From: a virus
IMG/VR virus record: IMGVR_UViG_3300050821_003357
Span: 1-64,000 of that record
Strand: one strand, 5' to 3'
Length of the DNA stretch: 64,000 nucleotides
Shown here: positions 1 through 64,000 of the stretch, piece after piece
How the letters are laid out: the number at the start of each line of letters is the position of its first letter
Numbering within the stretch: the stretch's first letter is position 1
Program-made: the position numbers and the translations under genes
Notes under the pieces: generated by a model
Seen by the model: the letters and a program-made list of their open reading frames with translations, nothing else
What the model was told of the DNA's origin: nothing
The model's database searches: none

Positions 1-971
1 CGGAGAGCTGCACCGACCGCCCGACCAGCGCAACCGAGAAGGTGTTTCTGCTGACGAAGAGCGGATCGCCGACATACTGGACGCACCGGGATCACGCCGG
101 CACGCGCGCCAAGCCGCCGCCGGATTACCGCTGGGTGTGCACTGAGGACGGCAGCGAGACCGAGATTGAGCCCCCACTGTGGCGCGAGACCAAAGACGAT
201 GACGGCAAGCCTCTGTGGCGCCGCATTAACCTATGGGATGCTCATGACTACTGGTACGATGCCGAGGCGGTGAAGGAAGAGTTCGCCGATGAGCGTATGG
301 GCGCGAGCGGCGTTCGTAATGGTGTGCCGGAACAGTATGCTGCTGCCGCGCGTGGCGGAGGCGACAGGGGGTTAGCGCAGTTCCGCGGAGGCTCTGGCCG
401 CAACATGCGCAACTGGTGGCTCCTCGGCCCCGAGCCCTTCCCCGAGGCACACTTTGCAACATACCCCACAGAGATCCCTCGCCGCGCGATTCTCGCCGGC
501 ACGTCTGAAAAAGGGGTGTGCCCGAAGTGCGGGGCGGGGTGGGAGAGAGTCATATCGGGCAGCAAATATGAGCCGCCATCTGGTAAGCGGAATGTGGATG
601 AGTCGCGCGGCGATAAGACACGAAAACTGAGCGGGCCTGAATATAACGCGGCGACTGCTGATCGGGAAACCATCGGCTGGTGCCCGACCTGCAAATGCGA
701 TGCTGATCGCGAGACGGTATCCATAACCCTAGACTATGGCCGGTATTGCGCGCCCGTGCCCGCCACGGTCCTTGATCCATTCCTCGGCAGCGGCACCACT
801 GCAATGGTCGCCGATCGCCTCGGCCGCAACTGCATCGGGATCGAGCTGTCACCAGAATACGCCGCGATGGCGGAAAACCGCATCCGCCAGGACAGCACAC
901 TGTTTTCTCAAGTAATCGTGGAGGGTGAGAAAAAGCCGCCGGCAGATCGCTTCCTGCCAGCGGCTGAGTAA
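1..971 (+). CDS. Site-specific DNA methyltransferase (N6-adenine/N4-cytosine), 5' end outside the window
   Basis: The reading frame is open from base 3, so the start lies upstream and this is the C-terminal ~320 residues. Near the C-terminus DPFLGSGTTAMVADRLGR is the SAM-binding FxGxG motif of beta-type amino-methyltransferases, followed by IGIELSPEYAAMA. A four-cysteine zinc-ribbon insert (CPKC ... CPTC) precedes it. The catalytic DPPY-type motif should be in the missing N-terminal part. It probably methylates phage or host DNA; target sequence unknown. The order catalytic motif then SAM motif fits the beta class. Confidence 0.9.
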   Translation, partial: ESCTDRPTSATEKVFLLTKSGSPTYWTHRDHAGTRAKPPPDYRWVCTEDGSETEIEPPLWRETKDDDGKPLWRRINLWDAHDYWYDAEAVKEEFADERMGASGVRNGVPEQYAAAARGGGDRGLAQFRGGSGRNMRNWWLLGPEPFPEAHFATYPTEIPRRAILAGTSEKGVCPKCGAGWERVISGSKYEPPSGKRNVDESRGDKTRKLSGPEYNAATADRETIGWCPTCKCDADRETVSITLDYGRYCAPVPATVLDPFLGSGTTAMVADRLGRNCIGIELSPEYAAMAENRIRQDSTLFSQVIVEGEKKPPADRFLPAAE

Positions 972-1091
972 AGTCCCTGATGACTACGAGAGCGGGAATA
1001 GCAGCGGTTAAGACGGTGCCATGCTCTCCCGATGTCGTGTTCAGTATAGCACGAACACAGCATTGGCAAATAAGAAACTCACACGATTCCC

Positions 1092-1265
1092 TCGCCTGTA
1101 GCGGTCAGCAAGCCTAGCCAATAGGCCGGACCCGTCTCCAGTGAGACGGGCGCTTGAGCAGCCGCCTCGGTACGGAAAACCGTGAAACATCAGGGCGCGC
1201 GAAGCGTGTCTAAGCGACGGCGGCTTACGGCCGGGGAAGGGTGGATTGATGAATCGCCCAGGCGA
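1092..1265 (+). ncRNA. Candidate structured RNA in a 335-bp non-coding gap
   Basis: The gap 972-1306 has no convincing gene but is full of nested inverted repeats. A 7-bp stem TCGCCTG (1092-1098) / CAGGCGA (1259-1265) would close the element. Inside are 1112-1116/1122-1126, 1131-1138/1143-1150 (8 bp, 4-nt loop), 1160-1166/1219-1225 (AGCCGCC/GGCGGCT) enclosing 1172-1175/1180-1183 and 1196-1200/1204-1208, and 1244-1247/1252-1255. TAAGC/GCTTA (1211-1215/1223-1227) is an alternative to the 1160 stem. I cannot assign a known RNA family. The strand is inferred from the flanking genes. It could be a leader of the helicase operon or a free ncRNA. Confidence 0.5.
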
Positions 1266-1306
1266 CAAAAGGGGGGGAGTCTAGAAGTGCGTCCGGAGTG
1301 TCCATC

Positions 1307-1537
1307 ATGTCTCAGAAAGTCAAGCAAGTAATACTTGATGAGTGGTTCGAACTCATCATTGCTGATCAACGTATTGCGTCCTCGGTCGAGTTGTTCCCAG
1401 AGCGACTTTGGGAATTAGTCGAGGCTTTGGCACGGGTTGCCTTCGAGTGTGGCGCGTTGGTTGGCGCAAGAGCCAATCCCGGAGAGTTGGAGTGGGTTGA
1501 TCCGCGAGTAGAGCTTTACCGAAAAGGAATACGATGA
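1307..1537 (+). CDS. Small hypothetical protein upstream of helicase
   Basis: 76 residues starting MSQKVKQVILDEW. ATG 1307 is chosen because GGAG at 1295-1298 is well spaced; an in-frame GTG at 1298 lies inside that Shine-Dalgarno. Mostly helical and acidic, no recognised domain. Its stop overlaps the helicase start by 4 bp, so the two are probably translationally coupled. Confidence 0.7.
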   Translation: MSQKVKQVILDEWFELIIADQRIASSVELFPERLWELVEALARVAFECGALVGARANPGELEWVDPRVELYRKGIR

Positions 1538-3033
1538 GCGCGCTTCCAATAGCGATTACTGAGCCACGCGAACTGCGAGATTATCAACTGGAGGCGATTG
1601 ATCTGCTGAGGGGAAGCTTACGATCCGGCCACCGAAGGCCAGTGCTGCAGGCGCCTACGGCTTTCGGCAAGACGGTATTGGCGTCGCATGTCGTGCGAAT
1701 GGCAATGGAGAAGGGCAACCGCATCGTATTTACGGTGCCGGCGATTAGTCTTATCGATCAGACGCTAGAGAGTTTCTGGCGCGATGGGGTGGCGGATGTC
1801 GGGGTAATCCAGTCCGACCATCCGGAGACGGACTGGAGTCGTCCGGTGCAGGTCGCCAGTGTGCAGACCCTGGCAAGGCGAGGGTATCCAAAGGCCAATC
1901 TGGTTATCGTGGATGAGTGCCATAGGCAATTCGAGACGATCAACAAATGGCTCCATCATTCTGACTGGCAGCGAGTGCCCTTTATTGGCCTGAGCGCGAC
2001 TCCTTGGAGTCAGGGGCTGGGCAACCACTATGACGATCTTATTATTTCGCAGACGACACAACAGCTCATCGACGCGGGGTATCTCTCTCGCTACCGGGTG
2101 TTTGCACCATCTCACCCGGACCTGTCGGGCGTGCAGATCCAGCGGGGCGACTACGTCGAATCGCAACTGTCGGACGTGATGTCCAAGGCTGGTTTGGTGG
2201 CTGACGTGGTGGAAACGTGGATTCGCAATGGGGAGAACAGGCCGACGCTGTGCTTTGCGGTCGACTGCGCCCACGCCAAACACTTACAGCAGCGATTCGC
2301 GCAGTCAGGGATCGACTGCGGGTATCAGGATGCTTTCACGGAGGCAAAGGAGCGGGCCGAGATCAAGCGTGATTTCCACAGCGGTCGGTTGAAGGTCGTA
2401 TGCAACGTGGGCACGCTGACCACGGGAGTCGATTGGGACGTGCGGTGCATCATCTTGGCCCGGCCGACACGATCGGAGATCCTTTATGTGCAGATCATTG
2501 GCAGGGGCTTACGAACGGCTGATGGCAAAGCTGATTGCCTGATCCTCGATCACTCTGATTCCACGCAACGGCTGGGATTTGTCACGGACATTTGCCACGA
2601 TCATCTCCCGATGGGAAAGGAACGGCCACCGGAAAAGCGCATCGAGGCGCTTCCGAAGGAATGTCCAAGCTGTACGTATTTGATGCCGCCTCGGGTTATG
2701 CAGTGTCCAGCATGCGGCCATACGAGAAAGCCGCCGGTATCTCAGGTGGCGACGAAGCCCGGTGAACTGGTTGAGGTCCGGGGGTTCCAGAAGCAGCGCC
2801 AGAAGGACAAGACGATAGAGCTGAGAGGTCGGTCGATCCCGCTGGCGCAGTTCGCTGGTGAGCTGATGAGCTATGCCAGATTACATGGCTATAAGGCCGG
2901 GTGGGCGGCTCACAAGTACCGGGAGGCGGTAGGCGATTGGCCAAGCAGAGGTGTGCCTGAGATACCGGCGAGCATGGAGGTGATATCGTGGATCAAGAGC
3001 CGGGCTATCGCGTGGGCCAAGGCCAGGCACTAG
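1534..3033 (+). CDS. DEAD/DEAH-box (SF2) helicase with C-terminal zinc ribbon
   Basis: 499 residues. Motif I is APTAFGKTVLA near residue 41, motif II VDECH near 126, motif III LSATPW near 152, and motif VI QIIGRGLRTADGK near 326. This is the type III restriction/SSL2-like helicase fold seen in many phage DNA-metabolism modules. A four-cysteine ribbon (CPSC ... CPAC) follows near residue 375. It likely unwinds DNA during replication or recombination. No nuclease domain is visible, so it is not a complete restriction subunit. Confidence 0.92.
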   Translation: MSALPIAITEPRELRDYQLEAIDLLRGSLRSGHRRPVLQAPTAFGKTVLASHVVRMAMEKGNRIVFTVPAISLIDQTLESFWRDGVADVGVIQSDHPETDWSRPVQVASVQTLARRGYPKANLVIVDECHRQFETINKWLHHSDWQRVPFIGLSATPWSQGLGNHYDDLIISQTTQQLIDAGYLSRYRVFAPSHPDLSGVQIQRGDYVESQLSDVMSKAGLVADVVETWIRNGENRPTLCFAVDCAHAKHLQQRFAQSGIDCGYQDAFTEAKERAEIKRDFHSGRLKVVCNVGTLTTGVDWDVRCIILARPTRSEILYVQIIGRGLRTADGKADCLILDHSDSTQRLGFVTDICHDHLPMGKERPPEKRIEALPKECPSCTYLMPPRVMQCPACGHTRKPPVSQVATKPGELVEVRGFQKQRQKDKTIELRGRSIPLAQFAGELMSYARLHGYKAGWAAHKYREAVGDWPSRGVPEIPASMEVISWIKSRAIAWAKARH

Positions 3034-3052
3034 TCTGTGCGCACATTACCAA

Positions 3053-3072
3053 GTGAGACTCAGTAGACGGTG
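3053..3072. repeat. Direct repeat, copy 1
   Basis: GTGAGACTCAGTAGACGGTG matches 19 of 20 bases at 3358-3377. The two copies bracket the leftward 62-residue gene and contain the small palindrome TGAGACTCA. Confidence 0.7.
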
Positions 3073-3107
3073 TGAAGGGGCCAACCTTTTGGCTGCTTAC
3101 GGTCGAC

Positions 3108-3132
3108 TCGGGCAGGCGGGGATCGAACCCGC
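3108..3132 (-). other. tRNA T-arm/3'-end-like remnant, possible att core
   Basis: Read leftward, GCGGG-TTCGATC-CCCGC is a perfect 5-bp T-stem with a canonical seven-base T-loop, followed by seven acceptor-like bases CTGCCCG and an A. No matching 5' acceptor strand, D-arm or anticodon arm is found upstream, so this is not an intact tRNA gene. Phages that integrate into tRNA genes carry such 3' fragments, but no integrase is seen in this window. A chance hairpin remains possible. Confidence 0.3.
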
Positions 3133-3152
3133 GCCCCTCCATCTGATGTGCC

Positions 3153-3341
3153 TCAGCGATAGTACTGAGGCAGCAACTCGACATACTCTGCCACGCGCTT
3201 TTCTGCGGCCTCTCGCGTCGGATAGGTATCGCTTATCCGCTCCGCATACCCGTTGATCAGGCAGTATCCGATCACGGGGTAATCCGGGTATGACCCATGC
3301 ACTTCGGTAACGGTCGGGCGATTGATTAGTAACTCGTTCAT
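3153..3341 (-). CDS. Small hypothetical protein
   Basis: 62 residues beginning MNELLINRPTVTEV, mixed alpha/beta, with aromatic-rich N-terminal half. AGGAGA lies 7 bases before the ATG. First gene from the left in a leftward run of five small genes. No recognised domain. Confidence 0.65.
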   Translation of the reverse strand: MNELLINRPTVTEVHGSYPDYPVIGYCLINGYAERISDTYPTREAAEKRVAEYVELLPQYYR

Positions 3342-3357
3342 TTGGCTTCTCCTATGT

Positions 3358-3377
3358 GTGAGACTCAGTAGAGGGTG
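3358..3377. repeat. Direct repeat, copy 2
   Basis: Second copy of the 20-bp repeat at 3053-3072 (one mismatch). It sits just upstream of the Shine-Dalgarno of the 3153-3341 gene, which suggests duplication or insertion of that gene with its leader. Confidence 0.7.
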
Positions 3378-3383
3378 ACGGAC

Positions 3384-3596
3384 TCAGCGACCGCCACCCA
3401 ACAGGCGAGTCCAAGTGTTGCTGGTACGCCTTGCCTGCGCCGCTATCAGTTTCCGCTCTTGCGCTGGTGACGGCGGAGAGGCGGTCCAATCGGCTAGAGC
3501 CTTACGACACAGTGGGAGATCTCCATAGTAGACCGTTTCGCCAGCATCGTTGCGGATCGTGCCGCGATTTCCATAAATATCGAGATGATAGGTCAT
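3384..3596 (-). CDS. Small hypothetical protein
   Basis: 70 residues starting MTYHLDIYGNRGTIRN. The ATG at 3596 is preceded by GGAGGAACCA, an excellent ribosome site, so the longer in-frame extension to 3662 is not used. Basic, tryptophan-containing C-terminal half; function unknown. Confidence 0.65.
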   Translation of the reverse strand: MTYHLDIYGNRGTIRNDAGETVYYGDLPLCRKALADWTASPPSPAQERKLIAAQARRTSNTWTRLLGGGR

Positions 3597-3625
3597 TGGT
3601 TCCTCCGTCTCTGATGAAAGTGGGT

Positions 3626-3808
3626 TTAGCGGGATGCGGTCTTTTTCAGATACAGCGTCCACTGGCGAGCAAGCCGCGTAGCAATCGCCCGCGTCCTCGC
3701 CACGCCTGTTTTAAGGTTCTCGGTCGGCTCGCCATACGCGAACGAATAGACGCGCCAGCCGTAGCCTTCTGCCGTCTTCTGCGTATTCCAGCTAATCACT
3801 CGGGTCAT
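3626..3808 (-). CDS. Small basic hypothetical protein
   Basis: 60 residues starting MTRVISWNTQKTAEGYG. AGGAG precedes the ATG. The initiation region GAAACCCATGACC is nearly identical to that of the next gene upstream (3824-4015), so leader and start were probably copied between genes. Function unknown. Confidence 0.6.
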   Translation of the reverse strand: MTRVISWNTQKTAEGYGWRVYSFAYGEPTENLKTGVARTRAIATRLARQWTLYLKKTASR

Positions 3809-3823
3809 GGGTTTCGCTCCTGC

Positions 3824-4015
3824 TCATCCGTTCGTCAGAAACGCGCGATCCTTGCGGACGCGCCCCTCACTCTCGATCCAGCGACCGCAAATTTCTTCCA
3901 TGTAGCTGTACACGTAAGACCCCTTTGTTTCTCTCACCAAAGTGCCGAGCCTTTGGCCGTCCGCCACTGCTGGGGTTGCTCCGTCTGCTAGCGCCTTCCA
4001 TACGATTTCGGTCAT
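3824..4015 (-). CDS. Small hypothetical protein
   Basis: 63 residues from the ATG at 4015 (MTEIVWKALADG), chosen because AAAGGACGAAACCC precedes it and matches the leader of the 3626-3808 gene. The longer form to 4051 has no good ribosome site. No recognised domain. Confidence 0.6.
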   Translation of the reverse strand: MTEIVWKALADGATPAVADGQRLGTLVRETKGSYVYSYMEEICGRWIESEGRVRKDRAFLTNG

Positions 4016-4105
4016 GGGTTTCGTCCTTTTGGAACTCATCGGCGGCAGCACACACTGCCGGACCCTTGCCTGCAGTCCGTATTTCTCGGATCTCGCTCCC
4101 GGCCT

Positions 4106-4456
4106 TTACAGGTGCTTCCGGAGATACGCTTGCCAAATCTCTACCTGGGGGCTTTCAAGGTAGCTGATTGCGATATTGCAGCGGTCGCAGAGGAGTTCTC
4201 GCACTTTCATGCTGTTGTGATCGTGATCAACGCATAAGCCACCCTTTTTGTTTGGTGGGCCTCCACAACACGCACATAAGCCGTTTTGGGCGGCTACCAT
4301 TTGGTCATAGTCCTCTGCGGTGATGCCGTAGAGTCGCGGCAGATTGTGCTTGCGCTGATTGCCGCGCCGAGCATGTCGAGCGCGCTCTCGTTCGGGGTGG
4401 CGCTCCCGGTCTGCCTTATCCCATGCGTGTTTGGTGTCTAGATCCTTGAAAGCCAT
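4106..4456 (-). CDS. Endonuclease VII-like HNH (His-Me finger) nuclease
   Basis: 116 residues. Basic helical N-terminus, then CACCGGPP, CVDHDH and LLCDRCNIA. The paired CxxC motifs around the DHDH active-site segment are the signature of the recombination endonuclease VII family, which resolves branched DNA in phage T4 and is widespread as a short phage form. AGAGG lies upstream of the ATG. It is the promoter-proximal gene of the leftward cluster, divergent from the XRE gene at 4612. Confidence 0.85.
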   Translation of the reverse strand: MAFKDLDTKHAWDKADRERHPERERARHARRGNQRKHNLPRLYGITAEDYDQMVAAQNGLCACCGGPPNKKGGLCVDHDHNSMKVRELLCDRCNIAISYLESPQVEIWQAYLRKHL

Positions 4457-4575
4457 ATCTTGCCTCTTTGCTGGCGTACCGTCTCTCTCGGTCCTCGGTC
4501 CGGGCCTTTAACCGGGCTGGCGTCGTTCTCTTGTGATGAGGAATATAGTGGTTCGGTTAAATCGCGTCAACCCTC

Positions 4576-4606
4576 TTGATAAAATATTTTGTCTCTTCTA
4601 TATAAT
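4576..4606 (+). promoter_or_regulatory. Promoter of the XRE gene, probably giving a leaderless transcript
   Basis: TTGATA at 4576-4581 and TATATA/TATAAT at 4599-4606 (17-19 bp spacer) form a strong sigma-70-type promoter. The start codon is at 4612, where transcription would be expected to begin, and no Shine-Dalgarno is present. The gap 4457-4611 is the divergent control region for this gene and the leftward nuclease cluster. Confidence 0.7.
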
Positions 4607-4611
4607 TTCGT

Positions 4612-4854
4612 ATGTCGAGGATCACAGACGCTCTCAGAATGGCGCGTTTAGAGGCGCGCATCCCCCAACGCGAGCTTGCCACGATGCTAGGCATATCATC
4701 GGCCTTTTTGAGTAGCATCGAGCAAGCGCGAAACGGCGCACGTTTGCCGCCATACCTTTACGAGAAACTACCCACGGTAATCCGAAATGCGGTCATAGAC
4801 GCAGCGATTGTCGAACTGAGGGTCGAAATCGACAAGCTGGAGGCTATGCGATGA
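4612..4854 (+). CDS. XRE-family HTH transcriptional regulator
   Basis: 80 residues. The helix-turn-helix is IPQRELATMLGISSAFLSSIEQ near residues 18-39. No oligomerisation or peptidase domain, only a short C-terminal helix. Expression is probably from a leaderless mRNA as in lambda cI. It likely regulates the divergent region 4457-4611 and is distinct from the cI/cro-like pair at 59 kb. Confidence 0.85.
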   Translation: MSRITDALRMARLEARIPQRELATMLGISSAFLSSIEQARNGARLPPYLYEKLPTVIRNAVIDAAIVELRVEIDKLEAMR

Positions 4855-5084
4855 GCGACAGAGTGCTGACCGATCGCGAAGGAGGGGCTACCCCGACGAC
4901 AATAGGACTAATCTTTGGCTGCGGGTGGTTCTTGTCGATTGTGGCTCTTGTGCCGGCGATTCAAGAGAATACTCCCGATGCCCGAGCAGGTTGCCTGATA
5001 CTTGCCGCGATGGGGGCAGTTGTTATGGGAATCGCTGTCGGCTTGGCGATGAAGAAGCTGGAGGTACTAGCGATCAAGCCGTAA
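4851..5084 (+). CDS. Small membrane protein with two TM segments
   Basis: 77 residues; hydrophobic segments at about 18-36 and 46-65. ATGA overlap with the XRE gene implies coupled expression. Function unknown; could be an exclusion-type membrane protein. Confidence 0.7.
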   Translation: MSDRVLTDREGGATPTTIGLIFGCGWFLSIVALVPAIQENTPDARAGCLILAAMGAVVMGIAVGLAMKKLEVLAIKP

Positions 5085-5104
5085 ATGCAGTAATACCTAA
5101 CCGC

Positions 5105-5236
5105 ATGACAGAACAGACAGACCTCATCTCCCCAAAACCATGCCGTTGGTGGCGGCGTTGGTTCTGCAAAGCAGAGCAAGAGCCTATCTATCATTCCTGG
5201 CGTTGTCTCGTATGCCGGAGAATGTTTTATGACTGA
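5105..5236 (+). CDS. Short Trp/Cys-rich hypothetical protein
   Basis: 43 residues beginning MTEQTDLISPKPCRWWRRW with CLVC near the end (four cysteines in total). No good Shine-Dalgarno. The first twelve codons are copied in the next gene (MTEVPDLISPTP), overlapping by 8 bp. Confidence 0.5.
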   Translation: MTEQTDLISPKPCRWWRRWFCKAEQEPIYHSWRCLVCRRMFYD

Positions 5237-5756
5237 AGTGCCCGACCTCATCTCCCCAACACCGGAGCGTATGCGCCGTGGTTCAGTAGCGTTGTTGGAA
5301 AGGCAGATCGAGCGCCGCGACGAAACAGAATTCGGGATCCCGCACATTGCGATCGATCTGTTAGTGAGGATGGAAGGCAACAACAGAATCAACCGCGATG
5401 AGCGGGTCGCCGGCGAGCGATTTCGCGATTGGTTCCGACTGGCGCAGCTCGACAGTCTGAAAGCGGCTGATATGGCTCGGCCATATGTCGACGGCGGTGG
5501 AGCAATTCCAGAACTGGAACCGCATAACGAACGCGCCCGCAACGAAATAACGAGAGCGATTCGCTGGGTGGGCGGAATAGGCTCTTCCGCCGGCTCATGC
5601 TTATGGCACGTTATTGGCTTGGATGAATCCCTGCGCAAATGGGCTATTCTGCAAAGCAGAAGCCTTGATCACAAGGGCGCCGCGGTCATCCTAGCGATTG
5701 CTCTCGAAAGACTGGCGCGCATGCCTTGGCGAGGACCGCACGAAAACACGCCTTGA
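5229..5756 (+). CDS. DUF6456-like protein
   Basis: 175 residues. A GERFRDWFRLAQL segment, then ERARNEITRAIRWVG, and a C-terminal SLDHKGAAVILAIALERLA stretch match the pattern I know from the alphaproteobacterial/phage DUF6456 family, a likely DNA-associated or regulatory helical domain of unknown function. It lies directly upstream of the terminase region. Start ATG overlaps the preceding short gene, whose N-terminus it shares. Confidence 0.65.
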   Translation: MTEVPDLISPTPERMRRGSVALLERQIERRDETEFGIPHIAIDLLVRMEGNNRINRDERVAGERFRDWFRLAQLDSLKAADMARPYVDGGGAIPELEPHNERARNEITRAIRWVGGIGSSAGSCLWHVIGLDESLRKWAILQSRSLDHKGAAVILAIALERLARMPWRGPHENTP

Positions 5757-5932
5757 CATACGAATTTAAAATGCCCGATCCCCTGCCGTGGGCAGACTGT
5801 GCGGGAGAGGGATTGCCCGGACTTCCCCTGATATATCGCACGATCTGCGGTCACATCCGCATCATCGTCTATGAGAGCACCCCAGACGTAGCAGTGAGAA
5901 TGGCGGACTACATCGAAAACACCCCTTGACAT
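5741..5932. repeat. Pair of 19-bp direct repeats spanning two gene ends
   Basis: CGAAAACACGCCTTGACAT (5741-5759) recurs with one change at 5914-5932. Each copy contains the last codons (ENTP) and stop of a gene and a TTGACA box. No clear -10 follows either copy. Confidence 0.6.
5771..5929 (+). CDS. Short hypothetical protein
   Basis: 52 residues starting MPDPLPWADCAGEG. No Shine-Dalgarno is visible, which lowers confidence. It ends in the same ENTP-stop sequence as the preceding gene. No recognised domain. Confidence 0.45.
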   Translation: MPDPLPWADCAGEGLPGLPLIYRTICGHIRIIVYESTPDVAVRMADYIENTP

Positions 5933-6028
5933 TGGCCCCAAAACATGCGCTACACACGCATCCTGTAGAATTATCTGCGACCCTTAAACATGCGCGAGCT
6001 ATCTGCACAAAGAATGCGTTGATTTGCG

Positions 6029-6349
6029 ATGGCCGGCATAGGCGGTAAAACTCGCACATCTGGTCAAGGCAGGCCTAAGGGCACGCCTAACAAAGTCACC
6101 CGCGACATCCGCGAGATGCTTCGGGCCTCGCTCGACAAGGTCGGCGGGGTGGCATATCTGGTGCGCCAAGCTGAGGCTAACCCGGCGTCATACATGGCAC
6201 TAATCGGTAAGATTGTTCCTGCCCAGGTCGAGGCTACTATCCGCCGCGAACTCCCGGAAATGACCCGCGATGAACTACTCGTCCTCCTCAATAGCACAAG
6301 AGCTGCTGCTGAGAATGGACGGGGAGGCGAGTCTCGTAAGGTTCATTGA
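6029..6349 (+). CDS. Putative terminase small subunit
   Basis: 106 residues. Basic glycine-rich start with GRPKGTPNKVTRDIREML, then AYLVRQAEANPASYMALIGKIV, a pattern typical of small proteins directly upstream of phage large terminases. It would recognise phage DNA and recruit the large subunit. It overlaps the terminase large gene by about 80 bp (or 35 if that gene starts at 6315). No clear ribosome site. Confidence 0.7.
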   Translation: MAGIGGKTRTSGQGRPKGTPNKVTRDIREMLRASLDKVGGVAYLVRQAEANPASYMALIGKIVPAQVEATIRRELPEMTRDELLVLLNSTRAAAENGRGGESRKVH

Positions 6350-7754
6350 GTTAGTTTCACCCGACACCAAGCCGGCGCGTCACCATCGGCTGCTGCTCTC
6401 CCGCCTCGAGGCTTTGGAGCGGGGCGAGATCACGCGGCTGATGATCTTCATGCCGCCAGGCTCAGCGAAGAGCACCTATGCATCTATCCTATTCCCTCCG
6501 TGGTTTCTTGGCAGAAACGCTCAGCGATCTGTTATCGGTGCAAGTCACTCAGGGGAACTTGCCGAACGATTTGGCCGCCGCGTGCGAAACCTTGTCGGCT
6601 CAACAGACTTCCGCCGAGTTTTCGGCTTCGGTCTATCGGGGGATAATGCAGCTGCTGGCCGTTGGGAAACGGAGCGAGGTGGAGAATATTATGCGGTGGG
6701 CGTTGACGCTTCCGTTACCGGAAGGCGAGCTGACCTCGGGATTATCGACGATCCCGTAAAGGGCCGCGCCGAGGCCGACAGCCAGACGATCCGCGATCGT
6801 ATCTGGGACTGGTATCGGTCGGACTTCTGGCCGCGTCTCAAGCCGGGCGGGCGGATCGTGCTGATCATGACCCGGTGGCATGAAGACGATCTAGCTGGGC
6901 GCTTAATCGCAGAGCAGGACGGTGGCGGCGAGCGCTGGGAGGTGCTTTCGCTTCCGGCCGAGGCTAGGCCAGGGGATGCGCTAGGGCGCGCCGTAGGAGA
7001 GCCGCTATGGCCTGAGTGGTTCGGGACGGCGATCTTTGCGGAGGCGAAGCGTGATCCGCGGAACTGGTCTGCGCTGTACCAGCAGGAGCCGACCCCAGAG
7101 AGCGGGGAGTATTTCAAGAATGAGTGGATCAGATGGTATGACCATGCCCCGCCCCGAGACCATATGCAGATCTACGGAGCCAGTGATTACGCTGTCACGG
7201 CAGCTGGTGGTGATTACACGGTTCACGGTGTCGTCGGAATCGACCCTCATGATGATCTCTACATCCTCGACCTGTGGCGAGATCAGTCCGCGTCTGACGT
7301 ATGGGTCGAAGCCTTCCTCGACCTGATCGAGCGTTGGGGTCCGATCATGTGGGCGGAGGAGCAAGGGCAGATCATCCGCTCGCTAGGTCCGTACATCGTT
7401 AAGCGCCAGCTAGAGCGCCGGCTGTTCAAGACGTATCGCAAGCAATACTCCTCGGCACATGACAAACCGACGCGGGCGCAGTCCATCCGAGGTCGGATGG
7501 CGATGGGCAAGGTCTACTTTCCACGCAGAGCGCCATGGGCGGCTGATTTGGTATCGGAGCTGCTACGGTTCCCGGCTGGTAAGAATGACGATCAAGTGGA
7601 CATGCTGAGCCTTGTGGGGCGCATGCTGGATCGTCAGGTGGCGGGTGAGGTTCCGAAGGCGTCAGAGCCGATGCGCGGGCTCAACGAGATGACGATGGAC
7701 GAGGTGTGGGATCGGGCTCGTCCGGTGATGGCGCATCATGAGCGGGCTTGGTAG
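6270..7754 (+). CDS. Terminase large subunit
   Basis: 494 residues. Walker A PPGSAKST (residues 62-69), Walker B LGIIDD (156-161) and C-terminal RNase H-like nuclease acidic motifs around GASDYAV and KNDDQVDML. It packages DNA into the prohead. ATG 6315 (MDGEASLVRFIELV) is an alternative start. The last 74 bp overlap a leftward gene. Confidence 0.95.
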   Translation: MNYSSSSIAQELLLRMDGEASLVRFIELVSPDTKPARHHRLLLSRLEALERGEITRLMIFMPPGSAKSTYASILFPPWFLGRNAQRSVIGASHSGELAERFGRRVRNLVGSTDFRRVFGFGLSGDNAAAGRWETERGGEYYAVGVDASVTGRRADLGIIDDPVKGRAEADSQTIRDRIWDWYRSDFWPRLKPGGRIVLIMTRWHEDDLAGRLIAEQDGGGERWEVLSLPAEARPGDALGRAVGEPLWPEWFGTAIFAEAKRDPRNWSALYQQEPTPESGEYFKNEWIRWYDHAPPRDHMQIYGASDYAVTAAGGDYTVHGVVGIDPHDDLYILDLWRDQSASDVWVEAFLDLIERWGPIMWAEEQGQIIRSLGPYIVKRQLERRLFKTYRKQYSSAHDKPTRAQSIRGRMAMGKVYFPRRAPWAADLVSELLRFPAGKNDDQVDMLSLVGRMLDRQVAGEVPKASEPMRGLNEMTMDEVWDRARPVMAHHERAW

Positions 7755-7881
7755 CTTCCTCGATCCGAAGCTGCGGAAAACCGGCCCATCTGCGTATTAG
7801 GTTTCCGAGGGGCCAGGATGCCACTACTATCGCGACTCCCGCATACATCCCCCAAAGAAAGCCAGCGTCCCACGCGCTCAT
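7681..7881 (-). CDS. Small single-TM membrane protein
   Basis: 66 residues starting MSAWDAGFLWGMYAG, one hydrophobic segment at about 7-27 and a Pro/acidic tail. ATGA overlap with the lipoprotein gene selects the start at 7881. Its 3' end runs antisense into the terminase gene. Confidence 0.6.
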   Translation of the reverse strand: MSAWDAGFLWGMYAGVAIVVASWPLGNLIRRWAGFPQLRIEEATKPAHDAPSPDEPDPTPRPSSSR

Positions 7882-8048
7882 CGTTGATCGGAAAGCTTGT
7901 AGGGGACGCAGACGGAGACGGAGCCATTTATGATCACGTATCCCGGCCCGCAAATCTTCTCCGACCGCTCCAGCCAGCTTTTGTCGGATGACTGATCGCA
8001 GCTTGCGAGCGCGACCAAGACGAGTGCCGCGGCGATGGTTCTGATCAA
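7878..8048 (-). CDS. Small lipoprotein
   Basis: 56 residues. The TTG start at 8048 overlaps the upstream stop (TTGA) and has AGGAAGGA before it. The N-terminus IRTIAAALVLVALASC is a lipoprotein signal with lipobox LASC; the mature part has two more cysteines. A possible envelope or superinfection-exclusion protein; function not proven. Confidence 0.7.
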   Translation of the reverse strand: MIRTIAAALVLVALASCDQSSDKSWLERSEKICGPGYVIINGSVSVCVPYKLSDQR

Positions 8049-8326
8049 GATCCCTGTTCCTTCCTCTCCCGCCACCGTTTTACCCGCGCCGCGTCCTGTG
8101 CCCGACGACGATCACAATACTCACACTGCCCAGGAGGGGCCAATGTCCCGCCTTCCGGGGTCGCTACAGGCTTGACGGCGAAAGTTTGGGGGGCGGCCAC
8201 TTCGATGATCGGGGGAGCTGGAGGTCGCGTGTCGATAAGCGGGTGTCGCGCAATGACCTCGACCGAGGTGCGGCATACGTGGTTCCACTCGGCTTTCCAG
8301 CAGACGCGGCAGATCGGTGGCTTCAT
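8045..8326 (-). CDS. Small protein with CxxC pairs
   Basis: 93 residues. CRVC near the N-terminus and CEYC near the C-terminus flank a Pro/Ala-rich linker, so one split zinc site is possible. Ends in a basic helix (RVKRWRERKEQGS). No known family recognised. Confidence 0.65.
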   Translation of the reverse strand: MKPPICRVCWKAEWNHVCRTSVEVIARHPLIDTRPPAPPIIEVAAPQTFAVKPVATPEGGTLAPPGQCEYCDRRRAQDAARVKRWRERKEQGS

Positions 8327-8370
8327 ACCCGTAACGTGACATTCAGGGCGTAACGTTTCAATGGCCCAGC

Positions 8371-8568
8371 TTAATCACCCACGTCAATCAGACCCTTCCT
8401 GACACAATGAAAGGTCTCGCCCCCCTCTGGGGTGACGCGCGACGTATGCTCCATCCGGTAAATACCCACCCCGACACAGTCGCCTTCGGTCTGGTATATC
8501 TCAATCGGGTGATCGGTGCCGCTCAAGATCCAATGCGCGACAAGCACCCAAACAATCACAGGATTCAT
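8371..8568 (-). CDS. Small protein with N-terminal hydrophobic segment
   Basis: 65 residues; MNPVIVWVLVAHWILS could be a membrane anchor or signal. Two cysteines in the remainder. ATGA overlap with the upstream gene (8565). Function unknown. Confidence 0.6.
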   Translation of the reverse strand: MNPVIVWVLVAHWILSGTDHPIEIYQTEGDCVGVGIYRMEHTSRVTPEGGETFHCVRKGLIDVGD

Positions 8569-8963
8569 GGTTGATCCTTCTGTGCTGCGCGTCTGCGGCG
8601 CATATACTCACGCTGGTAGGTTTTGCGGTCGAATTTGGGTCGAGGCTCTGGTTCTAGCGAGGATTGAGATGGCGCGGTGTCAGGCTTGCCGGGGTTCGAG
8701 GAAAATGCGGGTTCCGAATGCCTTAACTCAGTTGCCTTATTGGGTAGAGGTTCCGTGTCTGGCGTGCGGTGGCTCGGGCTGGGAGCATTGCTGCGAGGGG
8801 GATCGGGCACAGCCCTCGGATAGCGCTCCGGAAGTCCAAGTTCATTCTCGATCGGCCATCGCGGCTCGCTCTCGAACATTAACTTGATGATGGGATCAGA
8901 GAATGTGTGCGGCTCATAGCGATTGTGCCGATTGCCGCAGAGCTTGCACATCGGGGCTAGCAT
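8565..8963 (-). CDS. Hypothetical protein with CxxC and basic C-terminus
   Basis: 132 residues from ATG 8963, which has AGGA upstream. Starts MLAPMCKLCGNRHN, then a long Pro/Ser-rich low-complexity linker, then a basic helix KFDRKTYQREYMRRRRA. Such tails are common in small phage nucleic-acid-binding proteins. First gene of the leftward cluster. Confidence 0.6.
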   Translation of the reverse strand: MLAPMCKLCGNRHNRYEPHTFSDPIIKLMFESEPRWPIENELGLPERYPRAVPDPPRSNAPSPSHRTPDTEPLPNKATELRHSEPAFSSNPGKPDTAPSQSSLEPEPRPKFDRKTYQREYMRRRRAAQKDQP

Positions 8964-9013
8964 GATCCTGATTAGCACAATCGAGGTTTATCAGCAAAGA
9001 GGAGTGTTATGCG

Positions 9014-9178
9014 ATGCAGTCTGACCACAAAGCGATCAAGAGCCTAGAGGAGCGGGTCGAGGAGCTTGAGACGCGGCTAGAGGCTCTGGAGAATCATCCG
9101 GGGATCAAGGCGATTGCCTCGAAGCCGGCGAGCCATTGGGGTGTTGAGGAGGCAGTGACCGAGCCCGAGCTGGCTTAG
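9014..9178 (+). CDS. Small coiled-coil protein
   Basis: 54 residues, MQSDHKAIKSLEERVEEL. Residues 7-27 form a heptad coiled coil (leucines in SLEERVEELETRLEALE). GAGGAG precedes the ATG. Probably co-transcribed with the membrane protein that follows. Confidence 0.65.
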   Translation: MQSDHKAIKSLEERVEELETRLEALENHPGIKAIASKPASHWGVEEAVTEPELA

Positions 9179-9187
9179 TAGAGCCAT

Positions 9188-9364
9188 ATGAAGTGGCTGC
9201 GCGCGCGTCTAGCTGAGCCGTCGACCTATGGCGGGCTGGCGGGGCTGTGCATGATGGTCGGGATGTGGTCCTTCACGTTCTGGCCGCACTGGCGGCTGAT
9301 GATCTACGCGGCGGGAGTGTTGTTCATCGTCCAGGCGATCAAGGCTGAGCGCGGCGGCAAATGA
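9188..9364 (+). CDS. Small membrane protein, two TM segments
   Basis: 58 residues starting MKWLRARLAEPSTYG, with hydrophobic stretches at about 14-30 and 36-52. Looks like the short holin-like membrane proteins of phages. ATGA overlap with the beta-helix gene. Confidence 0.65.
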   Translation: MKWLRARLAEPSTYGGLAGLCMMVGMWSFTFWPHWRLMIYAAGVLFIVQAIKAERGGK

Positions 9365-10989
9365 TCCGTCGCATCCTCCTCGCCGCATGCCTGATCCTGG
9401 CTGCGGCGGGAGGGACATATTGGGCATTCCTTTGGGAAACGCATAGCCAGAGTTCGACTGGCTGCCCGATGCCGCATCTTCTGCAGAACGGTACGCTTGC
9501 CGATGCGGGTCAGGTGATGGACAATTTCAACACACTCAGCGGCTGCATCGCAAATATCGCCAGCTATGATGCGCGATCCTTCGGGGCGAAATGTGACGGG
9601 GTGTCGGATGATTCCGCCGTCATCAATACGGCGCTGATAAATACCAAAGTAGTATATATTCCTCCGGTTAGCACGGGTTGTGCCTACGGATCGACTATAA
9701 ACGTACCGGCTGACGCAAACATCGTTGGTTGGGGGCACAATCTATCGGTGCTGAAGGCTCTTTCGACTAATTTGACGGGGGTATCATTTACCGGCAGTTA
9801 TAGCGGCATGTATGGAGTTACCGTCAACTGCGGTGCTCCTGGGACTAATTCTAGTGGCAATTGCGTTAATGTGGCGCCCGGTCTGCGCGAGATCAGAATC
9901 ACGAACAATGGCGTGCTCGGTCCATTTGTCGGGATCGGCACGACGACATCGGTTCTTGTGACGATAGAGGACAACTATATTTACAACCCTACGATTACAA
10001 CTGGTGGGTGTATCCTTGTAAACGGTGGGAACAATCAGGTTCTCAGCAATAATTTCTGTCAGGGGATTGATTCAACGCACCAGCCGCGCGATGGGATCGA
10101 GATTCTGGATACGCAGGGCATCTGGCTCTCGAACAACCAGAGCCTTAATGCTGGGGCCGGCGAGTTGATTGATCCGGGAACGGGGCAGATAGTCACTTGG
10201 GTTTTTGAGGAGCGGGGTTCTTACGACAGTGGCTCGATGAACGGGCTATCGATCGCGCCCACGGGCACGGGCAGCGTGCGAGGCTATTTCTGCCATCAAT
10301 GCTGGACCTCGACCAACACGCTGAGCGGGGTTGCCATACTAGGCGGGGGTTCGACGGTAATCGATGACATCCATTTCGAGGGGCATCGATCTTACAATAA
10401 CCAGCAGCACGGCGTTTCCGTAGGCGCTGGCGCAACGAACGTCTATCTTACGGCGGGTTCCTCGATCTGCGCCAATTCGCAGGCCGGCGCGGGTTCCTAT
10501 AACGGTGTCGATATCGGCGTCGCAACCCACGTCACCATAAGCGGTGATCGTATCGGGAACTGCGCCGGGTTTGGTGGACCGGGTGGAAACCAGCTACACG
10601 CGATCAATGCTGGGCTCGGGTCGAATCAGCTCACGTTCACCGGGAACGACCTGACGGGGAACAACAACACTCCCCTCAATATCCTCTTCAGCAACGGCAC
10701 GATCGCGACGATTGGGCAAAATCTCGGGGTCGATGATCAGATTCCAAACGTGGCATCCGCGACAACTGTTACTCTGCCGCCGAACCCGATCATCGCCCTG
10801 ACCGGGAACACCTCGATCCAGAACATGCTTGGCGGCTGGCAGGGCGTCCAGAAAACATTCATTCAGGGGACGAATCAGACATTCGTCACGGGGGGTACAT
10901 CGGGACAGGACATCGCGACGGCCCTGACGACGACCTCGCCCATTCCGAACACGGCATATCTTGCGGGGCCGCATTGGTACATCAAGTAG
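9361..10989 (+). CDS. Secreted/anchored beta-helix protein (pectate-lyase-3-like)
   Basis: 542 residues. Signal peptide or anchor at 5-24. SFGAKCDGVSDDSAVINTAL near residue 72 is the N-terminal hallmark of the pectate lyase 3/tailspike beta-helix, followed by many Asn/Gly-rich coils. A tailspike/depolymerase-like fold, but its place between terminase and portal and its N-terminal hydrophobic segment are unusual. Enzymatic activity cannot be judged. Confidence 0.75.
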   Translation: MIRRILLAACLILAAAGGTYWAFLWETHSQSSTGCPMPHLLQNGTLADAGQVMDNFNTLSGCIANIASYDARSFGAKCDGVSDDSAVINTALINTKVVYIPPVSTGCAYGSTINVPADANIVGWGHNLSVLKALSTNLTGVSFTGSYSGMYGVTVNCGAPGTNSSGNCVNVAPGLREIRITNNGVLGPFVGIGTTTSVLVTIEDNYIYNPTITTGGCILVNGGNNQVLSNNFCQGIDSTHQPRDGIEILDTQGIWLSNNQSLNAGAGELIDPGTGQIVTWVFEERGSYDSGSMNGLSIAPTGTGSVRGYFCHQCWTSTNTLSGVAILGGGSTVIDDIHFEGHRSYNNQQHGVSVGAGATNVYLTAGSSICANSQAGAGSYNGVDIGVATHVTISGDRIGNCAGFGGPGGNQLHAINAGLGSNQLTFTGNDLTGNNNTPLNILFSNGTIATIGQNLGVDDQIPNVASATTVTLPPNPIIALTGNTSIQNMLGGWQGVQKTFIQGTNQTFVTGGTSGQDIATALTTTSPIPNTAYLAGPHWYIK

Positions 10990-12537
10990 ATGGCTGAGCA
11001 GACCTATGGCGACTCCTTTGGGTCGATCGAAGAACGCAAGGATATTGGGACTGACCCCGGCAGTACCGTGCGGTTCTGGCTGCAGCAGCTGCGTCTTGCC
11101 GAGCGCGAGAACAGGCTGTGGATCAAGCAGGGTCGCCGTGTCGTCAAGCGCTATCGTGACGAGCGACAGCTCACGGGGAAGCAGGGGGCGCGGTTCAATA
11201 TCCTGTGGGCTAATGTCGAGACCTTGAAGCCCATTTTGTACGGTCGGACTCCGAAGCCGGATGTCGAGCGTCGGCACAAGAACAATGACGATACGGCTCG
11301 GGTAGGGGCGGAGATACTTGAGCGCGCCCTGTCCTATGAGGATGACCTTGACGAATTTTCCGAGGTCATGGAAGCGGTCGTAGAAGATCGGCTGTTGCCG
11401 GGCCGGGGCGTGGCTCGGGTGTATTACGAAGCCAAGTTCGGTGATCCCGAGGAAGATCCGGAGGCCGAGCCGGACGAAGAGACCGGCGACCGGCCGACTT
11501 TTAGACCTGTGGCGAGTGAACGCGCTCCGGTGCGCTACATCTTCTGGGAAGACTACCGGGAGAGCCCGGCGCGGAACCACAAAGAGGTATGGTGGAAGGC
11601 GTATCGGACCTATATGACGCGCGACGAGCTGAAGGAGCGGTTCGGAGCCAAGCTAGGCGCGAAAGTGACGCTGGATTACTCGCCCAAGGGCATTGGCGAG
11701 GACGGTGTTGACGGGCCGCAGGCCGACGCCTTCAAAAAAGCTCAGGTATGGGAGATTTGGGATGGCAAGAAGCACGAGGTCGTATGGCTTGCTACGTCGT
11801 ACAAGGATGCCCCTCTCGACACGAAGGACGACCCGCTACGGTTGCCGGGCTTTTTTCCCTCGCCGCGCCCGTTATCGGCTACGACTACAAATGAGACCCT
11901 TACGCCAGTGGCTGATTTTGCCGAATACCGGGACCAAGCCGTCGAACTCGACATCCTGACGGCGCGGATCGACAAATTACAGAGCGCGCTGAAGGTCGCC
12001 GGGCTCTATCCGGGCTCGGAAAAGTCGACGATCACGCAATTGGTCGACGAAAATTCGGAAAATAAGCTGATTCCGGTCGAGAATTATGCTGCTTTTATGG
12101 ACAAGGGCGGCTTGCAGAACATCATTCACTGGCTGCCGATCAAGCAGATAGCTGATGTGTTGATCGGGCTGTACGAGGCACGCGACAAGGTCTTGCAGAC
12201 GCTCTACCAGATTACCGGCATGGCCGACATTCTGCGTGGCGAGACTAATCCGAACGAGACATTGGGCGCGCAGCAGCTGAAATCGCAGTTTGCGACGCGG
12301 CGCATCTCGAAAGCGCAGAAACAGGTGGCTCGGTTTGCGCGAGATCTGATGAGACTACGGGGTTTCGTCATCGCAACCCATTTCTCGGCCGAGACGTTGA
12401 TGGAGATGACGGGATTGCCGGAACCGCTGCCGGAGTTGCCGCCCGCGCCGCCGATGATGATCCCGGCTCCGCCTCCGCAGCCGCAGATGGGTGGCAACAT
12501 CGTGCCACATCCGGCAATGCAGGGGCAAGCGGCGTGA
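10990..12537 (+). CDS. Portal protein, core part (P22-type)
   Basis: 515 residues starting immediately after the previous stop. NILWANVETLKPILYGRTPKP, DDTARVGAEILERAL and the long helix near 395-430 (YEARDKVLQTLYQITGMADI, RGETNPNETLGAQQLKSQF) are characteristic of large podophage portals. Family members usually continue into an IDIETDST-containing segment; here that segment is in the separate gene 13662-14432. The C-terminus is Pro-rich and the gene stops at about residue 515. Confidence 0.88.
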   Translation: MAEQTYGDSFGSIEERKDIGTDPGSTVRFWLQQLRLAERENRLWIKQGRRVVKRYRDERQLTGKQGARFNILWANVETLKPILYGRTPKPDVERRHKNNDDTARVGAEILERALSYEDDLDEFSEVMEAVVEDRLLPGRGVARVYYEAKFGDPEEDPEAEPDEETGDRPTFRPVASERAPVRYIFWEDYRESPARNHKEVWWKAYRTYMTRDELKERFGAKLGAKVTLDYSPKGIGEDGVDGPQADAFKKAQVWEIWDGKKHEVVWLATSYKDAPLDTKDDPLRLPGFFPSPRPLSATTTNETLTPVADFAEYRDQAVELDILTARIDKLQSALKVAGLYPGSEKSTITQLVDENSENKLIPVENYAAFMDKGGLQNIIHWLPIKQIADVLIGLYEARDKVLQTLYQITGMADILRGETNPNETLGAQQLKSQFATRRISKAQKQVARFARDLMRLRGFVIATHFSAETLMEMTGLPEPLPELPPAPPMMIPAPPPQPQMGGNIVPHPAMQGQAA

Positions 12538-12734
12538 TAGATAAAGTGGCGCTGACACGGATTTTTGAGGATATCGGTCTATTTGAAGAGTTTTCCTGCG
12601 ACTATTGCGAGAAGCGCGGCAATTTTGTTAGCGGTCCGCATTCCCATGTTTGCTCGCGTTGCGGTGACCGCGCGACTCATGGCTGGTACACGACTCCATT
12701 ATGTAATCGCTGCTTTGGTGCACAATGCCTGTGA
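12534..12734 (+). CDS. Small zinc-ribbon protein
   Basis: 66 residues with GTG start overlapping the portal stop (GTGA). CDYC, CSRCG and CNRC pairs suggest one or two zinc sites. Inserted between the two portal parts. Function unknown. Confidence 0.6.
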   Translation: MIDKVALTRIFEDIGLFEEFSCDYCEKRGNFVSGPHSHVCSRCGDRATHGWYTTPLCNRCFGAQCL

Positions 12735-13105
12735 GGGACAAGAACCTCTCCGCCGTCCTGATGGGCATCAAAGACGCGCTTACCTCGGCGTTCGCACCGC
12801 ACCTGTCCAAGATTCCGCCCACAGCGGACGGCTGGACGATGCAGCAGCACATCGACGCGCTGGCGCGTCATTTCGTGCCGATGGCCGAGCGGTTCTTCAA
12901 TGCCCCGGCCGATCCGCACGCTGAAAATAGCCGAGCCATTGCAGAACTAAGGTCGGAGATAGCTTTTTTGAGAGATCGGCTGGGTCCGGTGGGCTCGGTA
13001 GGCTCCGCTATGGTGCCGCCTGAGCCGGCACCGGAGGACCAACCGCCCCCCACGTCTTCGTCAAAGATACTGTCCTTGTTGGGTCGCAAGCGGAAAGCGC
13101 AATAA
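12725..13105 (+). CDS. Hypothetical protein between portal parts
   Basis: 126 residues; helical N-terminal domain (MQQHIDALARHFVPM), a short coiled coil near 70-85, and a Pro-rich then basic C-terminus (LLGRKRKAQ). Overlaps the previous gene by 10 bp. A virion or assembly role is plausible from position only. Confidence 0.65.
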   Translation: MPVRDKNLSAVLMGIKDALTSAFAPHLSKIPPTADGWTMQQHIDALARHFVPMAERFFNAPADPHAENSRAIAELRSEIAFLRDRLGPVGSVGSAMVPPEPAPEDQPPPTSSSKILSLLGRKRKAQ

Positions 13106-13393
13106 ATGTCGAGGCCGGTACAAGACACCTTTACTGCCTCCAACATATCGGCAAATACAGCGCAGTTCGAATTGCAGGGCGGCAAGTACGGCATCGATTG
13201 CATAGCAACCGGAGCGGGTTCGGTTACGCTACAGAAGTTGGCTGGCGACGGCGCGACTTACGTTACCGCGGCTACGGCATTTTCCACAACTGCCGGATAC
13301 GCTACGGCCGATCTGCCGTGCGGTCTCTATAGGCTGGCAGTCGTTACGTTCACTGCGGTTTATGTGACCATTACGCGGATTCAGGGCGAATAA
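13106..13393 (+). CDS. Small beta-rich virion-like protein
   Basis: 95 residues, Thr/Ala/Gly-rich beta sandwich-like pattern (GSVTLQKLAGDGATYV, GLYRLAVVTFTAVYVTI). Small proteins of this type are frequent near phage portals. Starts right after the previous stop. Confidence 0.65.
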   Translation: MSRPVQDTFTASNISANTAQFELQGGKYGIDCIATGAGSVTLQKLAGDGATYVTAATAFSTTAGYATADLPCGLYRLAVVTFTAVYVTITRIQGE

Positions 13394-13662
13394 TGAATAT
13401 AAATCGCATTAGGATTGCCTATCTCGATGCGTTTAGGGCCGCGAACCCGTCATGCCAGGAAATCCCGCGTTTAATCTATGATAATGGGGGATTTATATTT
13501 CAGTATGACGATGATCTTTGTGAGAGGTTAGGTTTAAAGCCAACCCCGGTGAGTCCCACACAATTAGTGGAGATGACCAAAAAACTCCTTTGGCGCGCTA
13601 AGTGCGGCTATCTCACCTTGGGTCAATATGAGATGATGAATCGCCCAGAGGGGAGCGCCTGA
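13393..13662 (+). CDS. Hypothetical protein
   Basis: 89 residues, AT-richer than its neighbours, starting MNINRIRIAYLDAF. TAATG overlap upstream and TGATG overlap downstream. No recognised domain; its base composition suggests recent acquisition. Confidence 0.6.
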   Translation: MNINRIRIAYLDAFRAANPSCQEIPRLIYDNGGFIFQYDDDLCERLGLKPTPVSPTQLVEMTKKLLWRAKCGYLTLGQYEMMNRPEGSA

Positions 13663-14432
13663 TGCTTGGTATGCAGCCGGGCGCCTCGCTGCCGCCCCAG
13701 CAACCGCAGATGATGCCGAACCCGGCCTTCCAGCAATGGATGCAATTGAAGCAGATGCGCGATCAGGAGATGGCGCGGCGACAAAAGCAGTTCATGGCGG
13801 CGTGCTCGCTGATCAAAGAGGACGCGGCCAAATCGTACAAGATCGATATCGAGGCAGATTCCACGGTAGCGGCGGACGAGCAGGCGGAAAAGCAATCCCG
13901 CACCGAATTCCTCCAGGCGATGACGCCATTTTTGGAGGGGATGATCCCGCTCGCGCAGGGCAGTCCGGCACTACTGCCGCTGATTTCCGAATTGATTATG
14001 TTCGGGGTACGGGCGTTCCCGACCTCACGCACCTTGGAGGACGCTTTCGAGACGGCATTGCAGAAAATGCAGCAGATGCCGCCGGCACCGCCGCCGGGCA
14101 AGCAGGGCAACACGAAATCGCCGATGGAGATTCAAGCCCAGGCGCAGACCGAGCAAGGCAAGATAGCGGCCGACGTGCATGATACTCAGGTCAAGGCGCA
14201 GACCGAGCAACAGTCAGATGCGGTCAAGGCGCAGATGGAACAGCAGGCGAATGCCGTCAAACTGCAGCAGATCGCATCACAGGAGCAGATCGCGCGCGAA
14301 AAGCTCCAGGCTGAGCAGGGCAATAAGGCGGCGGAATTGTCGATGCGCGGGCGCGAGATGCAGGGCAAAGAGCAGCTGGAGGACGCGAAGATTCAGCACA
14401 TGCAGAGCCGCGAGACGCAAGGATTGGTCTGA
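13662..14432 (+). CDS. Portal C-terminal (crown/barrel) segment as a separate gene
   Basis: 256 residues. Gln/Met/Pro-rich start, then SYKIDIEADSTVAADEQAEK followed by EFLQAMTPFLEGMIPL and LISELIMFGVRAFPTSRTLEDAF. This block is normally found inside large P22-type portals as IDIETDST plus two helices. The last ~100 residues are a Gln/Ala-rich amphipathic helix (barrel-like). Four small genes separate it from the portal core, so the portal appears to be split. Confidence 0.65.
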   Translation: MLGMQPGASLPPQQPQMMPNPAFQQWMQLKQMRDQEMARRQKQFMAACSLIKEDAAKSYKIDIEADSTVAADEQAEKQSRTEFLQAMTPFLEGMIPLAQGSPALLPLISELIMFGVRAFPTSRTLEDAFETALQKMQQMPPAPPPGKQGNTKSPMEIQAQAQTEQGKIAADVHDTQVKAQTEQQSDAVKAQMEQQANAVKLQQIASQEQIAREKLQAEQGNKAAELSMRGREMQGKEQLEDAKIQHMQSRETQGLV

Positions 14433-14665
14433 TGCCGACTTGGAATGAAATTACAGAGGCGGCTTTCAAGCACCGCGCGCCTCTCATGGCCGCGAAGCTC
14501 ATGGAGCCGAACATGCTCGCTCAAGCGATCGAATGGGGGGCATGGCAAAATCGCGGATCGGTTAAGCGGACTTGGGACTGGCTTCTGCGCCGCCAGCCGC
14601 CTCCTAAGGTTATAATTGGCCCCGTCAAGTTTATGGACGGCGGCGTGCCGATAACGGGCGCATAA
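14432..14665 (+). CDS. Hypothetical protein
   Basis: 77 residues starting MPTWNEITEAAFKHRAPLM with a Trp-rich central helix. Overlaps both neighbours by 1 bp. Probable head-region accessory protein; no family recognised. Confidence 0.6.
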   Translation: MPTWNEITEAAFKHRAPLMAAKLMEPNMLAQAIEWGAWQNRGSVKRTWDWLLRRQPPPKVIIGPVKFMDGGVPITGA

Positions 14666-14997
14666 TGGCGCATCGCCGCTGGGTAATCCGCAACGGTGAG
14701 TTGGTCGAGGTGGACCTGAATGCCCCGCTGCCGCCGCGCCGCGCGCCCTACGTGATGTCGGATCTATCGGAATACCGTTCGGTCGTGACGGGCGAGATGA
14801 TTGGTTCGCGATCGGAGCACCGCGCGCATTTACGGGCGCATGGCTGTATTGAGGTCGGAAATGAAATGCCCCGCCCGTCACGCGAAGCATTGCCGCCAGT
14901 GCGCGAGGACGTGGCGATGGCGTTGCAAGCGTCGCCGGAAGCTCATGCGGAAGCACGTTCGGCTTCAGAACGCGCAGGAAAGGCTGAATTGCCATGA
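14665..14997 (+). CDS. Conserved head-region protein
   Basis: 110 residues. VMSDLSEYRSVVTGEMIGSR followed by EHRAHLRAHGCIEVGNEM is a pattern seen in short phage proteins between portal and scaffold. C-terminal half is Ala/Glu-rich helix. Function unknown. Confidence 0.65.
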   Translation: MAHRRWVIRNGELVEVDLNAPLPPRRAPYVMSDLSEYRSVVTGEMIGSRSEHRAHLRAHGCIEVGNEMPRPSREALPPVREDVAMALQASPEAHAEARSASERAGKAELP

Positions 14998-15440
14998 AGA
15001 TCGTGGACATGGGCCGCGCCAAGCCGAAAGGCAAAGGCAAGGATGGGGCATCCGTAGTGGGGTGGAGCGGCGAGGAAGAAGGTCCGCGCGTCCATCTTGA
15101 TCATGACCGGATGAAAAAGATTGGCATGGCAAAGCCGCCGGCCACGGGTGACGAGTATCATATTCAGGGTCACGCCCGCGTCGTAGGATCCCGAGAGGAG
15201 CCGGCGAGAGACGGCGGCTCTGGGCCTGTGCATTCGATCGAAATCATCCTTCACCATCTGGGCGCGGAGCCGAAAGCTGCGGGAGACGGCAGGCAATCGA
15301 TCCGCGATGATGTTGACGCCGCCACCCGCGCGGTCGAGAGCCGCGACAAGGCGTCAACCCGCGAAACCAGCGTCCAAGGCAAGGCGCAGCGCGAAAAATC
15401 GCAACGTAGCGAAGCGCCCGCTGAACAGAAGGTATGGTGA
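14994..15440 (+). CDS. Capsid staple-like protein
   Basis: 148 residues. MKIVDMGRAKPKGKGKD, HLDHDRMKKIGMAKPPATGDEY and SIEIILHHLGAE match the layout of phage capsid staple/stabilisation proteins encoded upstream of scaffold and coat. The C-terminal ~50 residues form a charged, probably disordered tail not usual for the family. Confidence 0.55.
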   Translation: MKIVDMGRAKPKGKGKDGASVVGWSGEEEGPRVHLDHDRMKKIGMAKPPATGDEYHIQGHARVVGSREEPARDGGSGPVHSIEIILHHLGAEPKAAGDGRQSIRDDVDAATRAVESRDKASTRETSVQGKAQREKSQRSEAPAEQKVW

Positions 15441-15670
15441 TGGCCGATAGCGCATTGGCCGAAGTGGCGCGACTAATTATAGAGAAGCCAAGGGAATTCT
15501 TTGGTGATTTCTCTACTATTCCCCCGCTTGGTGTACCGCCATCATTGTATGGCAGGTTTAGTGAAGAGCGTAGTCTGAGACCGGAGCCGATTCTTAGTCG
15601 TGCGATGGCGCCAATGCCGAACATAATTTTTCGCGGCGTCGCTGTTTATCCAGAGGTAAACGATGGCTGA
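15440..15670 (+). CDS. Hypothetical protein
   Basis: 76 residues from ATG 15440, which overlaps the previous stop and has AGAAGG 8 bases upstream; ATG 15434 is an alternative. MADSALAEVARLIIEKPREF; no recognised domain. Overlaps the scaffold start by 8 bp. Confidence 0.55.
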   Translation: MADSALAEVARLIIEKPREFFGDFSTIPPLGVPPSLYGRFSEERSLRPEPILSRAMAPMPNIIFRGVAVYPEVNDG

Positions 15671-16850
15671 ATCCGAACTGCGCGCCCTGCTGGCCGAAGC
15701 GGCGGACGCCGCAGAAACCCCTCCGGAGTCCGTCGAGCGCGAAAAGCCGGTAGCGGCTACTGAGGCACAGGAAAAACCGGAAGCCCCGTCAGGAGATCGC
15801 CCGCGTGGTCCGGACGGCAAATTTCTTCCGAAGGAAGCGGCCCAATCAGAAGAGACCGGGGAAGAGCCGGTAGAGACCGAGACAGAAGAGACCGAGACCG
15901 AGGAGCCCGCTGAGAAGCCGGAGGTCAAAGAGCCTGCGGTCGAGGTTCCGCCGCATTGGTCGCAAGCCGACAAGGATCTGATCGCGAAGCTGCCCGCTGA
16001 GCACCGCAAGCCGGTTGTTGATACCTACAAGCGAATGGAAGCGGCGTGGACCCCGAAACTGATGCGCGCTGCCGAACTGGAGAAGCAGTTTGGTGGAGCT
16101 GAGGAGCTATTCAAACCTTATGCCGAGACGTTACGGCAGCGTAATCAGACGCCATCCGATGTCGTGCGCGCATGGGCCTCAGTAGAGCGCGGTTTCATTG
16201 AGGGGATGCAGGACGCGCAGCAAGGCCGACCCAATCAGAAGGGCGCGCAGCTCATCGCAAATCTGATCCGCAATTATCAGGTAGACCCCGGAGCTATTGC
16301 GGCGATCCTGCAGGGCCAGCTGGCGCAACCCGCCAATGGCGCGGATCGCGCCGCCGCTGCCCATACGGTAACGATTCCACCGGAACTCGCTAGGCGTCTC
16401 GATGAACTGGAGGCGCGGGAGACCCAGCGCGCCCAGGAAATACAGACCAATCGTGAGGCGGAAGCACAGCGGCAAATCGATCATTTTGCTGCGGAGAAGG
16501 ATGAGCAGGGCAACCTGAAACATCCGTATTTCGCTGAACTGGAACCCGAAATCATGCGGCTCGCTCGGCTCGACGTAGCTGAGCGCAAGCCTATTGACCT
16601 GGCCGACCTTTACGACAAGGCGGCCTACGCTAACCGCGAGACCCGCGCCAAGCTCCTCTCCGCGCAATCGGACGAGCAAAAGCGAAAGGCGGCAGCCGAG
16701 CGGAAAGCGAAAGCAGTAGCGGCCCAACGCGCGGCATCGAGCGTCACCGGTTCCTCACCCGCCGGTCAGACATCGACGGAACAGCGCCGCGGAATCCGAT
16801 CTCTGCGTGAAGACTTGGAAGAGGCTGCGGCAGAGTCTGACGCCGCCTAA
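15663..16850 (+). CDS. Putative scaffolding protein
   Basis: 395 residues, very acidic Glu/Pro/Thr-rich N-terminal 100 residues (TETEETETEEPAEKPEV), then helical coiled-coil segments and an Ala/Glu/Lys-rich C-terminus. Position immediately before the coat gene and composition fit an internal scaffold removed during maturation. Confidence 0.8.
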   Translation: MAESELRALLAEAADAAETPPESVEREKPVAATEAQEKPEAPSGDRPRGPDGKFLPKEAAQSEETGEEPVETETEETETEEPAEKPEVKEPAVEVPPHWSQADKDLIAKLPAEHRKPVVDTYKRMEAAWTPKLMRAAELEKQFGGAEELFKPYAETLRQRNQTPSDVVRAWASVERGFIEGMQDAQQGRPNQKGAQLIANLIRNYQVDPGAIAAILQGQLAQPANGADRAAAAHTVTIPPELARRLDELEARETQRAQEIQTNREAEAQRQIDHFAAEKDEQGNLKHPYFAELEPEIMRLARLDVAERKPIDLADLYDKAAYANRETRAKLLSAQSDEQKRKAAAERKAKAVAAQRAASSVTGSSPAGQTSTEQRRGIRSLREDLEEAAAESDAA

Positions 16851-16941
16851 TCTTCCGTTCCGCAATCCGGGAGCGTCGTGATGACGCCCCCTATCCCAGC
16901 GCGGTCCGCATCATTGGCGGGCCGCCTGATGGAGCAGGAAA
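16851..16941 (+). promoter_or_regulatory. Leader region of the coat gene with two hairpins
   Basis: GCGTC-GTGAT-GACGC and an imperfect GCGGTCC/GGGCCGC stem lie between scaffold and coat. No T-run follows, so they may tune coat mRNA processing or translation instead of ending transcription. GGAGCAGG is the coat ribosome site. Confidence 0.35.
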
Positions 16942-17976
16942 ATGGCAAGCCCGAATACCAATTGGGGTGAAATCACGACTACCACCCTGTTCAATCGTAG
17001 TCGTAAACTCGCGGACAACGTCACCAAAAACAACGCACTGTTAGCAAGGCTATCGGAGAAAGGAAAGATCAAAACCTTCGATGGCGGTCAAGCAATCGTG
17101 CAAGAGCTGGAATACTCGGAAAACGGCACTTACAAGAGATATGCGGGCTACGACATCCTGAACATCTCGCCGTCCGATGTGTTCACGGCAGCGCAATTTC
17201 CGATTGCGCAGGCGGCGGTCGCCGTTTCTATCTCCGGCCTGGAAATGCTGCAGAACTCCGGCCGGGAGAAGATGATCGACCTGCTCGAAAGCCGTATCGG
17301 CAATGCCGAGCGCACCTTCGAGAACAATCTATCATCGGATTGCTATTCCAACGGCACTGCGGACAGCGGAAAGCAGATCGGCGGCCTGCAGTTGCTGGTG
17401 GCGGATGTGCCGACCAGCGGTACAGTGGGCGGCATCAACCGCGCCACCTGGGCATTCTGGCAGAACAGCGTGCAATCGTTCGCGACTGCCGGCCTGACGC
17501 CAGGTGCCGCGACGATGCAGACGATGATGAACCGCGCATGGTTGGCTCAGGCTCGCCAGGCCGACCGACCCGACCTGTTCCTCGCCGACAACGTCTATTT
17601 CCGGTATTACTGGGAATCGCTGCAGGCAATCCAGCGCATCACATCCGATCGCACGGCAATGGCGGGCTTTGCCAGCCTGAAATTCATGGACGCCGACGTG
17701 GTCTACGACGGCGGTTTCCAAGGCGTAACGGCAGGTCAGGGAACCACGATCGACGGCGCGGGCCACACCTGGACCTCGGGTCAAGGCGCTCCGGCCTCAC
17801 ATATGTACTTGCTCAACACCGAGTACATCTTCCTACGCCCGCATAAAGACCGTGACATGGTTCCGCTCGATCCCGACCGCTTTTCGGTCAATCAGGATGC
17901 GATGGTCAAGCTGGTAGGCTGGGCCGGCAACGTCACGATGTCCAATGCCTTCCTTCAAGGCGTTATTACGGCATAG
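16942..17976 (+). CDS. Major capsid (coat) protein
   Basis: 344 residues beginning MASPNTNWGEITTTTLFNRS. VTKNNALLARLSEKGKIKTF and the HK97-like spacing of the N-arm, E-loop-like and P-domain segments match phage coat proteins with similar starts. Strong ribosome site GGAGCAGG. Follows the scaffold gene, as expected. Confidence 0.88.
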   Translation: MASPNTNWGEITTTTLFNRSRKLADNVTKNNALLARLSEKGKIKTFDGGQAIVQELEYSENGTYKRYAGYDILNISPSDVFTAAQFPIAQAAVAVSISGLEMLQNSGREKMIDLLESRIGNAERTFENNLSSDCYSNGTADSGKQIGGLQLLVADVPTSGTVGGINRATWAFWQNSVQSFATAGLTPGAATMQTMMNRAWLAQARQADRPDLFLADNVYFRYYWESLQAIQRITSDRTAMAGFASLKFMDADVVYDGGFQGVTAGQGTTIDGAGHTWTSGQGAPASHMYLLNTEYIFLRPHKDRDMVPLDPDRFSVNQDAMVKLVGWAGNVTMSNAFLQGVITA

Positions 17977-17996
17977 CGCCGGGAAAGGAGCAGGAA

Positions 17997-18539
17997 ATGG
18001 CTTTCACGCCAGTTGAATCACGCTTCGGTGTCCAGCCGATTGCGTTCACCAATGCCCCGAATACCTTGTTGCAGGCGGGACAATCTCCGTTCGCCAACCA
18101 GGAACATCCGCTCGGGACCATCATCCGGGCTTATGATCCGACCTTCGGGGAGGGTGAGTTCATCTATCTCCTCGGCGTTGCCAATACGGTGACTGGTCTG
18201 CTGGTGACGTGGGATATCACCACATTCCAGACCACGGTATTGCCGAGCACTGCTCAGCTCAACGCTCCGGTTGCGGTAGCGATGTCGGCCAATGTCGCGA
18301 CCAACTGGGGTTGGTATCAGATCAGCGGCATGGCGACGATTTTGAAAACTAACGTGCAAGTCACGCCAACCTCTGTGCCGGTCTTTATCAGCGCCACAGC
18401 TGGCCGGATCTTTCTTACCTCGACAGCCGGTAAGGAGATCATGGGTGCAAGGACGGCGAACGTCGCGACGGTCACCTCGACAACTAGTACGGTTGTAGTA
18501 CACATCTCGCGGCCGTTTACCCAAGGTCATATAACCTAG
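17997..18539 (+). CDS. Putative head decoration/virion protein
   Basis: 180 residues, Thr/Val/Ala-rich beta protein starting MAFTPVESRFGVQPIAF. It lies directly downstream of the coat with AAGGAG, the usual place for decoration proteins. Confidence 0.65.
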   Translation: MAFTPVESRFGVQPIAFTNAPNTLLQAGQSPFANQEHPLGTIIRAYDPTFGEGEFIYLLGVANTVTGLLVTWDITTFQTTVLPSTAQLNAPVAVAMSANVATNWGWYQISGMATILKTNVQVTPTSVPVFISATAGRIFLTSTAGKEIMGARTANVATVTSTTSTVVVHISRPFTQGHIT

Positions 18540-18541
18540 CC

Positions 18542-20500
18542 ATGCTGAATATAGTCTGCGTCAAACACGGTTCGTTGTATGGCGCAGACTATGTCAATCG
18601 GCTGTATGCGATGGTCGCCCGCAACCTGACGGCAGGGCACGAAGGCCGGTTCATCTGCTTTACCGACGATGACGCGGGCATCAGGCAGGAAATCCACTGT
18701 CGGCCATTGCCGAAAGGGATCTTAGGCTGGTGGAACAAACTCGCTCTGTTCGCGCCGGGCGAGTTCGAACGGCACGACCGCATCCTGTATTTCGACCTTG
18801 ATACGGTGATGGTCGGAGATCTCGACGAAATCGCGCGATATGACGGTGAATTCGCCATTCTGCGGGACTTTTACAGAGAGGATGGATGGCAATCATCGGT
18901 AATGGCATGGAAGTCCGGATTTGGTGCCGAGATCTGGCAGCGCTGGAACCGCGAGGGCCGCCCGGAAGCCGATGGCGGCGATCAGGAATGGATTGAGCAT
19001 GTTTTCAAAAACAAATGGCCAGTAATCCAGCCCGAAATCCTGCAAGATCTCTACCCTGGGAAGTTTGTCTCCTATAAGCGCGACTGCATCCCGTATCCAC
19101 CTGAAGGCGCGAGTGTGGTGGTCTTCCACGGTGAGCCCAAGCCGCACGATTGCGGGCGCTCCTGGGTCGAGGCGATGTGGACCGAGAGCGATACCGGGCA
19201 TTTCCAGCTGGCGATGATCCCGAATATCCCGCTTGAGCAGATCAGAAAGCAGGCCAAGCATTCCGCTACGCTGGGGCTGCCGCGCCTTAAATCACAGCCG
19301 GCCAATCAAGGAACCGCTTCGCCATTTATCGGCAAAGTCGCCATTATTGGCGGCGGTCCGTCCATTGGCGATCCGGTCATTCAGGCTGAGTTGTCGCTAC
19401 TGCGCTCCAAAGGGTTCGCGATCTGGGCGCTCAACGGCAGTTATGATTGGCTGCTCGATCGCGGCCTCGTAGCTGACGCGCACGTGCTGCTCGACGCGAG
19501 ATATGACAACCTGAGATTTCTTCGTAATTCCGAGCCGGAAACGACTTATTACCTCGCTTCGATATGCAGCGGCTTTGTTTATGACGAGCTAATCACACAG
19601 GGCCGGAAAATCGTCCGCTTCGATCTGGATGTGATGGGCGATTGCGGAACTACGGTAGGCACGCATGCCATTGCCGTGGCATTTACCGAGGGTTTCCGGG
19701 AAATCCACCTATACGGGTACGACAGCTCATACCGAGGGGACGCCGGGCATGCCTATGAACAGGCGCTGAACGGCGAGGAGCGGATTGTCGATGCGCATGT
19801 CGGGGATCGGACCTTCCGAGCGGCACCGTGGATGGTGCGGCAAGCGCAGGATTTCGACGGCTTGGCGGCTGCGATCGTTAGCGCCGGAGGAACGATCGTC
19901 GTTCATGGCGACGGGCTGCTTCCGTATGTCGCGCAGCAGATGGCGGCACCGCGATGGGCAGAGGTCCGCGCGGCAGAAGTGCTGAAGCGTCTTCCTGCCG
20001 GCCCTGTACGTGGCGCTGAGATTGGCGTGTTCTGTGGCGGGATGTCTGCCGCACTACTGCAGCGACCCGATCTCGATCTGTTGATGGTCGATAGCTGGGA
20101 AGGCGATGGGAAAGCATATTTGTCCGAAAGCGGCGATTGGCATGCGAAGCTGAGCCGTGATGAGCAGAATAGCTTTATGAAGATTGCGAGTCGCGCCGTC
20201 GACTTTGCTGGCTGCCGAGCAACAATCCGACGCGTCAGATCTCGAACACAGGCACGATCGATAGGTATAGAACGGCTAGACTTTGTCTTCATTGATGCGG
20301 ATCACTCATACCAGGGGTGTAAGGCTGACATCGTGGCATGGGCACCAAGGATAAAGCCCGGCGGCCTATTGTGCGGGCACGATTACGACAATCCGGATTT
20401 CCCCGAATTCGGGGTGAAGCGCGCAGTCGATGAGTACGCCGCCACGACTGGCCGTCAAGTGGAACTCGGCGCCAACCTGACGTGGTTCATCCGACTCTGA
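18542..20500 (+). CDS. Three-domain glycosyltransferase / MptE-like / SAM-methyltransferase protein
   Basis: 652 residues. Domain 1 (1-240) is GT-A/GT8-like with RILYFDLDTVMVGDL; D85-x-D87 would bind metal and nucleotide sugar. Domain 2 (about 260-440) begins KVAIIGGGPSIGDPV and contains GDCGTTVGTHAI, like DUF115/MptE-like proteins linked to glycosylation. Domain 3 (about 485-652) is a class I methyltransferase (GAEIGVFCGGMSAALL, LDFVFIDADHSYQG, PGGLLCGHDY). Encoded between coat and tail genes, it may modify glycans on the capsid or host surface; substrate unknown. Confidence 0.8.
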   Translation: MLNIVCVKHGSLYGADYVNRLYAMVARNLTAGHEGRFICFTDDDAGIRQEIHCRPLPKGILGWWNKLALFAPGEFERHDRILYFDLDTVMVGDLDEIARYDGEFAILRDFYREDGWQSSVMAWKSGFGAEIWQRWNREGRPEADGGDQEWIEHVFKNKWPVIQPEILQDLYPGKFVSYKRDCIPYPPEGASVVVFHGEPKPHDCGRSWVEAMWTESDTGHFQLAMIPNIPLEQIRKQAKHSATLGLPRLKSQPANQGTASPFIGKVAIIGGGPSIGDPVIQAELSLLRSKGFAIWALNGSYDWLLDRGLVADAHVLLDARYDNLRFLRNSEPETTYYLASICSGFVYDELITQGRKIVRFDLDVMGDCGTTVGTHAIAVAFTEGFREIHLYGYDSSYRGDAGHAYEQALNGEERIVDAHVGDRTFRAAPWMVRQAQDFDGLAAAIVSAGGTIVVHGDGLLPYVAQQMAAPRWAEVRAAEVLKRLPAGPVRGAEIGVFCGGMSAALLQRPDLDLLMVDSWEGDGKAYLSESGDWHAKLSRDEQNSFMKIASRAVDFAGCRATIRRVRSRTQARSIGIERLDFVFIDADHSYQGCKADIVAWAPRIKPGGLLCGHDYDNPDFPEFGVKRAVDEYAATTGRQVELGANLTWFIRL

Positions 20501-20512
20501 AAGGACGAGACG

Positions 20513-21109
20513 ATGCCTCAACTTGAAGAAATCATGGCCTCTGGCGTTCCGTGGCTTGCCGCGCTGAATATTGCCAAGATCCCAGCTGGTGCCGGTGTAG
20601 GTACCATGAATGACCAGGGCAACATATTCGCTGCGAACATGGCATTGACCAGTCCGGCGGGCCTGAGTGCCGATACTGTCATGGCCTCATTCACTATCCC
20701 CCCTCTGACATTCGATATTGCAAACCGCGGCATGGTATTCGAAGCCTATGGAGGCTCTACAAGCAGCGCAAATGCCAAGGTCGTCAAGATCATCGTTGGC
20801 TGTACGGCGGCTGTAGTCGGAAGCGCGGTTTCCGGCGGCACCACCATCGCCACTATACCATCTTTCACTACCATAACGGGAGGATGGTTTATTGGAGCGC
20901 AGGTATTCAAATATGGCATCACTGGATCAAATACGCAGATAGCGACGCATTTCGCGGGGCAGGTTGGTGGAACGGCGCAAGCATTGACGGCGCCGACAGC
21001 TCTCACGCTGACTGAGAACGCCGGCATCCTCTGTGCGGTAACGCTCAATGTTGCGGTAACTGCGTCAGATTTGCAGTTCTGTACCTTCATTTGCAACATG
21101 ATGAACTGA
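20513..21109 (+). CDS. Beta-rich virion-like protein
   Basis: 198 residues, Ala/Gly/Thr/Ile-rich with no polar catalytic motifs, starting MPQLEEIMASGVPWLA. Composition resembles phage surface structural proteins. AAGGACGAG ribosome site. Confidence 0.6.
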   Translation: MPQLEEIMASGVPWLAALNIAKIPAGAGVGTMNDQGNIFAANMALTSPAGLSADTVMASFTIPPLTFDIANRGMVFEAYGGSTSSANAKVVKIIVGCTAAVVGSAVSGGTTIATIPSFTTITGGWFIGAQVFKYGITGSNTQIATHFAGQVGGTAQALTAPTALTLTENAGILCAVTLNVAVTASDLQFCTFICNMMN

Positions 21110-21116
21110 GGAGATC

Positions 21117-21863
21117 ATGCCAGCTCCGCAATACACCCGCTCATGGGCCGGCGGCGAGGCGCTGCCAAACAGCACGCGCCCGCGCTTCTTCATGCAGGCC
21201 GTCAAGGACGAACTGGCTACTGCGAAAGAGGGGCGCCCGATCTATTTCGAGATCGAGATGATCGAGCGCTTCATGCCTAGCGTCGCGCAGTGGACGGTTC
21301 CCGTCAACAAGGTGACTGACGCCGATCGGGCCGAATTCCCGCGCCAATACGAGGCGTTCAAGCAAGGGCTGGAAATTGCCACGGAAGGAACGCCGATCGA
21401 GTCGTGGTCGCGGCTTGACCGGGCCATGGTTGAGGAACTAAAGGCGATCGGGCTGCGCACCGTAGAGGAGATCGCTTGCCTTGACGATCGCGGCGTGCAG
21501 CGTGTCATGGGATTGCCGAAACTTCGGTTGATGGCTCGAGCATACCTAGACGAAGCGGCAGCGTCGGCGCTCTCCGAAGCGCTCATAAAAGAGAATGATG
21601 AGCTGAAAGTCGATATTGCGCGACTGAATAATCAAGTCGAGGAATTGGGCGAGATCACACGTCGCATGCACGGCGAGCTATTAGGGTTGAAGAATCAGCC
21701 CAATACGATTGCCGGCGTCGCGCCGATGCATCTTGATCCCGCAGAGGCCATGCGGATGCAGCAAGCCGCCGTTCCCGAACAGAGAGCCGCCACATCTTCG
21801 CTCGCGGCCTTTGCGGAGGAAGAAGCACATCGGCGCAGCAAGCGGAACGAAGCCAATGGCTAA
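21117..21863 (+). CDS. Hypothetical head/tail-region protein with HhH-like and coiled-coil parts
   Basis: 248 residues. ELKAIGLRTVEEIACLDDRG is like a helix-hairpin-helix pattern common to phage proteins at this position, followed by a coiled coil (ENDELKVDIARLNNQVEEL). C-terminal tail is basic. Likely morphogenesis factor; exact role unknown. Confidence 0.65.
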   Translation: MPAPQYTRSWAGGEALPNSTRPRFFMQAVKDELATAKEGRPIYFEIEMIERFMPSVAQWTVPVNKVTDADRAEFPRQYEAFKQGLEIATEGTPIESWSRLDRAMVEELKAIGLRTVEEIACLDDRGVQRVMGLPKLRLMARAYLDEAAASALSEALIKENDELKVDIARLNNQVEELGEITRRMHGELLGLKNQPNTIAGVAPMHLDPAEAMRMQQAAVPEQRAATSSLAAFAEEEAHRRSKRNEANG

Positions 21864-22068
21864 GTTGACGGCCAAGGCACGCAAGGGGCTCCCGAAGGGA
21901 GACTTTGCGGGTCCGGATCGTTCGTTTCCAGTTGAGGACAAGAAGCACGCTCGACTTGCCAAATCAGGCGCTAGTCGGGCTGAGCACGTTGGCAATATCT
22001 CGAAAGCAGTTGAGCGGCGCATCGATCAAAGAGCTGATCGGGTGCTTGGAAAGAAGAAGGGAAAGTAA
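21856..22068 (+). CDS. Small basic protein, DUF6582-like
   Basis: 70 residues starting MAKLTAKARKGLPKGDFAGP. SFPVEDKKHARLAKSGASRAE matches short phage/plasmid proteins annotated as DUF6582-like. ATG 21856 overlaps the end of the previous gene by 8 bp. Function unknown. Confidence 0.6.
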   Translation: MAKLTAKARKGLPKGDFAGPDRSFPVEDKKHARLAKSGASRAEHVGNISKAVERRIDQRADRVLGKKKGK

Positions 22069-22069
22069 G

Positions 22070-22219
22070 ATGCCGCTGAACAAAGGAAAGAGTCGCGCAG
22101 CGGTTTCCCAAAACATCAAGACTGAGATCGCTGCCGGAAAGCCACAAAAACAAGCCGTAGCGATCGCGTTGAATACCGCGCGCAAGGCTGGCGCAAAGAT
22201 CCCGCGCAAGCGCAAATGA
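22070..22219 (+). CDS. Small basic protein, DUF6496-like
   Basis: 49 residues, MPLNKGKSRAAVSQNIKTEI then KPQKQAVAIALNTARKA. This Lys-rich pattern is typical of the short DUF6496 family common in phages. ATGA overlap with the adaptor gene. Possibly DNA-binding; not proven. Confidence 0.65.
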   Translation: MPLNKGKSRAAVSQNIKTEIAAGKPQKQAVAIALNTARKAGAKIPRKRK

Positions 22220-23220
22220 GCCTTCTGTCGATCTGCACGAACGCTGCAAACAATGCCGGGGTCAATGTCCCGGCTGCGATCGTTGGTAATGCCGATCCGG
22301 CAGCGGCGAGACTGTTGCAACTCGCTCGCGACGTGGCGTGGGATCTATCCGAGCGTGTCAACTGGACAGCGCTCACGGTCGAGAACGTGTTTATCGCAAA
22401 CGGCACGTCTGATTACACATTGCCGGCGGATTTCCGGTCGATGGTCAATGATACGCTGTGGGATCGCTCGCGCTTCTGGCGGATGCGCGGCGCGATGTCG
22501 CCGCAACAGTGGCAGCTGTACAAATCATCGGTTATCGGACGCGCCACGATCGAGCGGCGCTGGCGGATTCGTCTGCCATCGGGCGACCCTGCGGGCGCTG
22601 CGGTCCAGTTTGAGATAGATCCGCCCATAACGGGCGATACCGCCTCTACTTTCGTCTACGAATACGTTTCGAGGAACTGGTGTGCATCGACGACGAAGCA
22701 GCAAGCCGTCTCGGCTGTGATTGCAGTAGGCGGATCGGGATATGTCATAGGCAACACCTGGACGCCCAACTTGGCGGGCGCGGGAGCGGTCAATATCAAT
22801 CCCGTCCTCACCGTGACCTCGGTTTTGACCGGGGGTGTCATCGCAACAGCAGAGATCACCACGCCCGGCAACGTCACTCCACCACTGCCCGCTAATCCCA
22901 TCGCGCAACTCTCGACCAGCGGCATCGGCACTGGCGCAACCTTCACGATGGGTTGGGGCAACGCCACCCAGGCAGATTGGATAGCGGACACAGACATCGC
23001 GCTCCTCGATGAGCGGACGATTGAGATCGGCGTGCTATCGCGTTTATTGCATCGGCTGGGGCTCGACTATAGCGACGAGGAGGACAGATTTGAACGCCGC
23101 GTCGACGTGCTGATCGCACGTGACGGCGGCACCGCGACGCTTGATCTGGCGCCGTATGACCGCCTGACGCTGGTCGGGCCGTACAATGTGCCGGAGACCG
23201 GCTTTGGACCGCAGAGCTGA
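22216..23220 (+). CDS. Podovirus tail adaptor (head-tail connector) with inserted domain
   Basis: 334 residues. SICTNAANNAGVNVPAAIVG, LLQLARDVAWDLSERVNW, SDYTLPADFRSM and SPQQWQLYK fit the P22 gp4/T7 gp11-type adaptor family. Residues ~167-250 (VGGSGYVIGNTW ... GIGTGATFTMGWG) form a Gly/Thr-rich beta insertion similar to modules seen in other phage proteins. After the insertion the adaptor fold resumes (IEIGVLSRLLHRLGLDYSDE). Confidence 0.75.
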   Translation: MSLLSICTNAANNAGVNVPAAIVGNADPAAARLLQLARDVAWDLSERVNWTALTVENVFIANGTSDYTLPADFRSMVNDTLWDRSRFWRMRGAMSPQQWQLYKSSVIGRATIERRWRIRLPSGDPAGAAVQFEIDPPITGDTASTFVYEYVSRNWCASTTKQQAVSAVIAVGGSGYVIGNTWTPNLAGAGAVNINPVLTVTSVLTGGVIATAEITTPGNVTPPLPANPIAQLSTSGIGTGATFTMGWGNATQADWIADTDIALLDERTIEIGVLSRLLHRLGLDYSDEEDRFERRVDVLIARDGGTATLDLAPYDRLTLVGPYNVPETGFGPQS

Positions 23221-23501
23221 TGGAAACCCTCGCCTCCATCCTCGCCGGTCAAGGTTCCAATCCCTATCAGCAAGCGGGTCAGGGGATAGCGCCGCTGCTG
23301 AGTCAGATGCTGCTCAATCAGCAGCTGGCTCCGAGTCAGATTGGTCAGCAGGCTCCCCAGGCGGCGCCACAGGCGCAGCCGGCCATGCCGCAGGGAGCGC
23401 CGATCGGCTTAGGGATGATGCCGCAGGGTGGCGGAATGGCAAATCCGCAGACCGCAGCACTCTTGCAAGCGCTGCAAGGCGGTCAAACCCAAGGGAGCTG
23501 A
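23220..23501 (+). CDS. Gln/Pro-rich small protein
   Basis: 93 residues; low complexity (QQAPQAAPQAQPAMPQG). Start overlaps the previous stop. Resembles N-terminal parts of phage internal proteins. Function unknown. Confidence 0.55.
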   Translation: METLASILAGQGSNPYQQAGQGIAPLLSQMLLNQQLAPSQIGQQAPQAAPQAQPAMPQGAPIGLGMMPQGGGMANPQTAALLQALQGGQTQGS

Positions 23502-23549
23502 TACCGGCGCGCCGTCGTGAGACGCCGCAATCCTCTAACGGAGCAATAA

Positions 23550-24347
23550 ATGGTGCGTGTTTTCTTGATGGCGGCTGCATTTGTTGCCGTGTTCGGCATA
23601 TCCAATGCTCAAACCATCACCATCGGCGAGACCAATAGACTTGGAATTGACGACTCCGCCAATGCGGGATATCTGCTTGCCGAAGGGCCGTTCAATCTGT
23701 CTCAGCAAGCGACAATAAATAGCCTGTCCTTCTATGTCGGCAGTGTATCCGGCAATCTGCGGCTTGGCATTTATACCGCCGGGACCAATAATGATTGTCA
23801 CGGTGGGACGCTTGAAGCGCAGACTAATTCGGTGTCCACGTCAGGACATGCCAATAGCTGGATCACTGCAAACGTAGTAACGCCCGTGCAATTGCCTGTG
23901 GGTAATTACTGTTTGGCTTACGAGCAAAGCAGCAATAGTCTTCACTCCGTCAAAGGCATGACGCAAGGTGTTGGAGATTATTGGTACACTCATAGTTACG
24001 GTACTTTCCCATCAACGTTCTCGTCGTCGCTCGGCGGACCTGACGGTTATCATTGGTCGATCTATGGGACACTTACTCCGGTGCAGCAGCAGCCTACGCT
24101 GTCACTTTCGTTCAGTCCCGCCAGTCCAAGCATTCCGTACACTTCATCCTTGGGCACCGCCGTCGCGCAGATTGTGCCTGCATGGAGTGACGGGAGCCAG
24201 TTCACCGGCACAGTCGCATTTGCCTATCCATATTTCAGCGACGGCGGCTGTTTTTCGATAGACGGCAGCTTGAACCTAATTACCGCGTGCTCTCTGTCCA
24301 GCGACGGCAATACCGTCCAGAACGTAACTGTCACAGCCAACCAATAA
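23550..24347 (+). CDS. Exported protein with C-terminal Ig-like module
   Basis: 265 residues. Sec signal peptide 1-20 (cleavage after ISNA). Jelly-roll-like region 21-180, then an Ig-like module (SFSPASPSIPYTSSLGTAVA ... VQNVTVTANQ) that recurs at the C-terminus of the 43517-46264 product. Probable surface/receptor-binding component; the signal peptide is atypical for a virion protein. Confidence 0.65.
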   Translation: MVRVFLMAAAFVAVFGISNAQTITIGETNRLGIDDSANAGYLLAEGPFNLSQQATINSLSFYVGSVSGNLRLGIYTAGTNNDCHGGTLEAQTNSVSTSGHANSWITANVVTPVQLPVGNYCLAYEQSSNSLHSVKGMTQGVGDYWYTHSYGTFPSTFSSSLGGPDGYHWSIYGTLTPVQQQPTLSLSFSPASPSIPYTSSLGTAVAQIVPAWSDGSQFTGTVAFAYPYFSDGGCFSIDGSLNLITACSLSSDGNTVQNVTVTANQ

Positions 24348-24358
24348 AGATGAGACAA

Positions 24359-26365
24359 ATGAAACGGATTGCTTTAGTCAGCATACTGCTGGCATTCCCC
24401 GGACTCTTGTGGGCGGCGACGGCAACCAAAAATCTTGCGATCAACATTACCGGAGCCGGCATCCCGACTTACACCTACAATTTCACGACCGGCGCGTGTA
24501 CGCCAAGCAATGGCGCTTCCGCTACGAACTGCATTGCCGGCAGCATGACGGCCGGCGTCTGCAATGGCACGACGGCGCAAAACGACGCGGCACTGAACAG
24601 TTTCAATGACGAAGCGCAAAAGCATACGCGCCCAGCCCAGACGGGATACAGCGGTGGTGGGACGCAGCACAACAACCAGAATGGCGACGGCAATGCTTAT
24701 GCCGACGCCAATATCACCAATCAGATCGTGCTCAACTTTCCGGCGTGCAATAAATTCGCCTATACCTATCCGCTGTTTCCGACCGGGATTAGAAATGTAA
24801 GCATCGTGGGGGCTGGGTCGGGTTCGACTGTATTCCAGAACCTGAATACGGCCGGACACCCTTACACATCGAATGCGATCATTTCCGCTTGGGACTTTTT
24901 CGGGGATACTTTCTATGGGCAGCCGGCCTACGGGACGATCATCAATTCGCCTTACGGTTCCGACGAATATGGCCACCTAATCAATACAGCCAACGCTGGC
25001 GCCACGACCGTTACGCTGACCGAATCCACGTTTGCTTCGGAATATTTTGTCGGGCGGTGGGTCATGATCATGTCCTACGTCCAGGACAGCTCCGGGTCCT
25101 ACCCGCCGAACATGCGATATTACGATTTCGGAGTGGTCACGGCCGTCAATCTCTCAACCGGCGTCATCACCCTTGATCCGACCACGATGTATCAGGGCAC
25201 CGGACTGCGGTTTACCCATCTCGGCTGTGCGGCAGTCGCGGGATGCACCGCCCGGCCATACAACCTGAACACATTGAGCGATGCGGCGGTGACGGCCAGT
25301 GCGATCGGAGCGGGCCAAGTCGGGCCGGCGCGGATTGTTCCGATCGATACCCCGCAGAAGCCGATGGCGGTAACTTACAATCTGCAGGGGATACACTTCC
25401 TGCACAACCCGACACTATCGCCGCCGACAAACCCGGTGGCTCCGTGCAATGCGTCGGGCATCTATCCGGCATGCTGCGCGGCTACTGATGGACCGGTTTT
25501 CCAGGGCACCGTCAATGGAACCGGCAGTGACCTGATCATGGAATGCACGATGGAAAGTGCTAACCTGATCAATCTTACGCTGTCCAACAGCTCGTTCTTC
25601 TATGAGGAGGCCGATAAGAACATCGGCTCTGCGACTTACAACAACGTCACCGCCCTATTCTCATTGTTACATAGTGGCGATCTGCTATTTCACGCCGCGG
25701 GCGGGAATCTAGGTGGCAACGGCTCCGCGAACGGTGGCGAGGTAACTTGCGCCGCGTTCGTCTGTCAGTTTGACGGTGGTGTGATTTTGAGCGCTGCGGT
25801 TGCCGGAAACAATCCTGATATTCAGCTCGATCGCCCAAACTTTACCGACCAGATCATCGTGAACGGCGCGGCCTTTCACGGCAGCAATTCGCTCGGCAAC
25901 ACGATGGTCAACTCCTCGGATGACACTCCCTACTCGGTGACGATCGGATCTGGCGGCGTTAGCTTTTCCGGGAATCGATTGACGGTCTCGAAGTGCAACA
26001 ATGCCCCTAGTGGTGGCGAGACCTGCTGGGACATGGAAGATTGCAGCCAACCGGCGTGCAAGGTGATCGATTACTGGGGGGATGGTGGCGCGTTGATCAC
26101 GAATGGCACGATGAACACAGGCGTCACGGTCTCGTCCATGACCGGAGATGCCACGCATATTTATGTCGATTTCAGCGGGACGCCGGCCTTCGCGAATGGG
26201 CAGGTGGTGGCGGTGGGGCGGGTGCGCTCGGTGAGCGTGACGAATTCTACGGCGAGCAGCATCGGCAACAGCTGTGTGCCGGCCTCCGGCCCGAATAATT
26301 GCCTGCGCTATCCGACGCACGTGAACATCCCCAGCGTTACTTGGTCCGGAAATACAGGTGGTTGA
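24359..26365 (+). CDS. Exported beta-helix (tailspike-like) protein
   Basis: 668 residues from ATG 24359 with signal peptide MKRIALVSILLAFPGLLWAA; earlier in-frame starts lie within the preceding gene or lack the signal. GIRNVSIVGAGSGSTVFQNL and later repeats of short beta turns suggest a right-handed beta helix as in pectate-lyase-like tailspikes. Many paired cysteines fit periplasmic export. Substrate unknown. Confidence 0.65.
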   Translation: MKRIALVSILLAFPGLLWAATATKNLAINITGAGIPTYTYNFTTGACTPSNGASATNCIAGSMTAGVCNGTTAQNDAALNSFNDEAQKHTRPAQTGYSGGGTQHNNQNGDGNAYADANITNQIVLNFPACNKFAYTYPLFPTGIRNVSIVGAGSGSTVFQNLNTAGHPYTSNAIISAWDFFGDTFYGQPAYGTIINSPYGSDEYGHLINTANAGATTVTLTESTFASEYFVGRWVMIMSYVQDSSGSYPPNMRYYDFGVVTAVNLSTGVITLDPTTMYQGTGLRFTHLGCAAVAGCTARPYNLNTLSDAAVTASAIGAGQVGPARIVPIDTPQKPMAVTYNLQGIHFLHNPTLSPPTNPVAPCNASGIYPACCAATDGPVFQGTVNGTGSDLIMECTMESANLINLTLSNSSFFYEEADKNIGSATYNNVTALFSLLHSGDLLFHAAGGNLGGNGSANGGEVTCAAFVCQFDGGVILSAAVAGNNPDIQLDRPNFTDQIIVNGAAFHGSNSLGNTMVNSSDDTPYSVTIGSGGVSFSGNRLTVSKCNNAPSGGETCWDMEDCSQPACKVIDYWGDGGALITNGTMNTGVTVSSMTGDATHIYVDFSGTPAFANGQVVAVGRVRSVSVTNSTASSIGNSCVPASGPNNCLRYPTHVNIPSVTWSGNTGG

Positions 26366-26367
26366 AA

Positions 26368-26715
26368 ATGGCAGCTACATTTGTGCAGTTATTCCTTGGC
26401 AGCGACGGGTCCGAGCTGGATCTGAACTATGATGACGTGACTCTGCTGGGAACTAGCTTCACGTTCATCGTGCCGCAATCATTGGGTGCACCGCTGACGG
26501 TGAACGCAACGATACGCGACTACAATGGCGGAGCGCCCATCACGTTTCAGGCGCCGCCTAGCTCCCAAAACGGCCAGTTCACGTTTCCGACTCCGCTTGC
26601 CGGCGCGGCGACGGCGCGGGGCATCAACTGGGGGATCTCGCAAATCCAGTTCGGCACAGTCGGCACGTTTCCGGTTCAGGGGAACACCGTCGTCCACGTC
26701 ACGCCAAACGGCTAA
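26368..26715 (+). CDS. Small beta-rich protein
   Basis: 115 residues starting MAATFVQLFLGSDGSELDLN. No cysteine, no signal peptide. Likely a virion or fibre accessory protein by position. Start chosen at 26368 just after the previous stop; the longer in-frame form overlaps that gene. Confidence 0.6.
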   Translation: MAATFVQLFLGSDGSELDLNYDDVTLLGTSFTFIVPQSLGAPLTVNATIRDYNGGAPITFQAPPSSQNGQFTFPTPLAGAATARGINWGISQIQFGTVGTFPVQGNTVVHVTPNG

Positions 26716-26721
26716 TCTATT

Positions 26722-27441
26722 GTGGCCATTGCCCACGTAACCGGCGGGGGCGGTCATATAGGAAATATTGCCAGCGCAGCCACGCTCGCGCTCACTGTGC
26801 AGGCGGTCGGTACTGGCAATCTCGTATGCGGCGTTGTTACTTACGGCAGTGCCGGCACGCTCTCGAATGTAAAGGACAATGCCGGGACACCAAATACATA
26901 CACGCTGGGAAATACAGTAACCGACGCGACTGACTCTTATAAAGCGACGGCGTTTTATTTATCCGGCATAACCGGCAACCCAACGATAATCACTGCGACG
27001 TTTGCTGCTGGTGTAACCTTTCGGGGTATAGCGTGCGACGAATATTCTGGGGTAGCGACTAGCTCTCCTCTCGATATAGCCACGCAGCAAGACCAGACCG
27101 GTATCACGGGAACCGCCAACGCCATCACATCAGGGCTCGCGTCCACATTAAGCGACGGGGATTTGATTTACGGAGCGACAGTCACTGGCGGCGTCACAAC
27201 GGCCGTTACGGCGGGAACTAGTCCCAATGCCTTCACGCTTCGGCAGACCGACCGCACGGCCAGTAATGAGTTTATGTACACCGAAGATTTCATCGTCCAG
27301 ACGACGCACGGCAGCATAGCGGCGACGTTTACCGGCTCGACGACGGGTGACGATTACGCGACATTCATCCTGGCGTTCAAGGCCGCCGCGGCGGCGGCCG
27401 GCATTCCTCTGCCCGCTATGAATCTGTCTGTGATGCCATGA
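26722..27441 (+). CDS. Beta-sandwich virion-like protein
   Basis: 239 residues with a GTG start. TIITATFAAGVTFRGIACDEYSG followed by SPLDIATQ is a pattern I know from phage surface proteins of this length. The 41887-42606 product has the same fold pattern but with a signal peptide. Confidence 0.6.
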   Translation: MAIAHVTGGGGHIGNIASAATLALTVQAVGTGNLVCGVVTYGSAGTLSNVKDNAGTPNTYTLGNTVTDATDSYKATAFYLSGITGNPTIITATFAAGVTFRGIACDEYSGVATSSPLDIATQQDQTGITGTANAITSGLASTLSDGDLIYGATVTGGVTTAVTAGTSPNAFTLRQTDRTASNEFMYTEDFIVQTTHGSIAATFTGSTTGDDYATFILAFKAAAAAAGIPLPAMNLSVMP

Positions 27442-27668
27442 CGACAGGCGCTATCGCTGAGGAAGATGAAACCCTTATCGAGCGCGCCAAGGCGAAGTGC
27501 GAGCGCGGCGAGATCGATGCGGAGTTGCGGGACATGATCGCCCGCATGAAAGAGATCGGCATGAGCCCTGCGCTGTGCGACGGCTGCGGTAATGCGATCA
27601 GGCCAGGTATGCCTCGGCAGCCCGGCTTTACGCTGCGGGTCGGCACCTTGACGATGAGAAACCCCTAA
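27438..27668 (+). CDS. Small protein with CxxC
   Basis: 76 residues; helical charged N-terminus, then LCDGCGNAI and a short beta end. ATGA overlap upstream, TAATG overlap downstream. Function unknown. Confidence 0.55.
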   Translation: MTTGAIAEEDETLIERAKAKCERGEIDAELRDMIARMKEIGMSPALCDGCGNAIRPGMPRQPGFTLRVGTLTMRNP

Positions 27669-27961
27669 TGAAGCATCGCCGATATCTCGATGGCGCGGGG
27701 TATTTCATCAACGATGATCGCTGCTCTGGTGGTCATCTTTCCGAGGATGACGTGCTCGGCTGCGCGCATTGTCAGAAGGCGCTGAAACGGAAGATCTGGA
27801 TCGACAACGGCGGCTATTGCAGCCAATGCGATTGGGAACTCTGCGTCGAGTGCGCGACAAAGGCTTTGACGGAAGGCTGCGCCAATTTCAAGAGGATGTT
27901 TGAACGGGAAATTGAGGCCGCTTATGTTCGCGAACAGAATGCGAGGATTTTGGGCATATGA
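27668..27961 (+). CDS. Cys-rich putative zinc-binding protein
   Basis: 97 residues; CAHC, then CSQCDWELCVEC, together enough for one to two zinc sites. C-terminal helix. Overlaps the glycosyltransferase gene by 4 bp, so probably made together with it. Confidence 0.6.
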   Translation: MKHRRYLDGAGYFINDDRCSGGHLSEDDVLGCAHCQKALKRKIWIDNGGYCSQCDWELCVECATKALTEGCANFKRMFEREIEAAYVREQNARILGI

Positions 27962-28596
27962 CAAAGGTCGCGATCGGCGTCCTCGGGGGAACGCATGGTC
28001 ATTTAGAGGCTGTGATTGATTACCTGATTCCTTTGCTGAGGACTTCCGATTGCCAGTGGGACACGTGGCGAGGAAGAGGCTATTCAGCAGCTAACGCGAT
28101 GGTCTTGACGGCGATCGAAACGAAAGATCCGCCGGACTATCTATGGCTACTCGATGCTGACATGGCCTACCCGAAGGACTCGCTCAATCGCCTGCTGAAA
28201 TGGCGCGTCGATATCGTTGGGCCGACCTATCGAAGAAGATATCCTGAGTTGGGCTTTGCGTTGGTCGAATATCCGCTGTCATCTCTGGTGACACCGAGTA
28301 TTCATTCAGGCGCGCATAGCATACACGAGTGGGATGCGATCCCTGCCGGCATGATGTTGATTAAGATGGAAGTGCTTCGGGCGCTTAAATATCCGTGGTT
28401 CTTCGATGACCCTGGGGCACGCCTTGAAGATTTCGTTACTCAGGATATGAACTTTTGCAGATCTGCACGCAAAGCTGGCTTCAAGGTATGGTGCGATTAT
28501 ACCCTCAGCCGCCAAGTCGTACATTTGGCTGACGGGATACCCATCCCGTTCGATGTAGGACAACCCGATAGCAGAAGGAGAGACTCCCATTCCTGA
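27958..28596 (+). CDS. Glycosyltransferase family 2-like protein
   Basis: 212 residues. YLWLLDADMAYPKDSLNRLL carries a D-x-D metal/nucleotide-sugar motif; WRGRGYSAANAMV and the acidic LEDFVTQDMNFC helix fit GT-A enzymes. Second glycosyltransferase in the structural region, after 18542-20500, so virion or host-envelope glycan modification is plausible. Confidence 0.7.
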   Translation: MTKVAIGVLGGTHGHLEAVIDYLIPLLRTSDCQWDTWRGRGYSAANAMVLTAIETKDPPDYLWLLDADMAYPKDSLNRLLKWRVDIVGPTYRRRYPELGFALVEYPLSSLVTPSIHSGAHSIHEWDAIPAGMMLIKMEVLRALKYPWFFDDPGARLEDFVTQDMNFCRSARKAGFKVWCDYTLSRQVVHLADGIPIPFDVGQPDSRRRDSHS

Positions 28597-29050
28597 ATTC
28601 TATGGTGGCGTTGTGTCGATCACGCCAGCAACAGCGAACGACAATTGGACCCTCGGCCCTGGTGCTGCGGGCATTTTTGGCAAGGTATTCGAGATTTTCT
28701 GGGGCGGTCAGCTCACCACGTCGCAAGGCTATGCCACGCGCTGGGTGCGTCCGACCACGGTCGGCACCACCGCCGTTGCGATCACGCTTGGCTATGGCCA
28801 GCCAAACTATGTAGCGGCTGGCCTCGCGCTGGCGAGCGGCTGGACCACGCAGCCGGTTATCCCAGCGACGGGCGTCGGCAACCTCTTTGCTCAGTCCTGG
28901 AATGCGCAGGGCGGGCAGGGCTCAATCGTCATGCCGCTCGACAAGGAATGGTGGGTATCTGCCACGATCCTTACCGGGCAGATCAGTTGCCGAAATGTCT
29001 CCGGTACTGATGCGTCGGGGTCGTCATATTTCGTCGGGTGGAAAGAGTAA
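28589..29050 (+). CDS. Small virion-like protein with probable ATT start codon
   Basis: About 153 residues if started at ATT 28589 (would read MPEFYGGVVSITPAT). AAGGAG at 28575-28580 lies 8 bases before it. The first in-frame GTG (28613) has no ribosome site and would cut the start of the first strand. Gly/Thr/Ala-rich beta protein, probably structural. Overlaps the previous gene by 8 bp. Confidence 0.65.
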   Translation: MPEFYGGVVSITPATANDNWTLGPGAAGIFGKVFEIFWGGQLTTSQGYATRWVRPTTVGTTAVAITLGYGQPNYVAAGLALASGWTTQPVIPATGVGNLFAQSWNAQGGQGSIVMPLDKEWWVSATILTGQISCRNVSGTDASGSSYFVGWKE

Positions 29051-29053
29051 GTC

Positions 29054-29302
29054 GTGAATGACGCCGATGACGTTTTGCTGCCTCGGGAGATTATCGCGAG
29101 CCGGGACGGCACAAGAGGCCGTCTATTTCAGGCTGACGGTATCAAGGCAGCGGGGATTTATGTCAAATGCACAACGAAGTTGGGGGGAACAGTCAGTAAT
29201 GATCCCTGGCCGTTTTTGCTTGTGCCCGGTTCTGTAGTTGTCTGTAAAATAGACGAGAACGGGCAGTTCACGGCAACACGGATGGAGGGGCCGGGAACAT
29301 GA
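29054..29302 (+). CDS. Hypothetical beta-rich protein
   Basis: 82 residues, GTG start with GGAAAGAG upstream. MNDADDVLLPREIIASRDGT; short beta barrel-like. An 11-codon mini-ORF (29299-29334) links it to the repeat protein gene. Function unknown. Confidence 0.55.
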   Translation: MNDADDVLLPREIIASRDGTRGRLFQADGIKAAGIYVKCTTKLGGTVSNDPWPFLLVPGSVVVCKIDENGQFTATRMEGPGT

Positions 29303-29337
29303 TCCTCGCGCAGACGGCACTCGCCGCTATGTAATGA

Positions 29338-30999
29338 ATGACGCAACAATCCGGTTCGCACCGCGAATTTTACGAGCGGGAATTCCGGGGATACGTCAAG
29401 CTATCGGGACCGGCCGGGTTCGGGGCGGTCCAGGCGGTTACGCCGAAGCAATCGACGCGACAGGCGACGGTCCAGGAATGGCCGTTCGATCGCGGTGGGT
29501 ATGCGGGGTTCCTGAAGCCGCCGATCGCGTATGGGGCGGCTCAGGCGGTTACACCGCTGCAAGCGGCGCGAGCGAATGTAGCGCAGGAGCAGCCCTGGCA
29601 TCCGCCGGCCACGACTGCGGGGCCGCTGATCCCGGCAAGCGCCGCTCGCCCGCTACAGGCTACCAAAACAGCGGTTCCCCAGGAGTGGCCATGGCATCCG
29701 CCACCAACGCTAACAGCGCCCTTCCCGGTCAGCGCCGTTACGCCGCTGCAATCCGCCACAGCTCAGACTACGCAGGAGCTACCGTGGCATCCTCTGCCAT
29801 CGACATGGCCGCCCTTTCCAGTCAGCGCAGTTCGCCCGCTACAAGGGAGCGCTACGAGGATACCGCAAGAGCAGCCTTGGCATCCGCTGCCTTGGGCGTC
29901 CGCGCCCTTCCCGGTCAGCGCGACTCTACCACTACAATCCGTCAAGGCGCAGACCACCCAGGAATGGCCTGGCTATCATCCGACGCCGTGGGTAACGCCT
30001 GCGTTTATCCCAACAACCGCGCCCATCTCCTTTGTCGGGCAACGCCAGGCGCAGATTGCGCAGGAATGGCCGTGGCATCCTACACCCACGACCGCGAGCC
30101 CGTTCCCGGTCAGCGCGGCTCTGCCGTTGCAAGCCGCGAGCCTGCGTGTCACCCAGGAGTGGCCGTGGCATCCAGCGCCGTGGGCAACATGGCCGCTCAT
30201 CACCGAGCCGTCCGGCAGCTTCGTTCCGCAGCCGCAGGCGCGGACGCAGCAGGAATGGCCGGGCTATCACCCAACGGCGAATCTGCCGACGCCGCTCATC
30301 CCCGGCAATGTGGGGCCGCCGCTACAGGGTCTCAGCGCTCGCACGACGCAAGAGTGGCCAGGTTATCATCCCGCCCCCACCACGTCGTGGGGATCGTTCG
30401 CCGCGCCATTCACATTCCCGCTTATTGGCTATTCGATCGTCAGGCAAGAATGGCCAGCTCACCATCCAGCGCCGACAACGCGCGGCCCGTTCCTTCCGAA
30501 AATCACCTTCCCGCCGTTCCCTCTTCCCGGCGTGGCGAGAACGACTCTCGAATGGCCGGGGCATCATCCGTCGCCATTCCTGCAGGGTTCCTACAACTAC
30601 ACCCCCGGCACGGCTGTCATCTTCTCAGGTGGGCCGGTATGGGCAATCACCAATCGGAGCGGCGCTGGCGGCACAGCTTCAATATCCATCGGAACGGGGC
30701 CAAACATGACCTATCAGACCCGGCTCCGGTCGATGTACCTGGTGGTCTCGGGAGGTTCGGCGGGCGCGGCCACAGCGGTTGTGCGCGACGGCCTGGCCAG
30801 TAGCGGGCCTATTATCTTCCAGGCCGATCTTTCTACCGCAGCCAATAGCTGGGACTTCCTGGATTTCAACGAGATCGACCTGCGCGCAACGGCTGGTCAT
30901 ATTTTAACGGTTGAGTTCCAAGCCGGCACGCCCGGCGACTTCCAGGAGGTCAACGCTGAAGGAGACTTTGTGGCTCCTGGAACCCTGTACGGAGTATGA
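29338..30999 (+). CDS. Trp/Pro/His tandem-repeat protein with C-terminal beta domain
   Basis: 553 residues. Residues ~46-410 hold about 12 copies of a ~30-residue unit with core QEWPWHPxPT...PFPVSA..PLQ. Variants QEQPWHP, QEWPGYHP and LEWPGHHP occur. A C-terminal domain of ~140 residues (GGPVWAITNRSGAGGTA ... FVAPGTLYGV) is paralogous to the whole next protein. Position before tail hub genes suggests a fibre or whisker. No Shine-Dalgarno; probably coupled to upstream translation. The ATGA overlap at its end confirms the frame. Confidence 0.75.
   Translation: MTQQSGSHREFYEREFRGYVKLSGPAGFGAVQAVTPKQSTRQATVQEWPFDRGGYAGFLKPPIAYGAAQAVTPLQAARANVAQEQPWHPPATTAGPLIPASAARPLQATKTAVPQEWPWHPPPTLTAPFPVSAVTPLQSATAQTTQELPWHPLPSTWPPFPVSAVRPLQGSATRIPQEQPWHPLPWASAPFPVSATLPLQSVKAQTTQEWPGYHPTPWVTPAFIPTTAPISFVGQRQAQIAQEWPWHPTPTTASPFPVSAALPLQAASLRVTQEWPWHPAPWATWPLITEPSGSFVPQPQARTQQEWPGYHPTANLPTPLIPGNVGPPLQGLSARTTQEWPGYHPAPTTSWGSFAAPFTFPLIGYSIVRQEWPAHHPAPTTRGPFLPKITFPPFPLPGVARTTLEWPGHHPSPFLQGSYNYTPGTAVIFSGGPVWAITNRSGAGGTASISIGTGPNMTYQTRLRSMYLVVSGGSAGAATAVVRDGLASSGPIIFQADLSTAANSWDFLDFNEIDLRATAGHILTVEFQAGTPGDFQEVNAEGDFVAPGTLYGV
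29473..30570 (+). repeat. Coding tandem repeat array, ~90-bp unit, ~12 copies
   Basis: Each unit encodes a QEWPxHP-type heptad followed by ~23 Pro/Ala-rich residues. Copies differ by many substitutions, so the array is not recent. A second frame stays open by the repeat composition and is not taken as a gene. Confidence 0.85.
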
Positions 31000-31376
31000 C
31001 GTGGCAAATGACGACCCGCGGGGTAGCGGGCGCGGCAGCCTCGATCGCCGTGGCGACGGGACCAAACAGCACCTATCAGACGCGGCTGCGGGCGATGTAT
31101 TGCACGCTCTCAGGAACCAACGCCGGTAGCGGGACGCTGGTCGTGCGGGACGGCGCGACGGGCGTAGGCGCGATCATCTTTGAAGCGACCCTCAGCATAC
31201 CTGTGAACAGCCGTGACCTGATCAACCGAACGGACCTTGACCTGCGCGCAACGGTGGGGAATCTGCTGACGATCGAGTTCCTTGCCGGCACGACAGCGGA
31301 TTTTCAGTCAATCAACGCTCAGGGAGATTATGTGCCGCCAGGGACACCCTATGGTGCGACGGCGCTCGGCGAATGA
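30996..31376 (+). CDS. Paralogue of the repeat protein's C-terminal domain
   Basis: 126 residues. ATGPNSTYQTRLRAMYCTLSG and TLDLRAT-type motifs (DLDLRATVGNLLTIEFLAG; GDYVPPGTPYGA) align with the end of the previous protein (GTGPNMTYQTRLRSMYLVVSG, EIDLRATAGHILTVEFQAG). Tandem duplication of a beta-sandwich domain. ATGA overlaps on both sides. Confidence 0.7.
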   Translation: MTWQMTTRGVAGAAASIAVATGPNSTYQTRLRAMYCTLSGTNAGSGTLVVRDGATGVGAIIFEATLSIPVNSRDLINRTDLDLRATVGNLLTIEFLAGTTADFQSINAQGDYVPPGTPYGATALGE

Positions 31377-32902
31377 CGCCTCAACAGCGCGCTCGCGCTG
31401 CGCGCCGCACCAGTGAGCCGGAGGAATCCCCCGCTCCCCTCGGCGGATGGAACACGCGCGATCCATTCGAGGCGATGGACCCGAAAGACGCCATCATATT
31501 GGATAACTGGTTTCCAGACTTCGCAGGGCTGACGAGCAGGAACGGCTCGGTCACGTTCGCGACCGGACTCGATGCGACAGCGCCCGTTCAGACACTTGCG
31601 ATATTGCGGGCCAGTTCGATCAACCAGTTCCTCGGAGCGGCCGGGGGAAAGATCTTCAACATCTCGGCTGGAGGCGCTGTCGGAGCGTCCCTGGGCAGCG
31701 GTTTTACTAGCGACATATGGCAGACCGTTCATTTCAACAGTCATTTGTTCTGGGTCAACGGCTCCGATCCGGCACAGGTCTATGACGGGACGACTTTGGC
31801 GGCGACCGGCTTTACCGGCGCTAACATGAGCACGATGAGCGGCGTCGGGGCGTTCAATAACCGGCTCTACTTTTGGACCGGTACGGATCCGAGCTTCTGG
31901 TACGGCCCGGTGTTAGGAATCGCTGGAGCGCTATCGAACTTTCCGCTCAGTATGGTGACGCGAGAGGGTGGGAACCTGATCGCCGTAGAGGTTCTGTCCT
32001 ATGACGGCGGTACTGGGATTGACGATTATACCTGCTTTTTCATGACCTCCGGTGAGGTCTTGATGTATCAGGGAACCGACCCCTCCAACCCGAACAATTG
32101 GGCTTTGGTCGGACGCTACATGATCCCGACGCCGGTCGCGCAGCGCGCCATTACCCGGTACGGCGGGGATGTCTATATCATCACGGCGAACGATCACCAG
32201 CAATTAAGTAAGTTGTTCATTTCGCTGAAGCTCGGTGAGACAGCGCCGCGCACCAAGATCGCCGGGGCAGCGAAAGCGGCCTATGCGGCGGGAAAGAATT
32301 TGCCGGGCTGGCAGGCGCTCTATTACGGCGCCGGAACGCGGATGATCTACAACATTCCGAACCCGGACGGCACGTTCAGTCAGCACGTTTATAACACATC
32401 GACGCAGGCATGGTGCCGGTTTCGGGGGATGCCGGCATATTGCTGGGGGGTCTACAACGACCAGCTCTACTTTGGCGCGGCTAAAGGGGTCGTCGTGCAG
32501 GCCGACATTGGGTCAAACGACCGTGGAACGCCCATTCTGACGCAAGGGCAGCAAGCATGGCAGACCTTCGGAACGCCGCTTATCAAGCGGGTCACCGCAG
32601 TACGCCCGGTCGTGCAGAGCAACGGCATCGCCATGTTCAATATGGGGCTGGGATTTGATTATCAGCTCTCCGGGATGCAGTTCCCCGAGGCTACGGTTGG
32701 ATTCAACAATGCGCTGATCTGGGGAGCGGGGAATTGGGGTCCGCCTCGAGTATGGGGCGGGGGCGCTGGCGTCACTGACCCGCGCTGGCACATCGGCGGC
32801 GGACAGGGCGCGGCTATCGGCCTGAGCGTCGCGGCGAATGCCTCCGTGGCCACAACGTGGATACGCACTGACCTACTGTTAGAGCCGGGCAACGCGCTCT
32901 GA
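31373..32902 (+). CDS. Tail hub / DNA-stabilisation protein, P22 gp10-like
   Basis: 509 residues. APLGGWNTRDPFEAMDPKDA followed by ILDNWFPDF is a signature of large podovirus tail-hub proteins annotated as gp10-like or tail tubular. Followed by beta-propeller-like repeats (Trp/Phe/Tyr-Gly patterns). Seals the portal and anchors the tail. Assignment of gp10 homology is from pattern memory. Confidence 0.65.
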   Translation: MTPQQRARAARRTSEPEESPAPLGGWNTRDPFEAMDPKDAIILDNWFPDFAGLTSRNGSVTFATGLDATAPVQTLAILRASSINQFLGAAGGKIFNISAGGAVGASLGSGFTSDIWQTVHFNSHLFWVNGSDPAQVYDGTTLAATGFTGANMSTMSGVGAFNNRLYFWTGTDPSFWYGPVLGIAGALSNFPLSMVTREGGNLIAVEVLSYDGGTGIDDYTCFFMTSGEVLMYQGTDPSNPNNWALVGRYMIPTPVAQRAITRYGGDVYIITANDHQQLSKLFISLKLGETAPRTKIAGAAKAAYAAGKNLPGWQALYYGAGTRMIYNIPNPDGTFSQHVYNTSTQAWCRFRGMPAYCWGVYNDQLYFGAAKGVVVQADIGSNDRGTPILTQGQQAWQTFGTPLIKRVTAVRPVVQSNGIAMFNMGLGFDYQLSGMQFPEATVGFNNALIWGAGNWGPPRVWGGGAGVTDPRWHIGGGQGAAIGLSVAANASVATTWIRTDLLLEPGNAL

Positions 32903-32910
32903 TTTCTCTG

Positions 32911-33327
32911 GTGGTCGGCCGCGATAAGGCGGTAGCAGCGTGGGTGGCTATAAAACTCGCAATCGAGGACTTTGGACCATATACGGCGATCGGCGTCATT
33001 GATGGCGAGTGGCTGATCGCTGGCGTCGTCTACAACAACTACCGCGAAGCCAATATCGAGATGACCATAGCTTCGATATCGCCGCGCTGGTGCGCGAGCC
33101 GGATCTTGCGAGGCTTGTTCTGGTATCCCTTCGGCCAGATCGGTTGCCATCGGGTGACAGCCGTTACCGAACACACGAATCAGCCCGTGCGGGAATTTAT
33201 ACGTAGGCTGGGTTTTATCGAGGAAGGCGTGATGCGCCGCTCATACCTCAATGGAAACGATGCTGTCATTCACGGCATGCTCCGCGAGGAGTGCAGATGG
33301 ATAGGAGATAAGGAGCACTGTGGCTAA
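32911..33327 (+). CDS. GNAT-family acetyltransferase
   Basis: 138 residues with GTG start. AIGVIDGEWLIAGVVYNNY, then HRVTAVTEHTNQPVREFIRR and LGFIEEGVMRR match GNAT motifs A and B. Such small GNAT proteins are common beside podovirus tail genes. Target unknown. Overlaps the next gene by 8 bp. Confidence 0.75.
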   Translation: MVGRDKAVAAWVAIKLAIEDFGPYTAIGVIDGEWLIAGVVYNNYREANIEMTIASISPRWCASRILRGLFWYPFGQIGCHRVTAVTEHTNQPVREFIRRLGFIEEGVMRRSYLNGNDAVIHGMLREECRWIGDKEHCG

Positions 33328-34456
33328 GGGCGGCGCGTCTGCACCACCGGCTGTTGATCCGACTGCACTTGCGAATGCGCAAACCGGATCGAATCTGGCG
33401 ACGGCAAACCAGCAATCCGTCCTCAACAACGTCAACACCTTTTCGCCGTTCGGCTCCTCGACCTTCAGCCAACTGCCGAGCGGACAATGGAACCTCAATC
33501 AGCAGCTCAATCCACAACTGCAGGGGGCATTCAGCAATCAGGCAAATCTTGCCAGTCTGCTTGCTGGCCAAGGCACGCAAAATGTAGCCGCTCTTGCGCA
33601 ATCGCCGGCCTTAGCCGGAGCCAACATAGTCAATAGCGCCTACAACAATCTGGGCGGACAGATCCCGACAGGCCCGGCGAATTACTCCGGATTGGCACAA
33701 CTACCTACGAGCGCGACCGATTTCTCGAATGAGGTAGGGCAGGCACAAAAGGCCGCCTATGACACACAAGCGGGGTATCTCAATCCGCAGTTCCAACAGA
33801 AGCAATCCGATCTTACGCAACAGCTTGCCGATCAGGGCATTACGGCGGGATCGAGCGCCTATGACCGCGCGCAAGGCGATTTGGGTCGCCAGGAGACCTT
33901 GGCCTATCAGCAGGCGCAGGACGCCGCGGTTCAAGCGGGAAACCAGGAACAGCAGGCGCTCTTTGGAGAAAATCTCCAATCCCGGCAACAAGGCGTCAAC
34001 GAGGCCAATACGCAATGGGCGCAACCGCTACAGGCGTTGTCGCAAGCGGCGAGTACGGGCGAAGGCATCCTCTCCGGAATCGCGGGTCAGCTTCCAGAAC
34101 TTGGTTCCCTCGCAGGGTTTGCCGGAACTGGCACTGTTCCGACGATGGGCGGGAGCCCGACTTCGGTCTATCCCTCGAATGTCGTGGGCGCGCAAGGCGC
34201 GGCGAATACGGCAGCTGCCAATCGGTTCACCGCCGGCAACACGCTGAACAACCAGCTCTTCAGCGATATCGGCGGTCTCGGGAGCGCGCTGGGTGGAAGC
34301 AATTTGTTGTTCGGCTCACAAGGCCTGGGCGGCGCATTGGGGCTCAGCCCGACGACGGGGTTATTCGGTGGGCTGTTTGGGGCTGGGGATGCGTTAGGCG
34401 GCGGTGCGACAGCAGCGTCTGGTCTGCCTCTTGGTCTCGCGGCGTTGGGACTATAA
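33320..34456 (+). CDS. Putative DNA-ejection/internal virion protein
   Basis: 378 residues; Ala/Gln-rich helical, with LNPQFQQKQSDLTQQLADQG and SAYDRAQGDLGRQE repeats as in podovirus DNA-transfer proteins. C-terminal Gly/Leu-rich hydrophobic stretch fits membrane insertion. GTG start with AAGGAG. Confidence 0.6.
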   Translation: MAKGGASAPPAVDPTALANAQTGSNLATANQQSVLNNVNTFSPFGSSTFSQLPSGQWNLNQQLNPQLQGAFSNQANLASLLAGQGTQNVAALAQSPALAGANIVNSAYNNLGGQIPTGPANYSGLAQLPTSATDFSNEVGQAQKAAYDTQAGYLNPQFQQKQSDLTQQLADQGITAGSSAYDRAQGDLGRQETLAYQQAQDAAVQAGNQEQQALFGENLQSRQQGVNEANTQWAQPLQALSQAASTGEGILSGIAGQLPELGSLAGFAGTGTVPTMGGSPTSVYPSNVVGAQGAANTAAANRFTAGNTLNNQLFSDIGGLGSALGGSNLLFGSQGLGGALGLSPTTGLFGGLFGAGDALGGGATAASGLPLGLAALGL

Positions 34457-36823
34457 ATGGCCGATCCCAACATCCTCGCGCAGATCCTAGCCGGGAATGA
34501 TCCTCTTTCGCCGCAAATTGCACAAGGGCTGCAGGGCGCGCAGCTGTCTTCGGACACGATTAACAGCCCTCCTGCGCACGGTCCTTTTGGGGTCCTGGCG
34601 AAATACCTCGGCGCGTCGCAGGGGCACGACATGCTGAACAACGCCGTGCAGCAGACGACGCAGGCGCGGCTTGGGGCGCAGCCTGATATGGCGAGGTTGA
34701 TGGCATCTCCTAATGCCTATCAGGATCTTGCCACTAAGCCGCAAGATTTCAATCCGATCGCCCGATCAGCATTCCTTAGTGGAGGACCGGAGCAGGCCCA
34801 GAAGTACCAGCTGGGGCAGCAATTGACGACTGAGGCAGCACTCAAAAATGCCGCCGGAATCGCCGCTTTGCGCGCACAAGCCGCCGCTCTGGGCTTCCCG
34901 ATGCCGACGACTCAGGATGTGCGATCTGGGAATTATCAAGGGCCGGACTACACAAGGATGTTCAGCGGCACGCCGGGTGGCCAGGGATCTGGAGCACCTG
35001 CAGCGGGTGGCGGTCCCATATCCGATCCGCGCGGATTGGTCCCGTACATTAGGCTGAGCGCAGTGCAGAATAATATCGACCCGGATGTTGCCGTAAGGGT
35101 CGCTTCCTCCGAAGGATTGGCCGCTCCGGCCGGAGCCAGCGGTGACGGGGGCACATCAGGCAACGCCTTTCAGCTCCATGTCACGCCAGGGGGCAAAGGT
35201 AGCGCGGTAGGCGATCTATTTAGGGAGCAGACCGGACTCGATCCGCTTGACCCGGCCAATGAAAAGGCCACGATTGATTTCGCATTGCACCACGCGGCAA
35301 AAAATGGCTGGGGCGCATGGACCGGGGCCGCAAAGGCCGGCATCGCTCCATTCCAAGGCATCACTCCAGCCGGTCGGCCCATGCAAGTGGCTCAGGCCGG
35401 CGGCGGGACCGCTACGGATGCATCTGTAGGTGGGCCGTCCCTGGCGGGTGGCGCCCCGCCCAGCGCGGCAATGTCGCCCGCCGAGGCGTTTAGGATGCGT
35501 GCGCAATTGCAAGCCCTAGGCATGCCGATTCCGCAGGCTGCCAATGATTATCTAGCGGCTCAAATGATGCCGCCGGGTCCGGCTCGCGATCTTGCCTTGG
35601 CACAGGCAATGAAGAGCGGCGGGCTGGACGCGATTCAGAATATCCGGGCGAACGGTACTCTCTTGGGTCTTGATCCGAACCATCCCCTCGGTCCTCCAAA
35701 GGTACTCTATCATGCGCCGAGTTTGGCGGGGGGGCAGACAGTCAGTCAGCCTGTGCCGGGTGGCCCATTGTCGGCAGTAGATGTGCCTGGCGCAATGCAA
35801 GGTTTTGAGACTGAGGAGGCTTCGAAAGCGCGGGGTGGCGGCCAATACAAACCGGAAACCTATTACGACAAGTTTGGCAACCCGGTGCAGGGCACCGCTG
35901 CGCAAGCCCCGCAGTTTGCGAATCCGGCCCCTAGCGGGGCTCCTCCGCAAGCTGCGCCAGCCGGGCCACCCGGAACGTTATCCGTTGGCGGGGCGATACC
36001 CAGTGGCATGCCCGCGCCACCTCCACTCGCGCCAAAGCAAAGCCCATATGGCGCTGCCCCGACCTTTCTGGCGAATACGCCAACTGGGCAAAAGGATATT
36101 TCGCAGGTTCATGTCAACGATATGTTTCCGGGGGGTGCCGGTATACCCCAACCGGGCGGCCCGGCTGGACCGCCGACCGAATTGCAGAAAGAGATTCAGA
36201 AAACCGATGCAGATCGGCTGTCGGGATATAACAAAGAACAGGGCGCAAATCAGCAGATCAATCAGGATTTGTTGAGGCTGCATGGCGTTCTAGAGCGCGG
36301 CTTTTCGACAAGCAATGTCGCGCGCATCGGAGCGGATCTAGCGAATACTGCGCACGGCTTGGGGGCCGATTGGGCATATCCTGCCGGATGGGCGCCTGCA
36401 AGCGCTGCGGAATTCGATAAAGCCTCGACAGATCTGGTGTTTGCTGCGCTCAAGACCTTGCCGGGCCAGCCTCGTGTTACCGAGATAACGGGTTTGCAAA
36501 AGGCTAACCCAAATATTGTGATCCCGCGTGAGACCAACTATCAGATGATGAATGATATTCTGGCTAGATCTAAGTGGCAGGATGAGAGAGCGAGACTAGC
36601 AACAGAATTTACGGTCGAGCACAAAGGCGTTCCGCTATCGCTATTTGATAGCGCTTACAATCGCATGGCACCATTGCCTGACGTGGCGAATGAATACATG
36701 GGCGTGCTACGTCAGCATGGAGCGGTGTTTCCGGAGGATGTGAAGGCCGGAGGAGGCCCGGCTGCGCCTCCGGCACGGCGCTCGCGGTTCAATCCGGCGA
36801 CGGGCAAGATCGAGCCGATGTAA
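34457..36823 (+). CDS. Ejection protein with lysozyme/transglycosylase-like domain
   Basis: 788 residues. Residues ~195-310 (VAVRVASSEGLAAPAGASGD, GTSGNAFQLHV, DFALHHAAKNGWGAW, GIAPFQGI) match the phage tail-lysozyme/transglycosylase pattern, with Glu in SSEGL as likely acid. The rest is Pro/Ala/Gly-rich and helical. It would open peptidoglycan during DNA injection. Adjacent to two other internal proteins. Confidence 0.75.
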   Translation: MADPNILAQILAGNDPLSPQIAQGLQGAQLSSDTINSPPAHGPFGVLAKYLGASQGHDMLNNAVQQTTQARLGAQPDMARLMASPNAYQDLATKPQDFNPIARSAFLSGGPEQAQKYQLGQQLTTEAALKNAAGIAALRAQAAALGFPMPTTQDVRSGNYQGPDYTRMFSGTPGGQGSGAPAAGGGPISDPRGLVPYIRLSAVQNNIDPDVAVRVASSEGLAAPAGASGDGGTSGNAFQLHVTPGGKGSAVGDLFREQTGLDPLDPANEKATIDFALHHAAKNGWGAWTGAAKAGIAPFQGITPAGRPMQVAQAGGGTATDASVGGPSLAGGAPPSAAMSPAEAFRMRAQLQALGMPIPQAANDYLAAQMMPPGPARDLALAQAMKSGGLDAIQNIRANGTLLGLDPNHPLGPPKVLYHAPSLAGGQTVSQPVPGGPLSAVDVPGAMQGFETEEASKARGGGQYKPETYYDKFGNPVQGTAAQAPQFANPAPSGAPPQAAPAGPPGTLSVGGAIPSGMPAPPPLAPKQSPYGAAPTFLANTPTGQKDISQVHVNDMFPGGAGIPQPGGPAGPPTELQKEIQKTDADRLSGYNKEQGANQQINQDLLRLHGVLERGFSTSNVARIGADLANTAHGLGADWAYPAGWAPASAAEFDKASTDLVFAALKTLPGQPRVTEITGLQKANPNIVIPRETNYQMMNDILARSKWQDERARLATEFTVEHKGVPLSLFDSAYNRMAPLPDVANEYMGVLRQHGAVFPEDVKAGGGPAAPPARRSRFNPATGKIEPM

Positions 36824-38379
36824 TGACGCATACGGTAACGTTGCCAAGCGGCGAGTCTGTCGATTTCCCTGACGAAATGGGCGACGATGCTGTAGCGCAG
36901 GCCCTTAAAGGTTATGCAGGAGCCCCAGCACAACAGCCATATACTGGAGCGATTCTGCCGTTTTCGACTGATGCGCAGGGCAATGCCAGCTTTGATCCGA
37001 ACGCGGGTGTCCTTGGCGGAATACAGCGTCTAGCGCAGGCAGCCATGGCTCCCGGCGATGTGTATTCCGGCAAGCTCCCGACGCCTTATTCTGGATCCGG
37101 CTCTAGCCAAGCTAGTCCGGAGGTTACCAATCGGGCACTTGATTTTGCGACGGCGTTTAGCCCGACGAGCGTGGCGTCAAGGGCAGGGGAACTCATACCG
37201 GGAATGGCGTCGCAGACCGTAGTGCCATCGGCGCAGCAATTAAAGGATACTGCGGCCAAGGGATACGCTGCCGCTCGTGCATCGCCAGTCTCGGTTCCCG
37301 GTGATGCAGTTGCAAATATGGCTCAGGGAGTGCAGCAAACCCTCCTAAATGATCACGGCATTATTCAAGAGACTGCCCCCAAGACCTATGCAATTTTAGA
37401 CAAGTTGGCAAATCCACCGAAAGTCGCTTCCTCTGCGGGAGCAGCAGAAATTCATCCAAACCCCCCTGGGTTTGATGTTCATACAAATGGTCCCGCTGGA
37501 GTGCTGTATGCCGATACCATAGAACAAGCCCAAGCTATGGCCAATAAGTACGGCCTGGGAGCAAACGATAATACTGTGGTCGGCACCTATCCGGGCCTTG
37601 AAGCGGCGCGGCGCGGCCTTTCCGCGATAACCACAGAAGGTGGCACGGAGGGTTTTGCCGCACAAAAAGCTATTCCGGAACTGGACAAGTTCATTGATAC
37701 AATCTCACCGGAAGCAGCTACCGCTCGGGCTAACTATGCCGCCGCAATGCGCTCTAATGCTCTCACCGGGGATTTGGATCGGGCCAATACCGGATTTTTA
37801 GACCAAGCAAATGCTAAAGCGGCAGCGAGCCATTCAGGCACCAACATCGACAATTCGATAAGGCAGCGCGCCGCATCTTTCCTGCGAAACCCAGAAAACC
37901 TCAGCGGTTATTCGCAGGCGGAGATCGATTCGTTAAATAATCTTGTCCAGGGTGGGGCTGTTCGAAACGCGGCCCGTCGTGTTGGTAATACTTTTGGCGG
38001 CGGCGGTGGGCTTGGGAGCCTATTTGCTGCTGGGCTGGGGGCGACTGCGGGAGGACATTTGGGGCTAGGTATCGAGGGTACCGCTCTTGGGGCCGCCCTA
38101 CCGACCGCGCTTGGTGTCTCTGCAAAGGGGCTGGAAAACAGTCTTGCGCGCCGTGCGCTAGGTGGGGTTGACGAGATGGTTCGCTCTCGCTCGCCGCTTG
38201 CGGAATTGCTTCAGTCTTCTCCCACCCCTGCCTTGGGAAGCAGCAATGCATATCTGCGGGTTCCCGCGTTTGTGCCGGCGCCGCAGCCCATGCCGCGCGC
38301 GCCGGTGCCTGCCGGGTCGCCCGCGTCGGTGCCCATGACGCCATCGCTCGCCCAATTCCTAGCTCGTGGCGGCGCATAA
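36823..38379 (+). CDS. Putative internal virion/ejection protein
   Basis: 518 residues starting MTHTVTLPSGESVDFPDEMG. Helical Ala-rich body, Gly-rich hydrophobic segment near residue 390, Pro-rich C-terminus. Third of the ejection-type genes; 1-bp overlap with the previous. The 3' end is overlapped by a leftward gene. Confidence 0.6.
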   Translation: MTHTVTLPSGESVDFPDEMGDDAVAQALKGYAGAPAQQPYTGAILPFSTDAQGNASFDPNAGVLGGIQRLAQAAMAPGDVYSGKLPTPYSGSGSSQASPEVTNRALDFATAFSPTSVASRAGELIPGMASQTVVPSAQQLKDTAAKGYAAARASPVSVPGDAVANMAQGVQQTLLNDHGIIQETAPKTYAILDKLANPPKVASSAGAAEIHPNPPGFDVHTNGPAGVLYADTIEQAQAMANKYGLGANDNTVVGTYPGLEAARRGLSAITTEGGTEGFAAQKAIPELDKFIDTISPEAATARANYAAAMRSNALTGDLDRANTGFLDQANAKAAASHSGTNIDNSIRQRAASFLRNPENLSGYSQAEIDSLNNLVQGGAVRNAARRVGNTFGGGGGLGSLFAAGLGATAGGHLGLGIEGTALGAALPTALGVSAKGLENSLARRALGGVDEMVRSRSPLAELLQSSPTPALGSSNAYLRVPAFVPAPQPMPRAPVPAGSPASVPMTPSLAQFLARGGA

Positions 38380-38576
38380 CGCCTCCGTGCCGTAGGGCCG
38401 CCACATACCCAATCGATGAGCCGTAGCACGATCCAGGGGATGCCGAATAAGACGAACAGCGCATTTGGATCGGACAGCATACCTGCAATTGCCTCGCGAC
38501 CATTCAGGCAGAAGAAGAATAGAGAAAGAAGAGCCGCCCAGAAAATGGCGATGCGGTCGGCCCAAATAAGTTTCAT
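38211..38576 (-). CDS. Small membrane protein
   Basis: 121 residues from ATG 38576, which overlaps the stop of the upstream gene (ATGA). Two hydrophobic segments (IAIFWAALLSLFFFCL; LFVLFGIPWIVLRLIDWV). The Ala/Gly/Arg-rich tail lies antisense to the ejection gene and may be an unconserved extension. Confidence 0.55.
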   Translation of the reverse strand: MKLIWADRIAIFWAALLSLFFFCLNGREAIAGMLSDPNALFVLFGIPWIVLRLIDWVCGGPTARRRYAPPRARNWASDGVMGTDAGDPAGTGARGMGCGAGTNAGTRRYALLLPKAGVGED

Positions 38577-38836
38577 TGGCAATAGATATAGTTGCCGAAC
38601 GGCTGACACGTCACGGTCCTACCGTTGGGAATATAGCTTTGCGGATACTGGCCGCTGTAGGAAGGCTGATAGGTCTGGGCCGGATAGCCATGCTGCATGT
38701 TGTAGCGCTGCGCCTGGCCGTTCTGGTAGCCCTGAGAAAACGCGCCGAGTCCAGTGAGTGCCGTTATCCATCCTTGGGCATGGGCGGCTGATGTGACGAG
38801 GCAAAGACCAAATACGGCGGCGGCTGTGTACTTCAT
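38573..38836 (-). CDS. Small exported protein
   Basis: 87 residues with Sec signal peptide MKYTAAAVFGLCLVTSAAHA, then Gln/Tyr-rich mature part with one cysteine pair. A 5-bp hairpin (38849-38863) lies before the AGGAAA ribosome site. Leftward, unlike its neighbours; a possible lysogenic-conversion gene. Confidence 0.65.
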   Translation of the reverse strand: MKYTAAAVFGLCLVTSAAHAQGWITALTGLGAFSQGYQNGQAQRYNMQHGYPAQTYQPSYSGQYPQSYIPNGRTVTCQPFGNYIYCQ

Positions 38837-38916
38837 GAGAAGGTTTCCTACGGTTCACCCGTAAGTAGCACGGCGAATCGGTTCGTCAATCCGTCCAAAT
38901 CAGGAACAGAGATGAA

Positions 38917-39285
38917 ATGATGTTGCGCGCGCTGCTCGCGGCCTGCGTCCTGCTGATGTCGCCCGTCGCCGATGCGGCGCAACTCTACGGTCCCGCATCT
39001 AATTGTTCGGGCGCCATCGGGGTAACGCCGGCAAATATCACTTTCCCGACATCGGGAACGGGAGCGACCGCGCCGGCCGATTATCTGCTCATTCAGAACA
39101 ATTCGATCAACGGCCAGGTCATCTGGATCAATGATTTGGGCAGCGTAGCGACGACGGCCCCGCCGTCCATTCAGTTGGTTCCGACCGCCAGCGTGACCTA
39201 TTCATCGGCATATTATCCGATGCCGCCATCGATCTCGATAGTCGCCTCTGCCGCAGGCGCTGTTTATACCTGTCATTACAAATGA
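38917..39285 (+). CDS. Exported small beta protein
   Basis: 122 residues, signal peptide MMLRALLAACVLLMSPVADA. Mature region is Ser/Thr/Ile-rich with two cysteines. First gene of a nine-gene rightward run of exported products, ATGA overlap with the next. Confidence 0.7.
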   Translation: MMLRALLAACVLLMSPVADAAQLYGPASNCSGAIGVTPANITFPTSGTGATAPADYLLIQNNSINGQVIWINDLGSVATTAPPSIQLVPTASVTYSSAYYPMPPSISIVASAAGAVYTCHYK

Positions 39286-40211
39286 AGGTTTGGGTTCTGG
39301 TGGTCGCCCTGCTGTTGATAGGGACGCCCGCCAAGGCTCAGCTCAATTCGCAGATTTCCGGAAGCGGCTCAATAAACGGCTTAGTATCGGGAACAGGATT
39401 AGCGCCCGGTGCTGCGGCTTTCAATCTGGGGCCAGTTACAGGCGATCTCGCCGGGACATGGCCTAACCTCGGTCTAGCCGTTGGCTCGGCCTCCCGCAGC
39501 GTCGGCAATCTCGGTGTCTGTCTCGGGGGCACATTACCCAATCCGACCTCGCTGGCGGCATCGTGCGTGCTCGGTGCTCTCGGGACGCCAGCGGGAGACC
39601 TTGGGGGCGCTACTTATTCGGCACCGCTCGTCACTGGCTTGCAGGGCTTTCCGATAGCGTCAGGGATACCCCCTACGCTCAATAGCGCTCTGACGTGGAA
39701 CGGATCCAACTATGTGCCGGTCGTACAGGCGCCGGGCATCAACCAGCTCACTGGCGCAATCTCTGCGGGGCCTGGCACGGGAGCGCAAGCCTCGTCTCTC
39801 AATGCTGGGGTGGTGACTAACCAGAACCTCGCCCAGGCCCCGGCAACAACGTTCAAATGTAATGCGGGAGCCGGACCGGCGACACCGACCGATTGCCCAG
39901 TAACAGGCGGCATCGCCTTTATGGGTGGCGCCCTTCAGCTCGCTTCCAACTTGGGCACCTCGCAACAAACAACCGTGGGATCGAGCTGCTGGACGATCCA
40001 AAACGGCATCGTCTCATCGATCGTCTCGGGGAGCTGTTCGTCCGGCGTCGTACTGACGGCCGACGATGGCGTTACGCCTCTGACTGCGGATGACGCCGCC
40101 ACTCAGCTTACCGCTGACGGCGGCACTCCCGGAAGCGCGTGCGGTGCATTGCAGGCCAAATTCACCGTCCCATGCAATGCGGCAATAGTGATGAATTTTC
40201 GAGGACTCTAA
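39282..40211 (+). CDS. Exported tail-fibre-like protein
   Basis: 309 residues, signal peptide MKVWVLVVALLLIGTPAKA. PVTGDLAGTWPNLGLAVG resembles repeated units of phage tail fibres. Cysteines occur in pairs in the C-terminal part. TAATG overlap with the next gene. Confidence 0.65.
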   Translation: MKVWVLVVALLLIGTPAKAQLNSQISGSGSINGLVSGTGLAPGAAAFNLGPVTGDLAGTWPNLGLAVGSASRSVGNLGVCLGGTLPNPTSLAASCVLGALGTPAGDLGGATYSAPLVTGLQGFPIASGIPPTLNSALTWNGSNYVPVVQAPGINQLTGAISAGPGTGAQASSLNAGVVTNQNLAQAPATTFKCNAGAGPATPTDCPVTGGIAFMGGALQLASNLGTSQQTTVGSSCWTIQNGIVSSIVSGSCSSGVVLTADDGVTPLTADDAATQLTADGGTPGSACGALQAKFTVPCNAAIVMNFRGL

Positions 40212-41128
40212 TGATGAGAACGCTTTTCCGCTCTTTGGTTGCGAGCTTGATGTTGCTAGCGCCAAGCGCAGCTATAGCGGGAACCTGCAATCCATTTCCG
40301 ATGCTCGATGCAAGCGGTGTCGGCAACGTCAATTTCAAGACCGCTACTGACGGCAGTTCCAACTGTTTCGGCTTCACAGGCTTAGTCGACAGCACGGGCG
40401 CAAACGCCATTCCTGCGGTCGCGGCGCTGGCGGACGCCACAGCTAATCCGACCGATGCGCTCTTCGGTAGCCTGAATTTCGGCTACAACGGCACGACTTG
40501 GGATCGCTTACGGACAGTCGGCACCGGCGTCCTCAAAACCGATATGTCCTCGATTGCCGCCACAGCGACGGCGACCGGGCACGGTGTATCCGGAGCTGGC
40601 GTGCAGCGCGTGGAACTGCCGACCGATGGAACCGGCGTGGTCGGCCTCAATGCCGGCGCGAATACTATCGGCAATGTGGGGCTCGTAGCTGGCTCCGCAC
40701 TCGTCGGTAAGGTCGGCATTGATCAGACGACGCCCGGCACGACCAATGCCGTTCAAGCCATCGCAGGTTCGACTGGTGGAACGAGCGTCTTTTCCAAGAT
40801 TGTCGCCAACAACACCACGTCATTCGCCGTCGACGCCTCAGCAGGCACGCTCTACGCCATCTCGGCCTTCTCAATCAGCAACACCACTCCCGCTTTCGTG
40901 AAAACGTTCAATACCGCACAGGGATCTGTGACGTGCGGGACCACTACGCCAGTCGATCGCATGGTCATCCCGGCAAACCAGACGCAAGGCGCCGGCTTTA
41001 TCTGGAGTGTGCCGGTCGGCGTGGCCTATGGCACTGCCATTACAGCGTGCGTGACCGGGGGCATTGCGGATGCCGACACAACTGCTCCAGCGGCCAGTAC
41101 GTTCCTAGTCTCCTTCTACTACAAATAG
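40211..41128 (+). CDS. Exported virion-like beta protein
   Basis: 305 residues from ATG 40211, signal peptide MMRTLFRSLVASLMLLAPSA. LNFGYNGTTWDRLRTV and KVGIDQTTPGTTNAVQ are patterns common in phage structural proteins without signal peptides. The upstream in-frame extension is rejected because the signal starts at 40211. Confidence 0.65.
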   Translation: MMRTLFRSLVASLMLLAPSAAIAGTCNPFPMLDASGVGNVNFKTATDGSSNCFGFTGLVDSTGANAIPAVAALADATANPTDALFGSLNFGYNGTTWDRLRTVGTGVLKTDMSSIAATATATGHGVSGAGVQRVELPTDGTGVVGLNAGANTIGNVGLVAGSALVGKVGIDQTTPGTTNAVQAIAGSTGGTSVFSKIVANNTTSFAVDASAGTLYAISAFSISNTTPAFVKTFNTAQGSVTCGTTTPVDRMVIPANQTQGAGFIWSVPVGVAYGTAITACVTGGIADADTTAPAASTFLVSFYYK

Positions 41129-41138
41129 CGAGGAAGAA

Positions 41139-41414
41139 ATGAAACCTCTCCTGACAGTTGCGGCGGCGCTATTGTTTTGCGCTGCTGCGCATGCCGGACC
41201 CGTCAGCAAGCCGTGCAATCCCTGCGGCGACGATGTCGTGGCGGGGATGATTGAGGATCTTCAGCAATTCGGGTGGTGGCAGATGGTCCCAAACGGTGAC
41301 GACCCAAACGATGAAACATACAGGAAATTCATCATTGGTGCCTTGTTCAGTCTGCGGTCGCGCGTGCCGCCCGGCAAATTCGAATACGTCATCAAGCAGT
41401 TGGATGGTGAATAA
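41139..41414 (+). CDS. Small exported protein
   Basis: 91 residues, signal peptide MKPLLTVAAALLFCAAAHA, then KPCNPCGDD and a helical C-terminal half. No family recognised. GAGGAAG ribosome site. Confidence 0.65.
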   Translation: MKPLLTVAAALLFCAAAHAGPVSKPCNPCGDDVVAGMIEDLQQFGWWQMVPNGDDPNDETYRKFIIGALFSLRSRVPPGKFEYVIKQLDGE

Positions 41415-41887
41415 TGAAGACTTTAGCGGCCATTCTGGCTTTCTGCGTCGCCCTCTCCGCTGGAGCGCATGCTCAGCAGGTCACGACACAAGTTCTGAAT
41501 CTCGGCCCAGTCGCCCTTACGACAGGCTCCACGGTAACAGTTCCGCCAACCGGCGGGGCTTCAGCAAACGGGTACACCGCGATCCAGCTAACGTTGCAGC
41601 TTCCGCTTGCTGACAAGCTGGCTGTGGGAAACACCCTCTCTCTGGAGGCGGACGTTTCCACGGATGGTGGTGCTACCTTCAATTATGTGGCCTCGACGAG
41701 TTGGACTTCCTATGGCCCGGCCGGCGTTACGCTTCACTTACCGGGCGGCCGAACCATAGTCAATCCAGATCCGTTTTTGGGAATTGGCGTTGGTGTGAAC
41801 GGGATAACCACCTCGCTTTATCGGATTAAGTATCAAACGAATAATCTGACTACGGCTACGCCAATCGTGACGGGGTTCAAAGACTGA
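41414..41887 (+). CDS. Exported beta protein
   Basis: 157 residues, signal peptide MKTLAAILAFCVALSAGAHA. LSLEADVSTDGGATFNYV suggests a beta-sandwich of the kind seen in phage baseplate/fibre accessory proteins. Overlaps both neighbours by 1 bp. Confidence 0.6.
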   Translation: MKTLAAILAFCVALSAGAHAQQVTTQVLNLGPVALTTGSTVTVPPTGGASANGYTAIQLTLQLPLADKLAVGNTLSLEADVSTDGGATFNYVASTSWTSYGPAGVTLHLPGGRTIVNPDPFLGIGVGVNGITTSLYRIKYQTNNLTTATPIVTGFKD

Positions 41888-42606
41888 TGTTTCGCCGAGT
41901 ATTTATTGGCCTCTTACTAGCGGGACTCTGTAGTGGGGCGCATGCTGCGAACATTGTCTTTTCCGGCGCGGCGGATTTGGGAAATGCAGGTGGTCCGATC
42001 TCTACATCTTATACCGTTGGAACTGGCCAAAACAGAATATTGGTGCTTTGCGCGCTAGACGATACCGCTCACGGCCACACCGCTACGTATGGCGGCGTAG
42101 CCCTGACTGGTCCGGTCGCTGTAGATGCTAACCAAGCTCAGGAGCTGTATTATCTGCTAAATCCGGCTTCGGGGTCCAATACATTGACTTTTACGGACAA
42201 TGTATCAGGAATCAGTTTCAATCAAGTAATTGTAGCTGACTACTATAACGTTAAGCAAACAGGACAGCCTGACGGAACGGGCTTTGCAGACGACACAGGG
42301 ACCAACGACACGTTTTCGGGCGGCTTCACGACAACGCAGGCCGGGGCGTCGGTGGTCGCATGCGCAAGCAACTCCGGCAATGGCACGGCACCTACAGTCA
42401 GCGGGGTAAATTTCACGCTGCGAACCTACGCCGCACAATTCGGCGACACACTGATAGCTGATCACGGTTCAAAAGCCCCAGCCGGGGGGGTGACACTAAC
42501 AGCGACAATCCACAACGGCGGCTTTAAGCAAGGCCAGTCGTTTCTTTCTCTTATCCCCGTTCCCAGTGGCGGCTCGCTCATGATGACCGGAGTAGGCAAT
42601 CAATGA
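41887..42606 (+). CDS. Exported beta-sandwich protein
   Basis: 239 residues, signal peptide MFRRVFIGLLLAGLCSGAHA. The mature part has the pattern of the 26722-27441 protein (SNTLTFTDNVSGISFNQVIV then DYYNVKQ). So the same module occurs once without and once with an export signal. Confidence 0.65.
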   Translation: MFRRVFIGLLLAGLCSGAHAANIVFSGAADLGNAGGPISTSYTVGTGQNRILVLCALDDTAHGHTATYGGVALTGPVAVDANQAQELYYLLNPASGSNTLTFTDNVSGISFNQVIVADYYNVKQTGQPDGTGFADDTGTNDTFSGGFTTTQAGASVVACASNSGNGTAPTVSGVNFTLRTYAAQFGDTLIADHGSKAPAGGVTLTATIHNGGFKQGQSFLSLIPVPSGGSLMMTGVGNQ

Positions 42607-43520
42607 ACATGCGTGGACTCTTCATAGCGACGGCGGTTGCTACGGTCGGTGTGGGTATCCCGCTGGTGGAGGCTACCGAGGATTTCAAGACATTCTTCGG
42701 TGGATTGACTAGCGCATCTACGCCGCTCGGGTCCGGAGATGGGGTTATCGTCCTGCAAGGCGGGGCCGACAAAAAGATCCCAGGCAACTCCCTAGTCACT
42801 CTTTCAGATTCTCAAACCCTTACGAACAAAACAATTCCGTCCAGCAATAACATTACGGTCAACGCGGCGACCCAGCTTATTAACCAAGTGCAGCCCGGCA
42901 ATGGCGGGCTGGGCATAGCCTCTGGCCCAGTGGGTGGGGGTGCCGTATTATGTAATACCGCGACAACCACCTACGCCTTCTCCTCAGTCCTAACTGCCAA
43001 CCTTCCGGTGATCGGCGGCGGCGCGGGGGCGTGTCCCGGCCTCGGATCGGTAACAGGCAACACATCCAAGTTCGTCACCAATACCGGTGCGAACACGACG
43101 GGGCAGGGCGGCAGTTGGGATGCCAATGGAAATTGGGTCAACAACGCAAATGCGGTCTTTACCAATGTCGCGCAGTCCTTTACCGCGCAGCAAACCTTTG
43201 CCTCGACGATCGGCACGCAAAACAATCAGTCAGGTACGACTTACACGCTGGCGTCGACCGACTGCGGCAAGACGGTATACTTCACGTCGTCTAGTCCGAT
43301 AACGGTTACGTTACCAGCCACCCCGCCCGTTCCATGCACAGCGCAACTCGAACAGGGCGGCGCGGGGCAGATAACTACTATTCCGGCGGTGGGCGCGACT
43401 GGGCCGAGCAATCCGCATGGATTCACCAAAACCTTTGGGCAATACGCCGTCATCACTGTGTTTGTCGATACCAACTCAGGCACCAATGGGCACTGGATTC
43501 TGACGGGTGACGGCGCATGA
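42603..43520 (+). CDS. Tail-fibre-like protein, probably exported
   Basis: 305 residues. N-terminus MRGLFIATAVATVGVGIPLV is hydrophobic, with possible cleavage after VEA. VTLSDSQTLTNKTIPSSNNI is a classic tail-fibre repeat, and the C-terminal domain (GKTVYFTSSSPITVTLP) is typical of fibre tips. Confidence 0.65.
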   Translation: MNMRGLFIATAVATVGVGIPLVEATEDFKTFFGGLTSASTPLGSGDGVIVLQGGADKKIPGNSLVTLSDSQTLTNKTIPSSNNITVNAATQLINQVQPGNGGLGIASGPVGGGAVLCNTATTTYAFSSVLTANLPVIGGGAGACPGLGSVTGNTSKFVTNTGANTTGQGGSWDANGNWVNNANAVFTNVAQSFTAQQTFASTIGTQNNQSGTTYTLASTDCGKTVYFTSSSPITVTLPATPPVPCTAQLEQGGAGQITTIPAVGATGPSNPHGFTKTFGQYAVITVFVDTNSGTNGHWILTGDGA

Positions 43521-46264
43521 GATGGCGACTGGCACTATGCCTGATCGCTTGCACATTTCCTGCCTCGGCTCAGCTTTTCAACATCGCCAGTTTCGATGCG
43601 AGGCCGGGCGAGACGACCTTCGGCAATGGCGGCCAGCCTTGGCCTATCGGCACCATCAATGCCGAGAATTACGATACGGCCGTTAAGCCGGGGATCGCCT
43701 TCAACGTACCGAACAGCAATACCCTTCCCGCCTGTCAGGCAACCACGTATCGATCTGATGCCGCCAATCTTCAAACGTCGAGTGATGGACCGGCCTTCCA
43801 AATCGGCTGCGCTGTTACCGGGACTTGGTATCAGTATATCATCAACATTCCGACGCCATCTCCGTGCCCTTGCAAGGTGACTCCACGCCTCGGCAGCCCA
43901 TCAGCGGGAGGCTCATGGGCGTTTTATATCGATGACACGCTGATTGGTGCGGTCGCTACACCGAATACCGGCAGTTATACGACCATGCAGGGCGTCGATT
44001 CCGCTCCTTTCAATCTTGCGTCAGGCAATCATACGGTGCGGTGGCAGTGGGCGAGCGGCGACGCCAACGGTTATGCCGGCTCGATGAGTTCGTTTCAATT
44101 CCCTGGCATCGGCGGTGGCCTGTTGCCGGCTGATCGTGATGCAATCGCTAATTGGAAAATGGCCGGATTGCTTTCGATTGGCGGCATTCCGAGTCGTTCA
44201 TCGGTATGTGCCACGCTAAGCCCTAGCGGCGGAGACGACGCGGCACCCATTCAGAGCGCCATCAATAGCTGCGCAGCCAATGGCGTCGTGATGCTCAACG
44301 CCGGTACTTTCAATCTCAATAGCGCATGCGTCAATGTGAACAAGAACATCGTACTTCGAGGCGCTGGCGCAGGGCAAACGATACTGGCGGTGACCAACGG
44401 CTCGATCCTGGGTGACTTTCACAGCAATGGTCACAATGGTTGTGTGGTCGCGGTTGGCGGCGGCGGCACAATTTCCAACACGACGAATCTCACGGGTGAC
44501 GGTGTGCAAGGTGCCTTTTCGGTCAATGTTGCAAGCACCTCCGGAATCTCGATCGGTAGCCTAGTCCTCGTGGACGAACTCGGCATTGGGCAGGCGATGC
44601 CAGATGTCGCCATGAACGGCGGCACAGGTCAAGTATGGGCCTCCCCTGATTATCGGGTGGAGTGGAACGCTCACAGTCCTGGCACCGCAGTTGATAGCTC
44701 ATGCGTCTATGGAACGAACAATTTTTCGTGCGGCACGAACGGCGATGAGTGCGCCTACAGCATCCGTTGCGGCGGGGTAAATGAAGAGCTTCATTTGGTT
44801 TCCGCGATCAACGGCAATACCATTACCTTCGACTCACCACTGACGCTGTCCTATCGCACTGCCAATACGGCGCAGGTTCATGTCTACTCGCCATCGACCA
44901 TTGTGCAGCAGGCCGGAATTGAGAATCTCACGATGTGGGGCGGCGACCAGGGCAATCTCACCTTTGGTGCTTGCGTTTACTGCTGGAACAAAAACATCGA
45001 GAGCTATCAGTGGCTCAACCAAGGCGGCATCTATTTCGGCCGCGCCGCATTCCGCGATCAGGCGGACACATGCTGGGTCCACAATGCCGCGTGGCCGGTC
45101 AATGGCGGCGGCGGGTACGCGATCAACCTGACCTTTGGTGCGTCCGAGGAGTACATCACCAACTGCGTTTCGATGCTCGCCAACAAGGTTATCGTCATGC
45201 GGGCCTCGGGCGCCGGCAGCGTCGTCGCCTACAATTATATGGACGATGGATATATCAACGGGAATTCCGGCTGGGTCGAAACGGGCCTGAACTGCAGCCA
45301 CTTGGTGGGCAGTCATCATGCGCTATTCGAAGGCAACCAGTCGTTCAACATCGACTCCGATTTTACACATGGGGCCAGCCCCTACTGCACCTATTTCCGT
45401 AACTACATCACCGGAATCAGAGAGACGTTCACTGGGCTCGATGGCGTGGTACGCAACGACAGTGCCGGGTGCTGCGGCCCACAGCGGGCGCTGGCGTCGC
45501 ATCCTTATACCTATTGGACCTCATTTATTGGAAACATCGCTGGAACGCCTGGAGTGACGACCGCTGGTCATGGCTGGGTTTATAGCGACAACGGCACCGG
45601 CAACGGCAATTCCGGCGCTTCGTCGATCTTGAAACTGGGATGGAACGATTTCAATCTCAATACCTCACAAGGAGGCCCTAGCCAGCCCGATAATGTGGCC
45701 AATACAATATATCCGGCTACGCCATCTGGCGTGACCGCGTCTGGATGCTTGGCTGATGCCGATCCTTGCACGACCATCGTCGATGGGAATTACGATTACC
45801 AGACGAATTCTATCCATTGGGCCTCGAATGATATTGCGCACACCCTGCCAAATTCGTTCTATCTGACTGGGACACCGTCATTCTTTGGCTCCTCTACATG
45901 GCCGCCTGTCGATCCGATTAACGCTACCGTCTACAACATCCCGGCACATGCCCGTTGGGAGGAGTGCCAGCCGAGTCCAACGGCGGCGTGTGTATTAGCG
46001 CCAGGTTTCATGACATTGACTGTAACTCCGGCGAGTCCGTCCATTTCGTCTGGGGCGGCGCTAGGCAGCACGGTTGCCACGCTTAGCGTCACATGGTCAG
46101 ACGGCCATCCCTTCTCCGGCACATTTGGATTTGCCGCGCCCAATTTCGACGATGGAGGAACCTTCGCGATCTCGGGAAGCAATGTAATCGTCAAGCCGGG
46201 CGGCACTGGCGTCGCTAGGGATGGCGGCACAATTCAAAACATCACCGTTACGGCTACTGAATGA
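43517..46264 (+). CDS. Exported CBM6-like + pectate-lyase-3 beta-helix + Ig-like protein
   Basis: 915 residues. Signal peptide MRWRLALCLIACTFPASA. Residues ~20-195 look like a CBM6/35 carbohydrate-binding module (TINAENYD, GGSWAFYIDDTLIG, VATPNTGSY). Residues ~235-780 start with GGDDAAPIQSAINSCAANGV, the pectate lyase 3 entry, and continue as a beta helix. The last ~85 residues are an Ig-like module shared with 23550-24347. Likely polysaccharide-binding and possibly cleaving. Confidence 0.75.
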   Translation: MRWRLALCLIACTFPASAQLFNIASFDARPGETTFGNGGQPWPIGTINAENYDTAVKPGIAFNVPNSNTLPACQATTYRSDAANLQTSSDGPAFQIGCAVTGTWYQYIINIPTPSPCPCKVTPRLGSPSAGGSWAFYIDDTLIGAVATPNTGSYTTMQGVDSAPFNLASGNHTVRWQWASGDANGYAGSMSSFQFPGIGGGLLPADRDAIANWKMAGLLSIGGIPSRSSVCATLSPSGGDDAAPIQSAINSCAANGVVMLNAGTFNLNSACVNVNKNIVLRGAGAGQTILAVTNGSILGDFHSNGHNGCVVAVGGGGTISNTTNLTGDGVQGAFSVNVASTSGISIGSLVLVDELGIGQAMPDVAMNGGTGQVWASPDYRVEWNAHSPGTAVDSSCVYGTNNFSCGTNGDECAYSIRCGGVNEELHLVSAINGNTITFDSPLTLSYRTANTAQVHVYSPSTIVQQAGIENLTMWGGDQGNLTFGACVYCWNKNIESYQWLNQGGIYFGRAAFRDQADTCWVHNAAWPVNGGGGYAINLTFGASEEYITNCVSMLANKVIVMRASGAGSVVAYNYMDDGYINGNSGWVETGLNCSHLVGSHHALFEGNQSFNIDSDFTHGASPYCTYFRNYITGIRETFTGLDGVVRNDSAGCCGPQRALASHPYTYWTSFIGNIAGTPGVTTAGHGWVYSDNGTGNGNSGASSILKLGWNDFNLNTSQGGPSQPDNVANTIYPATPSGVTASGCLADADPCTTIVDGNYDYQTNSIHWASNDIAHTLPNSFYLTGTPSFFGSSTWPPVDPINATVYNIPAHARWEECQPSPTAACVLAPGFMTLTVTPASPSISSGAALGSTVATLSVTWSDGHPFSGTFGFAAPNFDDGGTFAISGSNVIVKPGGTGVARDGGTIQNITVTATE

Positions 46265-47766
46265 GGGCGTTCCTTGCTCTTGTGGCGGCGGTTCTATTGT
46301 CGGGCGGCCTTCTCGTAGCGGTCGGCGTGCATGGCCAACTGCTCAATCTCACCCATTCGAGCAAGACAGCCGAGCAGAGCTTTGGAAACGGCTCCCCCAG
46401 CCAGCCATGGCCGAGCACATCGACAATTAACGCCATCAACTACGACATTGGCGGCTCAGGCATTGGCTACATCAGCCCCGTCACAGGCTGCCTCAATTCC
46501 AGCTCATATCGACCTGACACGGTAAACTTCAAAACCTCTACCGCTGGAGCGCCATATGTGCTGGGCTGCAGCACTCCGGGTATCGCATATAAATACACGA
46601 TCAACATTACCGGAACCGGCCCATTCACGATAACGGCGAATCTTGCCGATACGTCGGCGGGAGGATCGTGGGGCGTATCAATGGACGGAACCTCTATAGG
46701 TTCGATAGCTACGCCCAACACCGCAAGTTTCACCACATTCCAAGGCGGTACGTTATCGGCTCCGTTCAATGCGACGGCGGGGAACCACACGCTGCAATTT
46801 ACCTCGCTGGGCGGGGATGCATTGTTCAATGGCTCAGGTGACTTCCTGTCATTCCAAGTATCGCAGGCTACCGGTGGCGGCGGCATCGCCTGCAATATCG
46901 GCCCAAACTATACCGGAACCATTCCGGCGGGAGCTGTGGCTGCCGGGTTTACCCATTGCGCCGCGAATTTCGATTTCGGGCAAGCGCAGTTTAGCAATCC
47001 TGCGAATTGGCTGGACTGCGCGGGCGCTTCGACACCGATATTTTTCTTTAATAACCAAAGCGGGTCTGCCCCATGTGGTAGCGCCGTGTCTGTAGTGACA
47101 GATAGCAGCGGCGGCGGCCAAAAGGCTCTTGATATGCACTGGGATCCATCGTGGCAACCATTTAGTGAGATAGACCCGGAGCAGTTGTTTCCAGAGGGGG
47201 TGTATATCGACTGGATTATGAGATATTCTTCATCGTATTTAACTGCGAATAGCCTTGAGACGCTAATCGGCAGCATCTACTCGGAAAGTGGCAACTGTTG
47301 CACAGTTAATGCGTATGAGTGGGATCTTGACGAGCAGGCCATCAAACCAAGCCAACCGAGTCTTACATTTGGGTACACAGCAACCCACCCGGTCCAATGG
47401 CCGCTGTTGATAGTCCCAAACGGAGTGCCCGTAGCATTCAACACAATCAGCAATTTTAATCCCACGATCTATCAAAATTACGGCGTCAGGATCACGACCG
47501 ATGGGAATATCGCATGGTCAATGTGTAATTATTGGAACGGTCAATTTGAGAGCTGCGACAATTGGAATGCGCCTTGGCAAATCGCGGCAGCAGATCAGCT
47601 CAATCGATGGAAGATCCAGGTTGGCCCCCTTTCGTCTACGTTAAACAACGGGACTGCGTATGACGCGTTTTGGCAAAGAGTGACCTTCTGGACCTGCCCC
47701 GCATGGAGCCCTTCGAGCCAGCTTACCCAGTGTAATAACAATCCTACCAAGTCGGGGGCGCCGTGA
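46261..47766 (+). CDS. Exported CBM6-like protein with possible GH16-type domain
   Basis: 501 residues, signal peptide to about residue 25. CBM6-like module ~30-200 (TINAINYD, GGSWGVSMDGTSIGSIATPN) paralogous to the previous protein. The C-terminal ~290 residues are Trp/Cys-rich with E353-W-D355-L-D-E358, which fits the ExDxxE catalytic pattern of GH16 beta-glucanases in a lectin-like fold. The GH16 call is tentative. Confidence 0.6.
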   Translation: MRAFLALVAAVLLSGGLLVAVGVHGQLLNLTHSSKTAEQSFGNGSPSQPWPSTSTINAINYDIGGSGIGYISPVTGCLNSSSYRPDTVNFKTSTAGAPYVLGCSTPGIAYKYTINITGTGPFTITANLADTSAGGSWGVSMDGTSIGSIATPNTASFTTFQGGTLSAPFNATAGNHTLQFTSLGGDALFNGSGDFLSFQVSQATGGGGIACNIGPNYTGTIPAGAVAAGFTHCAANFDFGQAQFSNPANWLDCAGASTPIFFFNNQSGSAPCGSAVSVVTDSSGGGQKALDMHWDPSWQPFSEIDPEQLFPEGVYIDWIMRYSSSYLTANSLETLIGSIYSESGNCCTVNAYEWDLDEQAIKPSQPSLTFGYTATHPVQWPLLIVPNGVPVAFNTISNFNPTIYQNYGVRITTDGNIAWSMCNYWNGQFESCDNWNAPWQIAAADQLNRWKIQVGPLSSTLNNGTAYDAFWQRVTFWTCPAWSPSSQLTQCNNNPTKSGAP

Positions 47767-48386
47767 CTTGGCAGCAAGCGGGATTTGGGCTGTTTGCCGT
47801 CGCGATCATCTGTGAGCAAGCGCATGTCGCCTCCCCTATCGTTCTAGCGTGGTCGCATCCGAAACTTCGGCAGGTAGCCTTGTCGCAGCCGATTGAGAGC
47901 CTACTGTTGCCAGCGCTTGCGATCGTCGGGGCATTGCTCAGCCCGTTCTGGCTGATCTTTTGGGTTTACTACGTTTGGAATATCTATCACTTCGGCGCGC
48001 AGCACTACGGCGTCGCCTGCCTCATCGGCTGGCGTGTTCCGCGCTGGGTATGTGTTGGCGGCACAGCCGTGCTCATGGCCGGCGTACCGATGCTAACCGA
48101 TGCCACATGGTGGCGCTGGCTTGCGCTGGTGGCGCTCGACTTCAACCATTGGCTCGTCGATCTCAGTCTGTCGAGCCGTGTGTCGCGATGCTGGTGGCTC
48201 TTTCTTGCGGCTGTTCTGGGGCTCGGCTGCATCGGATTTGCATGGAAGATCCCGCGCGCGGATCACATCGCGACCCTTGCCTTACCGATCGTGATCAAGG
48301 CGCGCTGGGGCGTCGGAATTGCTCACTTTCTCTATAGCCGCTGGGTCTGGAAGCGCGATGCTGCGTTCGGATGGATCGCACGATGA
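47763..48386 (+). CDS. Polytopic membrane protein with conserved-looking His motifs
   Basis: 207 residues, GTG start overlapping the previous stop (GTGA). Five to six TM segments. YHFGAQHYG, DFNHWLVD and GIAHFLYSRW place histidines at membrane borders, as in membrane metallo-enzymes. No family assigned. At the junction of the exported-protein block and the lysis cassette; could be a moron. Confidence 0.65.
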   Translation: MTWQQAGFGLFAVAIICEQAHVASPIVLAWSHPKLRQVALSQPIESLLLPALAIVGALLSPFWLIFWVYYVWNIYHFGAQHYGVACLIGWRVPRWVCVGGTAVLMAGVPMLTDATWWRWLALVALDFNHWLVDLSLSSRVSRCWWLFLAAVLGLGCIGFAWKIPRADHIATLALPIVIKARWGVGIAHFLYSRWVWKRDAAFGWIAR

Positions 48387-48847
48387 CTAGCGGCTTGGAT
48401 AGCGCGCTTGGCGTGCTGGTCGTAGCGGCGGTGGTGGCCATTGTGGGTGCCGTCCAGTCGATCATCAACAATCGCGCGGCCAGGAAACGACAACAGGATG
48501 ATTGGGACCGGGCGGATGTTATTGACAAGCGGAAGGAAAAAGCAGCCGAAGAGGTCGCCACGCGAGCGGACGAGCGCGCCGCCGATGTCGCCGCTACCGC
48601 TAAAATCGCCTCGAATACAGCGCAGAAAACCCTTGAGATAGCGACGACAACTCACAGTCTCGTCAATAGCAAGATGACAGAGGTCAAAGAGGGCACGCTC
48701 ATAGCCCTGGAATTGGCGCTCGATGTGATAGGCGGAAACATCCCACCTCCAGAAAAGGTCCGAGCGTTGCGACAGCAAATCGCCGATTTGCGGGCAGAGT
48801 TGGTCGGGCGAGCCGCAATACAGGAAGACATCAACAGAGGAATCTGA
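48383..48847 (+). CDS. N-terminal TM plus coiled-coil protein, lysis-region candidate
   Basis: 154 residues from ATG 48383 (ATGA overlap). One TM at about 7-27, then a long charged helix, Ala/Glu/Lys-rich. Inner-membrane spanin or holin-associated protein are options. Followed by clear membrane proteins. Confidence 0.6.
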   Translation: MTSGLDSALGVLVVAAVVAIVGAVQSIINNRAARKRQQDDWDRADVIDKRKEKAAEEVATRADERAADVAATAKIASNTAQKTLEIATTTHSLVNSKMTEVKEGTLIALELALDVIGGNIPPPEKVRALRQQIADLRAELVGRAAIQEDINRGI

Positions 48848-48850
48848 GTC

Positions 48851-49105
48851 ATGTGTTTCGGTCTGGCGTGGTTTGAGCAGCTCCTGATCTGGCTCGTCGT
48901 TATCTGTGTGGTCGTCGCGTTGCTGAGGCTATTGGTATCGTTCGTGCTGCCCAAGCTCGGGCTCGCTGGCGAGGTCTTCGCCTTCATCGTTGCCGCAGTG
49001 CGAATAGTCATCTGGGGAATGGTCTGCATCTTCGCGATCATCGTCATCTTTGAATTGATTTCCTGCCTGTTGAGCGGCGGGGTCGGCATTCCTCGGATGC
49101 ATTGA
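48851..49105 (+). CDS. Holin-like membrane protein
   Basis: 84 residues with two to three TM segments (LLIWLVVICVVVALLRLLV; VFAFIVAAVRIVIWGMVCIF). Size and position before the endolysin fit a holin. Confidence 0.55.
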   Translation: MCFGLAWFEQLLIWLVVICVVVALLRLLVSFVLPKLGLAGEVFAFIVAAVRIVIWGMVCIFAIIVIFELISCLLSGGVGIPRMH

Positions 49106-49161
49106 AAAATGAGTGAAATTCGGACGATTTCACGCCGATTTCACGCCGAGAGCGGGAACTT

Positions 49162-49452
49162 TTGCCATATATATGCCACAGCGAAGCGACGCCATATCTC
49201 TCGGTTGCCGAAGTGGAGACGACTTGGTTCCACGACCTCTATACCTCGGGCGGATCGGCGCTGGCTGCGTTGTTAGGACTCTACACATATTGGCGCACCA
49301 GCAAGGCCGCCGAGCGTAGAGACATGATAGAGACAATCAAGCGCCAGGAAGAGGAAATCAAGGCGCTGAAGGACGAAAACCGGCTGCTTGGTAGAGAGAA
49401 TGTCCGGTTGTTACGAGAGATTGCCAAGATCGACCACAACTGGCGACATTGA
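49162..49452 (+). CDS. TM plus coiled-coil protein (i-spanin-like candidate)
   Basis: Up to 96 residues (TTG start; GTG 49213 is an alternative). One TM (GSALAALLGLYTYW) followed by a heptad coil (IKRQEEEIKALKDENRLLG). This is the layout of inner-membrane spanins; the lipoprotein at 49938 could be the partner. Confidence 0.55.
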   Translation: MPYICHSEATPYLSVAEVETTWFHDLYTSGGSALAALLGLYTYWRTSKAAERRDMIETIKRQEEEIKALKDENRLLGRENVRLLREIAKIDHNWRH

Positions 49453-49454
49453 TT

Positions 49455-49688
49455 ATGACCACGGCAACCATGATGGCCTGGGGCGCCATTGTCACATCGA
49501 TACTGTCTGCGCTTGGCTTTCTGGCTGCTTTCGTGATTGCGTATCTGAGCCACGACACGACCAGTCAAAGCCTATTGGTCGGCGCGATCATCACCAATTT
49601 CTCAACCGCCGTCTCGTTCTGGCTCGGCAGCTCGTCGGGGAGCCAAAAAAAGGATGATCAGATCGCCAAGCTATCGGAGAAGCCATGA
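49455..49688 (+). CDS. Holin-like protein, two TM segments
   Basis: 77 residues, MTTATMMAWGAIVTSILSAL, TMs at about 8-28 and 38-58, charged C-terminal tail KKDDQIAKLSEKP. Typical class II holin topology. TTG 49449 is an alternative start overlapping the previous stop. Confidence 0.65.
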   Translation: MTTATMMAWGAIVTSILSALGFLAAFVIAYLSHDTTSQSLLVGAIITNFSTAVSFWLGSSSGSQKKDDQIAKLSEKP

Positions 49689-49780
49689 ACAGGCTCGTTG
49701 TCGCGTTCGCTGCCGGGGCCGTCGCATCCCTGATCGTCTGCGAGGCACTAGGCTTCTCTCACGTTATGGGGTGGATGTGA
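49685..49780 (+). CDS. 31-residue TM peptide
   Basis: MNRLVVAFAAGAVASLIVCE forms one TM helix. ATGA overlap with the holin gene. The first codons repeat almost exactly at the start of the lipoprotein gene (49938). Confidence 0.55.
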   Translation: MNRLVVAFAAGAVASLIVCEALGFSHVMGWM

Positions 49781-49941
49781 TGAATCATGCTGCGGCAGAG
49801 CTGAAAGTAGGCTCTCGGCTGGGGTGGCCCCCGTGTATCCCGTCCACGACATCGGTTAGGGTCTGGGTTAGCGAAAGCGCCCTAACGGGACACAAGCAGG
49901 GTAGTGCCCTGCCCGCAGCGCCAACGGACAAAACCATATGA
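49780..49941 (+). CDS. Short hypothetical protein
   Basis: 53 residues starting MNHAAAELKVGSRLG, start overlapping the previous stop, GGGTGGA upstream, ATGA overlap downstream. A 6-bp hairpin (GCAGGG/CCCTGC) lies near its end, so part of this stretch may be regulatory. Weak case. Confidence 0.35.
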   Translation: MNHAAAELKVGSRLGWPPCIPSTTSVRVWVSESALTGHKQGSALPAAPTDKTI

Positions 49942-50753
49942 ACAGGCTCATTGCGTGCCTATTGCCTGCGGCTCTTGCTGCGTGCGCGGGACAACAGGCC
50001 GGGCCACCTGGGATTCCATCCTTTGCTGACATAGGCACCGCGCAGGCAGCACTCCAAAATTGGTCCGCTCCCGGCGCCCCAACCGCCATGCTGAACATCG
50101 GTACGGTGCTCGACGATCAGGGCTGCTACGGATGGTTTGATCAACAGGTGCTCGCGGGTCAGAAGGGCACCTTCTTACAAAGCCTCCTAGGCCTCGGCGG
50201 TGGCGGCGCCGCTATCGCGGGCGGACCGGCTGGCTTAGCGGCAGCCGGCGCCATGGGGCTCGCCAGCGGGGCTCTGGGAGCTGCCCAAGCCAATTCCCCA
50301 ACTGGGACCAACCCAGTTGCAGCATACGCGCTTACCAAGCGGCAACGCGATGTATGGCGATCCGCCGTCGCTGTCGATCCACCGCAGACGCCGGACGTGG
50401 CCTGGGTAGACCTCAACTCCTATCATCAATACTGCACGCTCAGCGGCATCCAGCTCGCGGTTGCGCAAGCGGCCATGACAAGCCCGGTGACGGTGGTTCC
50501 GACGCCGATGGCGCCTCTCCCGGTGTCTGTGCCGTCGCCGCCGCCTCCAGCGCTGCCGCCGCCATCACTTCCGCCGAAGCCAGTCCAACCTTTGCCGGTT
50601 CCGCCACCGCCGCCGAGCGTTTCGCAACCGGGCGGTCCGATCGTCACTCCAAACTTCCGCACTTTTGAGCAGGCACCGCCGAAGACGCCTGGGGGGGCGA
50701 CCCAGTACGGGACGGTCGCGGTTCCTCCGCAGACCTGTGTGGGGTGCCGATAA
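49938..50753 (+). CDS. Pro-rich lipoprotein (o-spanin-like candidate)
   Basis: 271 residues. MNRLIACLLPAALAAC ends in lipobox LAAC. Gly-rich hydrophobic stretch ~75-115, then a long Pro-rich tract (VPSPPPPALPPPSLPP) and C-terminal CVGC. Outer-membrane spanins are Pro-rich lipoproteins, but this one is long for the class. It directly precedes the endolysin. Confidence 0.6.
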   Translation: MNRLIACLLPAALAACAGQQAGPPGIPSFADIGTAQAALQNWSAPGAPTAMLNIGTVLDDQGCYGWFDQQVLAGQKGTFLQSLLGLGGGGAAIAGGPAGLAAAGAMGLASGALGAAQANSPTGTNPVAAYALTKRQRDVWRSAVAVDPPQTPDVAWVDLNSYHQYCTLSGIQLAVAQAAMTSPVTVVPTPMAPLPVSVPSPPPPALPPPSLPPKPVQPLPVPPPPPSVSQPGGPIVTPNFRTFEQAPPKTPGGATQYGTVAVPPQTCVGCR

Positions 50754-51284
50754 GTGGCGGTCGGCCTCTCGTCCGCTCAGCGGACGTATCTCGGTATGGT
50801 GCGGCAGACCCTCGCTGCACATCCAAAATGGCAGTATCTCGACCCCGCTTGGATCATGACCATTATGGACATCGAGAGCGGAAATAACCCTAATGCCGGA
50901 CCGAACGGCGCTGGCCGCTATGACGGCCTCATGCAAGTCATCCCTCCGACCGCTGCGGCGATGGCTACGCTTTACGGCATCCAGGCCGGGCCTCAAACCA
51001 ATCCAATGGTCTCGATCCAATCCGGGATCGGGTATCTCGACGACAGCGCGCGGAGCATCGCCAAATTCCGTAATGTGCCGTCAATCCCGCTGTGGGATCT
51101 CGCGCAAGCCTACAACGAAGGCTTCGGGGCCGTGGAGGCATGGAAGGTGGACGCGGCCTATCTCGCAAAATTCCAGGGCGAGCTGCCGATCATCGAGGCG
51201 CAGATGGAGGCTACGGCGATGCTTACGAATAAGCCGAGCTTTGTGCCGCGAGGGATGAGGAGCGTTATGCCCATCAGTGCGTAA
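50754..51284 (+). CDS. SLT-type lytic transglycosylase endolysin
   Basis: 176 residues, GTG start. IMTIMDIESGNNPNA has the catalytic Glu41 and ESG motif, followed by GLMQVIPPTA and the AYNEG motif near residue 125 (AYNxG). No signal peptide, so release needs the holins upstream. Degrades peptidoglycan at lysis. Confidence 0.88.
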   Translation: MAVGLSSAQRTYLGMVRQTLAAHPKWQYLDPAWIMTIMDIESGNNPNAGPNGAGRYDGLMQVIPPTAAAMATLYGIQAGPQTNPMVSIQSGIGYLDDSARSIAKFRNVPSIPLWDLAQAYNEGFGAVEAWKVDAAYLAKFQGELPIIEAQMEATAMLTNKPSFVPRGMRSVMPISA

Positions 51285-51321
51285 GAGAGGCAGGGAGGCT
51301 TCTAACGGAAGGATACGGAAA

Positions 51322-51525
51322 ATGAAGCTCGAAACGTGGACCAGCGCTGAGGAAAAGCATCGCTGGATGATTGTCCGCCTCGATGATTTTACCGAAGTGG
51401 CGGGAGAGATTATTACCGCCGACGACGAGACTGGCGAATGCTGTGTTCAAGTCGATGCCAATAGCGAGCACAAGACGCTATCATTCGGTCCCGGTGGGAT
51501 CAGGATCGTCGGTAGGCGCAGGTAA
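51322..51525 (+). CDS. Small hypothetical protein
   Basis: 67 residues from ATG 51322 (MKLETWTSAEEKHRW) with GGAAGG upstream. Beta-rich. Last rightward gene before convergent overlap (45 bp) with the leftward operon. Confidence 0.6.
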   Translation: MKLETWTSAEEKHRWMIVRLDDFTEVAGEIITADDETGECCVQVDANSEHKTLSFGPGGIRIVGRRR

Positions 51526-51699
51526 TTCCTCGCCTAGTACGGCGAGTAGATAAATTTCCATAGGGGTATGAGGCGGCCCTAGCCCACGCGAAAACCAATT
51601 TACAGCCCTATGTATCGCCGCCCGCAGCCGCTCGATCTCCACGTGTAGCCGCGCGATCTCCTCTCGCTGCTCGGCGATCATCCGCTCATAGCCGTTCAT
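51481..51699 (-). CDS. Small coiled-coil protein
   Basis: 72 residues, MNGYERMIAEQREEIARLHV; coiled coil at about 5-30. ATGA overlap with the upstream 59-residue gene selects ATG 51699. Distal end of the leftward early operon. Confidence 0.6.
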   Translation of the reverse strand: MNGYERMIAEQREEIARLHVEIERLRAAIHRAVNWFSRGLGPPHTPMEIYLLAVLGEELPAPTDDPDPTGTE

Positions 51700-51875
51700 T
51701 CTTCGGTCCATTCGATATGGACAGTGTAAGGGCCGGGAAGTGGATCAAGGCTCCGATAAAACGGTATTAGATCATTGGGCATGAAGGTGGCCCTATAGAG
51801 GACCGTGCTGTCACTCTTCATGTACCAGATCCGCGCCGACTTATTGCGCGATGCTGTCTCAGGTAAGAAATCCAT
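51696..51875 (-). CDS. Small hypothetical protein
   Basis: 59 residues, MDFLPETASRNKSARIWYMK. Start at 51875 directly follows an eight-codon ORF that carries a copy of the next gene's start. No recognised domain. Confidence 0.55.
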   Translation of the reverse strand: MDFLPETASRNKSARIWYMKSDSTVLYRATFMPNDLIPFYRSLDPLPGPYTVHIEWTEE

Positions 51876-51876
51876 T

Positions 51877-51903
51877 TCAATACATCCGCTCGTAGCCGTT
51901 CAT
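51877..51903 (-). other. Eight-codon mini-ORF with duplicated start cassette
   Basis: Encodes MNGYERMY then stop, preceded by GAGGAGCAGAAA. The first seven codons equal the start of the gene at 51699. It may be a duplication relic or a translational coupler for 51696-51875. Confidence 0.4.
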
Positions 51904-51944
51904 TTTCTGCTCCTCTCCTGCCCCGGCTCAAGGCTGGGCTGCCA

Positions 51945-52187
51945 TTAGTGTTTTTGCCCATTCACTTTATCCGCGAACATCATTAGCACCATAGGCACAT
52001 AGGCTCGCCAGAAGCGTTCTGAATCATCGTGATCAGCCCATGCGTTGTGTAATTCGCGAGCCGTCCGCTCAGCTAGAGCGGACGAATTCGCAGTACTAAT
52101 CTGCTGCTCAAACTCCCGCCTGAAATTTCGAGGAAAGTTGTCGTAGTAGCAAAGTGTCTTCCACCATCCCCACATTCGGCCGTTCAT
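51945..52187 (-). CDS. Hypothetical protein
   Basis: 80 residues, MNGRMWGWWKTLCYYDNF, helical, Trp-rich. ATGA overlap with the gene upstream. Shares the CAGAAAATGAACGG start cassette with its neighbours. Confidence 0.6.
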   Translation of the reverse strand: MNGRMWGWWKTLCYYDNFPRNFRREFEQQISTANSSALAERTARELHNAWADHDDSERFWRAYVPMVLMMFADKVNGQKH

Positions 52188-52381
52188 TTTCTGCCCCGCT
52201 CGGGGGCGAGCCGTTTATAGCAGTCCTCGCAGACGATGGCGCATTCGGTTTTATCGAAACCAGGAAAGACATCGGCCAACTCGGCCGTAGCCTCTTCGTC
52301 TGTCCAGCCCATGTCGAACACGCCGGTACATGCGGCGCAGCGATATTGGTTCGGCCCTACCGTCGTATCAGGTTCGGTCAT
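52184..52381 (-). CDS. Small CxxC protein
   Basis: 65 residues. RCAACTGVFD and VCEDCYK suggest a zinc site. Starts MTEPDTTVG, like the next upstream gene (MTEPTERD). ATGA overlap. Confidence 0.6.
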   Translation of the reverse strand: MTEPDTTVGPNQYRCAACTGVFDMGWTDEEATAELADVFPGFDKTECAIVCEDCYKRLAPERGRK

Positions 52382-52833
52382 TTCCTGCCCTTCTCCTCAC
52401 TCATCCCAAATCGGATCGCGACGACGATTTCCCGCACGACGCGATTTTTTGTGTTTGTCGGGACTCCCTGTATCCATGCCCGCGCAATCTCGGCGCACCG
52501 CTCGCGCTCCTCCTCACGGGCAGCGGCTACCATCTCTGGCAGATCCGCGGGTTTCGGTAGCTTATGATCGGGCGGGGGATGTTCAATCCAGCGCTTCAGT
52601 GTGGCGGGGTCTGCCTGTATCCAGGATGCGACCACGTCGTGCGCTCTCATCCATGCCAATGCATTGGCCTGCGTTTCCGCGTGGCCGACGCGCTCCTCCT
52701 CGCGGGCCTCGGCGATAGTGGAGATCAAGGCGGCAATGTCGGGCTCTTCGCCAGTCGGAGGAGCCAAGTCGCCATACCACTGATCAGCCCACGCCATCGC
52801 CATCTTTCGGTCGCGCTCAGTCGGCTCGGTCAT
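52378..52833 (-). CDS. Hypothetical protein with repeated AREEER segment
   Basis: 151 residues from ATG 52833 (GAGGAGCAGGAA upstream). AEAREEERVGHAETQANALAW and AAAREEERERCAEIARAW are an internal duplication of a charged helix common in Rhizobiales phage proteins. Function unknown. Confidence 0.65.
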   Translation of the reverse strand: MTEPTERDRKMAMAWADQWYGDLAPPTGEEPDIAALISTIAEAREEERVGHAETQANALAWMRAHDVVASWIQADPATLKRWIEHPPPDHKLPKPADLPEMVAAAREEERERCAEIARAWIQGVPTNTKNRVVREIVVAIRFGMSEEKGRK

Positions 52834-52847
52834 TTCCTGCTCCTCGG

Positions 52848-53024
52848 CTACCAAAGTAAACCAACAATGGCGCCGACTAAGAGGCCAACAAACGCGCCGA
52901 TCCGAAATCCGCGATAATACGCAAGCTTTGATTGCTCACGCCATTGATGTCGTTCGGCCAAGAGTTGTTGTACTAAGCCGGAGATGTCAGCCTCACTTGC
53001 CGGATATCCTAGAGCATTAGTCAT
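52848..53024 (-). CDS. Small C-terminal TM protein
   Basis: 58 residues, MTNALGYPASEADISGLVQQ; helical N-terminal half then TM IGAFVGLLVGAIVGLLW at the C-terminus. ATGA overlap with the upstream gene. Confidence 0.6.
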   Translation of the reverse strand: MTNALGYPASEADISGLVQQLLAERHQWREQSKLAYYRGFRIGAFVGLLVGAIVGLLW

Positions 53025-53269
53025 TTCCGTCTCCTCTCCTCGCTCGCATCATGGGCCGCAATTAGGGCGCGACAGACATCATCTACGGTGACGTACATTA
53101 GCGCGTCAGGATAGGCGATACGCCCAGCCGGCACCTTCGGCCGAAGCTCCTCAAAAAATCTGACGCGCTGACCAAACAGCAGGTCGCGTTGTATCCGTCG
53201 CACGCGGCGCATGTTCGCGGCCCAGCGCCGATCATTCAGCCACCACCCGAATTTGCCTCTTGTGCTCAT
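53021..53269 (-). CDS. Basic hypothetical protein
   Basis: 82 residues, MSTRGKFGWWLNDRRW, Arg-rich. AAGGAG precedes the ATG. No recognised domain. The 240-bp gap upstream (53270-53509) has no convincing gene: it holds an AT-rich stretch, a palindrome and the repeats at 53486. Confidence 0.6.
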   Translation of the reverse strand: MSTRGKFGWWLNDRRWAANMRRVRRIQRDLLFGQRVRFFEELRPKVPAGRIAYPDALMYVTVDDVCRALIAAHDASEERRRK

Positions 53270-53433
53270 TGGTGTCTCCTTGGTGTCGGCCTATTCGGGA
53301 TGTCGCTTCTCCAAAAGAATGGTATAGCGTATGGGAAAACTCCAGCGCCGGGCTCTATCTTATTATAATAATTACAACAACATAGCAAAATCGGCGGACA
53401 CCCCATCCGCTGCCACGGCAGGCATATCGCAAG

Positions 53434-53445
53434 ATATTGCAATAT
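53434..53445. promoter_or_regulatory. Perfect 12-bp palindrome, possible operator
   Basis: ATATTGCAATAT lies in the gap between the excisionase-like gene and the 53021 gene, next to an AT-rich tract. Could bind a small HTH protein. Confidence 0.35.
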
Positions 53446-53485
53446 GATAGCGCCCACGTCAGGGGCTTACGGGCTACCAAAAGGC

Positions 53486-53515
53486 GACATCAAACGACAT
53501 CAAACGACATCAAAC
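53486..53515. repeat. Three tandem 10-bp repeats
   Basis: GACATCAAAC three times in a row, one helical turn each, overlapping the stop of the excisionase-like gene. May be binding sites for that protein or an iteron-like array; simple slippage is the alternative. Confidence 0.6.
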
Positions 53516-53722
53516 GACGGCGCGAGTATGGGGCGGAGTATGGGACACCTCGCCGAGCTTCCGGCGAAAAGCGTCCGCCGGGATGCGCCGGGTACCGGCG
53601 ATCTTGACCGACTTCACGACGCGATCCCTGATCCACCGCTGCACGGTGCGCTCGCTGACGCCGTTCAGCTCAGCGAACTCGCGCGTGGAATAGGTCAGCC
53701 GCTCCATCGTTCGGTCGGTCAT
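53510..53722 (-). CDS. Excisionase/AlpA-like HTH protein
   Basis: 70 residues. YSTREFAELNGVSERTVQRW then IRDRVVKSVKIAGTRRIPADAF is the MerR-type winged HTH of Xis/AlpA proteins (HTH_17). Might direct excision or regulate the operon. No integrase is visible nearby. Confidence 0.8.
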   Translation of the reverse strand: MTDRTMERLTYSTREFAELNGVSERTVQRWIRDRVVKSVKIAGTRRIPADAFRRKLGEVSHTPPHTRAVV

Positions 53723-53772
53723 TTCGAGATGCGCTCGGCTACGTCGCGGACGGTGAGGGTGCGCTCAATCAT
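53719..53772 (-). other. 17-codon leader-like ORF
   Basis: MIERTLTVRDVAERISK resembles the first helices of an HTH protein and ends with ATGA overlap on the excisionase-like gene. It may be a truncated second HTH gene or a translational coupler. Confidence 0.35.
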
Positions 53773-53989
53773 CTTCACAGCTTGCGCAATAGGTGATCCG
53801 ACCGGCATGTGTTAGCTGATAACCCGACACCGTCACAGGGAACCTGCCGCTGAACTTCCTCTGCATCGGCTCCAACAATCCGTCGTCGCATAAATCTTGA
53901 AAGACCTTTGCCTTCGACTGAAACGGCAAGCATCCTGCGATCTCAGCGGCGAATACCCTTTCGAGGGCTTTCAAAGTCTTTTGGCTCAT
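53765..53989 (-). CDS. Hypothetical protein, winged-helix-like pattern
   Basis: 74 residues from ATG 53989 (MSQKTLKALERVF). KVFQDLCDDGLLEPM and YQLTHAGRITYCASC suggest a small winged-helix type fold. ATGA overlap upstream. Confidence 0.6.
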   Translation of the reverse strand: MSQKTLKALERVFAAEIAGCLPFQSKAKVFQDLCDDGLLEPMQRKFSGRFPVTVSGYQLTHAGRITYCASCEDD

Positions 53990-54165
53990 TTTCCACCAGC
54001 GAGCCTTCGCCGCCACCCGTCGATTGCTGGCGTCGGCCTCCCTAAGAGCACGTTCCCGATCTCCCGATAAGTCAATTGCTGCTCTTTAGAGGTCATCCCT
54101 CCATCGAGGCTCAGTCGCTCAAAAGCCCATTGGAGGGCGTCCCGATAGCGTATCTCATCCGTCAT
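53986..54165 (-). CDS. Small hypothetical protein
   Basis: 59 residues, MTDEIRYRDALQWAFERLSL, Arg-rich C-terminus. ATGA overlaps on both sides support a real gene. Confidence 0.6.
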   Translation of the reverse strand: MTDEIRYRDALQWAFERLSLDGGMTSKEQQLTYREIGNVLLGRPTPAIDGWRRRLAGGK

Positions 54166-54383
54166 TCTGCCCAGTCTCCGTCAATCTCATCATCTTGCGA
54201 ACGCCGCTTCGGCAGGGCGAGAATCCTTCCCATGCAGTCGATATAGGCCAGAAGTTTTGGCACTTCGGATACGTATTCGATCGTCGCGCGGAGCACGAAC
54301 CGCATGCGCTCCCCAGAGGTTTCCAGGTAAGAATTAAAGCCGGGATACTGAGCTATTGCGCTAGCTCGACGCCACTCGCTCAT
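54162..54383 (-). CDS. Small hypothetical protein
   Basis: 73 residues, MSEWRRASAIAQYPGFNSYL. Start 54383 by ATGA overlap with the HNH gene; the longer form to 54458 overlaps that gene. Function unknown. Confidence 0.6.
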   Translation of the reverse strand: MSEWRRASAIAQYPGFNSYLETSGERMRFVLRATIEYVSEVPKLLAYIDCMGRILALPKRRSQDDEIDGDWAE

Positions 54384-54766
54384 TTGTGCAATCCAATCGC
54401 TTGTCGTGCCCTGAAAACGATCCTCTCCCCAGCCTCTTGATCGCCTGAGATCGTCCATAGGCGGAAAGCAACGTTGAGCGGATCGATCCTAAGTTCGGCC
54501 CAAAATGAAAGTTCGCCTTTGTGCTGACGGGCATGACAGACGACGCAGAGCGGTACGGTATAGCGATCGCTAGGCTTCATCCCCGCGCCACCGTCTGTCC
54601 CGATACGGACATGCGCCGCTTGGTTACGGATCGGCATCATCACCTGTCTACCACACGCTACACACGGCAGATCCCGCACAAAGTCGAGATGCTGCTCCTT
54701 CCGGCGCAGGTTAGGCGGGCGAGTGCCCTTCGGCACGTCGCGCGCTATGCGGGGTGGGTGCGTCAC
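54380..54766 (-). CDS. HNH-type nuclease (DUF968/Rap-like)
   Basis: 128 residues with GTG start 54766 that overlaps the exonuclease stop (GTGA). LPCVACGRQ, QAAHVRIGTDGG and VPLCVVCHARQH form the Cys/His pattern of phage recombination HNH proteins. Clustered with exonuclease and annealing protein, so probably a Holliday-junction or flap nuclease. Confidence 0.75.
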   Translation of the reverse strand: MTHPPRIARDVPKGTRPPNLRRKEQHLDFVRDLPCVACGRQVMMPIRNQAAHVRIGTDGGAGMKPSDRYTVPLCVVCHARQHKGELSFWAELRIDPLNVAFRLWTISGDQEAGERIVFRARQAIGLHK

Positions 54767-55512
54767 GGTACGGCTTCCAGACTGGCGTGCAGCCTGTCCT
54801 TGAGCGCGGCTGGCGGTGGAAGTGATGCCAGCGCCTTTTGTTTCTGCTCCATCCAGTCTGGACACAGACGCTTGCTCGCCTCGTCCAAATAGTGGTTGAA
54901 GCCTCGGAGCCCGCTGGCAAGAGCGCTGATGTAATCTTCGTCGCGATCAACCCTGATGCAGACCTTGAGATCCACCAGTTTCGGATGGTATGACACGATA
55001 TCGACCCATCGGCGCTCGCTGACATAAAGTTGGCCCTGCAATTGGACCCAATACCGTTGATCGAGTGAGCCGGGGTTGAGGAAATAGCCCATATGGGTTC
55101 CGCCCTTTGGCGATTTGAACTCAACCAATCCATCATCGCCCGCGAACCGATCAGGCGAGCAGCCGAGTTTCCAATCGTCCGTGGTAATAAAGCCGATGTC
55201 TCTAGTATCCACATCATTGGCGAGTTCGTACCACTGGACTGCATCCGGCTCGCGCTCTTCGCCCTGTACCATCCAGGGTCCGCGATATTCTTCTACTTCT
55301 TTTTCTCCAGCCTTGCGCTCGAATAGCAGTTTATGGGCGTAGGTTTCCCATTGGTCAGACTCGTGGCCAAACGGATATTTGGGCGCTCTGCCGGTTGGTG
55401 TCGGTTTCTGTGGCGGCGTCCAAATCTTGTCGAACTCAGACGACGTTGCAATGCCGAGTCGCAACTTCTCCCATCGTTCCGAGCGTTGCGTCACGTTATG
55501 CAGTATTGCCAT
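54763..55512 (-). CDS. YqaJ/lambda-type exonuclease
   Basis: 249 residues. N-terminal LGIATSSEFDKIW, SPDRF, catalytic GDDGLVEFKSPKGG (D..ExK) and WVQLQGQLYV (QxxxY) fit the YqaJ viral recombinase family. Degrades one strand at double-strand ends to feed the ERF annealing protein encoded upstream. Confidence 0.88.
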   Translation of the reverse strand: MAILHNVTQRSERWEKLRLGIATSSEFDKIWTPPQKPTPTGRAPKYPFGHESDQWETYAHKLLFERKAGEKEVEEYRGPWMVQGEEREPDAVQWYELANDVDTRDIGFITTDDWKLGCSPDRFAGDDGLVEFKSPKGGTHMGYFLNPGSLDQRYWVQLQGQLYVSERRWVDIVSYHPKLVDLKVCIRVDRDEDYISALASGLRGFNHYLDEASKRLCPDWMEQKQKALASLPPPAALKDRLHASLEAVP

Positions 55513-55694
55513 TAACAATAACTCGTTTCAAGCATGGTGATGATCTCGTCCAGTGCGTCAGCGTGGCCTATTGTATAAGAATACTTGCTCGCATGATTGG
55601 CGCGCCACGTTGGCGATTCCAAGTTTCCCATATCTGATCGGTGGCGCTTCACCAACTCTTTTATTGCTTCATCTATTGTCAGTTGTCTCGGCAT
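55512..55694 (-). CDS. Small hypothetical protein
   Basis: 60 residues, MPRQLTIDEAIKELVKRHRS, helical. Lies between the exonuclease and annealing genes and overlaps both slightly. Possible accessory of the recombinase pair. Confidence 0.6.
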   Translation of the reverse strand: MPRQLTIDEAIKELVKRHRSDMGNLESPTWRANHASKYSYTIGHADALDEIITMLETSYC

Positions 55695-56463
55695 CGCCTT
55701 TATCCTTTGCTGCCATTTTGATCAGTTCGTCTAGTGCGTTGAGCGCCTTGCCGAGATCGCTTTTGGGAATCGTGGCAATAATTTCTTCGACTGTAGAGGG
55801 CAGGCGCATGTATTTGAGGAATTTCCCCTTGTTGATCTTGCCCTGCTCCATCCGTTCAAGAATATCGTCAATTTCCTCATCGCTGATCGGACCGCCGTTG
55901 CCGTCGTCGTCCAAGTTTTTGAAGACGACATTGAAGATCCCGCAGTGAAGGTAACGCCGCAGATACGTGTCTGTAGAGCCAATGCCGTGCAATACGGTTT
56001 TGGTGGCCCCACCTTTCGGGCCGACGTTGTCAGGCGGCCCCTCGCGATAAAATCGCTCGGTGTGGCCGGCGACATGCGAGCACCGGCATTCTACCCGTAC
56101 CCAGCCCTGAGTTAGTGGCGCAATGGTATTGTCGGAGAGCGAGAATCCGTGTTTGATATAGATCGGTCGAATGGCGCGATCGATATCCTCCAGCTTGGCG
56201 TACCAGTGGTGGTCTTCCTTGTTTTGGATGGTGCGCGCGACCGGCTCGATTTCTGCCTGCGCCCGGTTCATCGCTTCATTAAACTGGCGCTGGGCCTCTT
56301 GCGCCATCACGCGCTCATGTAGCGCAACCATCCGCTCAAGTGTATCCGCTGTCGCTTTAGGATCCAGCGCGACTCGCTCGATCAGCGCCAGGACGCCACC
56401 ACCGTTGGTGGTCGTGGCAGGCTCTTCGGCCGTGCTCGCCGCTTCACTACGCGATTCACTCAT
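55669..56463 (-). CDS. ERF-family single-strand annealing protein
   Basis: 264 residues. MNRAQAEIEPVARTIQNKED, then YAKLEDIDRAIRPIYIKHGF and STDTYLRRYLHCGIFNVV match the ERF superfamily of phage annealing recombinases. Charged C-terminal tail. Works with the YqaJ exonuclease in recombination. Confidence 0.9.
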   Translation of the reverse strand: MSESRSEAASTAEEPATTTNGGGVLALIERVALDPKATADTLERMVALHERVMAQEAQRQFNEAMNRAQAEIEPVARTIQNKEDHHWYAKLEDIDRAIRPIYIKHGFSLSDNTIAPLTQGWVRVECRCSHVAGHTERFYREGPPDNVGPKGGATKTVLHGIGSTDTYLRRYLHCGIFNVVFKNLDDDGNGGPISDEEIDDILERMEQGKINKGKFLKYMRLPSTVEEIIATIPKSDLGKALNALDELIKMAAKDKGDAETTDNR

Positions 56464-56466
56464 TCG

Positions 56467-56670
56467 TCATGCTCCGGTTATCCGATAACCAAGACCGATT
56501 AGGTATTTCGCGAGTCGCTCGCTGGTTTCATTCTCGTCCCAAAAGTCTGGGACTTGGTTGCCAGCGCCGATCTCCTGGTCGATCCAATTTCCGATATGAC
56601 CACACAACCACGCTTCGGCATCACTCCAATCAACATCGCTCGCCGCTACACTACGCGACCGTTCGCTCAT
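56467..56670 (-). CDS. Acidic hypothetical protein
   Basis: 67 residues, MSERSRSVAASDVDWSDAEA. Starts like the ERF gene (MSESRSEAAS), another example of shared start sequences. ATGA overlap upstream. Function unknown. Confidence 0.6.
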   Translation of the reverse strand: MSERSRSVAASDVDWSDAEAWLCGHIGNWIDQEIGAGNQVPDFWDENETSERLAKYLIGLGYRITGA

Positions 56671-57308
56671 TGCTCACTCCACTTCAGGCTCCGGAAGAAG
56701 CTCTGGCCATCCTCGATCGACACCGTGCCATCACGGCAGACGGCGCGGCAGATCCTTATCTCCCAGCGACGGTCCTTTTTCAGCGCTTCGGGGAGCGGTT
56801 GCGGCCACAGGTTAGCCACTGTGTCAGCCCCGCCAAGGCAGCGTGGAATCAGGTGGTCAAGTTCGTAGTTGCGATGCTGGGCGTAGGGGATGCCGTACAG
56901 CTCGAATACATACCGCGCAGTCTCGCGATAAGCCGCTCCGCTGAGCCGCGGCGTCGAGCGATCGAAGGCGCATGCCTGCTCTTTGTTGGTGTAATACACT
57001 GCGCCGGGCGTGAATGCGGGAAAGGGCAATGACTGCGCCTGAGCGGCAGACGCCAGCGCGAGGCCGGCGCAGAAGGCAATGGGGCGGCTTGCCCTCGCTG
57101 CACGTTTGCGGAACTCATAGACCCGAGAATTTAGGTCTAACCAGTCCTCGGCATCGAGGATAGAACGCTCCACTTTCAGGACGCGCTCGACCGCATCGGC
57201 CAGATACCCGGCGTGCTCAATCGCGAAATCCTTAGCATCGCGGCCCAGGTGATCAGTCACATCCATCCGACCGAAGCAGCGGCGCCAGAGGGCAATGGGG
57301 CGGATCAT
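56667..57308 (-). CDS. HNH endonuclease with internal hydrophobic/signal-like segment
   Basis: 213 residues from ATG 57308 (ATGA overlap). Residues ~15-75 are helical and charged; RPIAFCAGLALASAAQAQSL near 78-97 looks like a signal peptide with AQA cleavage site. The C-terminal part has YELDHLIPRCLGGADTVANL, an HNH active site. Either a membrane-anchored/periplasmic nuclease or a fusion of a small gene with an exported nuclease. Confidence 0.7.
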   Translation of the reverse strand: MIRPIALWRRCFGRMDVTDHLGRDAKDFAIEHAGYLADAVERVLKVERSILDAEDWLDLNSRVYEFRKRAARASRPIAFCAGLALASAAQAQSLPFPAFTPGAVYYTNKEQACAFDRSTPRLSGAAYRETARYVFELYGIPYAQHRNYELDHLIPRCLGGADTVANLWPQPLPEALKKDRRWEIRICRAVCRDGTVSIEDGQSFFRSLKWSEQ

Positions 57309-57505
57309 CGGTCCGACAGCCAGTCGGCGAGCTGCTTGATTTGAGCTTCGCTGAGCCGCTCGCGCAAAAAGACGACCTTGTCGCTCCAATACGCTACCCG
57401 CGATAGCTCGCTGGGGGCGAACTCCACTTCCATCACTACGCCATTCTGGCGGTCCTCGAGGCGCACCGTGAAGCCTTCGGCGGCTATGACGAATCTTTGT
57501 TTCAT
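57305..57505 (-). CDS. Small hypothetical protein
   Basis: 66 residues, MKQRFVIAAEGFTVRLEDRQ; beta then helix. An in-frame TTG (57517) would add four residues and overlap the upstream stop. ATGA overlap downstream. Confidence 0.6.
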   Translation of the reverse strand: MKQRFVIAAEGFTVRLEDRQNGVVMEVEFAPSELSRVAYWSDKVVFLRERLSEAQIKQLADWLSDR

Positions 57506-57509
57506 TTCA

Positions 57510-57722
57510 TCATCCAATTTCCAAGATGGTCATCCAGCCTCGCGCTAACTCGTAACTGTCAACGACGCCGTATGGTATTCGCGTCGGCGGCGAGACTTGC
57601 CACTCACTGTAATCGCCGCTCATCATTCCGTAATAAGTCCCAAGGCAACGCAAGTTCTCTTTCAGGCGTCCATATTCATACCGTCCATCCGAAAGTTTTT
57701 GCGCGTAAGTGCCGTATTTCAT
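57510..57722 (-). CDS. Small Tyr/Trp-rich hypothetical protein
   Basis: 70 residues from ATG 57722 (MKYGTYAQKLSDGRYEYG), ATGA overlap with the upstream gene. Function unknown. Confidence 0.6.
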   Translation of the reverse strand: MKYGTYAQKLSDGRYEYGRLKENLRCLGTYYGMMSGDYSEWQVSPPTRIPYGVVDSYELARGWMTILEIG

Positions 57723-57955
57723 AATTCGCTCCCACTGTAACCACGACTGATGTCGCGCAGGATGGGGGTATCGTCTGCGCCCCAACTCTCCTCAAGTGCG
57801 CGGTAGCGTTTATCGAGTTCCGCGTCCACCAGCGCGAGTTCCGCCTCGTAGTACCGTTCTGCATTAGAGCCGATTGGTGTGGCGTTATAGAGTTCGTGCA
57901 GCTTCAGCTCTCGATCCAGCAATTCTTCGCGGCTCAAGGAGGATAGATCAGTCAA
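57719..57955 (-). CDS. Helical hypothetical protein, TTG start
   Basis: 78 residues (MTDLSSLSREELLDRELKLH). TTG 57955 overlaps the upstream gene and has GAAGGA before it. Charged coiled-coil-like helix. Confidence 0.6.
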   Translation of the reverse strand: MTDLSSLSREELLDRELKLHELYNATPIGSNAERYYEAELALVDAELDKRYRALEESWGADDTPILRDISRGYSGSEL

Positions 57956-58127
57956 GGTTTTTGTCCTTCTGCATGGCCTCGATGTAGATGCGCTCAATCT
58001 CACGCGATTTTTCTTGGTTCTGAGGCTGGCGATACCACCACTGCAGCCATTTGTAATAATTACCGTCTCGATCTGGCTCTGGATCGTCGGGGCCGTCTGG
58101 AAAGAACTCGCAGGGTCCTCGGATCAT
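57948..58127 (-). CDS. Small hypothetical protein
   Basis: 59 residues, MIRGPCEFFPDGPDDPEPDR then WLQWWYRQPQ. ATGA overlap with the TM peptide gene sets the start at 58127. Confidence 0.55.
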   Translation of the reverse strand: MIRGPCEFFPDGPDDPEPDRDGNYYKWLQWWYRQPQNQEKSREIERIYIEAMQKDKNLD

Positions 58128-58216
58128 TGGATGCACCCCATTCCAGTTACCAGTGGTATGAGCCACATGCCGATTGCCCCAAGGACTAGCCCTGCTACGA
58201 AAGTTTTCAACATCAT
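58124..58216 (-). CDS. 30-residue TM peptide
   Basis: MMLKTFVAGLVLGAIGMWLI forms one TM helix. GGGAGCGG lies before the start. A longer upstream frame exists but has no ribosome site. Confidence 0.5.
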   Translation of the reverse strand: MMLKTFVAGLVLGAIGMWLIPLVTGMGCIQ

Positions 58217-58241
58217 CGCACCGCTCCCCGCTTGGGTATGG

Positions 58242-58496
58242 CTATATGTGACGCTCGGTAATGGCAGAGGCTCGACGCACGATTTCGATGACCTGATCGA
58301 GTTTGCCCAACTCACTGGAAGTGAGGCGGCAAGTAAGACGCAAATGCCGTAATTGGCGACAAGCCTGCAGCATAGCGTCGGCAACGATCTTGGACTCGTC
58401 TGGAGTCATTCCTTCGTCGCCATCGAAGCCGCACTCAGGACATGCCTTCTCCATCGGCTCTGGCATGTTTGGGTTGAAATCATCCGGCATGGTCAT
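58242..58496 (-). CDS. Promoter-proximal early protein with CxxC
   Basis: 84 residues, MTMPDDFNPNMPEPMEKACP; one CPECG pair and a C-terminal helical domain. GGGGAGC upstream. First gene of the leftward early operon, about 25 bases after the predicted transcript start. Confidence 0.65.
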   Translation of the reverse strand: MTMPDDFNPNMPEPMEKACPECGFDGDEGMTPDESKIVADAMLQACRQLRHLRLTCRLTSSELGKLDQVIEIVRRASAITERHI

Positions 58497-58527
58497 CGAT
58501 AGGTGCTCCCCGCTTGGGTATGGGGAG

Positions 58528-58556
58528 ATGTTGGCATTACCAACACAGCTTGTCAA
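58528..58556 (-). promoter_or_regulatory. Leftward early promoter with operator
   Basis: Read leftward: TTGACA (58556-58551), 17-bp spacer, CAACAT (58533-58528). The 17-bp operator TGTTGGTAATGCCAACA (58545-58529; arms TGTTGG/CCAACA) starts five bases after the -35 box and covers the -10. The same architecture occurs at cro (59554-59582). Confidence 0.7.
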
Positions 58557-58563
58557 GCGCCGA

Positions 58564-58580
58564 TGTTTGCATTTCCAACA
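58564..58580. promoter_or_regulatory. Second operator-like site
   Basis: TGTTTGCATTTCCAACA matches the other two sites at most positions; its centre is 35 bp from the 58529 site. No -35 box at the conserved offset, so it may assist cooperative repression. Confidence 0.6.
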
Positions 58581-58666
58581 TGCGGCGGAAAGTCGCGCAG
58601 CCGTTAACCCTTCACCGTGACGGTTTGCGATACGTTAGGCGGCAATCAATTAAAGAGGGCGGGGCG

Positions 58667-59173
58667 GTGACCGCAGACGAACAAAGAGAATTGGCCGAAA
58701 TGCTCGCGGAAATGGGCTACGATCGGGCTACCCGAACGTGGAATCAGCCGATCATCGAGCATCGTAAATGGTCGGTGCGAGTCGGTAAAAATATCGTGAT
58801 GGGCGCGGCTTGCATCGGGGCGGCATGGCTGATCACATCGGCGCTCCCCGGACCTCCCCATCTGCCGATCGGCTTGGCCCCATTTTTCTTAGGTGTGGCG
58901 CTCGCGGCGAAGCTGGGATGCCGGAAAACCGGATGGTATGCCTTCGGGCTGGCGCTTCCGGCATTCTATATGGACGCAAGCGTCGCGTGCTTGCCGTGGA
59001 TCGCGCTCGCGATCGCCACCCTAGCGGTGATAGCCTCTATTAGGAGCCGGAGGGATCGTCCGGGGCGCGATCCAAGGCGTCAATCAACAGTCCCGGCACG
59101 GTCGCCATCGTCACCTTCTTTCCGGCTTGATGGGCCTCCTTCAGCGCCGTTTGGATCGACGACAGGCGCTTAG
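58667..59173 (+). CDS. Membrane protein of the immunity region
   Basis: 168 residues with GTG start 58667. Acidic helix, then three to four TM segments (VMGAACIGAAWLITSAL, APFFLGVALAAKLG, CLPWIALAIATLAVIASI). The Pro/Arg/Ser tail lies antisense to the repressor gene and may be fortuitous. A superinfection-exclusion role is possible, not shown. Confidence 0.55.
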   Translation: MTADEQRELAEMLAEMGYDRATRTWNQPIIEHRKWSVRVGKNIVMGAACIGAAWLITSALPGPPHLPIGLAPFFLGVALAAKLGCRKTGWYAFGLALPAFYMDASVACLPWIALAIATLAVIASIRSRRDRPGRDPRRQSTVPARSPSSPSFRLDGPPSAPFGSTTGA

Positions 59174-59504
59174 AATATAGCGCCGGATCAAGACCATGAT
59201 CCGACCCTAGAAAGCGCACGGCCAGCTCAAGAAACTGCTCCGGTGTGGTTGCTGGCGTTTCGTTTGTCTGGCGCATGGCGGCCGTCAGATCATCCAAGCT
59301 AGTCTCGTAATAGGCCGCTAGGGCGATTAGCGTCTCTCTACCGGGCGGGTCTCGACCTCGCTCGATGTTGGTTAGGGTAGGCCGCGCAATCCCGATCCCT
59401 TCCGCCGCTTCGGCTTGGGTAATCCCTTTCTTTTTGCGTAAGCCCTTGACGACTTTGCCTAGCGCCACCGCTCCCGTCTGATCCATCTCCGCAAGGTAAC
59501 TCAT
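59040..59504 (-). CDS. XRE-family repressor (CI-like)
   Basis: 154 residues from ATG 59504 (ATG 59486 is an alternative). HTH KGITQAEAAEGIGIARPTLT then NIERGRDPPGRETLIALAAY. The C-terminal half has no S24 peptidase motif, so RecA-driven self-cleavage is not expected. Divergent from the Cro-like gene with an operator between them. A CCGCGA-GAA-TCGCGG hairpin (59505-59519) abuts the start codon. Confidence 0.85.
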   Translation of the reverse strand: MSYLAEMDQTGAVALGKVVKGLRKKKGITQAEAAEGIGIARPTLTNIERGRDPPGRETLIALAAYYETSLDDLTAAMRQTNETPATTPEQFLELAVRFLGSDHGLDPALYSKRLSSIQTALKEAHQAGKKVTMATVPGLLIDALDRAPDDPSGS

Positions 59505-59553
59505 CCGCGAGAATCGCGGGTTGGTTGACCAAACAAAATTTTGGGGAACAGGC

Positions 59554-59582
59554 TTGACGCCGAATGTTTGCGGTGCCAACAT
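59554..59582 (+). promoter_or_regulatory. Rightward (cro) promoter with operator
   Basis: TTGACG (59554-59559), 17-bp spacer, CAACAT (59577-59582). Operator TGTTTGCGGTGCCAACA at 59565-59581 begins five bases after the -35, as at the leftward promoter. TTGGTTGACCAA (59521-59532) is an extra palindrome nearer the repressor start. Confidence 0.7.
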
Positions 59583-59590
59583 AGGGCACG

Positions 59591-59794
59591 GTGGAAATTC
59601 AAGACATCATCGATGTAGCTGGCGGCCTCAGACGGCTCGGCGATGCCGTAGGGGTGGATCATTCCACCGTCTCAGGATGGAAGCGGGTTGGTCGTATCCC
59701 CGTGCATCGCGCCCGTAGAATTCATGAAGTGCTGAAGATTCCGCTGCACGAAATCAGACCGGATATTTGGCCGCCTGCAGAAGCGGCGGAGTAG
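59591..59794 (+). CDS. Cro/YdaS-like HTH protein
   Basis: 67 residues with GTG start. LRRLGDAVGVDHSTVSGWKR then IPVHRARRIHEVLKIPLHEI is the YdaS/Cro superfamily pattern. Divergent from the CI-like gene; probably the lytic switch protein. Confidence 0.82.
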   Translation: MEIQDIIDVAGGLRRLGDAVGVDHSTVSGWKRVGRIPVHRARRIHEVLKIPLHEIRPDIWPPAEAAE

Positions 59795-59807
59795 GGAGGA
59801 CGTAGCC

Positions 59808-59981
59808 ATGCCGAGTTTACCGTGGGATATCGTCGGCTTAGTGACGATTATGTACTTGGCGCTGGCGGCGCTTCTCTGGCTGACTGTCCTTAGACGGCAG
59901 CCTCCAGTCGTCAGCGCGGCGGTCGTTACGGCGGTTTATCGCGGCTTGCGCCAGCACCACAACCCCGCAAAACGCGATTAG
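59808..59981 (+). CDS. Small single-TM protein
   Basis: 57 residues, MPSLPWDIVGLVTIMYLALA; one TM and basic tail. GGGAGGA is an excellent ribosome site. Likely cotranscribed with cro. Confidence 0.6.
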   Translation: MPSLPWDIVGLVTIMYLALAALLWLTVLRRQPPVVSAAVVTAVYRGLRQHHNPAKRD

Positions 59982-60038
59982 TCCAGACACCGTCAGCGAT
60001 ATCCGGCGCAATGCATCCGCATCAATCCAATCTAGCAT
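59838..60038 (-). CDS. Possible antisense small membrane protein
   Basis: 66 residues, MLDWIDADALRRISLTVSGL, TM ISLTVSGLIAFCGVVVLAQA and basic tail; AAAGGT upstream of ATG 60038. It overlaps 59808-59981 on the other strand; both look protein-like, so this is a low-confidence alternative or a true antisense pair. Confidence 0.35.
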   Translation of the reverse strand: MLDWIDADALRRISLTVSGLIAFCGVVVLAQAAINRRNDRRADDWRLPSKDSQPEKRRQRQVHNRH

Positions 60039-60158
60039 CGTTACCGACCTTTGAGAGAGCAATTCGGAGCCGCTGGGCGAGTGTTTGCGCGCCTGTCCAG
60101 CGGCTCCTTTTCCATTCTGTTCAGTTCATCGACCACGCCACGAAAATAGGCAGGGACG

Positions 60159-60536
60159 ATGAGCAGGCAATTCACGCAAAACGAGAAAAAATTGCTTAAC
60201 GACCAAATGGTTATACGGGCGATGTGCCCGAGGGATACCGTCAAGTGGTTGGCGCAGTTGATGAGCATATCGCTACACGCCGCGCGAGTTTGGGCGGAGA
60301 GGACCGTGCCAGTCTACCGCCGCGAGGAGTTCGGTCTGAGGCTTCTCGAAGAGTACTACAGGCAAGACAAACATCGGAAAGAGACGATCCTTCCGGCGAT
60401 ACTCAAAATGGCGGGACTAGCGTATGAAGGGGAAAGCGTTCCTGAAGAGGACGGCGTTGCTGCCGATACTACGACTAATATCATTCGCGCTCTGCAAGCT
60501 AGAGTGGAGGCGGCAATTGATTGGCTTGAGGAATAA
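60159..60536 (+). CDS. Hypothetical protein, HTH-like
   Basis: 125 residues. CPRDTVKWLAQLMSISLHAARVWA could be an HTH, followed by a charged helix. No family recognised. The 177-bp gap upstream holds no other rightward gene. Confidence 0.6.
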   Translation: MSRQFTQNEKKLLNDQMVIRAMCPRDTVKWLAQLMSISLHAARVWAERTVPVYRREEFGLRLLEEYYRQDKHRKETILPAILKMAGLAYEGESVPEEDGVAADTTTNIIRALQARVEAAIDWLEE

Positions 60537-60550
60537 ACGCCGCCCTTTTT
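60509..60550 (+). terminator. Possible intrinsic terminator
   Basis: GGCGGC (60509-60514) pairs with GCCGCC (60539-60544), followed by CTTTTT. The 24-nt loop is long, so termination may be partial. It overlaps the end of the 60159 gene. Confidence 0.4.
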
Positions 60551-60555
60551 GAGAT

Positions 60556-60642
60556 CCGCGCCGTTGCTCACTAGCGGCGCGGTGGCCCGAGAGCTGTGTG
60601 TCCCCCGGCACTGCGGTTCCCCCAACCGCCCGCTCTCGGGCC
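60556..60642 (+). ncRNA. Strongly structured leader or ncRNA element
   Basis: CCGCGCCG/CGGCGCGG (60556-60563/60575-60582) is followed by a 10-bp stem GGCCCGAGAG/CTCTCGGGCC (60584-60593/60633-60642) enclosing GCGGTT-CCCCC-AACCGC (60613-60629). TTCTATTA follows. It could be a second terminator, a leader of the 60668 operon, or a small RNA. Confidence 0.5.
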
Positions 60643-60667
60643 TTCTATTACCATTGAGGAAATGCCA

Positions 60668-60811
60668 ATGACGACCCTGTGGAACATCTGCGCGTGGACC
60701 GGCCTCATCTGGTGGTTCTGCGCGGTCATTGGAATTGTCGGGGTCGTCCTGATGACATTCGGTCGTGACGAATACGGCGAGATGTTTCCAGTCGAGGAGG
60801 ATTCGGAATGA
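60668..60811 (+). CDS. Small single-TM protein
   Basis: 47 residues, MTTLWNICAWTGLIWWFCAV; one TM, acidic tail. GAGGA lies 8 bases before ATG 60668 (ATG 60662 is too close). ATGA overlap with the next gene. Confidence 0.6.
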   Translation: MTTLWNICAWTGLIWWFCAVIGIVGVVLMTFGRDEYGEMFPVEEDSE

Positions 60812-61794
60812 GTAAGTCTACTCTGGCAATTGGCAACAAGATATGGGCCGACCGTATCAATAGCGCTTGGCAATCGTCTATCGACGGCATTTTTGAGGCC
60901 GGGAGATTAGTTGCTAAGGCGAAAGCCGAACTCGCGCCAAGTGACTTTGATGACCTCATAGAGAAGCGACTCCGATTCTCCGCGAGTGTAGCGCGTAGGT
61001 TGATTATCGTCGCCGCAGACGAGAGGCTGCGTGCACATGTGCACATTCTCCCCCCTCATTGGAGCACGATATACGAGCTAACAAAACTCGAAGACGATGA
61101 ACTCGATCAAGGGGTTAAGGACGGCACGATCCGCCCCGACATGGAGCGGAAAGACGTTCCGAAGCGGCGCAAGGAATCCCCGCTGGGGGATGCGGTCTCC
61201 GTGACAGCCGACAGCGCGATTCCTCCCGTCGCTGTTGACGCCTGCCAAGCAACGCCGCACGACGACGCGAAGGCGGGCGATAGCGTCGTCACTGCTGATC
61301 GCCATGCGGACCACTGGCGGGCGTCTCGCGCGAGGGACGCAGTTCCGCACGACGACAGCGAAGGCGGAGATAGCGTCGTCACTGCCGAGCCCGGTGGGGA
61401 ACCGTTTCCTACTCCTCCCGAAGTCCCTCCGATATGTGATGCATGCGGCGGTAGACACTTCCCTGATGAGTTTCACACCACTGGACTACGTGAAGGAGCC
61501 GGCAAAGAACGGCAAGCAACAACCGCAGCTCCCTGGCCCGCCAGCGCCAAGCCGGGAATGGTCGCCTATTACGTCGAGGCGGATAACCCCGCGAGCGCGC
61601 TGGCCAACGGGCTGTCAATGGCGATGACGGCCAGTCGTGACCTCGATCCGCTGGGCGCAGCGACTCATTATCCGGAAGACATGCCGCTATTGTCAGACGA
61701 CCTCCTAGATTTCGCATTGTGGTTGCGCGAGTTCCACGAGGTGTTCCGCGCACGCTACGGAAACGGCAATGACGCGGCACTAGCTGCGGAGTGA
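60808..61794 (+). CDS. DUF3102-like protein with internal repeat
   Basis: 328 residues. WQSSIDGIFEAGRLVAKAKA, FSASVARRLIIVAADERL and LPPHWSTIYELTKL are the pattern of phage/plasmid DUF3102-type proteins linked to DNA binding. The linker carries a duplicated PHDD...GDSVVTA unit. CDACGGRHFPDEFH may bind zinc. Possible replication or partition factor. Confidence 0.65.
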   Translation: MSKSTLAIGNKIWADRINSAWQSSIDGIFEAGRLVAKAKAELAPSDFDDLIEKRLRFSASVARRLIIVAADERLRAHVHILPPHWSTIYELTKLEDDELDQGVKDGTIRPDMERKDVPKRRKESPLGDAVSVTADSAIPPVAVDACQATPHDDAKAGDSVVTADRHADHWRASRARDAVPHDDSEGGDSVVTAEPGGEPFPTPPEVPPICDACGGRHFPDEFHTTGLREGAGKERQATTAAPWPASAKPGMVAYYVEADNPASALANGLSMAMTASRDLDPLGAATHYPEDMPLLSDDLLDFALWLREFHEVFRARYGNGNDAALAAE

Positions 61795-61806
61795 GGGAAA
61801 GTCGAA

Positions 61807-62082
61807 ATGGCTGACGACCCAGCAATCATTCAGTACGGCCGCACGCTTGTGCCAAACTATTCGTCTATAGAATACATAGAATGCCTAATCAGAGCGTTCA
61901 AAACAAACAACGCAAATTTTATAACTCTCGATAGCCATCCGATCAATCAGCGTTTCGTCTCCGCCTGCGCCGCATGGGCGATAGATGGCGGCCTGCTTTA
62001 CAATGACCGCAACGAAGATGACGGACAGTCGGTTGTTTCTTCCTTTCGCCTCACAGATAAAGGTAAAGAAGTAATCCTATGA
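61807..62082 (+). CDS. Hypothetical protein
   Basis: 91 residues, MADDPAIIQYGRTLVPNYSS, winged-helix-like end (VVSSFRLTDKGKEVIL). ATGA overlap downstream. Function unknown. Confidence 0.6.
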   Translation: MADDPAIIQYGRTLVPNYSSIEYIECLIRAFKTNNANFITLDSHPINQRFVSACAAWAIDGGLLYNDRNEDDGQSVVSSFRLTDKGKEVIL

Positions 62083-62261
62083 TCGTCGGCCCATTTCCAT
62101 TCCTCGGTCATCGCATACTAGCGGAGGTCGCAAAGACCGAACGTTTGCGAGATTTGGCCCAGATCAAAGGTCGCCGATTTTCAAAATTCGAAATGCGATT
62201 GCTTGAGGCGTTTACTGCACTGGAGCGCGCGAACAACCCACCGCCCGACAACGCAGCTTAA
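62079..62261 (+). CDS. Small hypothetical protein
   Basis: 60 residues, MIVGPFPFLGHRILAEVAKT, helical. No recognised domain. Start by 4-bp overlap. Confidence 0.55.
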   Translation: MIVGPFPFLGHRILAEVAKTERLRDLAQIKGRRFSKFEMRLLEAFTALERANNPPPDNAA

Positions 62262-62271
62262 TGGAGTAGAA

Positions 62272-62592
62272 ATGGCACGCAATCTAAAGAGTAACGGGCC
62301 AGGGCATAATATCGGAGCGGCGGAGAAGCCGTATTTCGACCGACTGGTTGCGATCGAAACGCACATCAGAGCGTTGCGAGAAGACCGCAAAGTAATCAAG
62401 ACCGAAGCGCGCGAAGCCGATGTTAAAGTCGGGCCATTGGACTTAGCCGTTAAATTGTACTTGGAATCTGACGAGGCACGTGTTGCGCGTGAGGAAAAGG
62501 AGGCTGAGGCCGAGCGCATCCTGCGAGCGCTCGGGGAGTTCGTTCACACCCCATTGGGCGAGGCTGCAGTACAGGCTGCCGAGCACGCATGA
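62272..62592 (+). CDS. GapR/DUF2312-like coiled-coil protein
   Basis: 106 residues from ATG 62272. YFDRLVAIETHIRALREDRK, VIKTEAREADVKVGPLDLAV and EEKEAEAERILRALGEF follow the helix pattern of DUF2312/GapR, an alphaproteobacterial nucleoid protein that binds overtwisted DNA. Match is by layout, so moderate confidence. Confidence 0.5.
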   Translation: MARNLKSNGPGHNIGAAEKPYFDRLVAIETHIRALREDRKVIKTEAREADVKVGPLDLAVKLYLESDEARVAREEKEAEAERILRALGEFVHTPLGEAAVQAAEHA

Positions 62593-62792
62593 CCGCATCA
62601 GAACGATTGACCGCCGCGCTTGAACAAGCCGGTGCTCCGAGCGTGATGATCGCCAATGCGCGGCGCGGGCATTACGGGGATTTCACTTCGGAGCTTCCCT
62701 TGCCGATTACTCAGCTGGTCGCAGATGCGGGTGCTGCAGGACTGGATGACATCGTGCGCCGCGCGATGAACGGCGATTTCGACGGCGAATGA
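62589..62792 (+). CDS. Small hypothetical protein
   Basis: 67 residues, MTASERLTAALEQAGAPSVM. Overlaps both neighbours by 4 bp, so expressed with the resolvase. Function unknown. Confidence 0.6.
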   Translation: MTASERLTAALEQAGAPSVMIANARRGHYGDFTSELPLPITQLVADAGAAGLDDIVRRAMNGDFDGE

Positions 62793-63379
62793 TCCTGGCG
62801 CTAGATCCTAGCCGAGTAATGGGATGGGCGGCGGCTGAGCCCGGTGGTCCACTGGAATTCGGTCATCATGTGCTTGCCAAGCGCGGCAGTCGTCCGGGAC
62901 AGGTCGGAATGGAGCTGGCGAAGTGGTTGCCGGATTTGATCGCGACAACATATCCACGCCTGATCGTCTACGAGCAACCATTTACCTCGCCCAACTTTCA
63001 GACGGACTTTGTCTTAAAGGGCATTGGATTTACAATCGACACCATTGCAGAGACGCTGAGGATAGACTACTACTCGGTACTGGCACTGGAGGCCACGAAA
63101 GCATTGACTGGCCGCGCAAAGTTTCCCGGTAAAGACTACACTGAGCGCCGCAAAGCAAAGAAGCTGGCGACAGTGGAAGCGTGCCGCGCTAGAGGCTGGG
63201 ATGCGACCGAGGACGAAGCCGACGCCATTGCAATACTGTTGCTCGCGGAATCAAAGCGGTTCCCGGAAGCGGCACTGAGCCGGCCGCGGGTGCTGAAAGT
63301 CCCAAAGGGACCGCTGTTCGAAGAGCTGTTTGAAAAGGCTCGGGAAGTCCGTCCGAAACCACGAATGATCGTGACGTAA
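62789..63379 (+). CDS. RuvC-like Holliday junction resolvase
   Basis: 196 residues. ILALDPSRVMGWAAAEPGG has the first catalytic Asp (D6), YEQPF the Glu, and TEDEADAIAIL the distal Asp pair, as in RuvC/RNase H-fold resolvases of phages. It would resolve branched replication/recombination intermediates before packaging. Confidence 0.82.
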   Translation: MILALDPSRVMGWAAAEPGGPLEFGHHVLAKRGSRPGQVGMELAKWLPDLIATTYPRLIVYEQPFTSPNFQTDFVLKGIGFTIDTIAETLRIDYYSVLALEATKALTGRAKFPGKDYTERRKAKKLATVEACRARGWDATEDEADAIAILLLAESKRFPEAALSRPRVLKVPKGPLFEELFEKAREVRPKPRMIVT

Positions 63380-63386
63380 CAAAATC

Positions 63387-63420
63387 GCTGCCGCCGAGTG
63401 TGCGCCCGGCGACAGCTTTT
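63387..63420 (+). terminator. Intrinsic terminator after the resolvase gene
   Basis: GCTG-C-CGCCG / CGGCG-A-CAGC hairpin with a 10-nt loop followed by TTTT. It lies between the resolvase stop and the AAGGAG of the GcrA gene, so it may act as an attenuator for gcrA. Confidence 0.7.
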
Positions 63421-63434
63421 AAGGAGAAACACGG

Positions 63435-63953
63435 ATGAGCTTGAGCGTCTCTCCAAATGTTGTTTCGATCCCGGATGTCAAGGTGCAGTCCGACTTTTGG
63501 ACCGATGATCGGGTTAGAGAATTGCGCCGATACATATCGGAGGATCGTTTATTTGCGTCGCAGGCGGCTTCGTTGCTGGGCTGCACCAAAAATATGGTGA
63601 TCGGCAAGTGCAACCGAATGAAGATAGCGATCCCACTGAAACGGCGAGCTATTATCACTCTGGATCAGCGCCGACAAAACACCCGCGAGCGCAATAGATT
63701 ATACCGCAAGCGCATCAAAAAAGAGCGCGAGCTTAGACACATTGAGAATGTGCACACTGGGCGGTGGGCCGAATCGCCAACATTAAATCCATTTCCCGCG
63801 CTAGGTTGTTGCCTGTTCGGCTGTGGTGATCCCGGCGAACCTGGATTCCATTTCTGCGGCGAGCCGAATCTTCCAGGGAAAGCCTACTGTGCTGTGCATT
63901 GTGCTAGCGCCTACGTAAAGCCTGCCGACTCCGATCGAGTGGTGGCGCTCTAA
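63435..63953 (+). CDS. GcrA-family cell-cycle regulator homologue
   Basis: 172 residues. FWTDDRVRELRRYISEDRLF then ASQAASLLGCTKNMVIGKCNR is the GcrA DNA-binding domain; the C-terminal zinc-like part GDPGEPGFHFCGEPNLPGKA then YCAVHCASAYV is the sigma-70-interacting module. In Caulobacter GcrA activates promoters methylated by CcrM. A phage copy may redirect host transcription. AAGGAG precedes ATG 63435. Confidence 0.88.
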   Translation: MSLSVSPNVVSIPDVKVQSDFWTDDRVRELRRYISEDRLFASQAASLLGCTKNMVIGKCNRMKIAIPLKRRAIITLDQRRQNTRERNRLYRKRIKKERELRHIENVHTGRWAESPTLNPFPALGCCLFGCGDPGEPGFHFCGEPNLPGKAYCAVHCASAYVKPADSDRVVAL

Positions 63954-64000
63954 TGCCGCAAGACCGCGCGCGTGATGACTGGCTCGGCTGGATACAGCAA
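63953..64000 (+). CDS. Start of a gene running off the right edge
   Basis: TAATG overlap with the GcrA stop; 16 codons visible (MPQDRARDDWLGWIQQ). Product cannot be assigned. Confidence 0.5.
   Translation, partial: MPQDRARDDWLGWIQQ

Follow-up and report, generated by a model that had tools for sequence, protein, structure and literature searches.

In the phage DNA studied here, a row of nine genes encodes proteins that open with predicted signal peptides. We think it rather probable that most receptor-binding parts of the phage, an Mx8-like podovirus, are specified by this block and the genes at 9361, 23550 and 24359, and that the products are exported, disulphide-bonded and joined to virions at or after lysis. 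These parts would be fibres, spikes of beta-helix fold, proteins that bind carbohydrate and possibly others that cleave glycans. Assembly of tailed phages is generally held to be confined to the cytoplasm, whose reducing conditions do not favour the formation of disulphide-rich fibres, and exported fibres that join at or after lysis would be unexpected for them.

The window, that is, the whole stretch of DNA analysed, comprises 64,000 of the 65,305 bases of IMG/VR record IMGVR_UViG_3300050821_003357. It belongs to a soil phage whose structural module is that of an Mx8-like podovirus, and in this module the following were recognised:

6270: terminase
10990: portal, 38% to the Mx8 portal
16942: capsid protein, 46% to that of Mx8
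22216: adaptor
31373: neck-type protein
33320: phrog_6121 protein
34457 and 36823: ejection-type proteins

The nearest named contig, 11 kb long and from a Xanthobacteraceae MAG, has 80% capsid identity. Used as queries, 34457 and 43517 gave no match in cultured phages, the portal none in bacterial genomes, and 24359, 46261, one fibre of the relative G004 and the N-terminal region of the 9361 family none in the phages searched. For the relatives, genes and their start sites were predicted with a simple home-made program.

The ejection genes are followed by a gene on the minus strand (38573–38836), the nine-gene block (38917–47766) and a membrane protein gene (47763), and 3' of the latter lie small membrane, lipoprotein and lytic-transglycosylase genes. 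The block stands 3' of ejection-protein genes and 5' of lysis-type genes, which places it in the fibre slot; the same position was found in the relatives G001 and G004. It had been described in the initial annotation as nine consecutive, mostly overlapping genes, and this holds: the nine co-directional open reading frames overlap their neighbours by 1–4 nt, the sole gap being 10 nt before 41139. The third gene starts at 40211 or 40214, and with the latter start it lies 2 nt apart from the second.

38917–39285, plus strand: first gene of the block, 122 aa; predicted signal peptide MMLRALLAACVLLMSPVADA/A; 2 mature Cys; homologue in G001 (50%)
39282–40211, plus strand: 309 aa, fibre-like by inspection of motifs only (phage-fibre type motif GDLAGTWPNLGLA); predicted signal peptide ...PAKA/Q; 8 mature Cys
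40214–41128, plus strand: 304 aa, no family; predicted signal peptide ...SAAIA/G; 4 mature Cys
41139–41414, plus strand: 91 aa, no family; predicted signal peptide ...AAAHA/G; 2 mature Cys
41414–41887, plus strand: 157 aa, no family; predicted signal peptide ...AGAHA/Q; 0 mature Cys
41887–42606, plus strand: 239 aa, with a non-significant phage minor-tail match only; predicted signal peptide ...SGAHA/A; 2 mature Cys
42603–43520, plus strand: 305 aa, tail-fibre-like, SQTLTNKTI motif; weak signal peptide; 4 mature Cys
43517–46264, plus strand: 915 aa; predicted signal peptide ASA/Q; 24 mature Cys
46261–47766, plus strand: 501 aa, CBM6 (7.6e-11); predicted signal peptide; 12 mature Cys

Further candidates for export, and the region 5' of the block, are located as follows:

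9361–10989, plus strand: 542 aa, tailspike-like, between terminase and portal; N-terminal signal or anchor; beta-helix; 12 mature Cys
23550–24347, plus strand: 265 aa; moderate signal-peptide score (4.0–4.5 depending on the start chosen); 4 Cys
24359–26365, plus strand: 668 aa, no database match; clear signal peptide ...LLWA/A; 18 mature Cys
38573–38836, minus strand: 87 aa, divergent from the block; predicted signal peptide ...AAHA/Q; homologue in G001 (53%)
38837–38916: divergent intergenic region 5' of the block; part of it is conserved in G001, and a search for a sigma-70-like promoter found none

N-termini were scored with a home-made signal-peptide score that combines a positive n-region, a hydrophobic h-region and the -3/-1 rule. 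The score was 4.85–5.65 for eight genes of the block and 3.5 for 42603, while none of 127 non-gene open reading frames of at least 90 aa reached 4.5, by which chance is rejected as the source of these N-termini. Shuffled N-termini attained the real score in 0–1% of cases for the eight and in 8% for 42603. The predicted signals of the block have a canonical n/h/c structure with AxA sites; 9361 and 42603 are without a perfect cleavage site. By this score, the eight clear and one probable Sec signal peptides claimed initially are confirmed, prediction having succeeded for most of the genes, as are the export signals noted outside the block, clear at 24359, weaker at 23550 and anchor-like at 9361. 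The minus-strand gene at 38573–38836 was also picked out by the score. A use of signals as in SAR endolysins was rejected, the block having no lysozyme domain, and so was an origin as host genes at a prophage edge, as the block is embedded among phage structural genes and has phage relatives to either side.

Proteins that fold in an oxidising compartment are expected to have their cysteines in pairs. Along the block the mature proteins contain 2, 8, 4, 2, 0, 2, 4, 24 and 12 cysteines, and those of 9361, 23550 and 24359 contain 12, 4 and 18, all even numbers; the terminase, portal, capsid and ejection proteins of the window have 0 or 1. We drew proteins from the window and from related and other phage records, and took as the signal-peptide set those that contain cysteine, are at least 100 aa long and have neither a lipobox nor a further transmembrane helix. 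Mature cysteine counts were even in 43 of 45 such proteins versus 299 of 491 other proteins with at least two cysteines (Fisher p=4e-7, or 2e-13 against all Cys-containing controls), p-values that are indicative owing to relatedness and incomplete independence among the records, although most of the proteins have no homology to one another. A similar relation was seen among 25 viral-contig relatives of the ‘TNKTI’ fibre module: those of marine type, without signal peptide, have no cysteine, and the three complete versions with signal-peptide scores of 4.1–5.0 (L074, L081 and L082) have 24, 12 and 12 mature cysteines. L079, with a weaker N-terminus, has 12. Taken together, signal peptides and even cysteine counts strongly support the predicted export of fibre-like and carbohydrate-active proteins.

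Several of the mature parts had been described as resembling tail fibres or beta-helix and carbohydrate-binding proteins, and this stands for some of them. In 46261 a CBM6 was found, and its N-terminal module is common to 43517 (43% over 189 aa), in which it appears as a CBM-like module followed by a probable beta-helix, lyase-like middle and an Ig-like C-terminal domain; 43517 also matches a hyaluronate endo-lyase family, weakly and over a short local segment (5.6e-8). The C-terminal domain of 46261 is present in a signal-peptide protein of G002 as well. The 9361 family matched several PHROG tailspike and tail-fibre families (best 2e-18) and pectate-lyase/epimerase beta-helices. The C-terminal domain of 42603 is common to Gordonia phage minor tail proteins, the one examined having neither signal peptide nor cysteine. 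A carbohydrate-active content of 46261, 43517 and the 9361 family is thereby supported, by sequence comparison. For 40214, 41139, 41414 and 41887, family searches gave no informative match, and 39282 is fibre-like by its motifs only; similarity to fibre or spike families was found for the 9361 family and 42603, and most other block members had no such match. AlphaFold models of 9361 and 46261, built on three-row alignments, had mean pLDDT values of 41 and 32.

In 9361, G001 and L307, a common N-terminal motif with two conserved cysteines directly follows the signal, and the rest of the protein is replaced. A conserved N-terminus with a variable remainder was also seen in a tandem pair of G003 proteins, which share 79% over a stretch of 58 residues confined to the mature N-terminus. 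Both cases lie outside the block. As a separate observation, an Ig-like domain of about 70 aa, with two cysteines in most copies, stands behind signal peptides or a transmembrane helix at the C-termini of 23550–24347 and 43517–46264, in G001 (36247 and 30153) and in G016 (42316 and 23194).

In G001, which has 89% portal identity, the same slot holds five signal-peptide genes, including ones of 1283, 397, 1525 and 617 aa, whose products are mostly unrelated to those of the window. In the G004 slot, five genes are of Sec type and a sixth has a Tat-type motif. Tat-type motifs (KRRDLIG, SRRDFVY, NRRDFIH) open large fibre-slot genes in G004 (38531–41371) and G014 (27188 and 23799).

By profile search, the N-terminal domain of the canonical fibre turned up in every Mx8-like record compared that has a fibre region, with five exceptions, its carriers including Mx8, a Bradyrhizobium phage, a Rhizobium phage and, weakly, a Ruegeria phage. 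The same search did not find it in the window, G001, G002, G004 and G005, some of these contigs being incomplete. G003 has a 138-aa version of the canonical fibre followed by signal-peptide genes, and its fibre-slot genes 48278 and 51037 are without signal peptide. Canonical fibre and exported-type proteins occur together in G014, G022, G031 and G019; a signal-peptide protein of G022, about 1000 aa long with 18 cysteines, has modules that also occur in canonical fibres, namely those of G016 (5e-11) and the Bradyrhizobium phage (3e-8). When fibre type was placed as a label on a capsid-protein tree, 7 changes were counted in all, 3–6 per label; the labels are rough, not every contig is complete, and signal-peptide genes do occur elsewhere in G015 and G016, which were labelled as canonical only. 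These changes suggest that exported fibres were repeatedly gained or lost. We give even chances to the wider proposition that export of fibres and spikes through Sec or Tat, with disulphide bonding in the periplasm and an extracytoplasmic final assembly step at or after lysis, is widespread among tailed phages and arose several times in Mx8-like ones.

Two cultured phages of the same virus superfamily carry a signal peptide on the canonical fibre itself. In Mx8 p64, annotated as hypothetical, and Mx9 p14, annotated as ‘putative tail fiber protein’, a predicted signal peptide replaces the Met-Pro start of the canonical fibre domain (p64 starts MRYLPSAAGLAVGVLLGVIISVSTPASA/TRNSVGTYTLPGGNPVVSGTTISS, its relatives MPRNGSGTYLLP...NPVV), and there are two mature cysteines. 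Where the window has a nine-gene block, these Myxococcus phages have a single canonical fibre accompanied by small exported genes. Canonical fibres and tailspikes of Mx8-like and P22-like podoviruses share with the block the slot after the ejection proteins and some modules, but have no signal peptide and few cysteines. In a different virus group, with baseplate genes next to the fibre gene, the tail fibre of Bcep781 and Bcep43 (gp49/gp48, phrog_33320) has a beta-helix homologous to 9361 (30%, 2e-10); Bcep781 gp49 has a signal peptide and an even number of cysteines (14 mature) as in the window, but it is a single exported fibre. Bcep781 is described as a virulent phage. PblA and PblB of Streptococcus phage SM1 are phage tail-type proteins that become cell-surface adhesins; unlike the window's proteins, they are without signal peptide and are freed via phage lysis functions, in a Gram-positive host. 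Searches of a literature library found no study of exported tail fibres, and the papers rich in mentions of signal sequences dealt with endolysins. The earlier statement that no such system had been described is therefore nearly right, apart from a GenBank remark on Bcep781 gp49 (‘possible tail fiber; possible signal peptide domain’).

A plausible course of events can be sketched. During infection, the N-terminal signal peptides would direct the newly made proteins to the Sec machinery of the host, or apparently to Tat for some proteins of G004 and G014; the signal would be cleaved, and in the periplasm the mature proteins would acquire disulphides. The cytoplasm would remain the place where heads and tail hubs are built. 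Once the inner membrane is breached, fibres and spikes would meet DNA-filled particles and bind the tail hub, so that the last assembly step would take place at or after lysis. Cleavage, export, disulphides, presence in virions and the timing of expression and attachment are all steps that we infer. P22 tailspikes and T4 long fibres are able to join finished particles in vitro, which makes late attachment physically reasonable. No known domain that would tie the mature N-termini to the tail hub was identified.

Of the two roles envisaged in the initial annotation, fibre assembly outside the cytoplasm fits better than adhesins secreted during lysogeny, because of the fibre slot, the replacement of the canonical fibre, the absence of a tyrosine integrase gene (PF00589 was not found in the record) and the signal peptides of Mx8 and Mx9. 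We regard as possible, though doubtful, that the products are secreted non-virion adhesins and polysaccharide-degrading enzymes that alter the host surface or matrix in a moron-like way, with domains borrowed from fibres and spikes. Signal peptides and even cysteine counts are expected here too, CBM6 and lyase-like beta-helix domains would suit such enzymes, and some relatives keep a canonical fibre as well. The number of gene products is large for one podovirus tail, and the conserved divergent gene and intergenic region 5' of the block could imply separate regulation. Bacteria also have exported glycanases of tailspike fold: WceF of Pantoea stewartii, exported by Tat, is a beta-helix trimer of that fold acting on polysaccharide (PMC7949094), although its gene is a bacterial one in a biofilm operon, outside any phage structural module. 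However, secreted proteins would leave the window, G001 and G004 without the usual receptor-binding protein, as no canonical fibre was found in them; in Mx8 and Mx9 the signal peptide sits on the fibre domain itself; the record yielded no tyrosine integrase; and Bcep781, which has such a fibre, is described as virulent.

It is improbable that the block is mixed, with virion fibres or spikes (for instance 42603, 9361 and 43517) beside small exported accessory or envelope-modifying proteins (38917, 41139 and 41414). The heterogeneous sizes (91–915 aa) and the lack of homology among most members would agree with this, but the genes form one coupled row and every Cys-containing member has an even count. 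Hardly probable at all is that the N-termini are non-working signals, hydrophobic segments retained by cytoplasmically folded fibres, for instance to oligomerise or to contact membranes, as the imperfect cleavage sites of 9361 and 42603 might suggest, given the canonical structure with AxA sites of the predicted signals, the high and even cysteine counts and the recurrence of one Ig-like domain after signal peptides or a transmembrane helix.

Should many soil phages export their fibres, virions could acquire fibres of other phages lysing nearby (phenotypic mixing), disulphide-stabilised fibres may suit a harsh soil, and annotations as hypothetical or as secreted bacterial proteins would miss receptor-binding proteins. 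Mx8 and Mx9 offer culturable systems for testing fibre export.

The window has other candidates for cytoplasmic fibres between adaptor and neck (29338, 26722 and 26368), so that the exported proteins may not be the sole fibres. Of these candidates, 29338–30999, which has repeats of QEWPWHP type and no cysteine, is a possible virion appendage. Copies of its C-terminal domain were found in 30996 and in G001 (27060); a weak signal peptide in 30996–31376 was treated as a false positive because the homologous 29338 has none.

Directly 3' of the block, 47763–48386 encodes a His-rich membrane protein with several transmembrane segments and no family match. It has counterparts at L054:2990–3709 and L048:5825–6559, and in G001 and the more divergent G002, too, such a gene adjoins those with signal peptides. 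Directly 3' of the capsid genes lies a glycosyltransferase-type gene (18542–20500; phrog_1962, the second match being a DNA-methyltransferase family). The capsid-adjacent slot of G003, G004 and G005 holds related glycosyltransferase-like and other sugar-enzyme-like genes, and the glycosyltransferase-type genes by the capsid possibly have a role in virion glycosylation.
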